DNA of 51,308 nucleotides from Acidithiobacillus marinus (GTDB lineage Bacteria > Pseudomonadota > Gammaproteobacteria > Acidithiobacillales > Acidithiobacillaceae), in NCBI RefSeq assembly GCF_002847505.1, contig NZ_MXAV01000035.1:1-51308 (forward strand). Reading direction: 5' to 3'. Numbering within the stretch: position 1 is the stretch's first letter; every line of letters starts with the position of its first letter. Shown in pieces: positions 1 through 51,308 of this stretch. The notes under the pieces are model-generated. The model had not been told where the DNA came from and did not search any database. It was given only the letters and a program-made list of their open reading frames with translations. A program made the translations under genes and the position numbers.

Positions 1-1
1 G

Positions 2-1120
2 AGGAACCCTACAAATCAACGCGCTTTTTTTAATGATGATAATTGTAAGCGGCTTATACAAACCCACAAGGACGATTGGAATACCTACGAAACCTCCTGG
101 GACTTCAATATCCTCCCACTACTGAATCCCGACTACCGCCAGCCAACCCTGAAGGCCACTTACCAGAAGCTCCGCGCCCACTGGCGAGAGATGACACAGG
201 AGATGCAGAGGTTAGAGGAAGAGAACAACCGCATCTTCATCGAGGCCTACGGCATGCAAGATGAGCTGACACCCAAGGTGCCGCTCAATGAAATCACCCT
301 GACCTGCAACCCACACTACCGCTACGGCAACGACAAGAGCGAGGACGAGCTGGAGGCGCTGCTGCTGGCCGACACTATGCGTGAGCTGGTCTCCTATGCT
401 GTGGGCTGCATGTTCGGCCGCTACGCGCTGGACAAGCCAGGGCTGATCCTGGCCAATCAGGGCGAGACCATCGAGGACTACCTAAAGCAGGTTCCGGAGC
501 CGAGCTTTCCTGCTGATGACGACAACGTCATTCCCATGCTCGATGGCGGTTGGTTTCCTGACGACATCGCCGAGCGCTTCCGCAAGTTTCTGCGTGTGGC
601 CTTTGGCGAGGAACATTACGAGGAAAACCTCAGATTCGTCGAGCTGTCGCTGAACATCAAAGGCAAGCGCAACTACAGCATCCGAGATTACTTCCTCGGC
701 GAGTTCTACAGTGACCATGTCAAACGCTACAAAAAGCGCCCGATCTACTGGCTGTTCTCCAGCCCCAAAGGCAGCTTCAACGCGCTGATCTACATACACC
801 GCTACCGTCCGGATACGGTCAGCGTGGTGCTCAACGACTACCTGCGCGAGTTCCGCACCAAGCTCACTGCGCACAAACACCATCTGGAAGCAGTCAGCAT
901 CAGCGCAAGTGCAAGCCAAGGCGAGAAAACCAAGGCGTTGAAGGAAATCGAGAAAATCACCAAGATGATCGCCGAGTTGGAGGAATACGAGCGCGAGGTG
1001 CTGTACCCTCTGGCCACCGAGCAGGTGGAGATTGATCTGGATGACGGCGTCAAGGTCAACTACCCCAAATTCGGCGCGGCCTTGAAGAAGATTGCAGGAC
1101 TGGATGTGGTGGAGGATTAA
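2..1120 (+). CDS. pglX: BREX-1 adenine-specific DNA methyltransferase PglX, C-terminal part (5' end outside window)
   Basis: The reading frame is open from base 2, so this is the last 372 codons of a longer gene and the first apparent ATG (191) is internal. PglX is the methyltransferase of BREX phage-exclusion systems; it marks host DNA at a non-palindromic adenine site and also takes part in defence. The catalytic NPPY region is N-terminal and lies outside the window. What is seen is the family's C-terminal part: a W-x-T-x-E-T-S-W-D-F stretch near base 80, then EEENNRIFIEAYG, and a late charged coiled-coil region around bases 900-1010. Six bases separate its stop from the next gene. The assignment rests on this tail together with pglZ and brxL downstream; brxA, brxB and brxC would be expected to the left. 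Confidence 0.88.
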   Translation, partial: RNPTNQRAFFNDDNCKRLIQTHKDDWNTYETSWDFNILPLLNPDYRQPTLKATYQKLRAHWREMTQEMQRLEEENNRIFIEAYGMQDELTPKVPLNEITLTCNPHYRYGNDKSEDELEALLLADTMRELVSYAVGCMFGRYALDKPGLILANQGETIEDYLKQVPEPSFPADDDNVIPMLDGGWFPDDIAERFRKFLRVAFGEEHYEENLRFVELSLNIKGKRNYSIRDYFLGEFYSDHVKRYKKRPIYWLFSSPKGSFNALIYIHRYRPDTVSVVLNDYLREFRTKLTAHKHHLEAVSISASASQGEKTKALKEIEKITKMIAELEEYEREVLYPLATEQVEIDLDDGVKVNYPKFGAALKKIAGLDVVED

Positions 1121-1126
1121 GTCAGG

Positions 1127-2218
1127 ATGACCATTTCTTCCTTATTCGTTGGTGCTGACTATCAGGCATGGTTGAAACAGATCAAGAACCGCATCAGTTC
1201 TGCCCGTCTGGGCATGGCGCTGGCGGCGAACCGCGAGTTGATTCGATTTTATTGGGACTTGGGGGGCATGATTACCGCCAAGCAGGTGCAAAGCCAATGG
1301 GGCGACAAGGTCATCCCACAGCTATCAAAGGATTTACAACGGGAATTTCCCGAGATCAGGGGGCTGTCGGCGTCCAACCTGAAATACTGTCAGCGTTTTT
1401 TTCAGTTCTACTCATCGGGCGGCGGGGATAACGACTTACCCGTAGACATCGCCTTAATGCCATTTGGTCAACAGGCTGTTGACCAAATTCCTTGGGGGCA
1501 CAACATTCTGATCTTCACCAAGTGCGCCAGTGTGGCTGAAGCGGTTTTCTACATTGCCCAGACCATCGAGCAGGGCTGGAGCCGCGACGTTTTGGCCTTG
1601 CAACTCAAATCCAAGTTGTATGACCGGACGGGCAAGGCAGTAACGAACTTTGCCAGCACCTTGCCCGCGCCCCAGTCGGACTTGGCTCAACAGACCCTGA
1701 AAGACCCCTATACCTTCGACTTCATGAGTATGACCGCCCCGTATAACGAACGGGATGTGGAACAGCAGCTTACCCGGCACATCACCCAATTTTTGCTGGA
1801 GCTGGGCAAGGGGTTCGCCTTTATTGGTCGCCAATATCATCTGGAGATCGCCGGGAACGACTATTACATCGACCTGCTTTTCTACCATGTCACCTTGAAG
1901 TGCTATGTGGTGGTGGAACTCAAAAACCGCAAATTCATTCCCGAGTATGCCGGTAAGCTCAATTTCTATTTGTCCGCCGTGGATAGCCTGCTCAAGCGCG
2001 ATGATGACCAGCCCACCATTGGCCTGCTGCTGTGCCGAGACAAAAACAATATCGAGGTGGAATTTGCACTGCGCGATATGAACAAACCCATGGGAGTAAG
2101 CGAATACACCTTGCTGGAGACTTTGCCCGATAACCTGAAAGGCGCGTTGCCAACCGTGGAAGAGATAGAACAGGATTTGTGGCAATTGCAGGAGGATGCC
2201 GGTCATGAACAGAATTGA
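1127..2218 (+). CDS. YhcG/DUF1016-family PDDEXK nuclease
   Basis: A 363-residue protein with the two-part build of the YhcG (DUF1016) family. The N-terminal half is a helical, probably DNA-binding region (about residues 10-150, with an ARLGMALAANRELI segment). The C-terminal half is a PD-(D/E)xK nuclease fold. The active-site signature is visible: Asp249 in YYIDLLFYH, then Glu264-x-Lys266 in VVVELKNRKF. The nuclease core therefore looks intact. It starts 6 nt after pglX, and the next gene's start lies inside its last codons, so it is inserted between two BREX core genes and is very likely co-transcribed with them. Members of this family recur in defence islands, but their substrate is not generally established. 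Its role here as an accessory BREX effector is inference from position. Confidence 0.85.
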   Translation: MTISSLFVGADYQAWLKQIKNRISSARLGMALAANRELIRFYWDLGGMITAKQVQSQWGDKVIPQLSKDLQREFPEIRGLSASNLKYCQRFFQFYSSGGGDNDLPVDIALMPFGQQAVDQIPWGHNILIFTKCASVAEAVFYIAQTIEQGWSRDVLALQLKSKLYDRTGKAVTNFASTLPAPQSDLAQQTLKDPYTFDFMSMTAPYNERDVEQQLTRHITQFLLELGKGFAFIGRQYHLEIAGNDYYIDLLFYHVTLKCYVVVELKNRKFIPEYAGKLNFYLSAVDSLLKRDDDQPTIGLLLCRDKNNIEVEFALRDMNKPMGVSEYTLLETLPDNLKGALPTVEEIEQDLWQLQEDAGHEQN

Positions 2219-4700
2219 AGCTGCCTTGACCAAACTTTTCGACCGGCACCGGATCGTCTTCTGGTATGACGCCAAGCAGGAATTGCGCGACGATTTCGAG
2301 GCGCTTGCGCTACCCGGGGTTGAAAAACTTAAGCTTGCCAACAATGAGTACGGCATCAAATACAGGATCCTGCGCGAACAACCGGAGCAGAAGTTTCTGC
2401 TCTACCGTGAAGGCCCTCAACCCGATGATCTGGATAACTGGCTGCTGGACGTGCAACTAGCCCACGGTGAGTTCCGTACCGATCAGGTGGCCATCTGGCT
2501 GTCCGAACTGGAGCTTGGCCCGGAGTTCACGGAGGTGGTGCAGGCTCATGCGGGGTTCTTTCAGACCAGCAAGCGTAAGGACGCCCTCAAGAAGCTGCTG
2601 AACACGGACGATTCCGCAGTTTTGATTCGTCTGAAAATGCTGGGGATATGCACTGGCAGCGAGCCACGCATGGATGCGGTGGTGGAAAATCTGCTGCAAG
2701 AGCTGGCCGAGGGTCGGGACGAGAAGATCAATCTGATCGGCCGATGCAGCCTGGATGGTTTTCTCTGGGAGCAGATGACTCGCAGCTATGGCTACAAGTC
2801 TGACGAGCCGGGTATTAGCGATTTTGCCATCGAGCTGTTCAAGTCCTGCTACGCCATGGGTACCGACGGTCCGGTGAAGCTGACCGGCGACGCCCTGGTG
2901 TTTCTCAAGCGTTGGAAAGACAGTCGTCAGTTTGAAGACGGTTTCGAGACTCTCTCGGGACAGTACTCAGGGATCCTCGGCATTGAGCAGGATCTGGCGA
3001 AACGCGATTTTCGCGAGTTGATTGAGTTGGATTACTTTCGCCTGATTGACCAGAAGATCATCAGCGACCTGGTACGGGCGGTGGCAGACCGCACGGTCTC
3101 CATCGGTGACGTGGCGATCTGGGTGCGCCAGCGGCGGCAGAGCCACTGGTATCGTGAATATCGCGACTTATACGAGGCAGTCGATTACGCTGCCCAGTTC
3201 ACTCACGCACTGGGTGAGGCCAAGCTCGAAATGAACAGTCTGACCGAAGGCGTGCAGCGCTACAGCCGCTTCTGGTATCTACTTGATCAGCTCTACCGCA
3301 AATTCACTTACCATGTGCGCATGTCGGGACAGGCGTCTCTTATGGGTGGCCTGACTGAGCAGGTCGAGAATCTTTACTCCAACAACTACCTATTGAAGCT
3401 AGGAGACCGCTTCCAAGCCTTTGTGGATGCAGCATCAAAGTGGGAAGCCTTACCAGTGCGTAAGCAGAATGAATTTTTCGAGCACTGGGTTCGACCATTC
3501 CTGCGCAAGGATAACAAGGTCTGTGTGATCATTTCCGACGCTATGCGCTACGAAATCGGCGATGAGTTGCTGAGTCTGATTCGTCAGGAAGATCGTTACA
3601 GCGCCGAACTGGAACCAGCACTTTCGATGCTGCCCAGCTACACCCAGCTTGGCATGGCGGCGCTATTGCCCAACAAGACACTGGCGATTGCCGACAACGA
3701 AAGCGGCACCGTGCTGGTGGATGGACAAAGCTCTCAGGGAACAGCGAATCGCACAAAAGTTCTCCAGGCGGCATTGAATGGTAAAGGTGAGGCTATTCAG
3801 GCTGAAGATTTCATGCAGCTCGATCGGGATGGATGTCGCGAACTGCTAAAAGCCAATGATGTGCTGTACATTTATCACAACCGAATTGACCATACGGGCG
3901 ACAAGATGCACTCAGAAGGTCAAGCCTTCGAGGCTGCCCAACTCACCCTGGATGAAATCGTCAAACTGGTCAAAAAACTGACGGCTGCCAACGCAAGTAA
4001 TATTCTGGTTACGGCTGACCACGGTTTCATTTACCAGAACCGCGCCTTGGAAGAGAGTGACTATTCAAGTCTTGATGTTGAAGGTGATGCAATCCTGTAT
4101 CGAGATCGACGCTTTGTGTTGGGCAAAGGGTTAAAAAACGCACAAAGTTTGCGTAAGTTCACCTCAGAGCAACTTGGCCTGTCCGGTGATGTGGAGGTGC
4201 AGATTCCCAAATCGATTAATCGCCTGCGTTTGAAAGGCTCCGGCAGCCGCTTTGTGCATGGCGGCGCGACGTTGCAGGAGGTGGTGATTCCGGTGCTCAA
4301 GATCAACAAGAAGCGTCAGAGCGATGTCACCGCCGTTGAGGTGGACATCCTGCGTGGAGCCAGCTCGGTGATTACCTCCGGGCAACTGGCGGTGATCCTG
4401 TACCAGGCTGGACCGGTAACAGACAAGATCCAGCCGCGTGTGCTGCGGGCTGGCATCTACACCGAGTCGGGCGACCTGATATCAGACAGCTTTGAGCTGA
4501 CCTTTGATCTGGGCTCGGACAATCCCCGGGAGCGGGAGCTGCAAGTGCGCTTCGTCCTAACCCGCAAGGCCGACGAGGCCAATGGCCAAGAGGTCATTTT
4601 ACGGCTGGAGGAAAAACACGCCGGAACTTCACATTACAAGGAATATAAGTCGCTCCGCTACCTGGTGCGACGCTCATTTACCAGCGACTTCGACTTTTAA
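2205..4700 (+). CDS. pglZ: BREX-1 phosphatase-like protein PglZ (type A)
   Basis: PglZ is the signature protein of BREX and Pgl systems and has an alkaline-phosphatase-like core. I chose the ATG at 2205 because GGAGG at 2191-2195 sits 9 nt before it; the earlier in-frame ATG at 2196 abuts that ribosome site. The product is 831 residues, usual for the BREX-1 form. An N-terminal helical part (about residues 1-400, beginning MNRIEAALTKLFDRH) precedes the phosphatase-like core. Core motifs are present: VIISDAMRYE (metal-binding Asp), SMLPSYTQLGMA (putative nucleophile region), IYHNRIDHTGD and LVTADHGFIY (metal-binding Asp-His). Nothing suggests inactivation. It overlaps the end of the YhcG gene by 14 nt and is followed 14 nt later by brxL. 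Confidence 0.95.
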   Translation: MNRIEAALTKLFDRHRIVFWYDAKQELRDDFEALALPGVEKLKLANNEYGIKYRILREQPEQKFLLYREGPQPDDLDNWLLDVQLAHGEFRTDQVAIWLSELELGPEFTEVVQAHAGFFQTSKRKDALKKLLNTDDSAVLIRLKMLGICTGSEPRMDAVVENLLQELAEGRDEKINLIGRCSLDGFLWEQMTRSYGYKSDEPGISDFAIELFKSCYAMGTDGPVKLTGDALVFLKRWKDSRQFEDGFETLSGQYSGILGIEQDLAKRDFRELIELDYFRLIDQKIISDLVRAVADRTVSIGDVAIWVRQRRQSHWYREYRDLYEAVDYAAQFTHALGEAKLEMNSLTEGVQRYSRFWYLLDQLYRKFTYHVRMSGQASLMGGLTEQVENLYSNNYLLKLGDRFQAFVDAASKWEALPVRKQNEFFEHWVRPFLRKDNKVCVIISDAMRYEIGDELLSLIRQEDRYSAELEPALSMLPSYTQLGMAALLPNKTLAIADNESGTVLVDGQSSQGTANRTKVLQAALNGKGEAIQAEDFMQLDRDGCRELLKANDVLYIYHNRIDHTGDKMHSEGQAFEAAQLTLDEIVKLVKKLTAANASNILVTADHGFIYQNRALEESDYSSLDVEGDAILYRDRRFVLGKGLKNAQSLRKFTSEQLGLSGDVEVQIPKSINRLRLKGSGSRFVHGGATLQEVVIPVLKINKKRQSDVTAVEVDILRGASSVITSGQLAVILYQAGPVTDKIQPRVLRAGIYTESGDLISDSFELTFDLGSDNPRERELQVRFVLTRKADEANGQEVILRLEEKHAGTSHYKEYKSLRYLVRRSFTSDFDF

Positions 4701-4714
4701 AGGGCGGGTGTCCG

Positions 4715-6781
4715 ATGAATGAACTTGACCAGAAAATTAACACACACTTCCCAGGCCTCGTTGTCCGCAAGGATCTCGTCAAGGCGGTCAAGGGCAACGC
4801 TATCGTTCCTTCTTATGTGCTGGAATACCTGCTAGGTCAGTATTGCGCCACCAGCGATGAGCCGACCATTCAGACCGGTATTGAGACGGTCAAAGAAATT
4901 CTTGCCAAGCATTACGTACATCGTAATGAAGCCGGGCTGGTGCGCTCGAACATCAAAGAGAAAGGGCGCTACAAGGTTATCGATAAAATCAGCGTTGACC
5001 TGAACGACAAGAAGGATGTCTATGAAGCGCAGTTTTCGAATTTAGGACTCAAAGACGTTCTGGTTGATTCCGGTACAGTGAAAAAGCACCCCAAGCTCCT
5101 AGTTGGCGGGGTGTGGTGTATTGCTGATCTGGAATATGAGTTCAGCGAAGACAAAAGCGCGAGCCCCTGGATATTGTCGACCCTCAAGCCAATCCAGCTA
5201 TCCCATTTTGATTTTGACGGCTATGTTGAGGCCCGTAAACAATTCACCACCGACGAATGGATCGACCTCTTGGTGCAAAGCATCGGCTTCAACCCGGAGA
5301 TGTTCGGCAAGCGCAGCAAACTGACCCAACTGGTCCGCCTGATTCCGTTTTGCGAGCGCAACTACAACCTGATCGAGCTGGGTCCCAAGGGGACCGGTAA
5401 ATCGCATATCTACTCAGAATTCTCGCCACACGGCATCCTGATTTCTGGCGGCGAAGTGACGGTTCCCAAGCTGTTCGTGAATAACGCTTCCGGAAAGATC
5501 GGCCTGGTCGGTTACTGGGATTGCGTGGCCTTCGACGAGTTTGCCGGAAAGCAAAAACGCGTGGACAAGGCCCTCGTCGATATTATGAAAAACTACATGG
5601 CCAATAAGTCCTTCTCGCGAGGCGTCGAGACGCTGGGCGCGGAGGCCTCTATGGTGTTCGTGGGCAACACTCAGCACACCGTACCCTACATGCTGAAGAA
5701 CTCTGATCTGTTTTTCGAGCTGCCCAATAAATTCTATGACTCCGCATTTTTGGACCGCATCCATTTCTACATCCCTGGCTGGGAGGTCGACATCATCCGG
5801 GGCGAGATGTTCTCCAGTGGTTATGGATTCGTGGTGGACTACCTGGCCGAGATCCTTCGCTCGCTACGCAATCACGATTACTCGGACCGCTACAAGGAGC
5901 ACTTCACCCTCTCTTCCGATATTTCTACGCGAGACCGCGATGGCATCAACAAGACCTTCTCCGGCCTGATGAAGATTATTTTTCCGCAAGGTGGAGCCTC
6001 TAAGGAAGAGATTGAGGAATTGCTACGGTTCGCCATTGAGGGCCGAAAGCGTGTTAAAGACCAACTGATGCGCATGGACTCCACCTACGGCAACGTCCGC
6101 TTTGCCTATCTGGGCGCGGATGGTCAAGCCAAGCCTGTCACTACGCTCGAAGAAGAGGAATACCCCGGCTACTACCACAAATCCATCGCGGAGGGTGAAG
6201 CCGGGGAAATCTTGGAAGCTGCACCGGACTCGCCCCAAGTTCCGTCCGAACCTCTGGCTCCGGCCGAGCCCGTCCTCAAGGAAAAACACCTTACCTTTCA
6301 GGAGAACCAGAAGGGTCTTTCCTTCGATACGCTGCTCGGCCCTTATCTCAGGGACGCGACTGCGATCACCGTCACCGATCCTTACATCCGCCTATTTTAC
6401 CAGATGCGTAACTTCATGGAATTTTTGGAGACAGTGGTCAAGCACAAGGCCCCGGATGAGGAAGTGTCCGTACATCTGATAACGACGGAAGACGAGTTCA
6501 AAGGTGAACAGCAGAAGGATAACTTGGAGAGGATGAAGGAGTCCGCAGACAGTGTGGGCGTGAACTTCACATGGGAGTTCGACGATACCGGCACTATTCA
6601 CGCTCGCCACATCGTGACCAATCACGGTTGGAAAATATCCCTGGATCGTGGTCTCGACATCTTCCAGCACTACGACATGAACGATGCATTTACCTTCGCC
6701 AATCGCCTGCAGCAATACCGCCCGTGCAAGGCATTCGAGGTGACATTTATTGCAACTGAAGGAATGTCAAATGAACATTGA
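4715..6781 (+). CDS. brxL: BREX Lon-like AAA+ protein BrxL
   Basis: BrxL is the AAA+ protein of type I BREX; studied homologues form DNA-binding ring assemblies needed for phage exclusion. The 688-residue product starts MNELDQKINTHFPG, typical of the family. The Walker A motif GPKGTGKS lies at about residues 223-230, and a Walker B-like AFDEFAG at about 272-278. A sensor-like VFVGNTQ follows, and an arginine-containing FLDRIHFYIPG stands near residue 350. The last about 120 residues (DPYIRLFYQMRNFMEF ... TIHARHIVTNHGWKISLDRG) resemble the MITD1-type C-terminal domain with a PLD-like fold found on full-length BrxL. The final 11 nt overlap the start of the next ATPase gene, suggesting translational coupling of BREX to the downstream genes. 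Confidence 0.95.
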   Translation: MNELDQKINTHFPGLVVRKDLVKAVKGNAIVPSYVLEYLLGQYCATSDEPTIQTGIETVKEILAKHYVHRNEAGLVRSNIKEKGRYKVIDKISVDLNDKKDVYEAQFSNLGLKDVLVDSGTVKKHPKLLVGGVWCIADLEYEFSEDKSASPWILSTLKPIQLSHFDFDGYVEARKQFTTDEWIDLLVQSIGFNPEMFGKRSKLTQLVRLIPFCERNYNLIELGPKGTGKSHIYSEFSPHGILISGGEVTVPKLFVNNASGKIGLVGYWDCVAFDEFAGKQKRVDKALVDIMKNYMANKSFSRGVETLGAEASMVFVGNTQHTVPYMLKNSDLFFELPNKFYDSAFLDRIHFYIPGWEVDIIRGEMFSSGYGFVVDYLAEILRSLRNHDYSDRYKEHFTLSSDISTRDRDGINKTFSGLMKIIFPQGGASKEEIEELLRFAIEGRKRVKDQLMRMDSTYGNVRFAYLGADGQAKPVTTLEEEEYPGYYHKSIAEGEAGEILEAAPDSPQVPSEPLAPAEPVLKEKHLTFQENQKGLSFDTLLGPYLRDATAITVTDPYIRLFYQMRNFMEFLETVVKHKAPDEEVSVHLITTEDEFKGEQQKDNLERMKESADSVGVNFTWEFDDTGTIHARHIVTNHGWKISLDRGLDIFQHYDMNDAFTFANRLQQYRPCKAFEVTFIATEGMSNEH

Positions 6782-8876
6782 AATACAAAACTGTAATAAC
6801 ATTGATTCCACAATAATTACTCTGACCGAGAACAAGCTGAACATTAAATTCGCGCCAAATGGTACAGGGAAAAGTACAATTGCACGGGCGTTACTGCTCG
6901 GCGCGAAAGGGGATCAAGACCTGCTGAACGAACTCATGCCGTTCAAACTCCGAAAAGAAAACCCGGATAAAAAGCAGCCGAAGGTAATGGGGATAGAAGT
7001 ACTGAATAATATCATGTGCTTCAACGAAGAGTATGTCAGTCAGTTTGTTTTCAAGCCGAACGAATTAATCAGCAACAGCTTTGATATCTTCATTAGAACT
7101 GATGCCTACAAGCAGAGAGAGCATGAAATAGAGGGATTGGTAAGTAATATCAAGCAACTGTTTTCCGGGAATCAGGAACTGGAAGCGTTGATCAACACAC
7201 TCAAGGAAATGGGAAACGCCTTCAAATTGAGTAAGACGGGCTTGGACAAAAAGTCCACCGGCATGAAGGGACTGTCAGTCGGTAACAAAATCGAGCATGT
7301 TCCTGCCGGATTGGAATCCTATACCCCGTTTATTCAGAGCCAAAACAGTGTGAGTTGGATTGAATGGCAAACCAAAGGTTGTGACTTTACTGACCTGTCG
7401 GAGAATTGTCCATTCTGCACATCACCTGCGGCTGACAAAAAGGACCAGATCAAAAAGGTTGGCGAGGAATACGACAAGAACACTATCAAGAACCTGATCG
7501 CCATCATTGACGTAATTAAAAAGCTGGGCGAGTACTTTTCTGATGAAACAAGAGAAAGGCTCACAACCATTACGACATTGAAGGAAGGACTAAAAAAAGA
7601 ACATGAGGACGCTCTCACCACAGTAAAAAAGCAAATAGACAATTTCACCGAAAAGGTGGAAAAGCTCAAAACGCTTTCCGCATTTCAGTTCAAAGACGGG
7701 GAAAAGGTTGGTGAAAAACTATCCGCATACAAGCTGGATTTGCAGTTTTTCTCGGAACTTAACTCAAATAAGATGCTGGAAGCCATCGCCCCTATAAACG
7801 ATTCCATCGACGAGGTCATCAAACAAGCGGGTCAGCTGCAAGGGAAGATTAATCAGCAGCGAAGCGAAATGAAGAAAACTATTGAGCGTCATCAGAATGA
7901 TATCAATGAATTTCTCTCCTATGCCGGATACCGCTATGCGGTTGAGATTGCCGGGGATGGAGAATTGGCTCAGTTGAAACTTTGTCATATCGATCACGAA
8001 GAGTACCTCAGCGGTGGCAATCAGCACCTCAGTTTTGGGGAAAGAAACGCATTTGCTATCGTCCTTTTCATGTATGAATGCCTCTCCAAGAAGCCGGACC
8101 TGATCATTCTGGACGATCCTATTTCCTCGTTCGATAAAAACAAAAAGTACGCCATCCTACAAATGCTCTTCCGCCGGGAAGCCGACTCATGTTTTAAGAA
8201 CAAAACTGTGCTGATGCTTACCCATGATGTCGAGCCAATCATCGATACCGTTAAGTCTCTTGCACAAAAGTTCAGCAATCAGACTTCGGCATCGTTTCTC
8301 AAGCTAACCGACGGCCAAATCAGTGAATGTGTCATTGGCAAGGATGATATACAGACTTTTTCCCAAATTTGTAAAAACTCCCTCTCATCAGAAAAAGACG
8401 ATATCGTCAAATTGATCTACTTGAGGCGCCACTTTGAGATCGCTGATAATAAGAGTGATGCCTATCAGGTGCTGTCAAACCTTTTTCACAAAGGAAACGG
8501 TAAAGCGCGTGGCGTTGATACCCGTGAGCAAAAAGATGCTGAAGGCAATCATCCGGAAATGGAGCAAGATAAGTTTGACAATGGATGTGCCGAAATATTA
8601 AATAATTTAACGGGCTTTTCATACTCACTGCTATTGAGTCGTGTCGTTGACCCAAATGCTTTGATGTCACTATACAATGCGGCTAAAAATGGATATGAAA
8701 AGCTTCAGATTTTTAGGTTGCTTGGGCTGGATGTGCATAATTCTGTGATTCAGAAGTTTATTAACGAAACTTACCATATTGAAAACGAATTCATCAGCCA
8801 ACTTGACCCTGCAAAATTTGACACCATTCCCGAATACGTCGTGTTTGAATGCGATCGGCTACTCAAGACTCAATGA
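6771..8876 (+). CDS. ABC-type (AAA_13-like) ATPase with CxxC hook, possible RloC-like effector
   Basis: A 701-residue soluble ATPase. ATG 6771 is preferred to the in-frame TTG at 6750 because the protein then begins at the conserved first strand (MNIEIQNCNNID). Walker A is APNGTGKST near residues 28-36. A split coiled coil follows, interrupted by CPFC at about residues 213-216, which resembles the zinc hooks of Rad50 and RloC. The ABC signature LSGGNQHLSFGE, Walker B LIILDDPISSFD and H-loop LMLTHD follow. The about 170 residues after the ATPase contain Arg552-x3-Glu556 and His573, an arrangement reminiscent of the R-E-H anticodon-nuclease triad of PrrC/RloC, though the Glu-His gap is shorter than in PrrC. 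ATPase identity is firm; the effector assignment is weak. It overlaps brxL by 11 nt and sbcD by 4 nt. Confidence 0.8.
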   Translation: MNIEIQNCNNIDSTIITLTENKLNIKFAPNGTGKSTIARALLLGAKGDQDLLNELMPFKLRKENPDKKQPKVMGIEVLNNIMCFNEEYVSQFVFKPNELISNSFDIFIRTDAYKQREHEIEGLVSNIKQLFSGNQELEALINTLKEMGNAFKLSKTGLDKKSTGMKGLSVGNKIEHVPAGLESYTPFIQSQNSVSWIEWQTKGCDFTDLSENCPFCTSPAADKKDQIKKVGEEYDKNTIKNLIAIIDVIKKLGEYFSDETRERLTTITTLKEGLKKEHEDALTTVKKQIDNFTEKVEKLKTLSAFQFKDGEKVGEKLSAYKLDLQFFSELNSNKMLEAIAPINDSIDEVIKQAGQLQGKINQQRSEMKKTIERHQNDINEFLSYAGYRYAVEIAGDGELAQLKLCHIDHEEYLSGGNQHLSFGERNAFAIVLFMYECLSKKPDLIILDDPISSFDKNKKYAILQMLFRREADSCFKNKTVLMLTHDVEPIIDTVKSLAQKFSNQTSASFLKLTDGQISECVIGKDDIQTFSQICKNSLSSEKDDIVKLIYLRRHFEIADNKSDAYQVLSNLFHKGNGKARGVDTREQKDAEGNHPEMEQDKFDNGCAEILNNLTGFSYSLLLSRVVDPNALMSLYNAAKNGYEKLQIFRLLGLDVHNSVIQKFINETYHIENEFISQLDPAKFDTIPEYVVFECDRLLKTQ

Positions 8877-10117
8877 AAATCCTCCATACATCCGACTGGC
8901 ACATTGGGCGCACTCTTTATGGCAGAAAACGCTACGAGGAGTTCGAGGCTTTTCTGACCTGGCTGGCAGAGACGATTCAGCAGAATGAAATTGATGCACT
9001 GCTGGTGGCAGGTGATGTCTTTGACACTAGCGCTCCGAGCAATCGCGCTCAAGAGCTCTATTACCGTTTTTTATGCCGGGTAGCCGCCTCACGCTGTCGG
9101 CATGTTGTTGTCGTCGCGGGCAATCATGATTCACCGTCCTTTCTCAATGCTCCCAAGGATCTGCTCAAAGCCCTGGATGTCCACGTGGTCGGTCATAGCA
9201 CGGAATTCCCGGAAGACGAAGTGCTGGTGCTCCGTAATGAGCAGGATGCTCCGGAATTGATTGTCTGCGCCGTGCCCTATCTCCGCGACAGGGATCTCCG
9301 CGTGGCGGAGGTGGGGGAGAGCGTCGAGGATAAGGAGCGGAAACTGATAGAAGGCATCCACAACCATTACGCCGCCGTTGCCGCCTTGGCTGAACAAAAG
9401 CGCAAAGAACTCGGGGCCGATGTCCCTATCATCGGCACGGGGCATCTGTTTACCGCTGGGGGGCAAACCATCGACGGTGATGGCGTGCGCGAACTTTATG
9501 TCGGTTCCCTGGCTCATGTGACGGCGGGGATTTTTCCTGCGAGCTTTGATTATCTGGCGCTTGGGCACCTCCACGTCCCGCAGAAAGTGAACGGGTCCGA
9601 AATCATACGGTACAGTGGCTCTCCATTACCCATGGGGTTTGGAGAGGCAAAACAACAGAAGAGTGTTTGCCAGGTTGCCTTTGGTCAGATTGAGGGGCAT
9701 AGCACAACGGCATCCGTGCAACTGATTGACGTGCCAGTATTTCAGAAACTCGAGCGCGTCAAGGGTGACTGGGACGGCATCTCAAGCCGCATCCATGAAT
9801 TGTCGGCAACGAACTATCAAGGCTGGCTCGAAGTCATCTACGACGGCGCTGAGGTTATTGGCGACCTGCGTGAACGGCTGGAGGCTGCGATTTCCGGCAC
9901 CCAAATGGAAATTCTCCGCATAAAGAACAACCGCATTATCGACCGCGTGCTTGGACAAATCCATGAAGAGGAAACACTCGACGATCTGAACGTGAACGAC
10001 GTGTTCGAACGCTGCCTCGCCGTTCATGATGTGCCCGAAGAGCAGCGGCTGGAGCTGCTTCGGACTTACCAGGAAATAGTTTTGTCTCTCTACGAAGACG
10101 ATGTCCAGGCGGAATAG
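8873..10117 (+). CDS. sbcD: Exonuclease SbcD, Mre11-like subunit
   Basis: SbcD is the manganese-dependent metallophosphoesterase subunit of the SbcCD nuclease, which cuts hairpins and degrades DNA ends and some phage intermediates. The ATG at 8873 overlaps the upstream stop as ATGA; a longer in-frame start at 8849 would lengthen the overlap and displace the conserved MKILHTSDWHIG opening. All phosphoesterase motifs are visible in order: SDWHIG, AGDVFD, VVAGNHDSP, GTGHLF and LALGHLHVPQ, so the active site appears intact. The 414-residue length matches the family. It sits directly between a BREX-linked ATPase and sbcC on the same strand. Whether the host has a second chromosomal sbcCD cannot be told from this window. 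Confidence 0.95.
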   Translation: MKILHTSDWHIGRTLYGRKRYEEFEAFLTWLAETIQQNEIDALLVAGDVFDTSAPSNRAQELYYRFLCRVAASRCRHVVVVAGNHDSPSFLNAPKDLLKALDVHVVGHSTEFPEDEVLVLRNEQDAPELIVCAVPYLRDRDLRVAEVGESVEDKERKLIEGIHNHYAAVAALAEQKRKELGADVPIIGTGHLFTAGGQTIDGDGVRELYVGSLAHVTAGIFPASFDYLALGHLHVPQKVNGSEIIRYSGSPLPMGFGEAKQQKSVCQVAFGQIEGHSTTASVQLIDVPVFQKLERVKGDWDGISSRIHELSATNYQGWLEVIYDGAEVIGDLRERLEAAISGTQMEILRIKNNRIIDRVLGQIHEEETLDDLNVNDVFERCLAVHDVPEEQRLELLRTYQEIVLSLYEDDVQAE

Positions 10118-10128
10118 GGAGGCTATTG

Positions 10129-13100
10129 ATGAGAATACTACAGATACGCTTCAGGAATCTGAACTCACTGGTCGGTGAATGGCAAATCGACCTGATGCAC
10201 CCGGCCTTCGCATCTGACGGAATTTTCGCCATCACCGGCCCCACCGGTGCGGGTAAGACCACTATCCTCGATGCTATTTGCCTCGCTCTTTACGGACGGA
10301 CACCGCGCCTTAACAAGGTCACCAAAAGCGGAAATGAAATCATGTCCCGCCAGACCGGCGAATGCTTCGCCGAGGTGACCTTCGAAACCCAGTCTGGACG
10401 TTATCGTTGCCACTGGAGTCAACACCGGGCACGCAAAAAACCGGATGGCGAACTCCAGGCCCCGAAACACGAAATTGCCAATGCCGATTCCGGCGAGATA
10501 TTCGAATCCAAGATCAGAGGTGTAGCCGACCAGATTGAGTTGGCTGCCGGCATGGACTTTGATCGTTTCACCCGATCCATGTTGCTGGCCCAGGGCGGCT
10601 TCGCCGCGTTCCTTCAGGCGGCACCGGATGATCGGGCTCCGATCCTGGAGCAGATAACAGGCACGGAGATCTACAGCCAGATATCCATCCGTGTCCATGA
10701 GCGAAAGCAGCAGGAGCGGGAAACACTGAACCTGCTCCAGGCCGAAACGGCTGGCATCGTGATTATTGAGCCGGAGCAGGAACAAGAGATTGAGCAGGCA
10801 CTCGAGACAAAGCAGAAGGAAGAGGCAGACCTTGCCGCCAAATCCGCTGATACAGGGAAAGCCATTGCATGGCTCACCACCATCGACGGGCTGAAGAAGG
10901 AAATCAGCAGCCTGGCGGATGAAACGAGTAAACTGCAGGGCGATATTGAGGCGTTCAAACCAGATCGTGAAAAGTTGGGCCGGGCGTTGAGTGCCGCCGA
11001 ACTTTCCGGCGCATACGCAACGCTCACTGCCACCCGTAAGCAACAGGAGGTTGACAGAGCAGGCTTGAAAGCGGAGGAAGAGGCTCTTCCTGGACTGGAA
11101 TCTTCCGCCAAGGAACAGGCCGAATTACTGAAATCGGCTGAGCAACAAACCGCTCAGGCAAAAGAAGATCTGAAAGTGGCCACGCCTACATTGCAGAAGG
11201 TTCGCTCCCTAGATCAAAAACTTGCCGATCAGAAAAAAGCTGTCTCGGAAGGTGATGAGGACTGTAAGAAAGATGCGGCCAAGATTGCCGCAGACAATAA
11301 AACCAGGCTTGAAGAACAGGAAAAACGATCCAAGGCTCATGAGTCGCTGGAGATTATAGGCTGCTACCTCAAGGAGCATGCACAGGATGAATGGCTGATT
11401 GGCGGTCTGGCTGGTGTTGAAGAACAGTTGAGCGGCCTGCTCTCCAAACAAAATGAAATCATTCAAAAGCTGGCCGCTCAAGAAACCGCCACAACAGCTC
11501 TGGATCTGGCGACAAAGTCACTCGACGACTGTAAGAAGCAATCTGGCACTCGGAAGCAAGACCTGGAGGATGTCTCAAAGCAGCTTCAGCAGGGCAAGGA
11601 TGCTTTGCGCCAATTACTGGAAGGCCGCTTGTTGCGGGAATATCGCACCGAAAAGGAAACTCTGCTGCGTGAAATGGCCTTCCTGGCCAAAATTGCGGAG
11701 CTCGAAGATCACCGGGCAAAACTGGAAGACGGCAAGCCCTGTCCACTTTGTGGTGCCACTGATCATCCCTTCGCGGAAGGGAATGTCCCGGTCCCCGATG
11801 AAACTGAACAGAAGGTCGACGCCCTGACCAGGCTGATTAACAAAGCCGAGGGTCATGAAACCGCCATCAAGAAACTCATCGATGCTGAAAGCCTGGCCAG
11901 CAAAAACCTGACGGAGGCTGAAAAGCTGGAATCAGCAGCGGCCAATGACAAAAAGGCTGCCGAAAAAGCTCTGGCTGAGATCAGGGAGGGCCTGGTGAAA
12001 CTTCGGGCTGATTTTGCTGAACGCAGGCAGGCCGTCTCTATCAAACTTCAGCCGCTTGGCATTGCTGACATCCCTGAAACGGATATTGCCTCACTGATCG
12101 AATCACTCAGATCACGGCTGAAGGCGTGGCAGGCCAGGATCAAGAAAAAGGCGGATATTGATAAACAGATTGCCGATATCGATAGCGAGGTGAAGCGGCT
12201 GGATGCGGTTATCGAAACTCAAAGCACCATCCTGAATGAAAAACTGGAGCGCCTGAGCATCTTGAAAAAGGAACTCGCCGCCGGAAGGGATGAGCGCAAT
12301 GCACTGTACGGCGACAAGAATCCCGACGCTGAGGAGCGCCGTTTAAACAAGGCGATTTCTGATGCCGAAGGGACCGAAAAGCAGGTCAGAGAACGGCACA
12401 ATGCGCTCCAACAAAAATGGAATACGGCGAAGGCCCAGGTCGAATCTCTGAAGAAACGCATCGACCAACGAGCGCCGGAACTGAGAAGGCTGGAAACCGA
12501 ATTCTCCACAGCACTCACGCCTGTGCGGTTCGCAAGTGAAGAACAGTTTTTGGAGGCTATTTTGCCTCCTGAAACTCGGGCAGCGTTGACGGCCACTGCC
12601 AAGGCTATTGATGCGCGGCAAACAAATTTATTTGCCCGCCAGAAAGATCGGGAAACGCGCTTGGCTACAGAGATGGAGAGAAAAGTTACAGAAAAGTTGC
12701 TGGAAGAGCTTGAGCCCCAATTCAAGGAACAGGAGGAAGCGCTTAAAGATCTGCGGGAAACCATTGCTGGACTCAAAATCAAGCTCAGAGAGAATATAGT
12801 TGCAAAAGAGCGGATCAAGGAAAAGCAGGCAGCTATCGAGGCCCAGAAAAAAGAGTGCCGCAGGTGGGAAAACCTGCATGAATTGATCGGCTCTGCAGAC
12901 GGAAAGAAGTACCGCAATTTTGCTCAGGGACTGACCTTCGAAATGATGATTGGTCACGCCAACCGGCAACTGCAGAAAATGACGGACCGCTACTTGCTGG
13001 CACGGGACGATGTTCAGCCTCTGGAGCTCAACGTGGTCGACAACTACCAGGCCGGGGAGATTCGGTCCACGAAGAACCTTTCCGGCGGTGAGAGCTTTAT

Positions 13101-13407
13101 CGTCAGCCTGTCTCTGGCACTGGGGTTGTCCCATATGGCCAGCAAAAATGTCCGGGTGGATTCGCTGTTCCTGGATGAAGGCTTCGGCACCCTGGACGAG
13201 GAAGCCCTCGACACCGCCCTGGAAACCTTGGCGGGCCTGCAACAGGACGGCAAACTGATCGGCGTCATTTCGCACGTGCTCACCTTGAAGGAGCGGATCA
13301 GTACACAGATCCAGGTAACACCGCAAACTGGCGGTAGAAGTGAAATAAGTGGTCCTGGATGTGGCCGGGCTGCGGTCAGCTCATCACAGCAGAAAAGTGT
13401 GACATGA
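10129..13407 (+). CDS. sbcC: Exonuclease SbcC, Rad50-like ATPase subunit
   Basis: The 1092-residue SMC-like ATPase partner of SbcD. ATG 10129 has an AGGGAGG-type ribosome site a few bases upstream and begins 11 nt after sbcD. Walker A GPTGAGKTT is at about residues 37-45. A long charged coiled coil is broken by the zinc hook CPLC at about 538-541. The ABC signature NLSGGES is near 983, Walker B SLFLDEGFGTLDEE near 1010-1023, and the switch histidine lies in GVISHV. The tail ends normally for the family (TQIQVTPQTGGRSEISG followed by a short variable end). The stop overlaps the ATG of the decayed Fic reading frame as ATGA, so a Fic protein was once translated from the same message. Confidence 0.95.
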   Translation: MRILQIRFRNLNSLVGEWQIDLMHPAFASDGIFAITGPTGAGKTTILDAICLALYGRTPRLNKVTKSGNEIMSRQTGECFAEVTFETQSGRYRCHWSQHRARKKPDGELQAPKHEIANADSGEIFESKIRGVADQIELAAGMDFDRFTRSMLLAQGGFAAFLQAAPDDRAPILEQITGTEIYSQISIRVHERKQQERETLNLLQAETAGIVIIEPEQEQEIEQALETKQKEEADLAAKSADTGKAIAWLTTIDGLKKEISSLADETSKLQGDIEAFKPDREKLGRALSAAELSGAYATLTATRKQQEVDRAGLKAEEEALPGLESSAKEQAELLKSAEQQTAQAKEDLKVATPTLQKVRSLDQKLADQKKAVSEGDEDCKKDAAKIAADNKTRLEEQEKRSKAHESLEIIGCYLKEHAQDEWLIGGLAGVEEQLSGLLSKQNEIIQKLAAQETATTALDLATKSLDDCKKQSGTRKQDLEDVSKQLQQGKDALRQLLEGRLLREYRTEKETLLREMAFLAKIAELEDHRAKLEDGKPCPLCGATDHPFAEGNVPVPDETEQKVDALTRLINKAEGHETAIKKLIDAESLASKNLTEAEKLESAAANDKKAAEKALAEIREGLVKLRADFAERRQAVSIKLQPLGIADIPETDIASLIESLRSRLKAWQARIKKKADIDKQIADIDSEVKRLDAVIETQSTILNEKLERLSILKKELAAGRDERNALYGDKNPDAEERRLNKAISDAEGTEKQVRERHNALQQKWNTAKAQVESLKKRIDQRAPELRRLETEFSTALTPVRFASEEQFLEAILPPETRAALTATAKAIDARQTNLFARQKDRETRLATEMERKVTEKLLEELEPQFKEQEEALKDLRETIAGLKIKLRENIVAKERIKEKQAAIEAQKKECRRWENLHELIGSADGKKYRNFAQGLTFEMMIGHANRQLQKMTDRYLLARDDVQPLELNVVDNYQAGEIRSTKNLSGGESFIVSLSLALGLSHMASKNVRVDSLFLDEGFGTLDEEALDTALETLAGLQQDGKLIGVISHVLTLKERISTQIQVTPQTGGRSEISGPGCGRAAVSSSQQKSVT

Positions 13408-13584
13408 AATATCAGCCTCCCTATTCTATTACCTCTGAGATTCTGAGCCGAATTGCCGCGATTGGTGAGAGTCTTGGTCGACTGTCCGTGCTTCAATTGG
13501 GATAAGACTTGCGTCTACGGCGTATCAATCGGATTCGCACCATTCATGGCTCGCTATCGAGAGGGATATGCTGAGCAGCAGGAG
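13404..13584 (+). pseudogene. Fic-family protein, N-terminal remnant
   Basis: Translation from ATG 13404 gives MKYQPPYSITSEILSRIAAI, then GESLGRLSVLQLG, an in-frame TAA at 13503-13505, and, in the same frame, DLRLRRINRIRTIHGSL. This matches the N-terminal region of Fic proteins, which begins MKYQPP(Y/F)xIT and leads through RRINRIRTIxGSLxIEGNTLS. After GSL the IEGNTLS-like part appears only in another frame (IERDMLS, about 13557-13577). There is thus one stop and one frameshift, after which the homology ends; the HPFxxGNGR catalytic core is absent. Fic proteins are often AMPylators used as toxins. The ATGA overlap with sbcC shows it belonged to the same transcription unit. The identification is from memory of the family N-terminus, not from a search. 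Confidence 0.7.
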
Positions 13585-13592
13585 ATATTAAA

Positions 13593-14135
13593 TTGACCAA
13601 GAAAAAGCCAACCTGGACAGACATCAAGCGCCAGCTCACCGAGTTTGACCGTTCGGCTTTGCTGACCTTGATTCAGGATCTCTATGCCGCGAGTAAAGAG
13701 AATCAGGTTTTCATGCATGCACGTTTCAATTTGGGCGATGATGTGCTGCAACCCTATAAAGCGACTATTGAACGTTGGGTTTGTCCGGATGTAACCCGCA
13801 ATCAAAATTATTCCATTGCCAAGGCGAAGAAGGCAATTGCTGATTACAAAAAAGCAGTCGGCAGGCCAGAGGGAGTGGCAGATCTAACGGTCTTTTATTG
13901 TGAATCCTGTCTGAAGTTGCTGGATTATTGTGGGATGGAGGACGAAAACTACTTCAGTGCTCTGGTACGGATGATTGAGCAGTCTCTGAAGGCCATAGTC
14001 ATGTTGGAAACAGGCCAGCGGGACCATTTTTTAGAACGACTTGAACGTGTTTTTGATGAAAGTTCCAAATGGGGGTGGAGCGTGGATGACGATTTGAATG
14101 ATCTGATGGCAGAATATGGATTTGCTGAAAGGTGA
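13593..14135 (+). CDS. Conserved protein of unknown function next to the primase-helicase
   Basis: A 180-residue soluble protein that I cannot name. The start is the TTG at 13593, with GGAG about 8 nt upstream; there is no better in-frame start before MHARFNLGDD. It opens with a lysine-rich stretch and TWTDIKRQLTEFD, then ALLTLIQDLYAASKENQVFMHARF, then a conserved-looking YKATIERWVCPDV and SIAKAKKAIADYKKAVGRPEG. The rest is predicted helical, with a cysteine pair in FYCESCLKLLDYCG. There are no membrane segments and no obvious catalytic motif. It follows the Fic remnant and overlaps the start of the primase-helicase by 20 nt, so it is probably translated with it and could be its partner or an immunity or regulatory factor; that role is inference. 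Confidence 0.75.
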   Translation: MTKKKPTWTDIKRQLTEFDRSALLTLIQDLYAASKENQVFMHARFNLGDDVLQPYKATIERWVCPDVTRNQNYSIAKAKKAIADYKKAVGRPEGVADLTVFYCESCLKLLDYCGMEDENYFSALVRMIEQSLKAIVMLETGQRDHFLERLERVFDESSKWGWSVDDDLNDLMAEYGFAER

Positions 14136-16572
14136 TGCACTGAATTTGGATATACAGGAGGAGCTACGTCGACTGCGTGAAGAGAATGCACGGCTTGCGG
14201 AAGTGTTAACCCGCCATGGGATTGCTTGGGATGAATCCATTCAATCTGTATCCATTCCTTTAGTATCGAAATCCGCTTCCAGCACCTTTTCTGCCAAAGA
14301 CAAAATAACCCTGTTTCGTCGCTTATTCCATGGGCGGGAGGACACTTATCCGCAACGCTGGGAATCCAACAAAGGTCATTCCGGTTACGCACCGGCTTGT
14401 GGTAATGAGTGGAAACCTGGGATTTGCCATAAGCCACGAATCAAATGTGGTGAATGTAAGCAACGGCAGCTATTGCCATTGTCTGATCAGGTTATCTATG
14501 ACCATTTGTCGGGGAAACAGACTGTAGGAACCTATCCGCTTCTTGATGACGACAGTTGTTATTTTCTTGCAGCAGATTTTGATGAAGCGGACTGGTCGGA
14601 GGATGCCAAATCTTTCATGGAATCCTGCAGGGAACTCGCCATACCGGCGGCATTGGAAATTTCACGTTCTGGCAATGGCGCCCACGTCTGGATCTTTTTT
14701 TCTGAAGCCGTCCCAGCCCGCGAAGCCCGGATGCTGGGTGTTGCATTGATCAGCCACACATGTGATCGTACGCGGCAACTGTCCCTGACCAGCTATGATC
14801 GGTTGTTTCCTAATCAGGACACCATGCCTCAGGGTGGATTTGGCAATTTGATTGCCCTTCCTCTGCAGAAATGGCCAAGGGAACAAGGTCGTAGCGTGTT
14901 CGTTGATGAATCTCTGCGCCCATTCCCGGATCAGTGGGGTTTTCTGGCATCCATTCGTCCAATGTCACACCAAGATTTGAATGGTGCAATATTGCGCGCT
15001 AGTGATGGTCGCCATCCGTTGGATGTAGCCTTTGTTACCGATAATGAAATGGATCCATGGCAGCGGAAATCCTCTACACCTGCTCGAATTGCAGAGGTTC
15101 TACCGCAATCGCTGCGATTAGTGCTTGCCAATCAGATTTATATTGCTAAAGCGGATTTGCCACATTCACTGGCCAACCGCTTGATCCGTCTTGCCGCCTT
15201 CCAGAATCCTGAATTTTATAAGGCCCAGGCTATGCGGATGCCCGTGTGGAATAAGCCACGTATTATTGGTTGCGCCGAAAACCATCCACGCCATATCGGT
15301 TTACCGCGCGGCTGTTTGGATGTGGTGATTGAACTGCTCAAGGAACATGACATCCTCCCGGATATTCAAGACGCGCGTCTGCCAGGGCGGAAGGTGATGG
15401 CCAAATTTACGGGTACTTTGCGCAAAGATCAAAAAATAGCGGTACGAGAGATGCTCAAACATGAATTCGGCGTGCTATGTGCGCCTACCGCTTTTGGGAA
15501 GACAGTTGCCGCCGCCGCCATGATCAGTCGCCGCAAAGTAACTACCTTAATTTTGGTACATCGTGCCGAACTGCTGCGCCAATGGCAGGAGCGGTTGACC
15601 GAATTTCTGGACATTCTCAAGGACGATTTTGGTGTAATCGGTGGGGGCAGGAATCGCCCTTCCGGCAAGATCGATATTGCCATAATGCAATCTTTGACCA
15701 AGCGGGAAGATTTGGGCGAATTGCTCGATCATTACAGTCAGATTATCGTCGACGAATGTCATCATTTATCGGCCTTTTCCTTCGAGGCTGTCCTGAAGCG
15801 GTCTAAGGCGAAATTTGTGTTAGGACTAACAGCTACACCCATACGGCGCGATGGACATCAACCGATTGTCTTCATGCAATGTGGACCGATCCGCCATAGT
15901 GCTGCGAGATCAGAAACCGCCCCGAAGCGACTGGAGGTCTGGTCGAAAGTATTATCTGCATCGGCAATTCCACCAGAATCGCCGATACAGGAGGTTTTTC
16001 GCACCCTCACCAACGATTCAGTGCGTAATCAGCATATTGTTGAGGATGTATTAGCCGCCTATCGGGAAAAGAGAAAGGTATTGGTACTTACCGAGCGAGC
16101 GGATCATCTGCAATGGTTACGTGAGGCGCTAGGGAATGAGGTCGAAAACTGCTTTGTTCTGCACGGCCGTTTATCGAAGAAAATCCGCGCGGCTGTGCTT
16201 GCTGAACTGAATGCCTTGGGTGATTCCTTGCCGAGGGTTTTGCTAGCCACGGGCCGCTTAATTGGGGAGGGCTTCGATCATCCGCCATTGGATACCCTGG
16301 TGCTGGCTATGCCGATTTCCTGGAAGGGGACTCTGCAACAATATGCTGGGCGCCTACACCGAACACACGCGGACAAACAGGATGTCCGTATTTATGATTA
16401 TGCTGAAATCAATCAGCCGCAACTGGCCAGAATGTGGGACAAACGCCAGCGCGGCTATCGGGCCATGGGCTACGAAATAAAGCCAGTAGTAGACGCCGCC
16501 ATCCTTAAAACAGTAGTTAAGGTTGGGTCAGAGCAGGAATCACCACAACGGGTAACCACTGCGACTGGATAA
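14116..16572 (+). CDS. Archaeo-eukaryotic-type primase domain fused to SF2 helicase (TOTE conflict-system type)
   Basis: The 818-residue protein starts with a short coiled coil (EELRRLREENARLAEVL). A primase-like part follows: FRRLFHGREDTYPQRW, a cysteine cluster (PACGNEW...GICHK...KCGEC), AADFDEADW with Asp154 and Asp156, SRSGNGAHVWIFF, and YDRLFPNQDTMPQGGFGNLI. From about residue 435 there is an SF2 helicase: Walker A APTAFGKT (456-463), DECH (546-549), LGLTATP, and late motifs ATGRLIGEGFD and QQYAGRLHR. All catalytic motifs look intact. This fusion is the primase-helicase of the TOTE conflict systems described by comparative genomics, thought to act against invading DNA. The start could instead be TTG 14146, giving a shorter overlap with the upstream gene. 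Confidence 0.85.
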   Translation: MDLLKGDALNLDIQEELRRLREENARLAEVLTRHGIAWDESIQSVSIPLVSKSASSTFSAKDKITLFRRLFHGREDTYPQRWESNKGHSGYAPACGNEWKPGICHKPRIKCGECKQRQLLPLSDQVIYDHLSGKQTVGTYPLLDDDSCYFLAADFDEADWSEDAKSFMESCRELAIPAALEISRSGNGAHVWIFFSEAVPAREARMLGVALISHTCDRTRQLSLTSYDRLFPNQDTMPQGGFGNLIALPLQKWPREQGRSVFVDESLRPFPDQWGFLASIRPMSHQDLNGAILRASDGRHPLDVAFVTDNEMDPWQRKSSTPARIAEVLPQSLRLVLANQIYIAKADLPHSLANRLIRLAAFQNPEFYKAQAMRMPVWNKPRIIGCAENHPRHIGLPRGCLDVVIELLKEHDILPDIQDARLPGRKVMAKFTGTLRKDQKIAVREMLKHEFGVLCAPTAFGKTVAAAAMISRRKVTTLILVHRAELLRQWQERLTEFLDILKDDFGVIGGGRNRPSGKIDIAIMQSLTKREDLGELLDHYSQIIVDECHHLSAFSFEAVLKRSKAKFVLGLTATPIRRDGHQPIVFMQCGPIRHSAARSETAPKRLEVWSKVLSASAIPPESPIQEVFRTLTNDSVRNQHIVEDVLAAYREKRKVLVLTERADHLQWLREALGNEVENCFVLHGRLSKKIRAAVLAELNALGDSLPRVLLATGRLIGEGFDHPPLDTLVLAMPISWKGTLQQYAGRLHRTHADKQDVRIYDYAEINQPQLARMWDKRQRGYRAMGYEIKPVVDAAILKTVVKVGSEQESPQRVTTATG

Positions 16573-16745
16573 TCTGGGCGATCTACCCCTGCGTATTGGC
16601 AAGTGTATTGGGACTATCAGGCCAAGCTCGTACAAGCTTCGCGATGACTATACACCACCAAAAGCAGATCCAGGTGAAGAAAATTGAGCACGACAGCGTA
16701 TCGGCGCCGCATCGTTAATGTATCGCATTTGTGTAGTTTTTGATC

Positions 16746-16757
16746 TACAATAAGACC
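16746..16757 (+). promoter_or_regulatory. Candidate brnTA promoter -10 box with overlapping dyad
   Basis: TACAAT at 16746-16751 (5 of 6 to consensus) ends only 6 nt before the ATG of brnT, so transcription would start at or next to the start codon and the message would be leaderless. An imperfect dyad, TTGTGTAG (about 16730-16737) facing CTACAAT (about 16745-16751), overlaps the box. BrnA antitoxins bind and repress their own promoter in studied systems, so this dyad is a plausible operator. No good -35 box is visible. This is a sequence-level guess. Confidence 0.35.
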
Positions 16758-17039
16758 ATGAAAATAGCTGGGTTCGATTGGGATAGTGGAAACTGGCCTA
16801 AATGCGGGAAGCATGGGGTTTCCCGTGACGACATCGAACGGCTGTTTCTCGACGGTCAGGCGCGTGTGGCGCCAGACCTGAAACACACCACGCCGTCAGA
16901 GAGCCGTCACATTGCGGCAGGCTGGGTCGATGGCCGGGCAATGTTCGTAGCGTTTGCTTTTCGGGGCGACTTCATCCGCCCAGTCAGCGCCCGCTACATG
17001 CACGCAAAGGAGGTGAGCAACTATGAAACGAGTCCCTGA
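16758..17039 (+). CDS. brnT: BrnT-family ribonuclease toxin
   Basis: BrnT is a small RelE-like ribonuclease toxin neutralised by BrnA. I use ATG 16758 (93 residues) because it begins at the conserved MKIAGFDWDSGNWPK stretch; the in-frame TTG at 16740 adds six residues not expected in the family. Family features are seen: the W-D-x-x-N-x-x-K-x-x-KHGV opening, the central SRHIAAGWVDGRAMFVAF strand pair, and the C-terminal FIRPVSARYMHAKEVSNYE with the conserved Arg-Arg/Lys-Tyr region. The toxin precedes the antitoxin and their frames overlap by 17 nt, the usual BrnTA order. The pair sits at the right end of the island, where it may stabilise the element. Confidence 0.85.
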   Translation: MKIAGFDWDSGNWPKCGKHGVSRDDIERLFLDGQARVAPDLKHTTPSESRHIAAGWVDGRAMFVAFAFRGDFIRPVSARYMHAKEVSNYETSP

Positions 17040-17271
17040 ATTCAAGACCGATGCTGAAGCCGAAGCGTTCTTGGAGCAAGACCTTTCCGGCCTTGACTTC
17101 AAGCAGTTCACGCCGATGCACTTTGAGGTGGCGAGGAAAGAAGCCGCCCTGAATGTGCGTCTGCCTGCCGCCCTGATGGACGCGGTACGCGCTAAGGCCA
17201 AGGCCAAGGGCATTCCTTACGCCCGCTATGTGCGGATGGTGTTGGAAGCTGACTTGCAGCGCAGCCGTTGA
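17023..17271 (+). CDS. brnA: BrnA-family antitoxin
   Basis: An 82-residue partner of BrnT. The N-terminal part (EFKTDAEAEAFLEQDLSGLDFKQFTPMHFE) is the toxin-binding region typical of BrnA. The C-terminal part (NVRLPAALMDAVRAKAKAKGIPYARYVRMVLEADL, about residues 45-79) is a ribbon-helix-helix DNA-binding domain. The ATG at 17023 lies inside the end of brnT with an AGGAGG site (in gcaaaggaggtgag) about 7 nt upstream, so antitoxin synthesis is efficiently started and coupled to the toxin. It is expected to dimerise, block BrnT and repress the shared promoter. Nothing else is coded between its stop and the tRNA fragment 160 nt downstream. Confidence 0.85.
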   Translation: MKRVPEFKTDAEAEAFLEQDLSGLDFKQFTPMHFEVARKEAALNVRLPAALMDAVRAKAKAKGIPYARYVRMVLEADLQRSR

Positions 17272-17430
17272 AAGAAGCGGGGAATAATAACGAGGGTAGG
17301 GGCAATAGCTGTGACAGATTTGTACCATGGCTCAAATAGGGAAGGCTGTTATTGTGGTCGTTTCACGTTGGTTGCAGACTTTGGCAAGCGGCGCAACTTA
17401 ATGAAAATTAAAGAACTATAAAATCATGAC

Positions 17431-17480
17431 GCGGACTCATAATCCCTTGGTCCACGGTTCGAGTCCGTGCGGGCCCACCA
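17431..17480 (+). other. 3' half of tRNA-Ile2(CAT): probable attachment-site repeat at island end
   Basis: The segment starts inside an anticodon stem (GGA-CTCATAA-TCC, anticodon CAT). It continues with a TTGGTC variable region, a perfect T-arm (CACGG, loop TTCGAGT, CCGTG), the acceptor 3' strand CGGGCCC, discriminator A and an encoded CCA. The 5' half (acceptor, D-arm) is missing: upstream bases do not contain a matching GGGCCCG. Base 17432 already breaks the anticodon stem, so the conserved core begins at about 17433. The layout resembles tRNA-Ile(CAT) of other gammaproteobacteria more than elongator tRNA-Met. A lone tRNA 3' end downstream of foreign genes is the duplicated att core left by tyrosine-recombinase integration; the intact tRNA should lie at the left end, outside the window. 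Confidence 0.75.
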
Positions 17481-17529
17481 TATAAAACAAGCAGTTAATA
17501 AATTGCGGATGACAATCCTCTGCTCCTCG

Positions 17530-17755
17530 GGTTCGGATTTTATACAGTTCTGGACAGAGGAGTTTTGTCTTGTGGCTGTTGGTGGACTGAAGGACGCCGC
17601 CAAGGCCGGACTTATTGGTCGCGCCACTGCGTAAGTCGCTGAATGATCTTGGCCTTGTTGCCGAAGGCTTTGAAGAAGGCATACGGAAAACTCGCGGCGT
17701 CAAACGGTTGCTGCGTAAGGTCGGCGAGGGCTTTTTCGATTTCAACGGCGTTCAT
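17530..17755 (-). pseudogene. Class I DNA methyltransferase, frameshifted N-terminal remnant
   Basis: On the minus strand, ATG 17755 starts MNAVEIEKALADLTQQPFD, then AASFPYAFFKAFGNKAKIIQRL. A one-base slip at about 17630-17634 then moves the reading into the frame RSGATNKSGLGGVLQSTNSHK. This matches the opening of a family of large DNA methyltransferases (MNAVEIE...PFDAAxFPFAFLxAFGNKxTTxxRL(R)xGxxNxSxxxGGVLQxxN). Similarity ends near 17570, after which the frame runs on without recognisable sequence; the SAM and NPPY motifs are absent. It begins 13 nt after vapC on the same strand, so it was probably part of a vapB-vapC-methyltransferase unit. Its truncation near the tRNA scar suggests loss during island insertion or later deletion. 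Family assignment is from memory. Confidence 0.6.
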
Positions 17756-17768
17756 GAGCGAAAGCGCG

Positions 17769-18188
17769 TCATGCGCCCTTCCAGGGGTTGATGACCGTCA
17801 CGCCGGCCGCATCAAAGGGTGCTGTGTCGCGTGATGCCACGATGAAGCCGCGCGATGCGGCAACGGCGGCGATGTAGCCGTCTGGCGTCGGGAAGCCGCG
17901 CCCACAGTCGCGGGCTGTTACGGCCAGGTCGGCGTAATGGCGCGCCGCATCCGTATCGAAGGGCAGCATCCGATTCTGGAACAGTTCCAGCAGTTCGCTC
18001 AGAGCGTGGTCGAGCATGTTCTTGCGCTTGCCTGCGGGCAGCGCCCGTACACCGAACAATAACTCCGCCAGCGAGACGCTCGAAAGATACAAGGTTTCGG
18101 CCGCCTGGTCATTCAGCCACGCTCTCACGGTCTGGTCCGGCTCGGGCTTCATCGCCTCGGAGACGACGTTGGTATCAAGGACGATCAT
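17769..18188 (-). CDS. vapC: VapC/FitB-type PIN-domain ribonuclease toxin
   Basis: A 139-residue PIN-domain protein, the RNase toxin of a VapBC pair. The acidic active-site residues are visible: Asp5 in MIVLDTNVVSEAM, Glu42 in SVSLAELLFGV, Asp at the start of TPDGYIAAVAASRG, and a final Asp in ASRDTAPFDAAGV. The TNVVSE, AELLFGVRALPAGKR and DGYIAAIA-like segments are closest to the FitB subgroup. It starts directly after the vapB stop (18189/18188), so the two are co-translated. A decayed methyltransferase start lies 13 nt downstream. The toxin looks intact. Confidence 0.9.
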   Translation of the reverse strand: MIVLDTNVVSEAMKPEPDQTVRAWLNDQAAETLYLSSVSLAELLFGVRALPAGKRKNMLDHALSELLELFQNRMLPFDTDAARHYADLAVTARDCGRGFPTPDGYIAAVAASRGFIVASRDTAPFDAAGVTVINPWKGA

Positions 18189-18443
18189 TCAGTCGAAGCG
18201 CAGCGGTTCGGCCGGCGTCTTGTTGCGCGCATTCTCGAAGACAGCGAAATCTTCATTGCTCAGACCGATCTTGCGGCCGATGGCGGTCAGGGCGTCCCCT
18301 ACGCGCACCCGTTTCTCCGGTTTGACCGCCGCCGCCAGAATCTCCCGCACCTCCGCTTCCATGCTGCGGCCGTGCTGAGCCGCCCGCACGCGCAGAGCGC
18401 GATGCACCTCATCCGACACATTCCTTACCGTCAGAATTGCCAT
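18189..18443 (-). CDS. vapB: VapB/FitA-type ribbon-helix-helix antitoxin
   Basis: An 84-residue antitoxin. The N-terminal MAILTVRNVSDEVHRALRVRAAQHGRSMEAEVREIL (about residues 1-36) is the FitA-like ribbon-helix-helix fold that binds the operon promoter. The acidic and hydrophobic C-terminus (GLSNEDFAVFENARNKTPAEPLRFD) is where such antitoxins wrap the PIN toxin. It precedes vapC with no gap. A loose GGGGA ribosome site stands about 11 nt before its ATG. The 290 nt between this gene and the end of the next one (18444-18733) hold its promoter region and no further gene that I can support. Confidence 0.88.
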   Translation of the reverse strand: MAILTVRNVSDEVHRALRVRAAQHGRSMEAEVREILAAAVKPEKRVRVGDALTAIGRKIGLSNEDFAVFENARNKTPAEPLRFD

Positions 18444-18733
18444 AATTCAAGATTCCCCATTTGCTTTCTATGAAGTCAATGATGTAATAATGCAGTCACT
18501 GGCGCAAGCGTCATATCCCTTCAGGTCCTGATGTTTTGCTTGCATAGGTCGTTGAGCTTTTTTACATCTTGGTCATTTACGAAATGGTTGTCGGGACTGT
18601 CTCTGATCAGAAACCTACAAGGTCTTTGGCATATGAACACTGGATAGTGGCACTCGACTCCGCACGACTATTCTTCAGGCAATTTCGCTACAGTAGCAGT
18701 ACACCACCGCTGCTTCAGGATGAGGGCTTGCGC

Positions 18734-19540
18734 CTACTTTTTAGGTGGGGTGGCTACCGCCTGAAAAGTGGCCAGAACCTTACCTTCGGCATCTTTGAAC
18801 TGGAGTGTGGAGCCCTGCATGGCATAGCTGCGGGTTTGTTCCAGTGCTTTGGAGAAAGGGCCGTCAATGCTGACTCCCACGCAGGCCATGCGGGTGGAGA
18901 TGAGGGCAGGGAATTTCAGTTGCTGATTGGCTCCCAGTACCAGTCCGCCGGCAACCCGGTTGCAGCCATCCCAACCGGCAACACGTTGTTCTGCCGGGAT
19001 AAAACTGAGGTAAGGCGCTTTTGCCTCGGAACCTTTTGCGATGGTTTGTCCTGCCAGGCTACTGAGTCGCCACGCGTAACTGGCGTAGAGATCCTGGGCA
19101 GCACTATGATCGCTGACCTTGTGCAGCAGCCAGAGCTTGCCATCGCCAGTGGAGAGCGCCTTACCGGCACCTGTCAGCGGCGCCAGCGCATTTTCCAGTA
19201 CTTGGTAGGCCCCGATTTTTTGCTGATGGGCTCCCAGCAGTTCAATCACCTTGTCCGTCTGCCAGTGAAACCGTCCGGTAGTCTCAGTGATGTTCTGGCT
19301 ACGGTCAGCATACTGGGTGGTGAAGAGATATTGCCCATTGGCTTTAAGGGCGAGGGTGCTGCGGATTCCTGGGCAATCCGCACAAGGTAAGTCGCCCGCA
19401 TAACTACCCTGCCAGTCTAAAGCACTTTGGCTGGTATGTTGGTCTGGAGGGGTGGCAGGATTTATGGGCGGAGTAACCGGCGCACAGGCAGCCAAAAGGC
19501 TGATAATGGGCAAAGAAAAGGTGAATGCCGTGTATTTCAT
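18734..19540 (-). CDS. Outer-membrane-type lipoprotein with NlpE-like and META domains
   Basis: A 268-residue lipoprotein. The signal peptide ends in a lipobox, SLLAAC, with Cys19 as the lipidated residue. Residues about 43-130 form an NlpE-like domain, marked by WQGSYAGDLPCADCPGIRSTL with the C-x-x-C pair known from NlpE, an envelope copper and stress sensor. Residues about 150-262 form a META (HslJ-like) domain (SYAWRLSSLAGQ ... AGWDGCNRVAGGL ... STRMACVG ... LEQTRSYAMQGSTLQF). GGAGGGG lies just before the ATG, and a good promoter is visible upstream. It is likely exposed to the periplasm and may sense or withstand envelope or metal stress, which would suit an organism of metal-rich acidic habitats; that role is inference. 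Confidence 0.85.
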   Translation of the reverse strand: MKYTAFTFSLPIISLLAACAPVTPPINPATPPDQHTSQSALDWQGSYAGDLPCADCPGIRSTLALKANGQYLFTTQYADRSQNITETTGRFHWQTDKVIELLGAHQQKIGAYQVLENALAPLTGAGKALSTGDGKLWLLHKVSDHSAAQDLYASYAWRLSSLAGQTIAKGSEAKAPYLSFIPAEQRVAGWDGCNRVAGGLVLGANQQLKFPALISTRMACVGVSIDGPFSKALEQTRSYAMQGSTLQFKDAEGKVLATFQAVATPPKK

Positions 19541-19567
19541 GTCCCCTCCGAGTTTGAATTTTTTTTG

Positions 19568-19597
19568 ATTCTACGTATTTTTCAATAGGATTGGCAA
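19568..19597 (-). promoter_or_regulatory. Sigma-70-type promoter of the NlpE/META lipoprotein gene
   Basis: Read on the minus strand, TTGCCA (-35, complement of 19592-19597) and TAGAAT (-10, complement of 19568-19573) each match the consensus at 5 of 6 positions, with an 18-nt spacer. The -10 box ends 27 nt before the lipoprotein ATG, leaving a short leader with a GGAGGGG ribosome site. It separates this gene from hugZ, which is read in the same direction upstream. Confidence 0.6.
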
Positions 19598-19650
19598 GGT
19601 GGGCAAAAGTACCTGATTTTCAAGGGCGAAACACCGTGTGGGATCTGGAT

Positions 19651-20424
19651 CTACTGAGCATTTTTATCAACACTCTCACGACACTGCTGTGCCAGTGAAA
19701 CCAGGGCCTTGCGGGCTTCCTGCGCATTGGTGACGGGGTCGGGCAGATCAAAGCGCAGCAGTGTACCGTCGGCGCGCAGATCAAAGCCATCATAATCCAT
19801 GCCCACCATTTCCACCTCGAAAACATCCAGGGCATACTGATGCCGACAATAGTCGCGTAGGTTATCACGATGGTCAGCATTCATATGGGCGATAATGCCC
19901 GCTTCTGCCGCCACCAGCGCATCGCTGGGTGGCGGCGCATAATGTTCAGGTCGAACCCAGTGAATTTTGCCGAAGCCGCCAATGTAGCGGATGTATTCAA
20001 CGGCGATCCGGTAAAAATAGAAATCATGGGCAGCAAAGTAATCCCGGGCTTGGGGGAGATAGCGCAGATAACGATCAGCAAAAGCGTTTTTGTCGGGTAG
20101 CCGGGTGGCGCGACCGGTCAGTGTGACCCTGCCGGCAGCCTGCATGTCTGGGGAGCAGGGTTGTACCAGCAGGCTCACTCGGGAGTCGGCATCGATATTT
20201 TTGGTATGTTCTGCCAGGTTGGATATGAGAATCAGGGGATTGCCTCTGTCATCCAGCACAAAAGGACTGACTGAAGCGAAGGGATAGCCTTCCAGTTTTT
20301 TGGAGAGGGTGCACAGGGATCCATTATGATAGGCGCGCACAAAACGTCGTGCTTCGCTACCGGTGGCTAGGGCTTGATCTTCAGGGGGCATGGAGGCATC
20401 CGGGCTTGTCGACATTGAAATCAA
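19651..20424 (-). CDS. HugZ-family haem-binding/haem oxygenase-like protein
   Basis: A 257-residue protein with a split-barrel flavin-binding-type fold. An N-terminal pyridoxamine-phosphate-oxidase-like barrel (about residues 20-160: ARRFVRAYHNGSLCTLS, YPFASVSPFVLDDRGNPLIL, RVSLLVQP, GRVTLTGRATRL) is joined to a C-terminal DUF2470 domain (about 175-250: IIAHMNADHRDNLRDYC ... MVGMDYDGFDLRADG). This pairing is that of HugZ/HutZ proteins, which bind or break down haem to release iron; close relatives are often annotated only as FMN-binding proteins. The start may be 20424 or the second Met at 20415. It is divergent from the PLD gene, with an inverted repeat between them. Confidence 0.8.
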   Translation of the reverse strand: MISMSTSPDASMPPEDQALATGSEARRFVRAYHNGSLCTLSKKLEGYPFASVSPFVLDDRGNPLILISNLAEHTKNIDADSRVSLLVQPCSPDMQAAGRVTLTGRATRLPDKNAFADRYLRYLPQARDYFAAHDFYFYRIAVEYIRYIGGFGKIHWVRPEHYAPPPSDALVAAEAGIIAHMNADHRDNLRDYCRHQYALDVFEVEMVGMDYDGFDLRADGTLLRFDLPDPVTNAQEARKALVSLAQQCRESVDKNAQ

Positions 20425-20459
20425 TATCTGCAGTCTAAACAGTGATACCGGACCTGTCG

Positions 20460-20473
20460 ATAAACGTGTTTAT
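20460..20473. promoter_or_regulatory. Inverted repeat in the hugZ / PLD divergent intergenic region
   Basis: ATAAAC-GT-GTTTAT is a perfect 6-bp dyad with a 2-nt centre, lying 36 nt before the hugZ start and 69 nt before the PLD gene. Its position in a 117-nt divergent promoter region suggests an operator. It does not fit the 19-bp Fur box. No binding protein can be named. Confidence 0.3.
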
Positions 20474-20541
20474 GGTGACCCTCTTGGCGAACAGCCCACT
20501 TCGTTTTATCTTTCCCTAAAAATTGACTGAGCGTAAATTCC

Positions 20542-21183
20542 ATGATGTCCATCCCTGGCCTAATCCAGCGCGTGATATTGTTCTGCACCATTATTTGTAT
20601 TCCGTTGCAGGCTCCGGCAGATGATTCCTTATGGCAACAGGTTGTGCATTGGGGTGAGGCGCAGTGGTCCATGGCCACAGCCACCATGCCCCGTTCGCCA
20701 GTCACGGTCCCGGCGCAAGGGACAATAGAAGTGGCTTTTTCGCCACCGGGCGGAGCGACGGCGGCCATCGTCGCAGCCCTGGGCGCAGCCCGGCAGCGGA
20801 TCTGGGTGCAGGCTTACAGTTTTACCAGCGCGCCCATCGCCAAGGCGGTATTGCAGGCGGCGCGCCGGGGGCTGGATGTGCAGGTGATGCTGGATAAGAG
20901 TCAGCGTACCCAGAAGTATTCTGTCGCAGATTTTTTTGCGAATCAGGGCGTGCCGGTATTTATTGATGACCAGCATGCCATTGCCCATAACAAGGTCATG
21001 GTCATCGACTCTGACACGCTGGTTACCGGCAGTTTCAATTTCAGTAAGGCGGCGGAGCAGGCTAATGCCGAAAATATGCTGATTTTCAGAGGAAATCCTG
21101 CGTTACAGAAGTTGTATGCCGACAATTTTCGTTTTCATCTGAGCCATTCCACCCGATACGAGCCGCGTCATGGCCGGGATTGA
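20542..21183 (+). CDS. Secreted phospholipase D-superfamily nuclease-like protein
   Basis: A 213-residue protein with an N-terminal signal peptide (MMSIPGLIQRVILFCTIICI, cut likely after APA). One PLD-superfamily domain follows. The single HKD motif is complete: HNKVMVIDSDTLVTGSFNFS, with His, Lys and Asp in the usual spacing, plus the trailing GSFNFSKAAEQANAENM typical of the Nuc endonuclease group and related cytochrome-linked or conjugation-associated PLD proteins. A single-HKD protein of this size normally works as a homodimer. It is predicted to be exported to the periplasm and to cleave phosphodiesters, probably nucleic acid. It is divergent from hugZ and converges on moeA. Confidence 0.85.
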   Translation: MMSIPGLIQRVILFCTIICIPLQAPADDSLWQQVVHWGEAQWSMATATMPRSPVTVPAQGTIEVAFSPPGGATAAIVAALGAARQRIWVQAYSFTSAPIAKAVLQAARRGLDVQVMLDKSQRTQKYSVADFFANQGVPVFIDDQHAIAHNKVMVIDSDTLVTGSFNFSKAAEQANAENMLIFRGNPALQKLYADNFRFHLSHSTRYEPRHGRD

Positions 21184-21232
21184 TTATGATTGACCATAAT
21201 AGACCGGAAAGACACTTGAAGGGCCCAGAAAC

Positions 21233-22471
21233 TTAAACGAGTCCTTCCAGCAACTGCACATCCACGAGGCTCCCGGCCGGGGCGTCTTCGGCCTCAGCGG
21301 CGAGGATGATCAGGCAGTCGGCATGGGCGAGGCCGCTCATGATATGCGAAGCCTGCTGGCCAACTCCAGCGACTTCAAGACCATTTTCTCCAGAGACCAG
21401 CACCCCGCGCTGAAAGTCGGTTCTTCCCGGCTTTTTCTTGAGGGTATGGGCCAAAGGCAGTTTAAGGACAGGGGCTGTCCAGGGTCCATTGCTGCCCATG
21501 CGCTTGAGGATACAGGGCCGTACGAACTGGTAAAAAGTCACCATGGTGGACACTGGATTGCCGGGCAGGCCAAAAAAGGTCGCCTCTCCCAGCTTGCCGA
21601 AGGCCAGTGGCCGACCGGGTTTCATGTTCATTTTCCAGAAATGAATGCTGCCCATACGACCCAGCAGTTCGGCAATATAATCGGCGTCACCGACCGAAAC
21701 GCCGCCCGTGCTGATGACCAGATCAGCCATTCCGGCAGCCTGTTGCAAGGCGGCCTCCAGACGTTCGGGATCATCGGCAATCCGGCCCAGATCATATATT
21801 TCGCAGCCTAGGCGCTGGAGCATGCCCCGCAGGGCATAGCGATTGCTATCATAAATCTGCCCGGCTGCGAGGGTGCTTCCAAGGGGGCGCAGTTCATCAC
21901 CAGTGGAGAAAAAAGCGACCCGTAAGCGCCGCAACACCTTCACTTCCGAAATACCCAGGCTGGCCAGCAGAGCCAGCTGGGCAGGACGCAACAGGGTGCC
22001 GGCCTGCAGTGCCAGGGCACCGGCCTGCAAATCTTCGCCAGCCTGACGAATATTGGCGCCCGCCTGGGGGCGTTGCTGGGGGATGATCTGTTGATCGTGG
22101 ACCTCGGCGAGTTCCTGAATCAGCACACTATCAGCGCCTTCAGGGACGACGGCGCCAGTCATGATTCGTACGCACTCACCGGGGCCGACTGGGCTGGTGA
22201 AGGGGTGACCGGCGAAACAGTGGCCGATCAGTCGTCTGGGGGCCTCGCCATCGGCGCTGCGCAGAGCGTAACCGTCCATGGCGGAATTGGGCCAGGCGGG
22301 CACCGGTTGCGCCGCCCGCAGGTCTTCCGCCAGCACACGGCCCAGAGCGTCGCTCAGGTGCAATATTTCCGTATCCATCAGGGCGGGGCTGGCCGCAAGA
22401 ATGCTGGCTCTGGCCTCTTCCACGCTTTTCGCCAGGGGATCATGTTCATTATCACTGCAGCAGTGCGCCAT
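21233..22471 (-). CDS. moeA: Molybdopterin molybdenumtransferase MoeA
   Basis: MoeA inserts molybdate into adenylylated molybdopterin to make molybdenum cofactor. The 412-residue length is normal. Family motifs are seen: PAWPNSAMDGYALRS near residue 60, RIMTGAVVPEGADSV near 105, VAFFSTGDELRPLG near 185, STGGVSVGDADY near 250 and FGLPGNPVSTMVTF near 295, the last two being the active-site loops. It is the last gene of a mobA-mobB-moeA operon and begins immediately after the mobB stop. A weak dyad (ATTATG...CATAAT, about 21183-21200) lies between its end and the PLD gene but has no U-run. Confidence 0.95.
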   Translation of the reverse strand: MAHCCSDNEHDPLAKSVEEARASILAASPALMDTEILHLSDALGRVLAEDLRAAQPVPAWPNSAMDGYALRSADGEAPRRLIGHCFAGHPFTSPVGPGECVRIMTGAVVPEGADSVLIQELAEVHDQQIIPQQRPQAGANIRQAGEDLQAGALALQAGTLLRPAQLALLASLGISEVKVLRRLRVAFFSTGDELRPLGSTLAAGQIYDSNRYALRGMLQRLGCEIYDLGRIADDPERLEAALQQAAGMADLVISTGGVSVGDADYIAELLGRMGSIHFWKMNMKPGRPLAFGKLGEATFFGLPGNPVSTMVTFYQFVRPCILKRMGSNGPWTAPVLKLPLAHTLKKKPGRTDFQRGVLVSGENGLEVAGVGQQASHIMSGLAHADCLIILAAEAEDAPAGSLVDVQLLEGLV

Positions 22472-22966
22472 TCAGGGTTCCTCGTGTATCCAGCTGTAGA
22501 TGAATTCGGCAATCTTTTGGGGACTATTGAGGTCCACTACCGGACAATGGGTGGATAAGGCCGTATCGCTGGCGACGGCGATGATCTGCGAATCTTCCAG
22601 AGCCAGCAAGGGTTTTTGCAAAGAAGGGCGATGCACCTCTATTTTGGGTATGGGTAATCCCTTGTTTCCTTCCAGAAATAGCAAATCGGCAGAGCTGGGC
22701 AGAGCGGCAGTCATACTTTCCAGGTCTGCAGTTTCTGGCGCCCGAAAGGTCGTAAACCAGCGTTGGGGGCCTTGTAAGAGAACGGCTTCGGCACCCGCCT
22801 CGCGAAGGCGGTAACTGTCTTTACCGGGAGTATCCCAGTCCACCTCATGGTGCGTAGATTTGACCACGGCGATGCGTAATCCTTTGGCTTGCAGTAAGGG
22901 TATCAATGCGCAGAGCAAACTGGTTTTTCCGCTGCCGCTATATCCTACCACTCCTATCGTTTTCAT
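22472..22966 (-). CDS. mobB: Molybdopterin-guanine dinucleotide biosynthesis adaptor MobB
   Basis: A 164-residue P-loop GTPase that aids MobA in attaching GMP to molybdopterin. Walker A is GYSGSGKTSLL at residues 8-18, followed by KSTHHEVDWDTPGKDSYR, the typical switch region, and LFLEGNKGLPIPKIEVHR, the family's conserved middle motif. It overlaps mobA by 4 nt upstream and abuts moeA downstream. Confidence 0.93.
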   Translation of the reverse strand: MKTIGVVGYSGSGKTSLLCALIPLLQAKGLRIAVVKSTHHEVDWDTPGKDSYRLREAGAEAVLLQGPQRWFTTFRAPETADLESMTAALPSSADLLFLEGNKGLPIPKIEVHRPSLQKPLLALEDSQIIAVASDTALSTHCPVVDLNSPQKIAEFIYSWIHEEP

Positions 22967-23565
22967 GGCAGATCCTCGGGACTGTTGCAGTTGCGCAGCA
23001 GGGCTTCATCCAGATACAGGGTTGCGTAATTTAGGTCCTGGAACCAGCCCTGGGCCTTGCGGCCACCTTGATCCAGATAGTGTTGCAGGTGCGGCAGCAG
23101 ACGCCGATGACATAAGGTGACTACGGCATGTAAGCCGGTATCGCTGCTAACCACTACCAGATCCTTGTCCATTTTGGCCTGCCACAGCTGGCGCAGCAGA
23201 TCAGGGGGAAGGAGCGGGCTATCCACCGGAATGCTGGCCACCCAGTCCTCGCGGGCGGCGGCAAGCCCAGCACTCAAGCCCATGAGGGGACCTTCAAAAC
23301 CGTTGTTGGCGTCGGTAATGACCCTGTGACCCAAAGCCCGGTATTGATCCAGATGACGATTGGCACTGATCAGAATCTCTGTACTGTCCGCCTGTATTAT
23401 GTGAATAGCTTGTTTTATCAATGTGCTGCCGTGCCAGCGAACCCAGCCTTTATCGACTCCACCCATCCGTCGGCCTGCTCCGCCCGCCAGAATCAGGCCG
23501 CTTACCGGCAGAAGGGAAAAACTATTTTGCTGTTTGCACATTTGCTTTGGCGGCTGCCCTGTCAT
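22963..23565 (-). CDS. mobA: Molybdenum cofactor guanylyltransferase MobA
   Basis: MobA transfers GMP from GTP to molybdopterin, giving the bis-MGD form used by DMSO-reductase-family enzymes. The nucleotide-binding loop LILAGGAGRRMGGVDKGWV is at about residues 25-43, and the metal-binding acidic motif ASIPVDSPLLPPDLL at about 113-127. At 200 residues it is normal, with a slightly long N-terminus; MCKQQNSF eight residues in could be the true start. First gene of the mob-moe operon; its promoter must lie in the 54 nt shared with the divergent gene at 23620. Confidence 0.93.
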   Translation of the reverse strand: MTGQPPKQMCKQQNSFSLLPVSGLILAGGAGRRMGGVDKGWVRWHGSTLIKQAIHIIQADSTEILISANRHLDQYRALGHRVITDANNGFEGPLMGLSAGLAAAREDWVASIPVDSPLLPPDLLRQLWQAKMDKDLVVVSSDTGLHAVVTLCHRRLLPHLQHYLDQGGRKAQGWFQDLNYATLYLDEALLRNCNSPEDLP

Positions 23566-23619
23566 AAAAGCCTATGCTATCCTTCCACAATTATCTGACA
23601 AGTAAAACCCGGAGCAGGT

Positions 23620-24177
23620 ATGTGGGATTGGTTGCGGGGTAGGTCGGGACCGACGGTTCCCCCCCGTGGGGTGGTCGTGGATGCAGGTATTCCCAATCAG
23701 GAAAGGGTCGCAGAATTACCGCTGCCTGAGGCCCTGTTTGTTCTGCATTATAATGGGTTTGCGCAACTCCCGGAAAATGGTGAATTGCGGCAATTGTTGC
23801 TGGATGCCGCCCGGAATGGAGAGTTCCTGCGCGATCTTCCCCGGGTCAGTGCCCGGCGTCTGGAAGAAAGTCACGGACTGCAGTCCCGTTTTGGCGTGGA
23901 GCTGGAAAACGTGGTGCGCTTTTTCAAGGTGCTCCATAGTGAAATCACCCGGCGCATGTATATCGATGCGGCGCGCAAGCGCGAGGACGTAGCCGGAGTG
24001 CAATTTACTCTCCGCGATCCGGGCCAGGCCGATGTCGAGCAGCTGGCTATTGTCGAAGCGGATCCATCGGCTCTGGGCGCGGGTGTTTATCCTCTCAATC
24101 ATATCCCCGAGAATCCGCATCCGGGAACCGAAAACCCCTTTATAATTCGTATTGTCTTGAAAAAGGATCTGGCATGA
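23620..24177 (+). CDS. Uncharacterised protein coupled to leuB
   Basis: A 185-residue protein that I do not recognise. It opens [11 protein letters not shown] and has no signal peptide or membrane segment. The middle is rich in Glu, Arg and Leu ([35 protein letters not shown]), predicted helical, and the end looks like beta strands ([22 protein letters not shown]). Its stop overlaps the leuB start as ATGA, so the two are translationally coupled. Real coding is supported by that coupling, by codon use like the flanking genes and by the lack of competing frames. The usual partners leuC and leuD are not adjacent here. Confidence 0.75.
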
Positions 24178-25244
24178 AAAAAATAGCGATTTTCCCGGGT
24201 GACGGGATTGGTCCCGAGATTGTCGACGCCGCGCGGCTGGTGCTGGATGCGGTGGATCAGGCTGCTGGCTTGCAACTGCAATGTACGGATGGACTGGTCG
24301 GTGGTGCAGCTCTGGATGCCGCCGATGATCCCCTGCCGGAAGCCTCCCTGCAGCTGGCCATGGCGGCTGATGCAGTCATTCTCGGTGCAGTGGGTGGGCC
24401 GTGCTGGGATAATCTGCCCCCGGCCAAGCGTCCCGAACAGGGTCTGCTGCGTTTACGCAAGCATCTGGATCTTTTCGCCAATTTACGGCCTGCGCAGATT
24501 TTTCTGCAACTGTTGAGTGCCTCGCCCTTGCGCCCGGAACTGGTGCAGGATGTGGATATTCTGGTGGTGCGGGAACTGACCGGTGACATCTACTTTGGTC
24601 AGCCCCGGGGAGTAGAGATCGTCAATGGCAAGCGGCGCGGCCACAACACCATGGTTTATGACGAGGACGAAATCCGCCGGATTGCCCATGTCGCCTTCAA
24701 GGCTGCCCAGGGTCGCCGCAAACAGCTGTGTTCAGTGGACAAGGCGAATGTGCTGGAAACTACCCGCCTGTGGCGGGAAGTCGTGACGGAATTAGCCCCG
24801 GAATATCCCGATGTCAGTTTGACTCATATGTACGTGGATAATGCGGCAATGCAGCTGATTCGTGCCCCTGCCCAGTTTGATGTGCTGCTGACGGGGAACA
24901 TGTTCGGCGACATTCTCTCGGATGAAGCCAGTCAACTGACTGGCTCTATCGGCATGTTGCCCTCGGCCTCGCTGGGGGAGGGGCGGGGCATGTATGAACC
25001 CATTCATGGTTCCGCCCCGGACATTGCCGGCCAGGATAAAGCCAATCCGCTGGCGACCATTTTGTCTATCGCCATGATGCTGCGTCATTCTCTGGGTGCC
25101 GAACAATGGGCACAGCGGGTGGAGATGGCGGTACAGAAAGTGCTGGATGCCGGCTTGCGCACGGCGGATATTGCCGCACCGGGAGAAGCCGTGATCGGCA
25201 CCCGCGCCATGGGTCAGGCGGTCGTTCAAGCCTTGCAACTCTGA
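24174..25244 (+). CDS. leuB: 3-isopropylmalate dehydrogenase LeuB
   Basis: LeuB oxidatively decarboxylates 3-isopropylmalate with NAD in leucine synthesis. The 356-residue protein shows [16 protein letters not shown] at the start, [12 protein letters not shown] and the substrate loop [16 protein letters not shown] (family Arg residues), [16 protein letters not shown], the [16 protein letters not shown] catalytic-Lys stretch, and [13 protein letters not shown] with metal-binding Asp residues. A conserved [24 protein letters not shown] ends the NAD site. It starts within the stop of the preceding unknown gene and is followed 11 nt later by asd. Confidence 0.97.
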
Positions 25245-25255
25245 GGAAGTCGGTT

Positions 25256-26278
25256 ATGAAAAAATCCCATTACAACGTGGCAGTGCTGGGGGCAACGGGT
25301 GCCGTCGGCGAAGTCATGATGCAAATTCTGGAGCAGCGGAACTTCCCCGTCGATAATCTCTATCTGCTGGCCAGTAGCCGCTCTGCGGGGGGGCGTTTGC
25401 CATTTCGCGGCAAGCAGATACTGGTCCGGGACGCCACAGATTTTGACTGGTCCCAGGTGGATATTGGTTTGTTTTCTGCGGGTGCGAAGGTCAGTGCCCA
25501 ATTTGCGCCCAAGGCCGCCGACGCGGGCTGTGTGGTCATCGACAACACCTCTCAGTATCGATATGACGATGATATTCCCCTGGTAGTGCCGGAGGTGAAC
25601 CCCCGGCGGATTGGGGATTATGTCAATCGCGGCATTATAGCCAATCCCAATTGTTCGACCATCCAGATGTTGCTGGCTTTGAAACCCATTGCCGATGCGG
25701 TAGGCATTGAGCGGGTGGTGGTGTCGACTTATCAGGCGGTCAGTGGCGCAGGCAAGCGTGCCATTGAAGAACTCGGCCAGCAGGCCATGGCGCTGTTTCG
25801 TCACGAAGAAGCAGTTTGCGATGTATTCCCCAAGCGTATTGCCTTTAACTGCCTGCCGCAAATCGATGTGTTTCAGGATAATGGGTATACCAAAGAAGAA
25901 ATGAAAATGCTGTGGGAAACCCGAAAAATTCTGGAGCTTCCCGATGTGGCCCTGACCGCCACCTGTGTGCGGGTACCAGTATTTTATGGACACTCCGAGG
26001 CCGTCAATGTGGTGACCCGCGACCGGATTAGCCCGGAGGCCGTGCGTGCTTTGCTGGAAAAAGCCCCGGGGGTGACGGTGGTGGATAATCAGGAGAAGTC
26101 TTTATGGCCTTCGGCACTGGATGCCGCCGGACAAGATACGACCTATGTGGGCCGTATTCGTGGGGATTGTTCTCACGATAAAGGCATTAATTTCTGGGTG
26201 GTTTCCGATAATATTCGCAAGGGCGCAGCCTTGAACAGCGTACAGATTGCAGAGATATTGATTCGCGACTATTTATAG
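25256..26278 (+). CDS. asd: Aspartate-semialdehyde dehydrogenase Asd
   Basis: Asd makes aspartate semialdehyde, the branch point to lysine/diaminopimelate, threonine and methionine. I start at ATG 25256 (340 residues), where a GAGGAAG ribosome site and the NADP-binding VAVLGATGAVGEVMM follow directly; the longer in-frame ORF begins inside leuB and is not real. The catalytic Cys133 is in IIANPNCSTIQM. Also present are SSRSAGG, SAGAKVSAQFAP and the substrate-binding VRVPVFYGHSEAVNV. The protein type (FGHSE-like, about 340 residues) is the common bacterial form. Confidence 0.96.
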   Translation: MKKSHYNVAVLGATGAVGEVMMQILEQRNFPVDNLYLLASSRSAGGRLPFRGKQILVRDATDFDWSQVDIGLFSAGAKVSAQFAPKAADAGCVVIDNTSQYRYDDDIPLVVPEVNPRRIGDYVNRGIIANPNCSTIQMLLALKPIADAVGIERVVVSTYQAVSGAGKRAIEELGQQAMALFRHEEAVCDVFPKRIAFNCLPQIDVFQDNGYTKEEMKMLWETRKILELPDVALTATCVRVPVFYGHSEAVNVVTRDRISPEAVRALLEKAPGVTVVDNQEKSLWPSALDAAGQDTTYVGRIRGDCSHDKGINFWVVSDNIRKGAALNSVQIAEILIRDYL

Positions 26279-26343
26279 GGACATTACGGGCCAAAGCTGG
26301 CTCTTCGCGGTACGCTTGCGCTATAGAAAAAGAGGAAACAACA

Positions 26344-28788
26344 ATGGAGAGAAAGAATTGGTTATGGGCCATGGCCGGGATGGGCTTGATACTTCCAGGT
26401 ATGGCCCAGGCGCTGGGTTTGGGATCTTTGCAGGTTCTTTCTGCTCCTGGAGAGCCCTTTCGGGCGGAAATAGCCATACAATCTGTGACTCCCCAGGCGG
26501 CTTCCAGTCTGAATGCCAGCCTGGCACCAGCCAGTGCTTTTGCCATGATCAATTTACCCCAGGCTGCGTCCTTGGAACATTGGCAATTTACGGTGCGTCG
26601 AGGCGACCAGCCGGCCATCCTGATTTCCAGTCCTGTGCCGGTGAGCCAGCCGCATCTGCACTTTCTGGTCCAGCTGGATTGGTCGGGCGGTCAGCTGGTG
26701 CGCGAGTACACCGCCAGTAATACCAATGCTGTTGTAGCTTCGCCTTTGGCCAGTCCGGTTGCCAGCATGCCAGTGACTGCGTCGAGTGAGCCGGAAACTG
26801 CACCCGCTTCCCGGGCTTCTGTTCCGGACAGGCTATATCATGGCTGGTCTCGCGTCAGTCGCTATGGCCCGGTTCCGCTAAACAGCTCTTTGTATGATAT
26901 CTCGCGATCCATTACCGATAGTCATGCGGTGACGCTGGATCAGGTCATGTCTGCAGTGGTCAAGGCTAATCCACAAGCATTCAAAAATGCCAACCCCACC
27001 TATTTGTATGCGGGAAGTATGCTGAACTTGCCAAGTCTGACGCAGGTGCAGGCAATGGCACCCGCTCAGGCCACCGCATGGCTGGCTTCCCAAAGTCGTG
27101 GTGGAAGTGTAAATCCGGCAGCCGTCGATAAAGCCGTGCAGGCTTCCACCCCTGTAGCCAATAAAAAGCTGCAGCCTGTGAAAACTACGACCAGTCCTAC
27201 TGAAAGTGCTACCCATTTGGTCTTGTCCAGCGCGCCAGCCAGTGCCGCTTCGGTCAGTGCTTCTACCAGCTCTTCCAACCCAGCAGCTCTGGCGGCAAAT
27301 ACCCTGGCGTTACAAACAGAAAACCAGAAACTCAAAACGGAGGTCAGCGGTCTTGGCCAGCGCTTGAGTGCCGAAGAACGTCTTCTGGCTAATCAGGGTA
27401 TGCAACTGGCGACGCTATCACGCAATAGTGCGAATAATAGCCTGTTGAGCAATATTCCCCTGTTGATTTCTCTGGGTGGAAATTTGCTGCTTCTGATTCT
27501 CTTCATCTGGATGCTGCGCCGCCAGAAAGAGTCCGAGCGGCGTCAGCGCGAGGTATCACAGCGCCTGTCTGCCTTGAATAATGCCAAACCCAAGTCGGCT
27601 GCAGAGCCTCAGGCTGCACCTGTACCTGCTTCAGTGACGCCTGCACCGACGGTTGCCCCTGCGCCCGTTGTAGCCCCTGTTGCGGCCCCTGTTGCAGCAT
27701 TTCACGCGGATCCTGAACCTGCAGCAGTGAGTGCCCCTCCTGTCTCCTCTGCAGTGACTCCGGTGATTACGACAGCTCCCGAAGATCTGGAGCGGGCAGC
27801 TGTGGCTGCCGATCAGGCCCCCGTAACGTCGCCCGGCTCTGATCATGATGATGTGATGGAAATTGATCCTATCGAACAAGCCGATCTTTATCTGACCTAT
27901 GGCAAATCCGAACAGGCCATTACCGTCATGAATGAGGCTTTGGATGAGAACCCTCGCCGTAAGGAGCTGTACGTCAAGCTCCTGGATATGTACGCGACCC
28001 TGGATCGCCATACAGATTATCTGGATCTGGCAGAACGCATGCGTGGCCGATTCGGACCACACAATGCCGCCTGGCAGGAAGTGGCTGCCCAGGGCGCACG
28101 TCTTTTTCCGGGAAATGCCTTGTTTGTCTCGGAGCCTGAAGCTGAAGTGACTGAAACGGCCAGACCCTCTGCCGTGAAAGACTCTGTGGACGCAGTCCGG
28201 GAAACACCGGTTGCTGCCGAAGCGGACGCCGGAGACAAGCTGGACTTTCAGTTTTCGCACGATGAGGAAAAGGCCGAGCCGGTATCCGGCAATGATGCCT
28301 TCCCTTCAGAAGAAAAAGACCGCCTGATGCACGATATTAACGAGCAATTCCGGCTGATTGATGAGGAACAAGGGCACGCAGAACCGGCCAGTATCGATAC
28401 AGTAGCTACTACTCATGTGTCTGGCGCAGCGCAAGAAACTGAAAATGCCCATGCGGAAGATACCTTGCCGTTTTCTTTTGGGTTGACACCCTTTGAAGAA
28501 GAGTCTGCGCCGGCTTCTACACCCTCTGTGGAACACAATGTCGAAGCAAAGGCAGAGCCCGAACTAGAGCCCGAAGTGTTCCACGAAACACCCAAACCCT
28601 TTGTTGCCGATGCATCCAGTTCAGCTGGAAGCGATGATTGGGATGCCGTTGGTACCAAGTTGGACCTCGCGAAAGCCTATGTAGAAATGGGCGATAGTGA
28701 ATCCGCGCGGGATCTGCTCGAAGAGGTGAGCAAGGAAGGCAGTAGCACCCAGCGCGAAGAAGCCCAGAAAATGCTCGAAGACTTGTAA
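26344..28788 (+). CDS. fimV: FimV/TspA-type pilus-assembly and polarity protein
   Basis: An 814-residue inner-membrane protein. The signal peptide (MERKNWLWAMAGMGL...AQA) is followed by the FimV N-terminal domain (LGLGSLQVLSAPGEPFRAEI). A LysM-like peptidoglycan-binding part lies near residues 170-240 (GPVPLNSSLYDISRSI ... YLYAGSMLNLPS), then a coiled coil (LQTENQKLKTEVSGLGQRL) and one membrane span (about 370-388, IPLLISLGGNLLLLILFIWML). The cytoplasmic part has an Ala/Pro-rich linker, an acidic TPR region (LYLTYGKSEQAITVMNEAL) and the C-terminal FimV motif (DLAKAYVEMGDSESARDLLEE). In Pseudomonas such proteins govern type IV pili and polar localisation. The asd-fimV-truA order is the same as there. 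Confidence 0.93.
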   Translation: MERKNWLWAMAGMGLILPGMAQALGLGSLQVLSAPGEPFRAEIAIQSVTPQAASSLNASLAPASAFAMINLPQAASLEHWQFTVRRGDQPAILISSPVPVSQPHLHFLVQLDWSGGQLVREYTASNTNAVVASPLASPVASMPVTASSEPETAPASRASVPDRLYHGWSRVSRYGPVPLNSSLYDISRSITDSHAVTLDQVMSAVVKANPQAFKNANPTYLYAGSMLNLPSLTQVQAMAPAQATAWLASQSRGGSVNPAAVDKAVQASTPVANKKLQPVKTTTSPTESATHLVLSSAPASAASVSASTSSSNPAALAANTLALQTENQKLKTEVSGLGQRLSAEERLLANQGMQLATLSRNSANNSLLSNIPLLISLGGNLLLLILFIWMLRRQKESERRQREVSQRLSALNNAKPKSAAEPQAAPVPASVTPAPTVAPAPVVAPVAAPVAAFHADPEPAAVSAPPVSSAVTPVITTAPEDLERAAVAADQAPVTSPGSDHDDVMEIDPIEQADLYLTYGKSEQAITVMNEALDENPRRKELYVKLLDMYATLDRHTDYLDLAERMRGRFGPHNAAWQEVAAQGARLFPGNALFVSEPEAEVTETARPSAVKDSVDAVRETPVAAEADAGDKLDFQFSHDEEKAEPVSGNDAFPSEEKDRLMHDINEQFRLIDEEQGHAEPASIDTVATTHVSGAAQETENAHAEDTLPFSFGLTPFEEESAPASTPSVEHNVEAKAEPELEPEVFHETPKPFVADASSSAGSDDWDAVGTKLDLAKAYVEMGDSESARDLLEEVSKEGSSTQREEAQKMLEDL

Positions 28789-28790
28789 TC

Positions 28791-29618
28791 TTGTCTGCAG
28801 ACGTTCTGATCGCTGACCCAAGGCCCGGCAATCGCTGGGCCTTGGGCATTGAGTATGATGGAAATGGCTTTTGTGGTTGGCAGCGTCAGTCAGGGCAGCC
28901 CAGCGTGCAACAGTCATTGGAAGAAGCACTGAGTCGGCTGGCGCAAGTGCCCATTACGGTGACCGTGGCCGGGCGAACGGATACCGGTGTCCATGCCCTC
29001 TGTCAGGTGGTGCATTTTGATGCCCCGGTACAACGCTCTGCAGAATCCTGGGTGCGCGCCACCAATACCTACCTACCTGATGGTGTCGCCGTGCGCTGGG
29101 CGCAGCCGGTTCCCAGCCATTTTCATGCCCGTTTTTCGGCTACAGCCAGGCGCTATCGTTACGTGATGATGAATCGCCGGGAAAAATCCGCCCTATGGCG
29201 GCATCATACCGCTTGGATATACAGCCACCTGGATATTGAGCCGATGCAGGCGGCTGCAAATTTATTACTGGGCACTCATGATTTTTCGGCCTTTCGGGCC
29301 TCTTCCTGTCAGGCCAAAAATCCCGTACGCCATTTGCAGCAACTGTCGATCAGTCAGCGTGGTGAGTTGATTGCCATCGATGCAGAAGCCAATGGTTTTT
29401 TGCATCACATGGTGCGCAATCTGGCGGGTGTGCTGATGGTTGTTGGACGTGGTGACCAGCCTCCATCGTGGGCAGCTACCGTACTGGCCAGCCGGGACCG
29501 CTGTCAGGCAGGCGTAACCGCTCCCCCAGGCGGACTTTATTTTGTCGCACCCCGATATCCCGATGCATTTGCCCTGCCGGTGGATGCGGTAGATGCCGGA
29601 TTTCTGACGGGCGAATAA
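28791..29618 (+). CDS. truA: tRNA pseudouridine(38-40) synthase TruA
   Basis: TruA isomerises uridines 38-40 in the anticodon arm. The catalytic Asp is in VAGRTDTGVHALCQVVHFD (about residue 64), with the opening RWALGIEYDGNGFCGWQRQ and the later DFSAFRASSCQAKNPVRHL and FLHHMVRNLAGVLM, all standard. There is no ATG before this conserved opening; TTG 28791, 2 nt after the fimV stop, is the only reasonable start, so initiation is probably coupled to fimV. Length 275 is normal. Confidence 0.94.
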   Translation: MSADVLIADPRPGNRWALGIEYDGNGFCGWQRQSGQPSVQQSLEEALSRLAQVPITVTVAGRTDTGVHALCQVVHFDAPVQRSAESWVRATNTYLPDGVAVRWAQPVPSHFHARFSATARRYRYVMMNRREKSALWRHHTAWIYSHLDIEPMQAAANLLLGTHDFSAFRASSCQAKNPVRHLQQLSISQRGELIAIDAEANGFLHHMVRNLAGVLMVVGRGDQPPSWAATVLASRDRCQAGVTAPPGGLYFVAPRYPDAFALPVDAVDAGFLTGE

Positions 29619-29621
29619 GCG

Positions 29622-29670
29622 AACGGCGCGAGCCAAAGTCGCAAAAATCATCCCAACTGAGCGCCGTTTT
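29622..29670 (+). terminator. Possible long-loop hairpin terminator after truA
   Basis: AACGGCGC (29622-29629) can pair perfectly with GCGCCGTT (29661-29668), an 8-bp GC-rich stem with a 31-nt loop, and the second arm runs into TTTT. It lies just after the truA stop and before a promoter-like sequence for trpF, which suits a transcription boundary. The large loop and short U-run make it a weak candidate. Confidence 0.3.
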
Positions 29671-29697
29671 CAGACTCATGCTTTATCCCCATGGCGG

Positions 29698-29706
29698 TGT
29701 TAGAAT
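29698..29706 (+). promoter_or_regulatory. Extended -10 promoter candidate for the trpF-metZ run
   Basis: TGTTAGAAT at 29698-29706 matches the extended -10 form TGnTATAAT (TAGAAT is 5 of 6). No convincing -35 box precedes it, as expected for extended -10 promoters. Transcription would start at about 29712-29714, that is at the trpF ATG (29713), giving a leaderless or nearly leaderless message. There is no ribosome site in the few bases before that ATG. Confidence 0.4.
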
Positions 29707-29712
29707 GCACTG

Positions 29713-30324
29713 ATGGTAAGAGTCAAAATTTGTGGTTTAACGCAGGCAGACGATGTCCGGGCAGCAGCCCGGGCGGGTGCGGACGCCATTGGTCTGGTTT
29801 TTTATGAGAAAAGTCCACGCGCAGTGAGCATTACCCAGGCGCGGAAGATGCTTCAGGCATTACCCCCCTTTGTCAGTTCGGTAGGGCTTTTCGTGAACGC
29901 CGATCCAGCCCGGGTAGAACAGGTTCTCGAACATTGTCCTCTGGATATCCTCCAGTTTCACGGCGATGAAACCCCGGAGTTCTGTCGCCGCTTTGGGCGT
30001 TCTTACCTGAAAGTGTTGCGGGTGACTGGCGAAACTGATTTGCGCCATCCGCTGGACGATTATCATGATGCCCAGGGCCTGCTGCTGGATTGCGCAGTAC
30101 CGGGGCAGTGGGGTGGTTCGGGACAGCGTTTTGCCTGGTGGAGATTGCCGGAACTGGATAAGCCGCTGATTCTGGCGGGAGGGCTACAGGCAGATAATGT
30201 CCAGGAAGCGGTGCGGATAGCACAGCCCTATGGGGTGGATGTCAGTAGCGGTGTGGAGCGGTCGCCGGGGAGCAAAGATCATGACAAAATGGCTGAGTTT
30301 ATGGCGCGATTGCAAGGGCTTTGA
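29713..30324 (+). CDS. trpF: Phosphoribosylanthranilate isomerase TrpF
   Basis: TrpF performs the Amadori rearrangement of phosphoribosylanthranilate in tryptophan synthesis. This is the stand-alone 203-residue TIM barrel. The general base Cys7 is in VKICGLTQADD and the general acid Asp in LLLDCAVPGQWGGSGQ (about residue 124); phosphate-binding LAGGLQADNV and VDVSSGVERSPGSKD close the barrel. It starts a tight run of eight genes ending with metZ. The gap to trpB is 9 nt. Confidence 0.96.
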   Translation: MVRVKICGLTQADDVRAAARAGADAIGLVFYEKSPRAVSITQARKMLQALPPFVSSVGLFVNADPARVEQVLEHCPLDILQFHGDETPEFCRRFGRSYLKVLRVTGETDLRHPLDDYHDAQGLLLDCAVPGQWGGSGQRFAWWRLPELDKPLILAGGLQADNVQEAVRIAQPYGVDVSSGVERSPGSKDHDKMAEFMARLQGL

Positions 30325-30333
30325 GGAGAAAAT

Positions 30334-31533
30334 ATGGACAACTATACATTGCCGGATGCATCGGGACATTATGGTCCCTATGGCGGGCGCTTTGTGGCGG
30401 AAACGCTGATTCCAGCGCTGGATGAATTGAACCAGGCTTATCAGGAAGCCCAGGCCGATCCCGAATTCAGGGCCGAATTACACAGTGAATTACGTCAGTT
30501 TGTCGGTCGTCCGAATCCCTTGTATCACGCTGAACGCATCTCCCGGATGCTGGGTGGAGCCCAGATTTACCTGAAACGGGAAGACCTCAATCATACGGGG
30601 GCTCATAAAATCAATAATGCTGTGGGCCAGGCGCTGTTGGCGCGACGTATGGGGAAAAAACGGATTATTGCTGAAACCGGAGCGGGGCAGCACGGGGTTG
30701 CCACAGCCACAGTGGCTACCCGCTATGGGATGGAGTGTCTGGTTTACATGGGCGAAGAAGATATTCAGCGGCAGTCCAGCAATGTTTTCCGGATGCGCTT
30801 GCTGGGTGCCCAGGTGGCGGCTGTCACCAGTGGTACCCGCACCCTCAAAGATGCGCTGAATGAGGCGTTGCGGGACTGGGTCACCCATGTGGATAACACC
30901 TTTTATGTGATAGGTACCGTGGCAGGTCCCCATCCCTATCCGGCCATGGTCCGGGATTTTCATCGAGTGATTGGCGATGAGGCGCGGGCCCAGTGTCTGG
31001 AACTGACCGGACGTCTGCCCGATGTATGCGTGGCCTGTGTGGGCGGTGGCAGTAATGCCATCGGTTTGTTCTATCCTTTCATCAATGACCAGTCCGTGCG
31101 CCTGATTGGTGTGGAAGCCGGTGGGCTGGGTCTGAGTACGGGACAGCATGCTGCTCCGTTGACGTCGGGAAAACCGGGTGTTTTGCATGGTAACCGCACC
31201 TACTTGATGGAAGATGAAGATGGGCAGATTCTGCCGACCCATTCGATCTCTGCAGGACTGGATTATCCTGGTGTGGGACCAGAGCATGCCTACCTGAAGG
31301 ATATTGGCCGTGCCGAATATGTAGCCGCTACGGATCAGGAAGCCTTGCAGGCATTCCACCAGCTCTGTCGTACGGAAGGCATTATTCCGGCGCTGGAAAC
31401 TTCCCACGCCCTGGCCCATGCTTTTGCTTTGGCACCTAGCATGCGCTCGGACCAGAGCATTATCGTCAATTTATCGGGTCGGGGTGACAAGGATATTCAT
31501 ACCGTAGCAGCGCTGGAGGGCATACATTTATGA
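30334..31533 (+). CDS. trpB: Tryptophan synthase beta chain TrpB
   Basis: TrpB joins indole and serine on PLP. The PLP-binding Lys92 is in [11 protein letters not shown], with KREDLNHTG before it. [16 protein letters not shown] carries the catalytic Glu, [10 protein letters not shown] is the phosphate-binding loop, and LSGRGDKD ends the protein. Length 399 is normal. GAGGAG lies 6 nt before the ATG. The stop overlaps trpA by 4 nt, fitting the equimolar alpha-beta complex. Confidence 0.97.
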
Positions 31534-32345
31534 GCCGTCTAGCCACCATGTTTGCCGATTTGCAGCAGGAAAACAGGGCTGCCCTTATTCCTTTCATTAC
31601 CGCCGGTGATCCATCCCTGACGGTTACCGTAGACTTGATGCATACCCTGGTGGCTTCCGGTGCCAATGCCATTGAGTTGGGTATGCCTTTTTCCGACCCC
31701 ATGGCCGATGGTCCCAGTATTCAGCGGGCCAGCGAACGCGCGCTCGCCCGTGGGGTAAAACTCCGCATGGTGCTGGAATGGGTGCGGGAGTTTCGCTGCA
31801 GTAATTCGCATACTCCGGTAATTCTCATGGGATATCTGAATCCCCTGGAAGCCATGGGCATGGCGACTTTTGCGGAGTTGGCCGCAGAGGCTGGTGTAGA
31901 TGCAGTCATTATTGTGGATCTCACTCCTGAAGAAGCACACGATGAGACGGCTTTGCTCAAAGCGCGGGGTATCGATCCCATTTTTCTGCTGGCCCCTACC
32001 AGCGGGGCAGAGCGGGTACGAACAGTCAGAGAACTGGGAAGCGGATTTGTTTATTACGTGTCCCTGCGCGGTATTACCGGGGCAGCCCAGTCCAACTGGG
32101 AGGAAGTGCTGAAGCGCGTGCGCGGCCTGCGCCAGGAGTTGGCCATGCCAGTCGCTATCGGTTTTGGAATTCGTGATGCCGAAACTGTAGCGCGGGTCGC
32201 TCAAGGTGCCGATGCGGTCGTGGTAGGGAGCGCTTTAGTGGAAAAACTGGCAGATTGCCAGGATGATCAGGCAGCTCTGCGCGTGGCGCATAGTTTTTTG
32301 CAGGATCTGGCAGCGGTCACGTCCAATAATCGGAGTGCCTCATGA
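31530..32345 (+). CDS. trpA: Tryptophan synthase alpha chain TrpA
   Basis: TrpA cleaves indole-glycerol phosphate and channels indole to TrpB. The catalytic residues stand at the textbook positions Glu49 ([10 protein letters not shown]) and Asp60 (PMADGP). The phosphate-binding region [28 protein letters not shown] and loop ISLRGITGA-like VSLRGITGA are present. Length 271. It overlaps trpB and accD by 4 nt each. Confidence 0.97.
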
Positions 32346-33226
32346 GTTGGTTTGACCGGGTATTACCGCCCAAAATCAAAAAAAATCCCACTCCGGAGCC
32401 CCAGTCAGCGGAAAACAAACGCACGGTTCCAGAGGGGCTGTGGTCCAAGTGTTCAACCTGCCAGGCAGTTTTGTATCGGACTGAACTCGAAGAAAATTTA
32501 TTTGTCTGTCCCAATTGTGGACATCATCAGCGCATTACCGCGCGGCAGCGTCTGGATTTTTTTCTGGATGCCGAGCCACGTCTGGAAATCGCCAAGGAGT
32601 TTATTCCTGTCGATCCTCTACGCTTCAAGGATCAGAAGCGCTACAAGGAGCGTTTGCAGGAAGCCCAAAGCAAGACGGGCGAAAAAGATGCTTTGGTGGT
32701 GATGCGCGGCTTGCTCGATGGCCGACCGCTTGTTGCAGCGGCTTTTGCTTTTGAATTCATGGGCGGGAGCATGGGTTCGGTGGTCGGCGCCCGTTTTGCC
32801 CGGGCGGCGGAAACGGCTCTGGTGGAGCGTTGCCCCCTGGTCTGCTTTTCGGCCAGCGGTGGAGCGCGAATGCAGGAAGGCTTGCTGTCACTGATGCAGA
32901 TGGCCAAGACCTCGGCAGCTGTTGAGCGTCTGGCCAAGGCGGGGCTGCCCTTCATATCGGTGCTCACCGATCCGACCATGGGCGGAGTTTCGGCGAGTCT
33001 CGCGACCCTCGGTGATGTGCTCATTGCCGAGCCCAAGGCCCTCATTGGTTTTGCCGGACCCAGAGTCATTGAGCAGACCATTCGCGAGAAACTGCCGGTA
33101 GGTTTTCAGCGCTCCGAATATTTGCTGGAACATGGCGCTATTGATCAGATTGTCGATCGACGTCAGTTACGCAAGGTCATTGGTGAAATTCTTGGTATGC
33201 TGACCCAGTCCAGTAGCCATGCCTGA
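32342..33226 (+). CDS. accD: Acetyl-CoA carboxylase carboxyltransferase beta subunit AccD
   Basis: AccD with AccA transfers the carboxyl group from biotin to acetyl-CoA, the first step of fatty acid synthesis. The N-terminal four-cysteine zinc ribbon is visible ([11 protein letters not shown] ... [11 protein letters not shown], about residues 37-62). The crotonase-like core follows: [35 protein letters not shown] and [11 protein letters not shown]. Length 294 is normal. The trpA-accD overlap of 4 nt puts it in the trp message; 32 nt separate it from folC. Confidence 0.97.
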
Positions 33227-33258
33227 GCTTTGAGCCGTTCAGGCAGCAGGATAGTGCT

Positions 33259-34545
33259 TTGACGGATGTCCTCAGTGAGCGAGTGATCCGCATGGCCGGG
33301 CCCCCGGAGCATATGGTCCTGGGTCTGGAGCGCATGCGCGCCGCCATGCAGCTGCTGAATATCTCTGAACGTTTGCCCATGCCGGTGATCATAGTGGGCG
33401 GGACCAACGGCAAAGGCTCCACGGTCGCCTGCTTGGAGAGCTTTTATCGTCAGGCGGGCTATGGCGTCGCCGCCTATACCAGTCCACATATCTGGACTTT
33501 CAACGAACGCCTGCGGCTGAATGGCCTTGTTGCCCCCAACAGGGTCTGGGCAGAGGCGCTGGATGAAATTGCTGCCTTGGCGGGCAGCGTTGCCCTCACT
33601 TTTTTTGAAATAACTACGCTGGCGGCGGTGAAAATATTATGCGCAGCCCGGGTCGATCTGGCGATTCTCGAAGTGGGGCTGGGTGGGCGCCTGGATGCCG
33701 TAAACGCATTCACCCCCAACTGTAGTATCATCACCACGGTGGATTTGGATCACCAGGACTGGCTAGGTCCGGATCGCCTGTCCATTGGCCGGGAAAAGGC
33801 TGGCATATTTCGACCTGAAGTGCCCGCTCTCTACGGCGATGGAGAAAATCCCTGTGCCACGGTGCTGGAAAGCGCCGCACAGCAGCATGTACCATTATAT
33901 CTCCTCGGGCGTGATTTTGATTTTTCGGTGCAACCGCGCCGCTGGCAAGGTTTCGGGCAGATATTGCCCATGCCCGAGCCCGTCTGGGCGGGCGCTGGTC
34001 AGTGGCAGAATCTGGCGCTGGCCCTGGCCGCCGTCACTGTTTTGCAGCCAAAGTTAGCGGTGCCCGCGAGTGCCTTGAGTGAATGGCAGCTTCGTCCTGT
34101 TTTGTCAGGCCGGACCCAGGAGCTGCGGCCCTGGGGGGCGGATGGGCCTCGCCTGATTGTAGATGTCGCCCACAATCCCCAGGCTGTAGCACAACTGGCA
34201 GGGCTGCTGGCCGGGCGGCGGGAACATTCCAAAGGCCGCTGCCACGCTATTGTGGCCATGCTGGCAGATAAGGACATTCCCGGTACCTTGCAATCCTTGA
34301 TCAAGCCGGTAGAAATCTGGCATGTTCTGGAAATTACCGACACGCCCCGCGCCGCGCGCGCCGCGCATCTGGCCGATTGCTTGCAGGAACTGGGGGCGAA
34401 GCAGGTGGAGCTTGGGAATAATATGCAAACACTGATGCAGATGCTGGGGAGACAGTTATCGGCAGAGGATATCATCGTCTGTTTCGGATCCTTTCATCTG
34501 GTTAATCAGTTGCCCCGCCACTGGCTGGAAAATCCGGGTTCATGA
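33259..34545 (+). CDS. folC: Folylpolyglutamate/dihydrofolate synthase FolC
   Basis: FolC adds glutamate to dihydropteroate and to folates in an ATP-dependent ligase reaction of the Mur ligase superfamily. The P-loop is VGGTNGKGSTVACLES (about residues 47-62); YTSPHIWTFNERL, LEVGLGGRLDAVN and TTVDLDHQDWLG follow in family order, and a C-terminal ligase domain contains DVAHNPQAVAQL. Length 428. The start is TTG 33259; ATG 33292 (MAGPPEHM) is a possible shorter start. A dedD-like SPOR gene, often found after folC in Pseudomonas, is absent; cvpA follows at once with a 4-nt overlap. Confidence 0.94.
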   Translation: MTDVLSERVIRMAGPPEHMVLGLERMRAAMQLLNISERLPMPVIIVGGTNGKGSTVACLESFYRQAGYGVAAYTSPHIWTFNERLRLNGLVAPNRVWAEALDEIAALAGSVALTFFEITTLAAVKILCAARVDLAILEVGLGGRLDAVNAFTPNCSIITTVDLDHQDWLGPDRLSIGREKAGIFRPEVPALYGDGENPCATVLESAAQQHVPLYLLGRDFDFSVQPRRWQGFGQILPMPEPVWAGAGQWQNLALALAAVTVLQPKLAVPASALSEWQLRPVLSGRTQELRPWGADGPRLIVDVAHNPQAVAQLAGLLAGRREHSKGRCHAIVAMLADKDIPGTLQSLIKPVEIWHVLEITDTPRAARAAHLADCLQELGAKQVELGNNMQTLMQMLGRQLSAEDIIVCFGSFHLVNQLPRHWLENPGS

Positions 34546-35039
34546 GTTACTGGCTGGATATTGTGGTTGTCGGCCTGGTGCTGCTTTCTGCACTCTGGGG
34601 GCTTTTTCGGGGCATGCTGCGCGAGTTTTTTTCCCTGGCGGCCTGGGTTGGCGGTTTTTATGTGGCCTGGACCTGGGGCGGTAGCTGGCTAGCTCCGCAG
34701 TTGTCCCATGATATCCCCGCAGGATGGCGGACGCCGTTGGCTTCCTTCATTTTGTTTTTTGCCTGTCTGGTGCTCGGAACCCTGTGCGCTTTTGTAGTGC
34801 GTAAGTTATTATACGGCATTGGCTTTGGAGCAACCGACCGGTTTCTGGGGGCCTTTTTCGGGTTTTTGCGGGGTTTGGTGCTGATCGCTATTCTGGTCAC
34901 CTTGGTACAATCTTCCGATTTGTCTCGTGAGTCCTGGTGGAAAAACTCCTGGCTGGCGCAGGAGCCCATAAAACACTGGTCACAATCATTGACGGCGCCA
35001 GCCCTGTCCTATTTGGAGTCGCAGAAAATTGCACATTGA
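34542..35039 (+). CDS. cvpA: CvpA-family inner-membrane protein
   Basis: A 165-residue protein with about four hydrophobic spans: residues about 5-22 (IVVVGLVLLSALWGLFRG), 28-44, 63-83 (LASFILFFACLVLGTLCAF) and 100-120 (FLGAFFGFLRGLVLIAILVTL). The GLFRGMLREFFSLAAW stretch is typical of CvpA, first known for colicin V production and linked to envelope tolerance in several bacteria. Its location before purF is conserved in many proteobacteria. It overlaps folC by 4 nt and purF by 11 nt. Confidence 0.9.
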   Translation: MSYWLDIVVVGLVLLSALWGLFRGMLREFFSLAAWVGGFYVAWTWGGSWLAPQLSHDIPAGWRTPLASFILFFACLVLGTLCAFVVRKLLYGIGFGATDRFLGAFFGFLRGLVLIAILVTLVQSSDLSRESWWKNSWLAQEPIKHWSQSLTAPALSYLESQKIAH

Positions 35040-36474
35040 ACGTTGGGAAGAGCAATGCATAGAAGATGATCATTTTCACGATGAATGTGGAGTGATCGGC
35101 GTTTTCGGGCATCCGGAAGCTGCCAATCTGACTTACCTGGGTCTTTATGCCCTGCAGCATCGCGGTCAGGAGTCCGCCGGTATTGTTTCGGAGGATCAGG
35201 GCAAGCTTTTTGTCCAGCGCGGTATGGGCCGGGTAGCGGATGTGTTCGGACTGGAGCAGATCAGTAAGTTACCCGGCGAACAGGCCATCGGTCACGTCCG
35301 CTATTCCACGGCGGGTGGCTCGGTACTGCGCAATACCCAACCGATTTTTATCAACTACCGGCATGGCGCTTTTGCAGTCGGGCATAATGGGAATCTGGTC
35401 AACGCCGATGAGCTGCGGGTTCGCCTGGAGCAAGAAGGGGCCATTTTTCATACCGATATGGACACCGAGGTCATCGTTCATCTGCTGGCCCGGGTGTCCG
35501 GAGATGACCCCGGTACCCGCTTGGCGGCCGCGCTGAAACAGGTATCGGGAGCTTACTCCCTGGTCTGTCTCACCGAAACCCGTTTGATCGGCGTGCGCGA
35601 CCCTATGGGTTTCCGCCCCTTGGTGCTTGGGCGGCTGATTGATTCCGGCGGTTTCGTGTTGGCCTCAGAAACCTGCGCGCTGGACTTGATGGGCGCCGAA
35701 TTTGTGCGCGATATCGAACCGGGTGAACTCATCATCATTTCCCGGGAAGGCATCGAAAGTCGCAAGCCTTTTGCCGCTTCCGAGCGCCGGATGTGTGTTT
35801 TTGAATATATTTATTTCGCCCGCCCGGATAGCGTTCTGGACGGCACCCATGTGTATTCTGCCCGTAAACGCATTGGTCAGGCCTTGGCCCGTCTGCATCC
35901 CCGCGAAGCCGATGTGGTGGTCCCCGTCCCCGATTCCGGGGTCGCAGCCGCCATGGGTTATGCGGAAGCCTCCGGGCTGCCCTTTGAGTTGGGCCTGATC
36001 CGTAATCATTATGTGGGCCGGACGTTTATTCAGCCCGCCCAGCGCGGTCGGGATTTTGGCGTCAAGGTCAAACTCAATGCCCAACCCAATATATTGCATG
36101 GCAAGCGGGTGATTCTGGTGGATGATTCAATTGTGCGGGGTACGACCAGTGCTAAAATCGTCAACCTGGTCCGTGCTGCAGGCGCCCGGGAAGTACATTT
36201 TCTGGTGAGTTCACCACCGACCACCGGTCCCTGTTACTACGGCATTGATACACCGGATCGTTCCCAATTGATTGCCGCCCAGCACAGCATTGAGGAAGTG
36301 CGCAAAATCATCGGTGCTGATACCCTGGGGTACATCAGCCTGGAGGCGCTCTATGCGGCTGTGGGATCGCAGGACAAGGGTTTTTGCGATGCCTGCTTCA
36401 GCGATGATTATCCTTTACCTACCCCTGAAGGGCATGGCTCCCGTCAGTTGCACTTACTCAAGGAGGCGAAATGA
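35029..36474 (+). CDS. purF: Amidophosphoribosyltransferase PurF, propeptide and Fe-S type
   Basis: PurF makes phosphoribosylamine from PRPP and glutamine, committing to purine synthesis. Only TTG 35029 gives a plausible start; no ATG or GTG is in frame before the conserved DECGVIG. That leaves a 19-residue propeptide ahead of catalytic Cys20, to be removed by self-cleavage. Downstream are LQHRGQESAGI, NGNLVNADELR and the PRPP loop VILVDDSIVRGTTS. Cys256 (RRMCVFEYIYF), Cys402 (GPCYYGIDTP), Cys453 and Cys456 (FCDACF) match the order and nearly the spacing of the four cluster-binding cysteines of Bacillus subtilis PurF. The E. coli enzyme lacks both propeptide and cluster. Length 481. It overlaps metZ by 4 nt. 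Confidence 0.95.
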   Translation: MHIERWEEQCIEDDHFHDECGVIGVFGHPEAANLTYLGLYALQHRGQESAGIVSEDQGKLFVQRGMGRVADVFGLEQISKLPGEQAIGHVRYSTAGGSVLRNTQPIFINYRHGAFAVGHNGNLVNADELRVRLEQEGAIFHTDMDTEVIVHLLARVSGDDPGTRLAAALKQVSGAYSLVCLTETRLIGVRDPMGFRPLVLGRLIDSGGFVLASETCALDLMGAEFVRDIEPGELIIISREGIESRKPFAASERRMCVFEYIYFARPDSVLDGTHVYSARKRIGQALARLHPREADVVVPVPDSGVAAAMGYAEASGLPFELGLIRNHYVGRTFIQPAQRGRDFGVKVKLNAQPNILHGKRVILVDDSIVRGTTSAKIVNLVRAAGAREVHFLVSSPPTTGPCYYGIDTPDRSQLIAAQHSIEEVRKIIGADTLGYISLEALYAAVGSQDKGFCDACFSDDYPLPTPEGHGSRQLHLLKEAK

Positions 36475-37682
36475 GTTCAGACGAAACAGACTGGAGCGCA
36501 CAACTCCGTCCCGAAACCCTGGCCATTCGTTCCGGTATTCACCGGACCCAGGAGCAGGAGCACAGCGAGGCGATTTTTCCGACATCCAGTTTTGTATTTG
36601 GATCAGCAGAGGAGGCGGCAGAACGCTTTGCCGGAAGGGCGCCGGGCAACATCTACGCGCGTTTCACCAATCCGACAGTACGCACTTTCGAAGAACGTCT
36701 GGCCGCTCTGGAAGGTGCCGAGGCTTGTGTGGCTACGGCATCGGGGATGGCTGCCTGTATGACTGCGTTCATGGGCTTATTGAAAGCAGGCGATCATATT
36801 GTCGCCTCGCGGTCCATTTTCGGAACGACACTGCAACTGCTCAGTACCATTCTCAGTCGTTTTGGCGTCGAGACCACCTATGTGCCCCTGGCGGATCTGG
36901 ATGCCTGGAAGGCCGCCATTCGTCCCGAAACCCGGCTATTGTTTCTGGAAACACCGTCCAATCCCTTGACGGAAATTGGTGATCTGAAAGCTTTGGCTGA
37001 TCTGGCCCATGCCCATGACGCCTGGCTGGTGGTAGATAACTGTTTTTGTACCCCGGCCTTGCAGCAACCCCTGAAATTCGGCGCGGATCTGGTACTGCAT
37101 TCTGCTACCAAGTATCTGGATGGGCAGGGGAGAACCCTGGGGGGGGCTGTTTGCGGCAGCAATGCCCTGTTGAATAATGGCCCACGTAATTTTGTCCGCA
37201 CTGCCGGACCGAGCTTGAGCCCCTTTAATGCCTGGGTGCAGCTCAAGGGTCTGGAAACCCTGGCTTTGCGCATGGAAAAGCACTGTCAGAATGCCCAGCA
37301 GATAGCCGAATGGCTGGCCGCCCGCCCGGAAGTGGAAAGGGTGTATTTCCCGGGTCTGAACAGTCATCCCCAACAGGCGCTGGCGGCGCAGCAACAAAGT
37401 CGTCCCGGGGCCATCCTGTCCTTTGACCTGAAGGGAGGACAAGACGCGGCCTGGCGCTTCGTCAATGGTCTGCGGCTGCTGTCTCTGACGGCGAACCTGG
37501 GGGACACCAAAACCACCATTACCCATCCCGCCAGCACTACGCACAGCCGAGTCAGCCCCGAAGTCCGGGCCGCAGCCGGTCTGGGCGATGGCTTACTGCG
37601 CATCAGCGTCGGGCTGGAGCATGTGGATGATCTTCAGGATGATCTGCACCGGGGTTTTGCCGCTGCCACTATCACGACCTGA
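36471..37682 (+). CDS. metZ: O-succinylhomoserine sulfhydrylase MetZ
   Basis: A 403-residue PLP enzyme of the Cys/Met metabolism family that joins sulfide to activated homoserine to give homocysteine directly. PLP-binding Lys is in HSATKYLDGQGRTLGGAV (about residue 212); other family parts are YARFTNPTVRTFEERLAALEGAE, ATASGMAA, LETPSNPLTEI and VVDNCFCTPALQQP. DGQGR after the Lys and the purF-metZ neighbourhood, as in Pseudomonas, favour MetZ over MetB or MetC. Last gene of the run that starts at trpF. Confidence 0.92.
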   Translation: MSSDETDWSAQLRPETLAIRSGIHRTQEQEHSEAIFPTSSFVFGSAEEAAERFAGRAPGNIYARFTNPTVRTFEERLAALEGAEACVATASGMAACMTAFMGLLKAGDHIVASRSIFGTTLQLLSTILSRFGVETTYVPLADLDAWKAAIRPETRLLFLETPSNPLTEIGDLKALADLAHAHDAWLVVDNCFCTPALQQPLKFGADLVLHSATKYLDGQGRTLGGAVCGSNALLNNGPRNFVRTAGPSLSPFNAWVQLKGLETLALRMEKHCQNAQQIAEWLAARPEVERVYFPGLNSHPQQALAAQQQSRPGAILSFDLKGGQDAAWRFVNGLRLLSLTANLGDTKTTITHPASTTHSRVSPEVRAAAGLGDGLLRISVGLEHVDDLQDDLHRGFAAATITT

Positions 37683-37744
37683 TTTGCGCTATGCTGAGTG
37701 GATAGTGCGCTGTTTCCTTTTACTTTACCGACGGAGATAAAGAG

Positions 37745-38338
37745 ATGACAAGATTCCGTGCCTTACAACGTCATGGCCTCCAGCCCGATACCCGTGTCTG
37801 TCTGTTTGATGATGGCTTGCCCCTGAGTCTTGCGCCGGAAGCTCCGGCACTGAAAAGCATGACCGATTTGCGGCGAGTACCGGCAGCGTCCATCAAGCCC
37901 GAAGCCAGTATTGATCAGGCCATGCTGCGTATGATTCATATGGGAGTCCGCCTGCTCTTTGTTCTGGATGAATTGGGTGTTCTGGTGGGTCTGATTACCG
38001 CAAGAGATATCATGGGCGAAAAACCGGTACGTCTGGCTGCCGAAGAACACATCGCCCGTGAAAATATTCATGTCCAGAATGTGATGGTGCCGTTGGAGCA
38101 GATTGATGCACTTGATTTGCCGGAAGTGGAGCGTTCCTCGGTGGGGGATATTGTCCTCACCCTGCGCAAGGCCGGTCGTCAGCATGCCCTGGTTCGCGAA
38201 GAAACACCCCACGGTACTGAAATTCGCGGTATTTTTTCTATCAGCCAGATCGCACGGCAGTTAGGCATTACGTTGCCCAGTAATGATGTGGTCCAAAGTT
38301 TTGCCGGGCTGGAGCAGCTCATTGCCAGTGATGAATGA
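37745..38338 (+). CDS. CBS-domain pair protein
   Basis: A 197-residue soluble protein made mainly of two CBS motifs. The first spans about residues 45-100 (RRVPAASIKPEASIDQAMLRMIHMGVRLLFVLDELGVLVGLITARDIMG) and the second about 113-185 (VQNVMVPLEQIDALDLPEVERSSVGDIVLTLRKAGRQHALVREETPHGTEIRGIFSISQIARQL). CBS pairs bind adenine nucleotides and usually regulate partners; no enzyme domain is present. GGAGATAAAGAG precedes the ATG. It stands alone, 62 nt after metZ and 41 nt before a CNNM/CorC-type gene that also has CBS motifs. No specific role can be assigned. Confidence 0.85.
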   Translation: MTRFRALQRHGLQPDTRVCLFDDGLPLSLAPEAPALKSMTDLRRVPAASIKPEASIDQAMLRMIHMGVRLLFVLDELGVLVGLITARDIMGEKPVRLAAEEHIARENIHVQNVMVPLEQIDALDLPEVERSSVGDIVLTLRKAGRQHALVREETPHGTEIRGIFSISQIARQLGITLPSNDVVQSFAGLEQLIASDE

Positions 38339-38379
38339 AGTGGACTGGAGCGGGTTGCCGCATGTGAGGACTTACTCCG

Positions 38380-39705
38380 GTGACTGAAGCCAATGGGCTG
38401 CTGCTTGCAGCCCTCTTGATTTTGCTGAATGGATTTTTTGTGGCGGCAGAATTTGCTCTGGTCCGTTTGCGCAGTACCCATGCGCGCACTCTAGCCCAGG
38501 AGCATGGCTTGCGGGGCCGCATTCTGGTGCGGATGCATGGTCGGCTCGATGCCTACCTGTCGGCTACCCAGTTGGGCATTACTTTTGCTTCTCTGGGTAT
38601 TGGCTGGATTGGTGAGCCGGCCATGGCCCGTTTGCTGGAACCCATACTGGGTTTTTTCGGCGTCAGCAATCCTGCTATTCTTCAGTCTGTCGCGCTGGCC
38701 CTGGGTTTTGCATTGGTGTCCTTTGTCGTCATCGTCATTGGCGAACTGGTACCCAAATCCCTGGCCATCCGCAAAGTGGAGGCGGTGTCCCTGTGGACGG
38801 GGGCGCCGCTTTACGCTTTTTATTGGCTGATGTACCCGGCCATCTGGATACTCAACGGGGCCACGCGCATTGTCTTGCGGGTGTTTGCTCTGCGTCTTGA
38901 TCAACATGCCGGCGATGCGCCCCATTCCCGGGATGAACTGGCCATGATTCTGGCCCTCAGCCAGGCCCAGGGAACGCTGGGGCAACGCACGGGCGATATT
39001 CTTGATCGGACCCTAGAATTCAGCGAATTGACCGCGGGCGATTTGATGCGCCCCGCTGCGGATATGATTTGTCTGATGCGCGAAGACAGTCCCGCAGAAA
39101 CCCGGACACTGATGTTGCGCCATCGTTTCACCCGCTATCCGGTCTGCGAGGGTGACCGCCAGCATGTCATCGGCCTGCTGCATGTCAAGGATGCTTTTGC
39201 GCGGTTGGCGCGCCACGGGGGATTGGGCGATCTCAAGAATCTACTGCGCCCCCTGCCTGCGGTGAATAGAGCTTTGCCGGCTATGGATCTGCTCAGTCAT
39301 TTCCGTTCCGGTCACCCGCATTTTGCCCTAGTGGTGGATGATCTGGGTACTATCACCGGCTTTGTGACCCTGGACCACGTTCTGGAGAGTCTCCTCGGCG
39401 TCATTCCCGATGAGTTCCGGCACCAGCGCAAGGAATGGCAGCGGCGCCTGGATGGTAGTTGGGTGGGCTCGGGCAGTCTTTCCCTCTACTCTCTGGAGCG
39501 CTGTCTGGATCGGGATATTGACGAGGATGCGGCAGATACCATCGGTGGACTGGTCATGCGACAACTGGACAGAGTCCCGGAGGAGGGCGAGCGGGTGCAT
39601 TTTTCCGATTTTGATGTGCTGGTATTGCGCAAGAAAGGTCCGCGCATTACCCAGGTGCAAGTGATTCCCCATCCGTTAGAGGATGAAACGGAAGGATTTT
39701 CTTGA
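38380..39705 (+). CDS. CNNM/CorC (hemolysin C-like) transporter-associated membrane protein
   Basis: A 441-residue inner-membrane protein of the HlyC/CorC (UPF0053) group. The N-terminal DUF21/CNNM domain has several spans (about residues 3-25, 60-85, 95-120 and 130-150) and the family's GFFVAAEFALVRLRSTH and GELVPKSLAIRK sequences. A CBS pair follows (about 200-335: MRPAADMICLM, RFTRYPVCEGDRQHVIGLLHVKD, FALVVDDLGTITGFVTLDHV). A C-terminal transporter-associated domain (about 355-435, DETIGGLVM-like DTIGGLVMRQLDRVPEEGE) ends it. Family members are tied to magnesium or cobalt transport and membrane stress. Start is GTG 38380. Confidence 0.92.
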   Translation: MTEANGLLLAALLILLNGFFVAAEFALVRLRSTHARTLAQEHGLRGRILVRMHGRLDAYLSATQLGITFASLGIGWIGEPAMARLLEPILGFFGVSNPAILQSVALALGFALVSFVVIVIGELVPKSLAIRKVEAVSLWTGAPLYAFYWLMYPAIWILNGATRIVLRVFALRLDQHAGDAPHSRDELAMILALSQAQGTLGQRTGDILDRTLEFSELTAGDLMRPAADMICLMREDSPAETRTLMLRHRFTRYPVCEGDRQHVIGLLHVKDAFARLARHGGLGDLKNLLRPLPAVNRALPAMDLLSHFRSGHPHFALVVDDLGTITGFVTLDHVLESLLGVIPDEFRHQRKEWQRRLDGSWVGSGSLSLYSLERCLDRDIDEDAADTIGGLVMRQLDRVPEEGERVHFSDFDVLVLRKKGPRITQVQVIPHPLEDETEGFS

Positions 39706-39716
39706 ACAGAGACCAT

Positions 39717-41885
<2,169 letters not shown>

Positions 41886-41916
41886 GGGCGCCCTCTAACC
41901 TGATCAGGAGTGGATC

Positions 41917-42252
41917 ATGAGTTTTTCACCGATTGCCAATGCCTATGCCGGAACTGCAGCCGGTGGGGGATCAGACTCTGGACTGATCATGATAGTGTAC
42001 ATCCTGGTCTTTGGCGCCATCATCTATTTCATGATGATTCGCCCGCAGATGAAAAAAACCAAAGAGCAGCGTCAGCTCATGGCATCTCTTTCCAAGGGTG
42101 ACGAGGTGGTTACTCTGGGCGGACTTGCCGGGCGCGTCATGCAAATGGGCGACGAATATCTGCATATTGAAGTCGCTGAAGGGGTTACGGTGAAAGTCCA
42201 AAAAGCGGCGGTCACTCTGTTGCTTCCCAAAGGGACTCTGAAAAAACTTTAA
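41917..42252 (+). CDS. yajC: Sec translocase accessory subunit YajC
   Basis: A 111-residue single-span protein that associates with SecDF. The span is at about residues 25-42 (LIMIVYILVFGAIIYFMMI), followed by the family signature RPQMKKTKEQRQLMASLSKGDEVVTLGGLAGRV. ATCAGGAG precedes the ATG. The tgt-yajC-secD-secF order is the usual one. Confidence 0.95.
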   Translation: MSFSPIANAYAGTAAGGGSDSGLIMIVYILVFGAIIYFMMIRPQMKKTKEQRQLMASLSKGDEVVTLGGLAGRVMQMGDEYLHIEVAEGVTVKVQKAAVTLLLPKGTLKKL

Positions 42253-42261
42253 GGCCTGTTC

Positions 42262-44046
42262 ATGACCCGTTATCCGTGGTGGAAGTATCTGATTATTCTT
42301 TTGGTGGTGATCCCTGCCTTTTTGTATGCGCTACCCAATTTTTATGGCTGGTATGCCGCTGTAGAAGTACGCGCACCCATCGGCACCATCATTCCACCCG
42401 TGGCGACGCTGCAAGGCTGGCTGCAGGATGCCAAAATTCCGGTGACCCGGGTCAGCAGCAATCCCAAAGGCAGCACTTTTTTCTTTCCCAATGATAATGC
42501 CCAGGGGCTGGCAGAAACTTTGCTTCAGGAAAAACTGCCGGCCAATGCCCAGGTTATTTTATCGCAAATGTCTGCCGAGCCTGATTGGCTGAGAGCCATT
42601 GGCGGTAAGCCGGTCAATTTGGGTCTGGATTTGCGGGGCGGGGTGTATTTGCTGTTGCGGGTCGATACGGATGCGGTCATCAAGCACGCCCTGGAACAGG
42701 ATAGTGGTAGTTTGCGGACTTTTCTGCGTCACAAGGATCTCCAGTATCTGGCCATCAACAATACGAACCCCAGTTCTCTGGCCATTGAAATGGCCAGTCC
42801 GGCCCTGGCCCAGCAGGCACAAAAAGCCATCGCCCAGCAGTACCCCGATTATGCGGTCAGCGTCCTGCCTAAAGGCATCATTGATGTGACCATCACTCCC
42901 GATGCCGCCAAAAAAATGAAAGATGATGCCTTGCAGCAGGCAATTGTCGTCATTCGTAATCGTATTGATGAACTGGGGGTTTCGGAACCGGTCATTCAGC
43001 GTCAGGGAATGGAGCATATTGCGGTGCAGTTGCCGGGGGTGCAGGATACCCAACGCGCCAAGTCTATTATTGGATCCACCGCGCAACTGGAATTCAAGAT
43101 GGTGGATGATCAGGCCAACATGGCCGATGCCCTGAAGGGTCAACTTCCCCCAGGAACTGCCTTGTATTACGGGCTGCATGGTTCACCTTATGTGCTGTAT
43201 ACCGATACGGTATTGACGGGCCGCTATTTGAGTAATGCCAGCGCCGGGGTGGATAACAATAATGGCGAATCCATCATTAACGTCAGCTTTAACAATGCCG
43301 GCACCCGGATTTTTGGTGATCTGACCAGTAAAAATGTCGGTAAGCGCATGGCGATTCTGCTGGATAACAAAGTGGTGACGGCGCCCGTCATTCGCGAAGC
43401 CATCACCGGCGGCAGAGCCCAGATTACCGGCTTCGCCAATCTCAAGGCCGCCAGTAATGCTGCCATCGAGCTGCGGGCAGGCGCATTACCTGCGCCGGTA
43501 CATATTTCCGAGGAACGCACGGTAGGTCCCACCCTGGGTCAGGATTCCATTCATGACGGGGTCATGGCGGTGCTGTTTGGGATGATTTTTGTGGTTGCTT
43601 TCATGACTATTTACTATCGGGCCTTTGGCTTGATCGCAGATATGGCTATTCTGGTCAATATTCTTGCCATTCTAGCAGTGCTGTCCTTGATGGGCGGGAC
43701 CCTGACCTTACCGGGTATTGCCGGGATTGTGTTGAAAATCGGTTTGGCGGTGGATGCCAATGTGCTGGTATTTGAACGCATTCGTGAGGAGTTGCGTCAT
43801 GGTATGAGTGTCCGGGCCGCCATTGATGCAGGATTCAAAAAAGCCTTTGCGACTATTGTGGACTCGAATATTACGGTGTTGATTGCTGCCCTGGTGCTCT
43901 TTCAGTTTGGTACTGGGGCCATCAAGGGCTTTGCACTGGTGCTGACCATTGGCGTGATCACCTCCATGTTTACTGCGACCATGATGAGTCGCGGGATTAT
44001 CGAACGCGTCCTCGGCAAGCGACGCATTCAAAAGCTCTATATTTGA
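42262..44046 (+). CDS. secD: Protein translocase subunit SecD
   Basis: SecD uses the proton gradient with SecF to pull exported proteins across the inner membrane. 594 residues. The first span is at about residues 5-25, followed by a large periplasmic part beginning with VNLGLDLRGGVYLLLRVD (motif D1) and including the P1 head and base. IISVSFNNAGTRIF-like and KVVTAPVIREAITGGRAQITG follow (D3/D4). The C-terminal five spans include LLDPTL-type TVGPTLGQDSIHDGV, LTLPGIAGIVLKIGLAVDANVLVFERIREEL with the conserved Asp. Nine bases separate it from yajC and secF on either side. Confidence 0.96.
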   Translation: MTRYPWWKYLIILLVVIPAFLYALPNFYGWYAAVEVRAPIGTIIPPVATLQGWLQDAKIPVTRVSSNPKGSTFFFPNDNAQGLAETLLQEKLPANAQVILSQMSAEPDWLRAIGGKPVNLGLDLRGGVYLLLRVDTDAVIKHALEQDSGSLRTFLRHKDLQYLAINNTNPSSLAIEMASPALAQQAQKAIAQQYPDYAVSVLPKGIIDVTITPDAAKKMKDDALQQAIVVIRNRIDELGVSEPVIQRQGMEHIAVQLPGVQDTQRAKSIIGSTAQLEFKMVDDQANMADALKGQLPPGTALYYGLHGSPYVLYTDTVLTGRYLSNASAGVDNNNGESIINVSFNNAGTRIFGDLTSKNVGKRMAILLDNKVVTAPVIREAITGGRAQITGFANLKAASNAAIELRAGALPAPVHISEERTVGPTLGQDSIHDGVMAVLFGMIFVVAFMTIYYRAFGLIADMAILVNILAILAVLSLMGGTLTLPGIAGIVLKIGLAVDANVLVFERIREELRHGMSVRAAIDAGFKKAFATIVDSNITVLIAALVLFQFGTGAIKGFALVLTIGVITSMFTATMMSRGIIERVLGKRRIQKLYI

Positions 44047-44055
44047 GGCCAAGCC

Positions 44056-45006
44056 ATGGAATTATTTAAAGCACGGACCCATGTGGATTTCATGTCGAGA
44101 CGCTGGATCTTTCTCGGTGTATCGGCGCTGCTGATTGTGGCCTCCGTAGCGGTTTTTCTGGTGCGTGGGCTCAATTACAGCATCGATTTTACGGGTGGCA
44201 CGCTGGTGGAGCTGGCTTTCAGCAAAACTCCGGATCTGGGCGCAGTGCGAGGTACTCTAACCAAGGCTGGTTTTCACAATGTAGTCGTACAAACCTTTGG
44301 TGGGGATCATGACCTGCTGATTCGTTTACGGACGCAACCGGGGGAGAGTAGTGCAGTTGGCACCCGTATTTTGCAGGTGTTTCAGAAAAACCAGGCCGCC
44401 TATCCTGACGTACAGCTCCGGCGCACTGAGTATGTGGGCCCGGAAGTCGGCAAAGAGCTCCGCAACAAGGGTATCATGGCCTTGATTATTGTGACGCTGG
44501 GGATTCTGATTTATGTAGGTTTTCGCTTTGAATGGCGCTTTGCGGTAGGTGGGGTGCTGGCCATGCTCCATGATCCTATTCTGGTGGTGGGTTTTTTTGC
44601 CATCAGTCAGGAAGAGTTTTCTTTGACGGTTATCGCCGCCTTGCTGGTCATTATGGGTTACTCGCTCAACGACACCGTGGTGGTGTTTGACCGTATGCGT
44701 GAAGATCTTCGCGCCTCACGCAGCGGGGATGTGGCGGGAATTTTCAATGTAGCCATCAATGAAACCCTGTCCAGGACCGTCATCACCAGCTTTATCACCT
44801 TCATGGTGGCGCTCTCCCTGTTTTTGTTTGGCGGACCGGTCATTCATGGTTTCGCCACAGCCCTGGTCATTGGCGTAGTGGTCGGCACCTACTCCTCCAT
44901 ATTTGTCGCCAGTCCCATTGCCCTGTGGTTGGGGCTGAAGCGTGAACATGTGCTCAAACGCCAGTTCATTAGCTCCAAGGATCGTAATGATGGCGCCCGT
45001 TTGTAA
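44056..45006 (+). CDS. secF: Protein translocase subunit SecF
   Basis: SecD partner, 316 residues. The first span (about residues 16-36) leads to LNYSIDFTGGTLVELAFS (family motif), then RTEYVGPEVGKELRNKGI. The C-terminal spans carry YVGFRFEWRFAVGGVLAMLHDPILVVGFF, ALLVIMGYSLNDTVVVFDRMRE with conserved Asp, and NETLSRTVITS. Last core gene before the AT-rich region. Only a U-less hairpin follows (45082-45099). Confidence 0.96.
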   Translation: MELFKARTHVDFMSRRWIFLGVSALLIVASVAVFLVRGLNYSIDFTGGTLVELAFSKTPDLGAVRGTLTKAGFHNVVVQTFGGDHDLLIRLRTQPGESSAVGTRILQVFQKNQAAYPDVQLRRTEYVGPEVGKELRNKGIMALIIVTLGILIYVGFRFEWRFAVGGVLAMLHDPILVVGFFAISQEEFSLTVIAALLVIMGYSLNDTVVVFDRMREDLRASRSGDVAGIFNVAINETLSRTVITSFITFMVALSLFLFGGPVIHGFATALVIGVVVGTYSSIFVASPIALWLGLKREHVLKRQFISSKDRNDGARL

Positions 45007-45081
45007 GGATCAGGATTATTCCTGACAGCAGAGTTGAAGTTGTTAGTATAAGCGAATTTTCAGGACGCTTTGATGAGAAAC

Positions 45082-45099
45082 AGGGCTTGCCGAAGCCCT
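45082..45099. other. Perfect 7-bp hairpin between secF and tRNA-Ser
   Basis: AGGGCTT, loop GCCG, AAGCCCT: a perfect short stem. No U-run follows, so it is not a standard intrinsic terminator. It might mark the 3' end of the secF message or be part of a small repeated element; the window has no second copy that I noticed. Confidence 0.3.
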
Positions 45100-45125
45100 C
45101 ATGAAAGCTTAATGTATGCCTCCAC

Positions 45126-45217
45126 GGAGAGGTACCGAAGTGGCCATAACGGCGCCGACTCGAAATCGGATGGGGGTTAATAGCCCCACGTGGGTTCGAA
45201 TCCCACCCTCTCCGCCA
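45126..45217 (+). tRNA. tRNA-Ser(CGA)
   Basis: GGAGAGG at 45126-45132 pairs with CCTCTCC at 45207-45213, followed by G and an encoded CCA. The anticodon loop CTCGAAA gives anticodon CGA, reading UCG serine codons. A long variable arm (TGGGGGTTAATAGCCCCA region) and the T-arm GTGGG-TTCGAAT-CCCAC are present; 92 nt with CCA, as expected of a class II serine tRNA. It is complete, and the base composition changes sharply to AT-rich right after it. Confidence 0.97.
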
Positions 45218-45700
45218 CCACACAAAATATCGCTTGGGGTAAAGAATTTATAGAACCGAGCTTATGACCGCTATCCTGCGGCCTACCATAAATAAACATA
45301 GCAGAATCATTGTTGGCATCGCTGGATAAGTACAACGGAGATGTAAGCATATATTCAAATAAAAAGCAGTAAAAAATGAATAGGTTATAAAAATCAAAGA
45401 GTAATATAGCTCAAGAAGACACTGGTTAATCAAGATGTAATAATTATAATACAGATTGATCAATATGTAACCTATTGATTACAATTGCACTTGTCTATCA
45501 TGGTGAGTATTATAGTATAAAATCTAGTACAAAAAAATTGATAGGATAAGTTGTGATAGGCTAACTATCTGATATGGTGCAACAAAAAAATAGGCACGAT
45601 TTGTGCTATAGATGAAATAATGCGCAAATGTAAATTATAAAGATGTAAACATGGAAAACATTCAATCTCTTTGTGAAGAATATAAGTAAAGGAAGTCTTG
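45218..45700. other. AT-rich intergenic region upstream of the exopolysaccharide-type genes
   Basis: About 480 nt without a supportable gene. It is much richer in A and T than the preceding DNA. It holds several -10-like boxes (TATAAT in ATAATTATAATACAG near 45440-45450; TATTAT followed by TATAAA near 45508-45520) and small dyads such as TTGATCAA and TGTAA...TTACA near 45456-45485. The promoter of the next operon is probably here, but I cannot choose between candidates. No integrase or transposase remnant was seen. Confidence 0.5.
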
Positions 45701-47338
45701 ATGGCTACGAAAAAACCGGCGATAGGTTCTTTTTTGATATATATAGAATCGGTTAAAGTTCGTATGCTTGTTGGTGTAGCCATGCTTGTGATCTCTCTGG
45801 TACCGATTTCTGCATCTGGCCATGTTGAATCAAATGAAAATGGAAATATAAAACAAAAAATAAATACAATGTTGTATGAACATAAAAATAAAGAAGCTTT
45901 AGCCGAAGCAAAGGAAAAGTACCAGAGAAACCAAAATTCCTATGCTGCAGGTTTACTTTATTCGCGAGCGTTACTTGCAAACCAGCAGTTAGAAATGGCG
46001 ATAGGGGTACTTCAAGAGCTATCAAAGAAGTACCCTGGAAACTCGGAAATAGAGTCTTTAATATTAAAGTATGGAAACTATAAAAAAATAAAAGAGCTAG
46101 AGAGTTTTTTTGAAAAAAAAGAGTATGAAAAATCAATTAATATAGGTCAAAATTTATTTTACCAGGGCGTTGATAGTTACCGCTCGGGGATGATAGTAGC
46201 ACAATCTGAATTCAGATTAGGACATTATCAAAAGTCTATTCAGATATATGAAGAACTCATTAAAAAATATCCTGAAGATAATTCATTAATAAAAGAAAAG
46301 AAAAATATCGAAATGCAAATGGTGGCTTCGCAAGCTTCATTGTTAGTCAAAGAAGGTCATTGGATCAGGGCAGTAGATATTGCCTCGCCATATTTTGAGC
46401 GCAGTGAAAATCCAGATAAAAATATTGGACTAATTCTGGCAAAAGCTTATATGCAGGGAAAAAAAGAAAAAAAGGCGATGGATATATATGCATACTTAAT
46501 AAAAAAATATCCACAAGATGCTGACATATCATTGGATTATATGAATGCCTTATTAACAGAATATCATGATCAACAAGCCCTAGAATTCTATAATGCATTA
46601 CCGGTTAAAAGTAAATCAAAGGTGTTTCATATCCTAGGAGAAAATCTTTCACATTATTACACAAATTATATTATGACTTATGGAGGGGCGGCCGCGAGTA
46701 CGAAAAATTATCCCGTCGATAATGAGGTCGGTATCGCCGTTAACAAGACTTTTAAGAAAAGCGCATTGTATTTATCAGTAAGTCGTTGGAATAGATTCCA
46801 TCAAGATGCAACAAGGATTGAAGGAATATATTATTTTGAATTAAAAAATGGGTATGATGCTTATGTTGGCGGGGAATATAGCCCTGAAAATAATTTTCTT
46901 GCGCACTATGGATTTTTAGCAGGATTGTCTAAATCAATAAAAAATATCAATATCTATGGCGGCATAAGACAATTAGAGTTTACAGCATTATCTGCAACAG
47001 TTCTTTCGTTGGGTGCGAGATATTATTTTGTCGAACCAGTATCATTGGGGCTAACTCTGTATTATGTTCCAAAAACTACTGCGTATAGTATTATGCTATC
47101 ACCAGAGTGGAATTTTAATACGAAAAATAGACTTTACGGTAATATTTCCTGGGGTATGGCAGGAGAAAATCTAGGTGTAAATCTTGGGATTCTAAATACA
47201 CCAAGTATAAATCTATTGGTGGGTGATAGTTATAGAGTGGTTCCGCACATAGAAGTCGGAGTACAAGGCTTCTTAGAGTATAGGAAAGCATTATATAATC
47301 GAGTCGGTGGGCTTGGTTACGTGCGCTATTGGTGGTAA
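45701..47338 (+). CDS. TPR and YaiO-type outer-membrane beta-barrel protein
   Basis: A 545-residue exported protein. ATG 45701 has AAAGGAAG about 6 nt upstream. A long N-region and hydrophobic segment (about residues 20-38, VRMLVGVAMLVISLVPISA) form a signal peptide ending near SASG. Residues about 50-310 are tetratricopeptide-like helical repeats (AAGLLYSRALLANQQLEMAIGVL, YRSGMIVAQSEFRLGHYQKSIQIY). The last about 220 residues alternate in beta strands ending in YVRYWW, with an aromatic C-terminal residue, as in YaiO-type barrels (GIRQLEFTALSATVLSLGARYYF). Similar proteins sit beside glycosyltransferases and probably export or anchor polysaccharide. Strongly AT-rich codon use differs from the core genes. 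Confidence 0.75.
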   Translation: MATKKPAIGSFLIYIESVKVRMLVGVAMLVISLVPISASGHVESNENGNIKQKINTMLYEHKNKEALAEAKEKYQRNQNSYAAGLLYSRALLANQQLEMAIGVLQELSKKYPGNSEIESLILKYGNYKKIKELESFFEKKEYEKSINIGQNLFYQGVDSYRSGMIVAQSEFRLGHYQKSIQIYEELIKKYPEDNSLIKEKKNIEMQMVASQASLLVKEGHWIRAVDIASPYFERSENPDKNIGLILAKAYMQGKKEKKAMDIYAYLIKKYPQDADISLDYMNALLTEYHDQQALEFYNALPVKSKSKVFHILGENLSHYYTNYIMTYGGAAASTKNYPVDNEVGIAVNKTFKKSALYLSVSRWNRFHQDATRIEGIYYFELKNGYDAYVGGEYSPENNFLAHYGFLAGLSKSIKNINIYGGIRQLEFTALSATVLSLGARYYFVEPVSLGLTLYYVPKTTAYSIMLSPEWNFNTKNRLYGNISWGMAGENLGVNLGILNTPSINLLVGDSYRVVPHIEVGVQGFLEYRKALYNRVGGLGYVRYWW

Positions 47339-47340
47339 AT

Positions 47341-48513
47341 ATGAATACACTTGTTTTCTCTAATGGTACACAAATTAAAGAAATTTTAGTCTGGGCTATT
47401 GTAGTTATAGTAATCCTTTTTTTAATGATTTTGTTGGTTCTTTGGATTTCAAAAACAAAAACAGAAAAACACGCTAAAGCACTGCGTAACAGTACTGTAA
47501 AATTTAGGAATATTTTCCTAAATAATACTTTTTCAGTTGCGGTCGGGGAGGTTGCATCGTTGTCAAAAATTGACAGGGATGGTATGATTTCAGCCTATAG
47601 AGAGCTTTATCTTAAAAGTTCTAAAGAAGTTAAAGATAAGTTAATAGCCATTGTTTCATCATCAGATGCAATACCATTTTACCTAGAAAAAGCAAAGAAA
47701 AGAAATTCTGATCAGAGATTGCACGCTTATCTTCAACTAAATCGTATTGGACTAGCAGGGTTAAAAGATTTTTTCTTTGAATCAGCAGAAAAAGAGGCAG
47801 AGAAGAATGACGATGGAAAGTTAATTGCTGCCTGCCTTCTTTCTGCTGCTAAACTGAGCGTAGATGAAAATGATATTAACAAATTGGTGTATTATATAAA
47901 CAAGAATGGAAAACTTGCCAGAGGTCTGCAAGAAGGTCTTATAGTACAAGCTGCCAAAGCTGTGGAAGCCGTTCATGGTGATGATGCTCTTGTTCAAATT
48001 TTTTTAAAATTAATGATAAAATATGAACACGAATCTTCAATATATACATCAATAATTTCTACAATTGGAAAATTAGGTCTTGATTCGATGGCTGTGCAGC
48101 TAGCCAATATTTACAGTAAAGCTTGTAATAGTACAAGTAAAGATGCAAGCATTATCAAGATATCTTGTTTGCGGGCGTTTGGAGGATTAGACAGTGTTTC
48201 CAATCAAGCAACGCAATCGCTGAAGTCTGGCTTTAAAGATAATGATTGGAAAGTGCGTGCTACATCTTGTGTTTCGGCAGGATTACTCCATTTGACAGCG
48301 TTAAATGAAGAACTTACTGAACTTCTTGGCGACAAAGCTTATTACGTAAGGTTGAATGCTGCACGTGCTCTTATGCAGATTGGCTCCAGGGTTCAATTAG
48401 AAAAAATTGTTGCCTCTAGTACGAATAAAAATAACGATAATAACAGTGAATTAGATCCTTACAGAAAATCTGTTTGTCATTATGTGTTAAATGAGGAAGT
48501 AAATGATGCTTAG
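47341..48513 (+). CDS. Membrane-anchored HEAT-repeat protein
   Basis: ATG 47341, 2 nt after the preceding stop, gives 390 residues. One membrane span lies at about residues 16-38 (VWAIVVIVILFLMILLVLWI) with a basic flank (SKTKTEKHAKALR), so most of the protein is probably cytoplasmic. The rest is helical repeats of HEAT type; the clearest are near the end (DNDWKVRATSCVSAGLLHL, LGDKAYYVRLNAARALMQIG). Such repeats serve as protein-binding scaffolds. Wedged between an outer-membrane barrel gene and a glycosyltransferase gene with overlaps, it may link synthesis and export; that is inference. Its end overlaps the glycosyltransferase start by 11 nt. Confidence 0.75.
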   Translation: MNTLVFSNGTQIKEILVWAIVVIVILFLMILLVLWISKTKTEKHAKALRNSTVKFRNIFLNNTFSVAVGEVASLSKIDRDGMISAYRELYLKSSKEVKDKLIAIVSSSDAIPFYLEKAKKRNSDQRLHAYLQLNRIGLAGLKDFFFESAEKEAEKNDDGKLIAACLLSAAKLSVDENDINKLVYYINKNGKLARGLQEGLIVQAAKAVEAVHGDDALVQIFLKLMIKYEHESSIYTSIISTIGKLGLDSMAVQLANIYSKACNSTSKDASIIKISCLRAFGGLDSVSNQATQSLKSGFKDNDWKVRATSCVSAGLLHLTALNEELTELLGDKAYYVRLNAARALMQIGSRVQLEKIVASSTNKNNDNNSELDPYRKSVCHYVLNEEVNDA

Positions 48514-49933
48514 GGATTGGGCTTACTATTTAATTGTGTATCAATATGTTATCCTAATATACTTCCTGTTGTTGGCATTGGTTTACAGTGGCATTATTAT
48601 CTATGCCTTTAATCAGCTTCGGAAAATTGCTTTTAATAGACTGGATGATCAAGATTTAGAAAACCTACTACAGACATCAAATTCGCGTCCTATTTCTATT
48701 ATTATTCCGGCATATAATGAATCTATCAATATAATTGAAACCATTCTTTCCGCCCAGAAATGTTCTTATCCAGAATTTGAAATTGTTATCGTCAATGATG
48801 GTTCTACTGATGATACATTGCAAATATTGAAAGATCATTTTTCTTTGTTTGCCATCGAGCGGCCAATTCAGAAGCGTCTAAATTACAAAAAAATAAATGT
48901 GTTATATGCTTCTAAGTTTTTTTCAAACATTTATGTTGTTGATAAAGTCAATGGTGGAAAGGCTGATGCCTTAAATGCAGGTCTTGATGTTTCTCAATAC
49001 CCTTTATTCTGTGCTATGGATGCAGACTCTTTGTTGGAATCAGATTCCTTGATGCGTATGGCAAATCATTTTTTGTATGATAAAAATCTTGTAGCATCTG
49101 GCGGGTCTGTTAGGGTTCTAAATGGCTGTGAGGTGGTCAATGGTTCGGTCACACGTGTCAAAGCTCCTGGTTCTATTATCGAGAGAATTCAAATTGCTGA
49201 GTATCTGAGAGGATTTCTAGCGGGTCGTGTTGTTTGGGATCGTATGCATAGTTTGTTGATTATATCAGGTGCATTTGGTGTTTTTAGGAAAGATTTAATT
49301 CATTCTATAGGTGGTTACCGGCGAACTGTTGGTGAAGATATGGATCTTGTTGTTCGTCTGCATCGTTATTGTGTAAAAAATAAACTTGAATATCATGTGG
49401 CATTTGATCCGGAGCCAGTTTGCTGGACACAGGTTCCCTCTGATTTCAGGTCCATTCTTTTGCAACGTAATCGTTGGCAGAGAGGGTTGGTATCAGCACT
49501 TTGGTACAGTCGGGGTATGTTTCTCAATCCGCATTATGGTGCAGTTGCTTTTATTGCCTACCCCTATTTCTTGTTTATCGAGTTGCTTGGTCCATTTATT
49601 GAGTTGACTGGTTACTTCAGTGTTATTATTTTCTTTTTATTTGGCTGGATAAGTCTTGATTTTCTTATTCTTTTTCTTGTTTTGGCTGTTTTCTGGGGCG
49701 CACTTTTAAATGTATCTGCCGTAGTTTTCGATAATTTAATTAGTAAGCGCTATGAGTCCAATGGTGATATTTTTAAGGTTGCACTTACTAGTGCCATTGA
49801 ATTTCTTGGATATAGACAGGTGGTTGATTTTGAAAGAGCTATTGGAACATTGTTTGCCTGGCGAAGTAAGTGGGGTCATCCTAAACGTAAACCAATAGCT
49901 GAAACTGTTGTATCAGCGGAAGATGAAATTTAA
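48503..49933 (+). CDS. Processive GT2-family membrane glycosyltransferase
   Basis: A 476-residue inner-membrane enzyme. One span at the N-terminus (about residues 15-36) precedes a GT-A domain with the family's acidic motifs: IIPAYNES and NDGSTDD (Asp99), AMDADS (Asp173, Asp175), VGEDMD (Glu278-Asp279), and QRNRW (321-325), the Q-x-x-R-W motif of processive synthases such as cellulose, hyaluronan and poly-N-acetylglucosamine synthases. Three or four C-terminal spans follow (about 355-420). It should polymerise a sugar from a nucleotide donor and pass the chain through the membrane; the sugar cannot be told. No PilZ domain is fused. ATG 48503 or 48506. Confidence 0.88.
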   Translation: MMLRDWAYYLIVYQYVILIYFLLLALVYSGIIIYAFNQLRKIAFNRLDDQDLENLLQTSNSRPISIIIPAYNESINIIETILSAQKCSYPEFEIVIVNDGSTDDTLQILKDHFSLFAIERPIQKRLNYKKINVLYASKFFSNIYVVDKVNGGKADALNAGLDVSQYPLFCAMDADSLLESDSLMRMANHFLYDKNLVASGGSVRVLNGCEVVNGSVTRVKAPGSIIERIQIAEYLRGFLAGRVVWDRMHSLLIISGAFGVFRKDLIHSIGGYRRTVGEDMDLVVRLHRYCVKNKLEYHVAFDPEPVCWTQVPSDFRSILLQRNRWQRGLVSALWYSRGMFLNPHYGAVAFIAYPYFLFIELLGPFIELTGYFSVIIFFLFGWISLDFLILFLVLAVFWGALLNVSAVVFDNLISKRYESNGDIFKVALTSAIEFLGYRQVVDFERAIGTLFAWRSKWGHPKRKPIAETVVSAEDEI

Positions 49934-49950
49934 GTGCGAGGATGTTTTAT

Positions 49951-50781
49951 TCAAGATAAATACTTTCTTATTGAACTATAGTCATTAAAAGCAATTCCCA
50001 TAAATCCTTTATTATGTTTTAATGCTTCATTTAACATTACTGATGATTCCATTATATCAGGATAATTTTTTTCATTATTATAAATATTTACCCCAAACCA
50101 AAATGGGACAGCCTTTTTTTCTAGCTCTTTAATCGATTCCCACGTGCTATGATTTACACCAGTAAGTGATCTTTTGTATGCCATAAGTACTAAAAATTGA
50201 ACCTTTTCACTAATGGACTCAAGCAAGGTCAACCCATTTTTCATTTTGATGTTTTTGTATTCAGGTATGGCTGTGGCCACTAATGGAATATTCTTTGATG
50301 TTGAAATTTTCTCTATTTTTTGCATCAGCTCGTTATATTTATTCGCTATTGAAATTTTATCAATGCTATTCCACGCGGTTGTAGCTTGTGGTTCTATGTC
50401 TAATGCTATGCCGCTCATATGAATGAGGTTGGATTTTTCTATCAGATTTTCAAATTGATTCTCCGCAGCATCCTGATGTATCCATTGTGGAGATCCTCCA
50501 GCGAGATAAACTGTTTGTCCAGCTCGTTTCATTTGGAGGATTGTCATTCTTGTTCTATACAAGTCTATATCGTCCGGTAATGAAAGATATATGGGGTTAA
50601 AGCCAAACTTCAACGCGAACATGGAGAGGTCCGTCAATCTGGTTTTTGGGGTACACCAGATCCATAAACTTTTTGACAACATTTTAAATCGATCTTCCGT
50701 GGTCAGATCCGGGCGCCTATTTTTCATTCTTGGCGTTAAATAAGTATAAACGCTGTATTTAAAAAAGCTTCTGCGGTCCAT
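49951..50781 (-). CDS. Putative glycosidase-like TIM-barrel protein with twin-Arg start
   Basis: A 276-residue protein on the opposite strand, ending 17 nt from the glycosyltransferase. It opens MDRRSFFKYSVYTYL, resembling a twin-arginine motif (RRxFxK), but the following hydrophobic stretch is unusually short. The body alternates strands and helices: LWIWCTPKTRL, FGFNPIYLSLPDD, GQTVYLAGGSPQW, HMSGIALDIEPQATTAW, PLVATAIPEY, VQFLVLMAYKRSLTG, PFWFGVNIYN, GFMGIAFNDYSS. The ALDIEP segment places acidic residues at the end of a barrel strand, as in GH18-like hydrolases. It is probably a hydrolase acting on the cassette's polysaccharide, but no family can be named with certainty. Confidence 0.6.
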   Translation of the reverse strand: MDRRSFFKYSVYTYLTPRMKNRRPDLTTEDRFKMLSKSLWIWCTPKTRLTDLSMFALKFGFNPIYLSLPDDIDLYRTRMTILQMKRAGQTVYLAGGSPQWIHQDAAENQFENLIEKSNLIHMSGIALDIEPQATTAWNSIDKISIANKYNELMQKIEKISTSKNIPLVATAIPEYKNIKMKNGLTLLESISEKVQFLVLMAYKRSLTGVNHSTWESIKELEKKAVPFWFGVNIYNNEKNYPDIMESSVMLNEALKHNKGFMGIAFNDYSSIRKYLS

Positions 50782-50997
50782 TGTAATTTGTTTACCTCTA
50801 GAGTTATTCTATATCGGTAGTTATGCTTTATGTTCTCTGGATTCGTTGTTTTATACTTCTCGGATTTTGTTGTGTATGCATGTCGGTCTGGTCATTCGTC
50901 TGTCCTTGGGTTACTATCCATATGAATGTAGCGCAGTGGGCTCTGCTGTCAATTAGCCGTTTGTGCGGATCTCAAATAAGCAAGGGAGTGACGATTT

Positions 50998-51308
50998 ATG
51001 CGTGGTCGCCGTATTATCTGTTTTTTTATAGCCTGTATGCCGATATTGCCTGCTGCCGAAGCCTATGCAGGAGATTCTATAATGAAAGCTCCTCCTGAGT
51101 CTGCTAGCAAAAAAGCTATATTGCAACAAAATTCGGACTTTTTCTATCCTAAACTCACTTTACAATCTAGTGTTTCCTACGCGTATTCAGATCAGAACAC
51201 CATCAATCTCAACGGGTTTCTTGCTCTTGGTGCTATTTTTCTTGGGAATATCAGTGTTTCAAAGGTGAAGTCAAGTATTTTTACTTTTACTGAATCTGCA
51301 TATTACCC
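50998..51308 (+). CDS. Secreted, probably outer-membrane barrel protein (3' end outside window)
   Basis: The frame from ATG 50998 stays open to the window end (103 codons and part of a 104th). GGGAG lies about 8 nt before the ATG. The signal peptide is MRGRRIICFFIACMPILPAA with cleavage near AEAYAG. The mature part is first polar, then beta-rich: FFYPKLTLQSSVSYAYSDQ followed by LNGFLALGAIFLGNISVSK. That last stretch recalls porin-like transporters of the MetA-pathway (phenol degradation) annotation group. Role unknown; its placement suggests it belongs with the polysaccharide cassette. The 216 nt between it and the divergent gene hold no other supported gene. Confidence 0.65.
   Translation, partial: MRGRRIICFFIACMPILPAAEAYAGDSIMKAPPESASKKAILQQNSDFFYPKLTLQSSVSYAYSDQNTINLNGFLALGAIFLGNISVSKVKSSIFTFTESAYY

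Follow-up and report, generated by a model that had tools for sequence, protein, structure and literature searches.

A displaced tRNA-Ile2(CAT) 3' end as the likely right border of a BREX-carrying genomic island in Acidithiobacillus marinus

Our comparisons indicate that the 48 bp at 17433–17480 of the stretch of Acidithiobacillus marinus DNA analysed here (51,308 nucleotides; the window, contig C29 of genome G000) are the attR of a BREX-carrying genomic island of 47.1 kb inserted in a tRNA gene, and we put the probability of the island as modelled at about 95%. The original prediction had placed the 3' half of a tRNA-Ile2(CAT) at 17431–17480, as the right border of a genomic island, and had expected an intact tRNA followed by an integrase to the left of the window; both were found on another contig of the same genome (C28), and the repeat, the integrase at the intact tRNA and an empty site in the congener G009 bear out the reading as a border. 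Both ends are now fixed for a BREX-carrying island that is split over two contigs in a draft assembly.

The displaced tRNA end and its intact counterpart

The fragment starts within the 5' side of the anticodon stem and runs through the CAT-bearing anticodon loop, the 3' side of the stem, the variable loop and the complete T-arm to the acceptor 3' strand and CCA, a content that had been described correctly at the outset. It corresponds to positions 31–78 of a query spanning the intact tRNA at C28:226720–226796, with 48 of 48 bases identical, and identity stops at 17432; the repeat core had been placed at exactly these coordinates, right to the base. The fragment also stands, as claimed, just after the brnT and brnA pair (16740–17271), which lies about 160 bp to its left. 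Neither ARAGORN nor Rfam called a tRNA at 17433, which would be expected of a fragment, and the sole call of both programs in the window is a tRNA-Ser at 45126. A 29-position pattern taken from the fragment, with up to three mismatches allowed, occurs twice in the assembly of 2.9 Mb (on C28 and in the window, both exact) and its reversed control not at all, and the fragment is therefore not a product of chance. An intact tRNA on the right-hand side had been named as the arrangement at odds with the prediction, and the pattern search gave no copy there. The 121-base BLAST query additionally matched a tRNA-Arg on C5, at 78%.

The intact tRNA carries the ARAGORN label tRNA-Met(cat). Since it shares 81% identity with E. 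coli ileX versus 70% with metU/metT, and since the same genome has two further CAT tRNAs, which we read as the initiator and elongator Met species, it is to judge from these likenesses a tRNA-Ile2 and not a Met tRNA. A sigma-70 gene (regions 2 to 4), read as rpoD, ends just before it, and directly after it lies a convergent tyrosine integrase gene (L007:303–1406, minus strand; up to 367 residues) that matches PF00589 over nearly the full model (E 4.9e-26) and whose R, HxxR and Y residues, which we take to be the catalytic ones, align with those of its relatives. An HTH_17 gene adjoins and overlaps the integrase gene. The closest related integrases in named genomes are those of A. ferruginosus (73%) and A. 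ferrivorans (63%). Eighty related loci were fetched and 47 of them scanned for tRNAs: in 40 of the 47 a tRNA lies on the other strand within 250 bp of the integrase match, as on C28, and in the other seven it is farther off (two loci) or none was found (five). The tRNA targets of these integrases are Phe, Pro, Lys, Thr, Arg, Ser, Asn, Leu and CAT. Two Neisseria elements (L095 and L097), compared at the integrase and the target tRNA alone, have an integrase of the same family in the same convergent arrangement beside tRNA-Ile2-like genes, and the target-tRNA stretch GGGGACTCATAATCCCTTGGTC is the same as here, but their integrases are only 49–50% identical to that of the island.

In the congener G009, contig 96 matches the left flank of the island at 91.4% over 3305 bp, through the tRNA; next after the tRNA comes the right flank of the window (94% over 100 bp, 48 of them being the tRNA end) and, farther right on the same contig, a further part of that flank (91.6% over 1484 bp), the match resuming from window 18708. 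When all assembled island DNA was compared with this stretch of G009, only a 115-bp IS end aligned, at the contig edge. An empty site in a relative had been proposed as a check, and with both flanks on one contig G009 shows one. The right flanks of the window and G009 are not identical, and their difference of about 1.1 kb counts against the island reading: window 17533–18707 stands opposite only 67 bases in G009, where this toxin–antitoxin stretch is missing. The FitAB-like pair of that stretch sits between an integrase relic (see below) and the NlpE gene, and relatives of the pair occur at other places in congeners, G007, G010 and G015 among others.

tRNA gene ends are a well-known insertion route for such islands. 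In the model that we favour, the tyrosine integrase beside the tRNA would recombine a 48-bp segment of the element (anticodon loop to CCA) with its counterpart in tRNA-Ile2; at the left end, next to the integrase, the functional tRNA would then be completed by the element's 48-bp copy, and the tRNA 3' end native to the host would be displaced to the far right end, into the window. The crossover presumably falls within the 48 bp, the integrase is likely to be active and excision should restore the empty site. The repeat, the intact tRNA, the integrase and the empty site are observed directly, and the island hallmarks found here are a tRNA with an identical 3' part, the integrase, the empty site, a sporadic distribution and a deviating GC content. 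Considering that tRNA gene fragments can, as general knowledge has it, come from ordinary duplication, the fragment might instead be a degenerate tRNA-Ile2 duplicate with no link to integration; we judge this highly improbable, since 100% identity up to CCA, the empty site in G009 and an integrase beside the complete tRNA fit integration instead.

Extent and cargo of the island

The island runs from C28:226797 to C29:17480 and amounts to 47.1 kb in the assembly, to which an unassembled IS stretch has to be added (Table 1). Its cargo is of the phage-defence kind: the BREX cluster, further defence-like genes and, at the right end, a toxin–antitoxin pair. Its two parts have GC contents of 50.9% (C28) and 51.7% (1–17480), and the flanks 55.8% and 56.1% (17481–45000). 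The link between the contigs is provided by pglX, which is cut in frame by an ISL3-type element whose 8-bp target duplication is split between C28 and the window. In PADLOC, model positions 1–833 of PglX are on C28 and 893–1173 in the window (ORF from 191), preceded by about 60 open codons, and the eight bases before the ISL3-type element on C28 recur at window 9–16, in the pglX frame. Because of the split pglX and the shared 8-bp duplication, the right end of C28 and the left end of the window are with strong support inferred to be neighbours. Against the model, the ends share no sequence overlap, by which a simple join failed, and the gap holds unassembled IS sequence that may include further DNA. 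An element end of the same 8 bases recurs at C27:140193, next to an 8-bp duplication of its own, and matches the copy that has its left end at C28:477; a joint search with the element end and the duplication of the C28:477 copy gave this one place, beside which lies an ISL3 transposase gene (PF01610). Since the IS target duplications and the split pglX link contig ends, C27, C28 and C29 are most likely consecutive in the genome.

The interruption of pglX spans C28:254484 to window 16, and the ISL3-type element holds a second element, with a DruA-type transposase (C28:254515–256438), that is highly repeated in this genome. Fifteen other places match all of the DruA-type sequence present at the C28 end, and some copies reach contig ends, e.g. 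on C17 and C19. The DruA-type element alone was considered as the breaker of pglX and rejected, as it lies 31 bases inside the ISL3-type element end and the duplication at the window start belongs to the outer, ISL3-type element.

Table 1. Features of the window and of the island part on C28 (window coordinates unless a contig is named; a dot marks features without strand)
Feature	Position	Strand	Basis or remark
Island, left 29.6 kb	C28:226797–256438		C28 ends 29.6 kb beyond tRNA
Island, right 17.4 kb	1–17432	.	Split pglX and 8-bp duplication, GC, flanks joined in G009
ISL3-type element end	1–8		Precedes duplication copy at 9–16
ISL3-type target duplication, right copy, 8 bp (CTACAAAT)	9–16	.	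Left copy at pglX/IS junction on C28
pglX C-terminal part, BREX methyltransferase, interrupted	10–1120	+	PADLOC PglX 893–1173, ORF from 191
YhcG/DUF1016 PD-(D/E)XK nuclease-like gene	1127–2218	+	PF06250, PF17761
pglZ	2196–4700	+	PADLOC PglZ, 1137 bits
brxL	4715–6781	+	PADLOC BrxL, 1226 bits
Candidate defence gene, PADLOC PDC-S06 family	6750–8876	+	977 bits
SbcD-like phosphoesterase	8849–10117	+	PF12320, PF00149
SbcC/Rad50-like ATPase	10126–13407	+	PF13476, PF13558
TOTE-type primase-helicase	14116–16572	+	PF22548, PF04851
brnT toxin gene, right end of island	16740–17039	+	PF04365
brnA-type antitoxin gene	17023–17271	+	PF12441 CopG antitoxin
Probable attR-type direct repeat, displaced tRNA-Ile2(CAT) 3' end, 48 bp	17433–17480	+	100% identical to C28:226749–226796
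Flank motif WWTAAAWCAANNNGTTA, directly after CCA	17481–17497	+	Also beside intact tRNA
Putative relic: promoter and 5' end of second, co-directional integrase, outside island	17481–17576	+	81–83% to G007, G011, G014
FitAB-like PIN toxin–antitoxin pair, outside island	17769–18443	-	Absent from G009 empty site
NlpE/META gene, chromosomal flank	18734–19540	-	Adjoins tRNA in G009

The end of C28 carries, in order, brxA, brxB, brxC, a Schlafen/AlbA-type gene, the first part of pglX and an insertion sequence. The type I BREX gene set, which we take to be brxA, brxB, brxC, pglX, pglZ and brxL, is complete in PADLOC and in the same order, with all six genes matched and pglX in two pieces on two contigs; it differs from that system in that pglX is interrupted by an insertion sequence and in that the Schlafen/AlbA-type and YhcG-type genes lie inside the cluster. 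Considering the interruption of pglX by the ISL3-type element, the BREX system as it stands is probably not working. BrxC was found in one of 17 genomes of the genus, namely that of the window, and plasmid-borne relatives in Methylomonas koyamae match it at up to 72% along its full length and at up to 82% along 61% of its length. Among the selected island ORFs that were scanned, one matched a MobI-like gene (PF19456) and none was recognised as a type IV secretion or conjugation gene.

As background, iMGE3, one of the Acidithiobacillus islands compared here, is presumably ICEAfe1; one study reportedly identifies the anticodon stem-loop as a recombination determinant in Acidithiobacillus, and one paper is said to mention BREX in a related genus. 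The titles and abstract openings retrieved on Acidithiobacillus islands, BREX and tRNA-Ile2 integration do not name the present island. Direct repeats of 48–49 bp accompany the A. ferrooxidans islands at Val-CAC, His-GTG, Arg-TCT and Ala-GGC, and in strain CCM 4253 PCR showed excision for five of six islands tested (PMC10322971). The islands of A. ferrooxidans ATCC 23270 at these tRNAs (iMGE4, iMGE7, iMGE2 and iMGE3, respectively) are thus like ours tRNA islands with 48–49 bp repeats, and some of them likewise carry restriction-modification or toxin–antitoxin cargo (PMC10322971); unlike them, as that paper tabulates them, the present island targets tRNA-Ile2(CAT), carries BREX and has no conjugation genes recognised among the ORFs scanned. 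Tables 1 and 2 of the same paper contain no Ile site and no BREX, and its iMGE9, for which no direct repeat is given, is assigned to 'Met-CAT', possibly an Ile2 under a Met label (PMC10322971). In G015, four tRNAs start at positions (909149, 1346955, 2117161 and 2462004) that coincide with island starts tabulated there for ATCC 23270, so that G015 is probably this strain. The island is ordinary in kind and well supported; it fits the published A. ferrooxidans picture, extending the 48–49 bp repeats to tRNA-Ile2 and adding a BREX cargo.

DNA to the right of the border

Beyond the tRNA end, the flank motif and the stacking of elements of two types seem worth keeping. Immediately right of 17480, the sequence resembles (81–83%; query 1–143, including the tRNA end) the interval between tRNA-Ile2 and a second, co-directional integrase (integrase B) that is intact at tRNA-Ile2 in G007, G011 and G014. 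Measured against the G014 copy, integrase B of G007 is 94% and that of G011 79% identical, and all three are 26–28% identical to the island integrase. The same leader is present in the window, in G004, G005 and G009, and at a second place in G011; no integrase B accompanying it was found by tblastn in these stretches, which are 1.8 to 12.6 kb long, the second G011 place retaining some 17 codons of it. By this likeness the DNA just right of 17480 appears to be the relic of an older, different integrative element, common to G009. Since the relic of the integrase B leader stands beside the tRNA, also in G009, the BREX island was probably the second comer, entering a tRNA already followed by the remains of another element, as is still the case in G009.

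These remains raise the possibility of a composite island, made up of the BREX island and a second mobile element to its right, with 17480 as a junction inside it. This would be compatible with the attR reading and concerns only the DNA beyond the border. We regard it as possible but somewhat improbable. Three other genomes have an intact integrase at this tRNA, and the 96 bp following 17480 match its promoter and start. A FitAB-like pair missing in G009 lies beyond the relic, and G011 has the intact tRNA with integrase B on one contig and, on a second contig, a displaced end next to a decayed form of that promoter. Against a composite, tblastn found no integrase B in window 17433–30000, the window matches G009 from 18708 on, genes of molybdopterin cofactor, of the isocitrate/isopropylmalate dehydrogenase family and of FimV follow farther right, and the pattern search gave no second displaced 3' end of tRNA-Ile2 in the assembly. 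We keep 17480 as the border of the BREX island, with the relic outside it.

Displaced 3' ends of tRNA-Ile2 also occur in G008, G011 and G016 and, outside the genus, in G017, and in G002 a copy of the tRNA-Ile2 end lies at a contig edge; within the genus, tRNA-Ile2 can be named as a site that elements have entered repeatedly. An intact integrase of the B type (76% to that of G014) is present in the window's own genome at a tRNA-Phe (C20:53179–54485, L283), and close to it lies a gene that shares 73% identity along 160 residues with one from the BREX island. At the far end of the window (45126–51308), a tRNA-Ser(CGA) precedes 6 kb of 35% GC whose genes include TPR/YaiO, HEAT-repeat and glycosyltransferase types; this may be a further island. 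An island at this tRNA-Ser was rejected for want of a displaced end: its last 28 bases, with up to two mismatches, recur only at C39:116891–116918, which is the end of another tRNA call.

The motif following CCA

The bases following CCA are similar at the left and right ends of the island, and similar ones follow CCA in many congeners. The pattern CCAWWTAAAWCAANNNGTTA, with at most one mismatch, occurs at 111 places in 17 of 17 genomes, versus two for the reversed control; complete tRNA ends were present at 16 of 20 motif places examined, and two of the remaining four are displaced ends. WWTAAAWCAANNNGTTA stands after CCA at many tRNAs as well as at displaced tRNA ends, and may belong to the attachment site. 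Among the 41 tRNAs of the complete genome G012, the motif is found on 6 at up to one mismatch and on 15 at up to four (scores of at least 10 out of 14 in 15 tRNAs, and of 9 or less in 26).

An association of the motif with integrases is weak in single genomes (P = 0.04, 0.12 and 0.05 at three cut-offs in G012; 0.17 in G004; 0.02 in G015) and stronger in the pooled counts (one table each for G012, G004 and G015): an integrase is near 7 of 22 motif-bearing tRNAs versus 7 of 130 others, with a P of 0.0009 whose motif-free group is inflated by the long tRNA arrays of G004 and G015. The motif was derived from the same sites and the cut-offs for association were chosen afterwards; the counts used 54 of 70 tRNAs in G004 and 57 of 78 in G015, and an integrase counted as near within 1500 bases on either side in G012 and within 2000 bases downstream in G004 and G015. 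The 15 of 22 motif-bearing tRNAs that have no integrase nearby fit both old scars and an ordinary tRNA trailer. We suggest, tentatively and as a rather doubtful proposition, an Acidithiobacillus-wide rule whereby elements with only distantly related integrases share the att extension WWTAAAWCAANNNGTTA directly after the tRNA's CCA, the motif marks tRNAs that have ever been invaded, and relics at tRNA-Ile2 are stacked. If true, WWTAAAWCAANNNGTTA would mark past invasion of tRNAs even where the integrase has been lost, and the flank motif, should it hold, could be used to spot past insertions.
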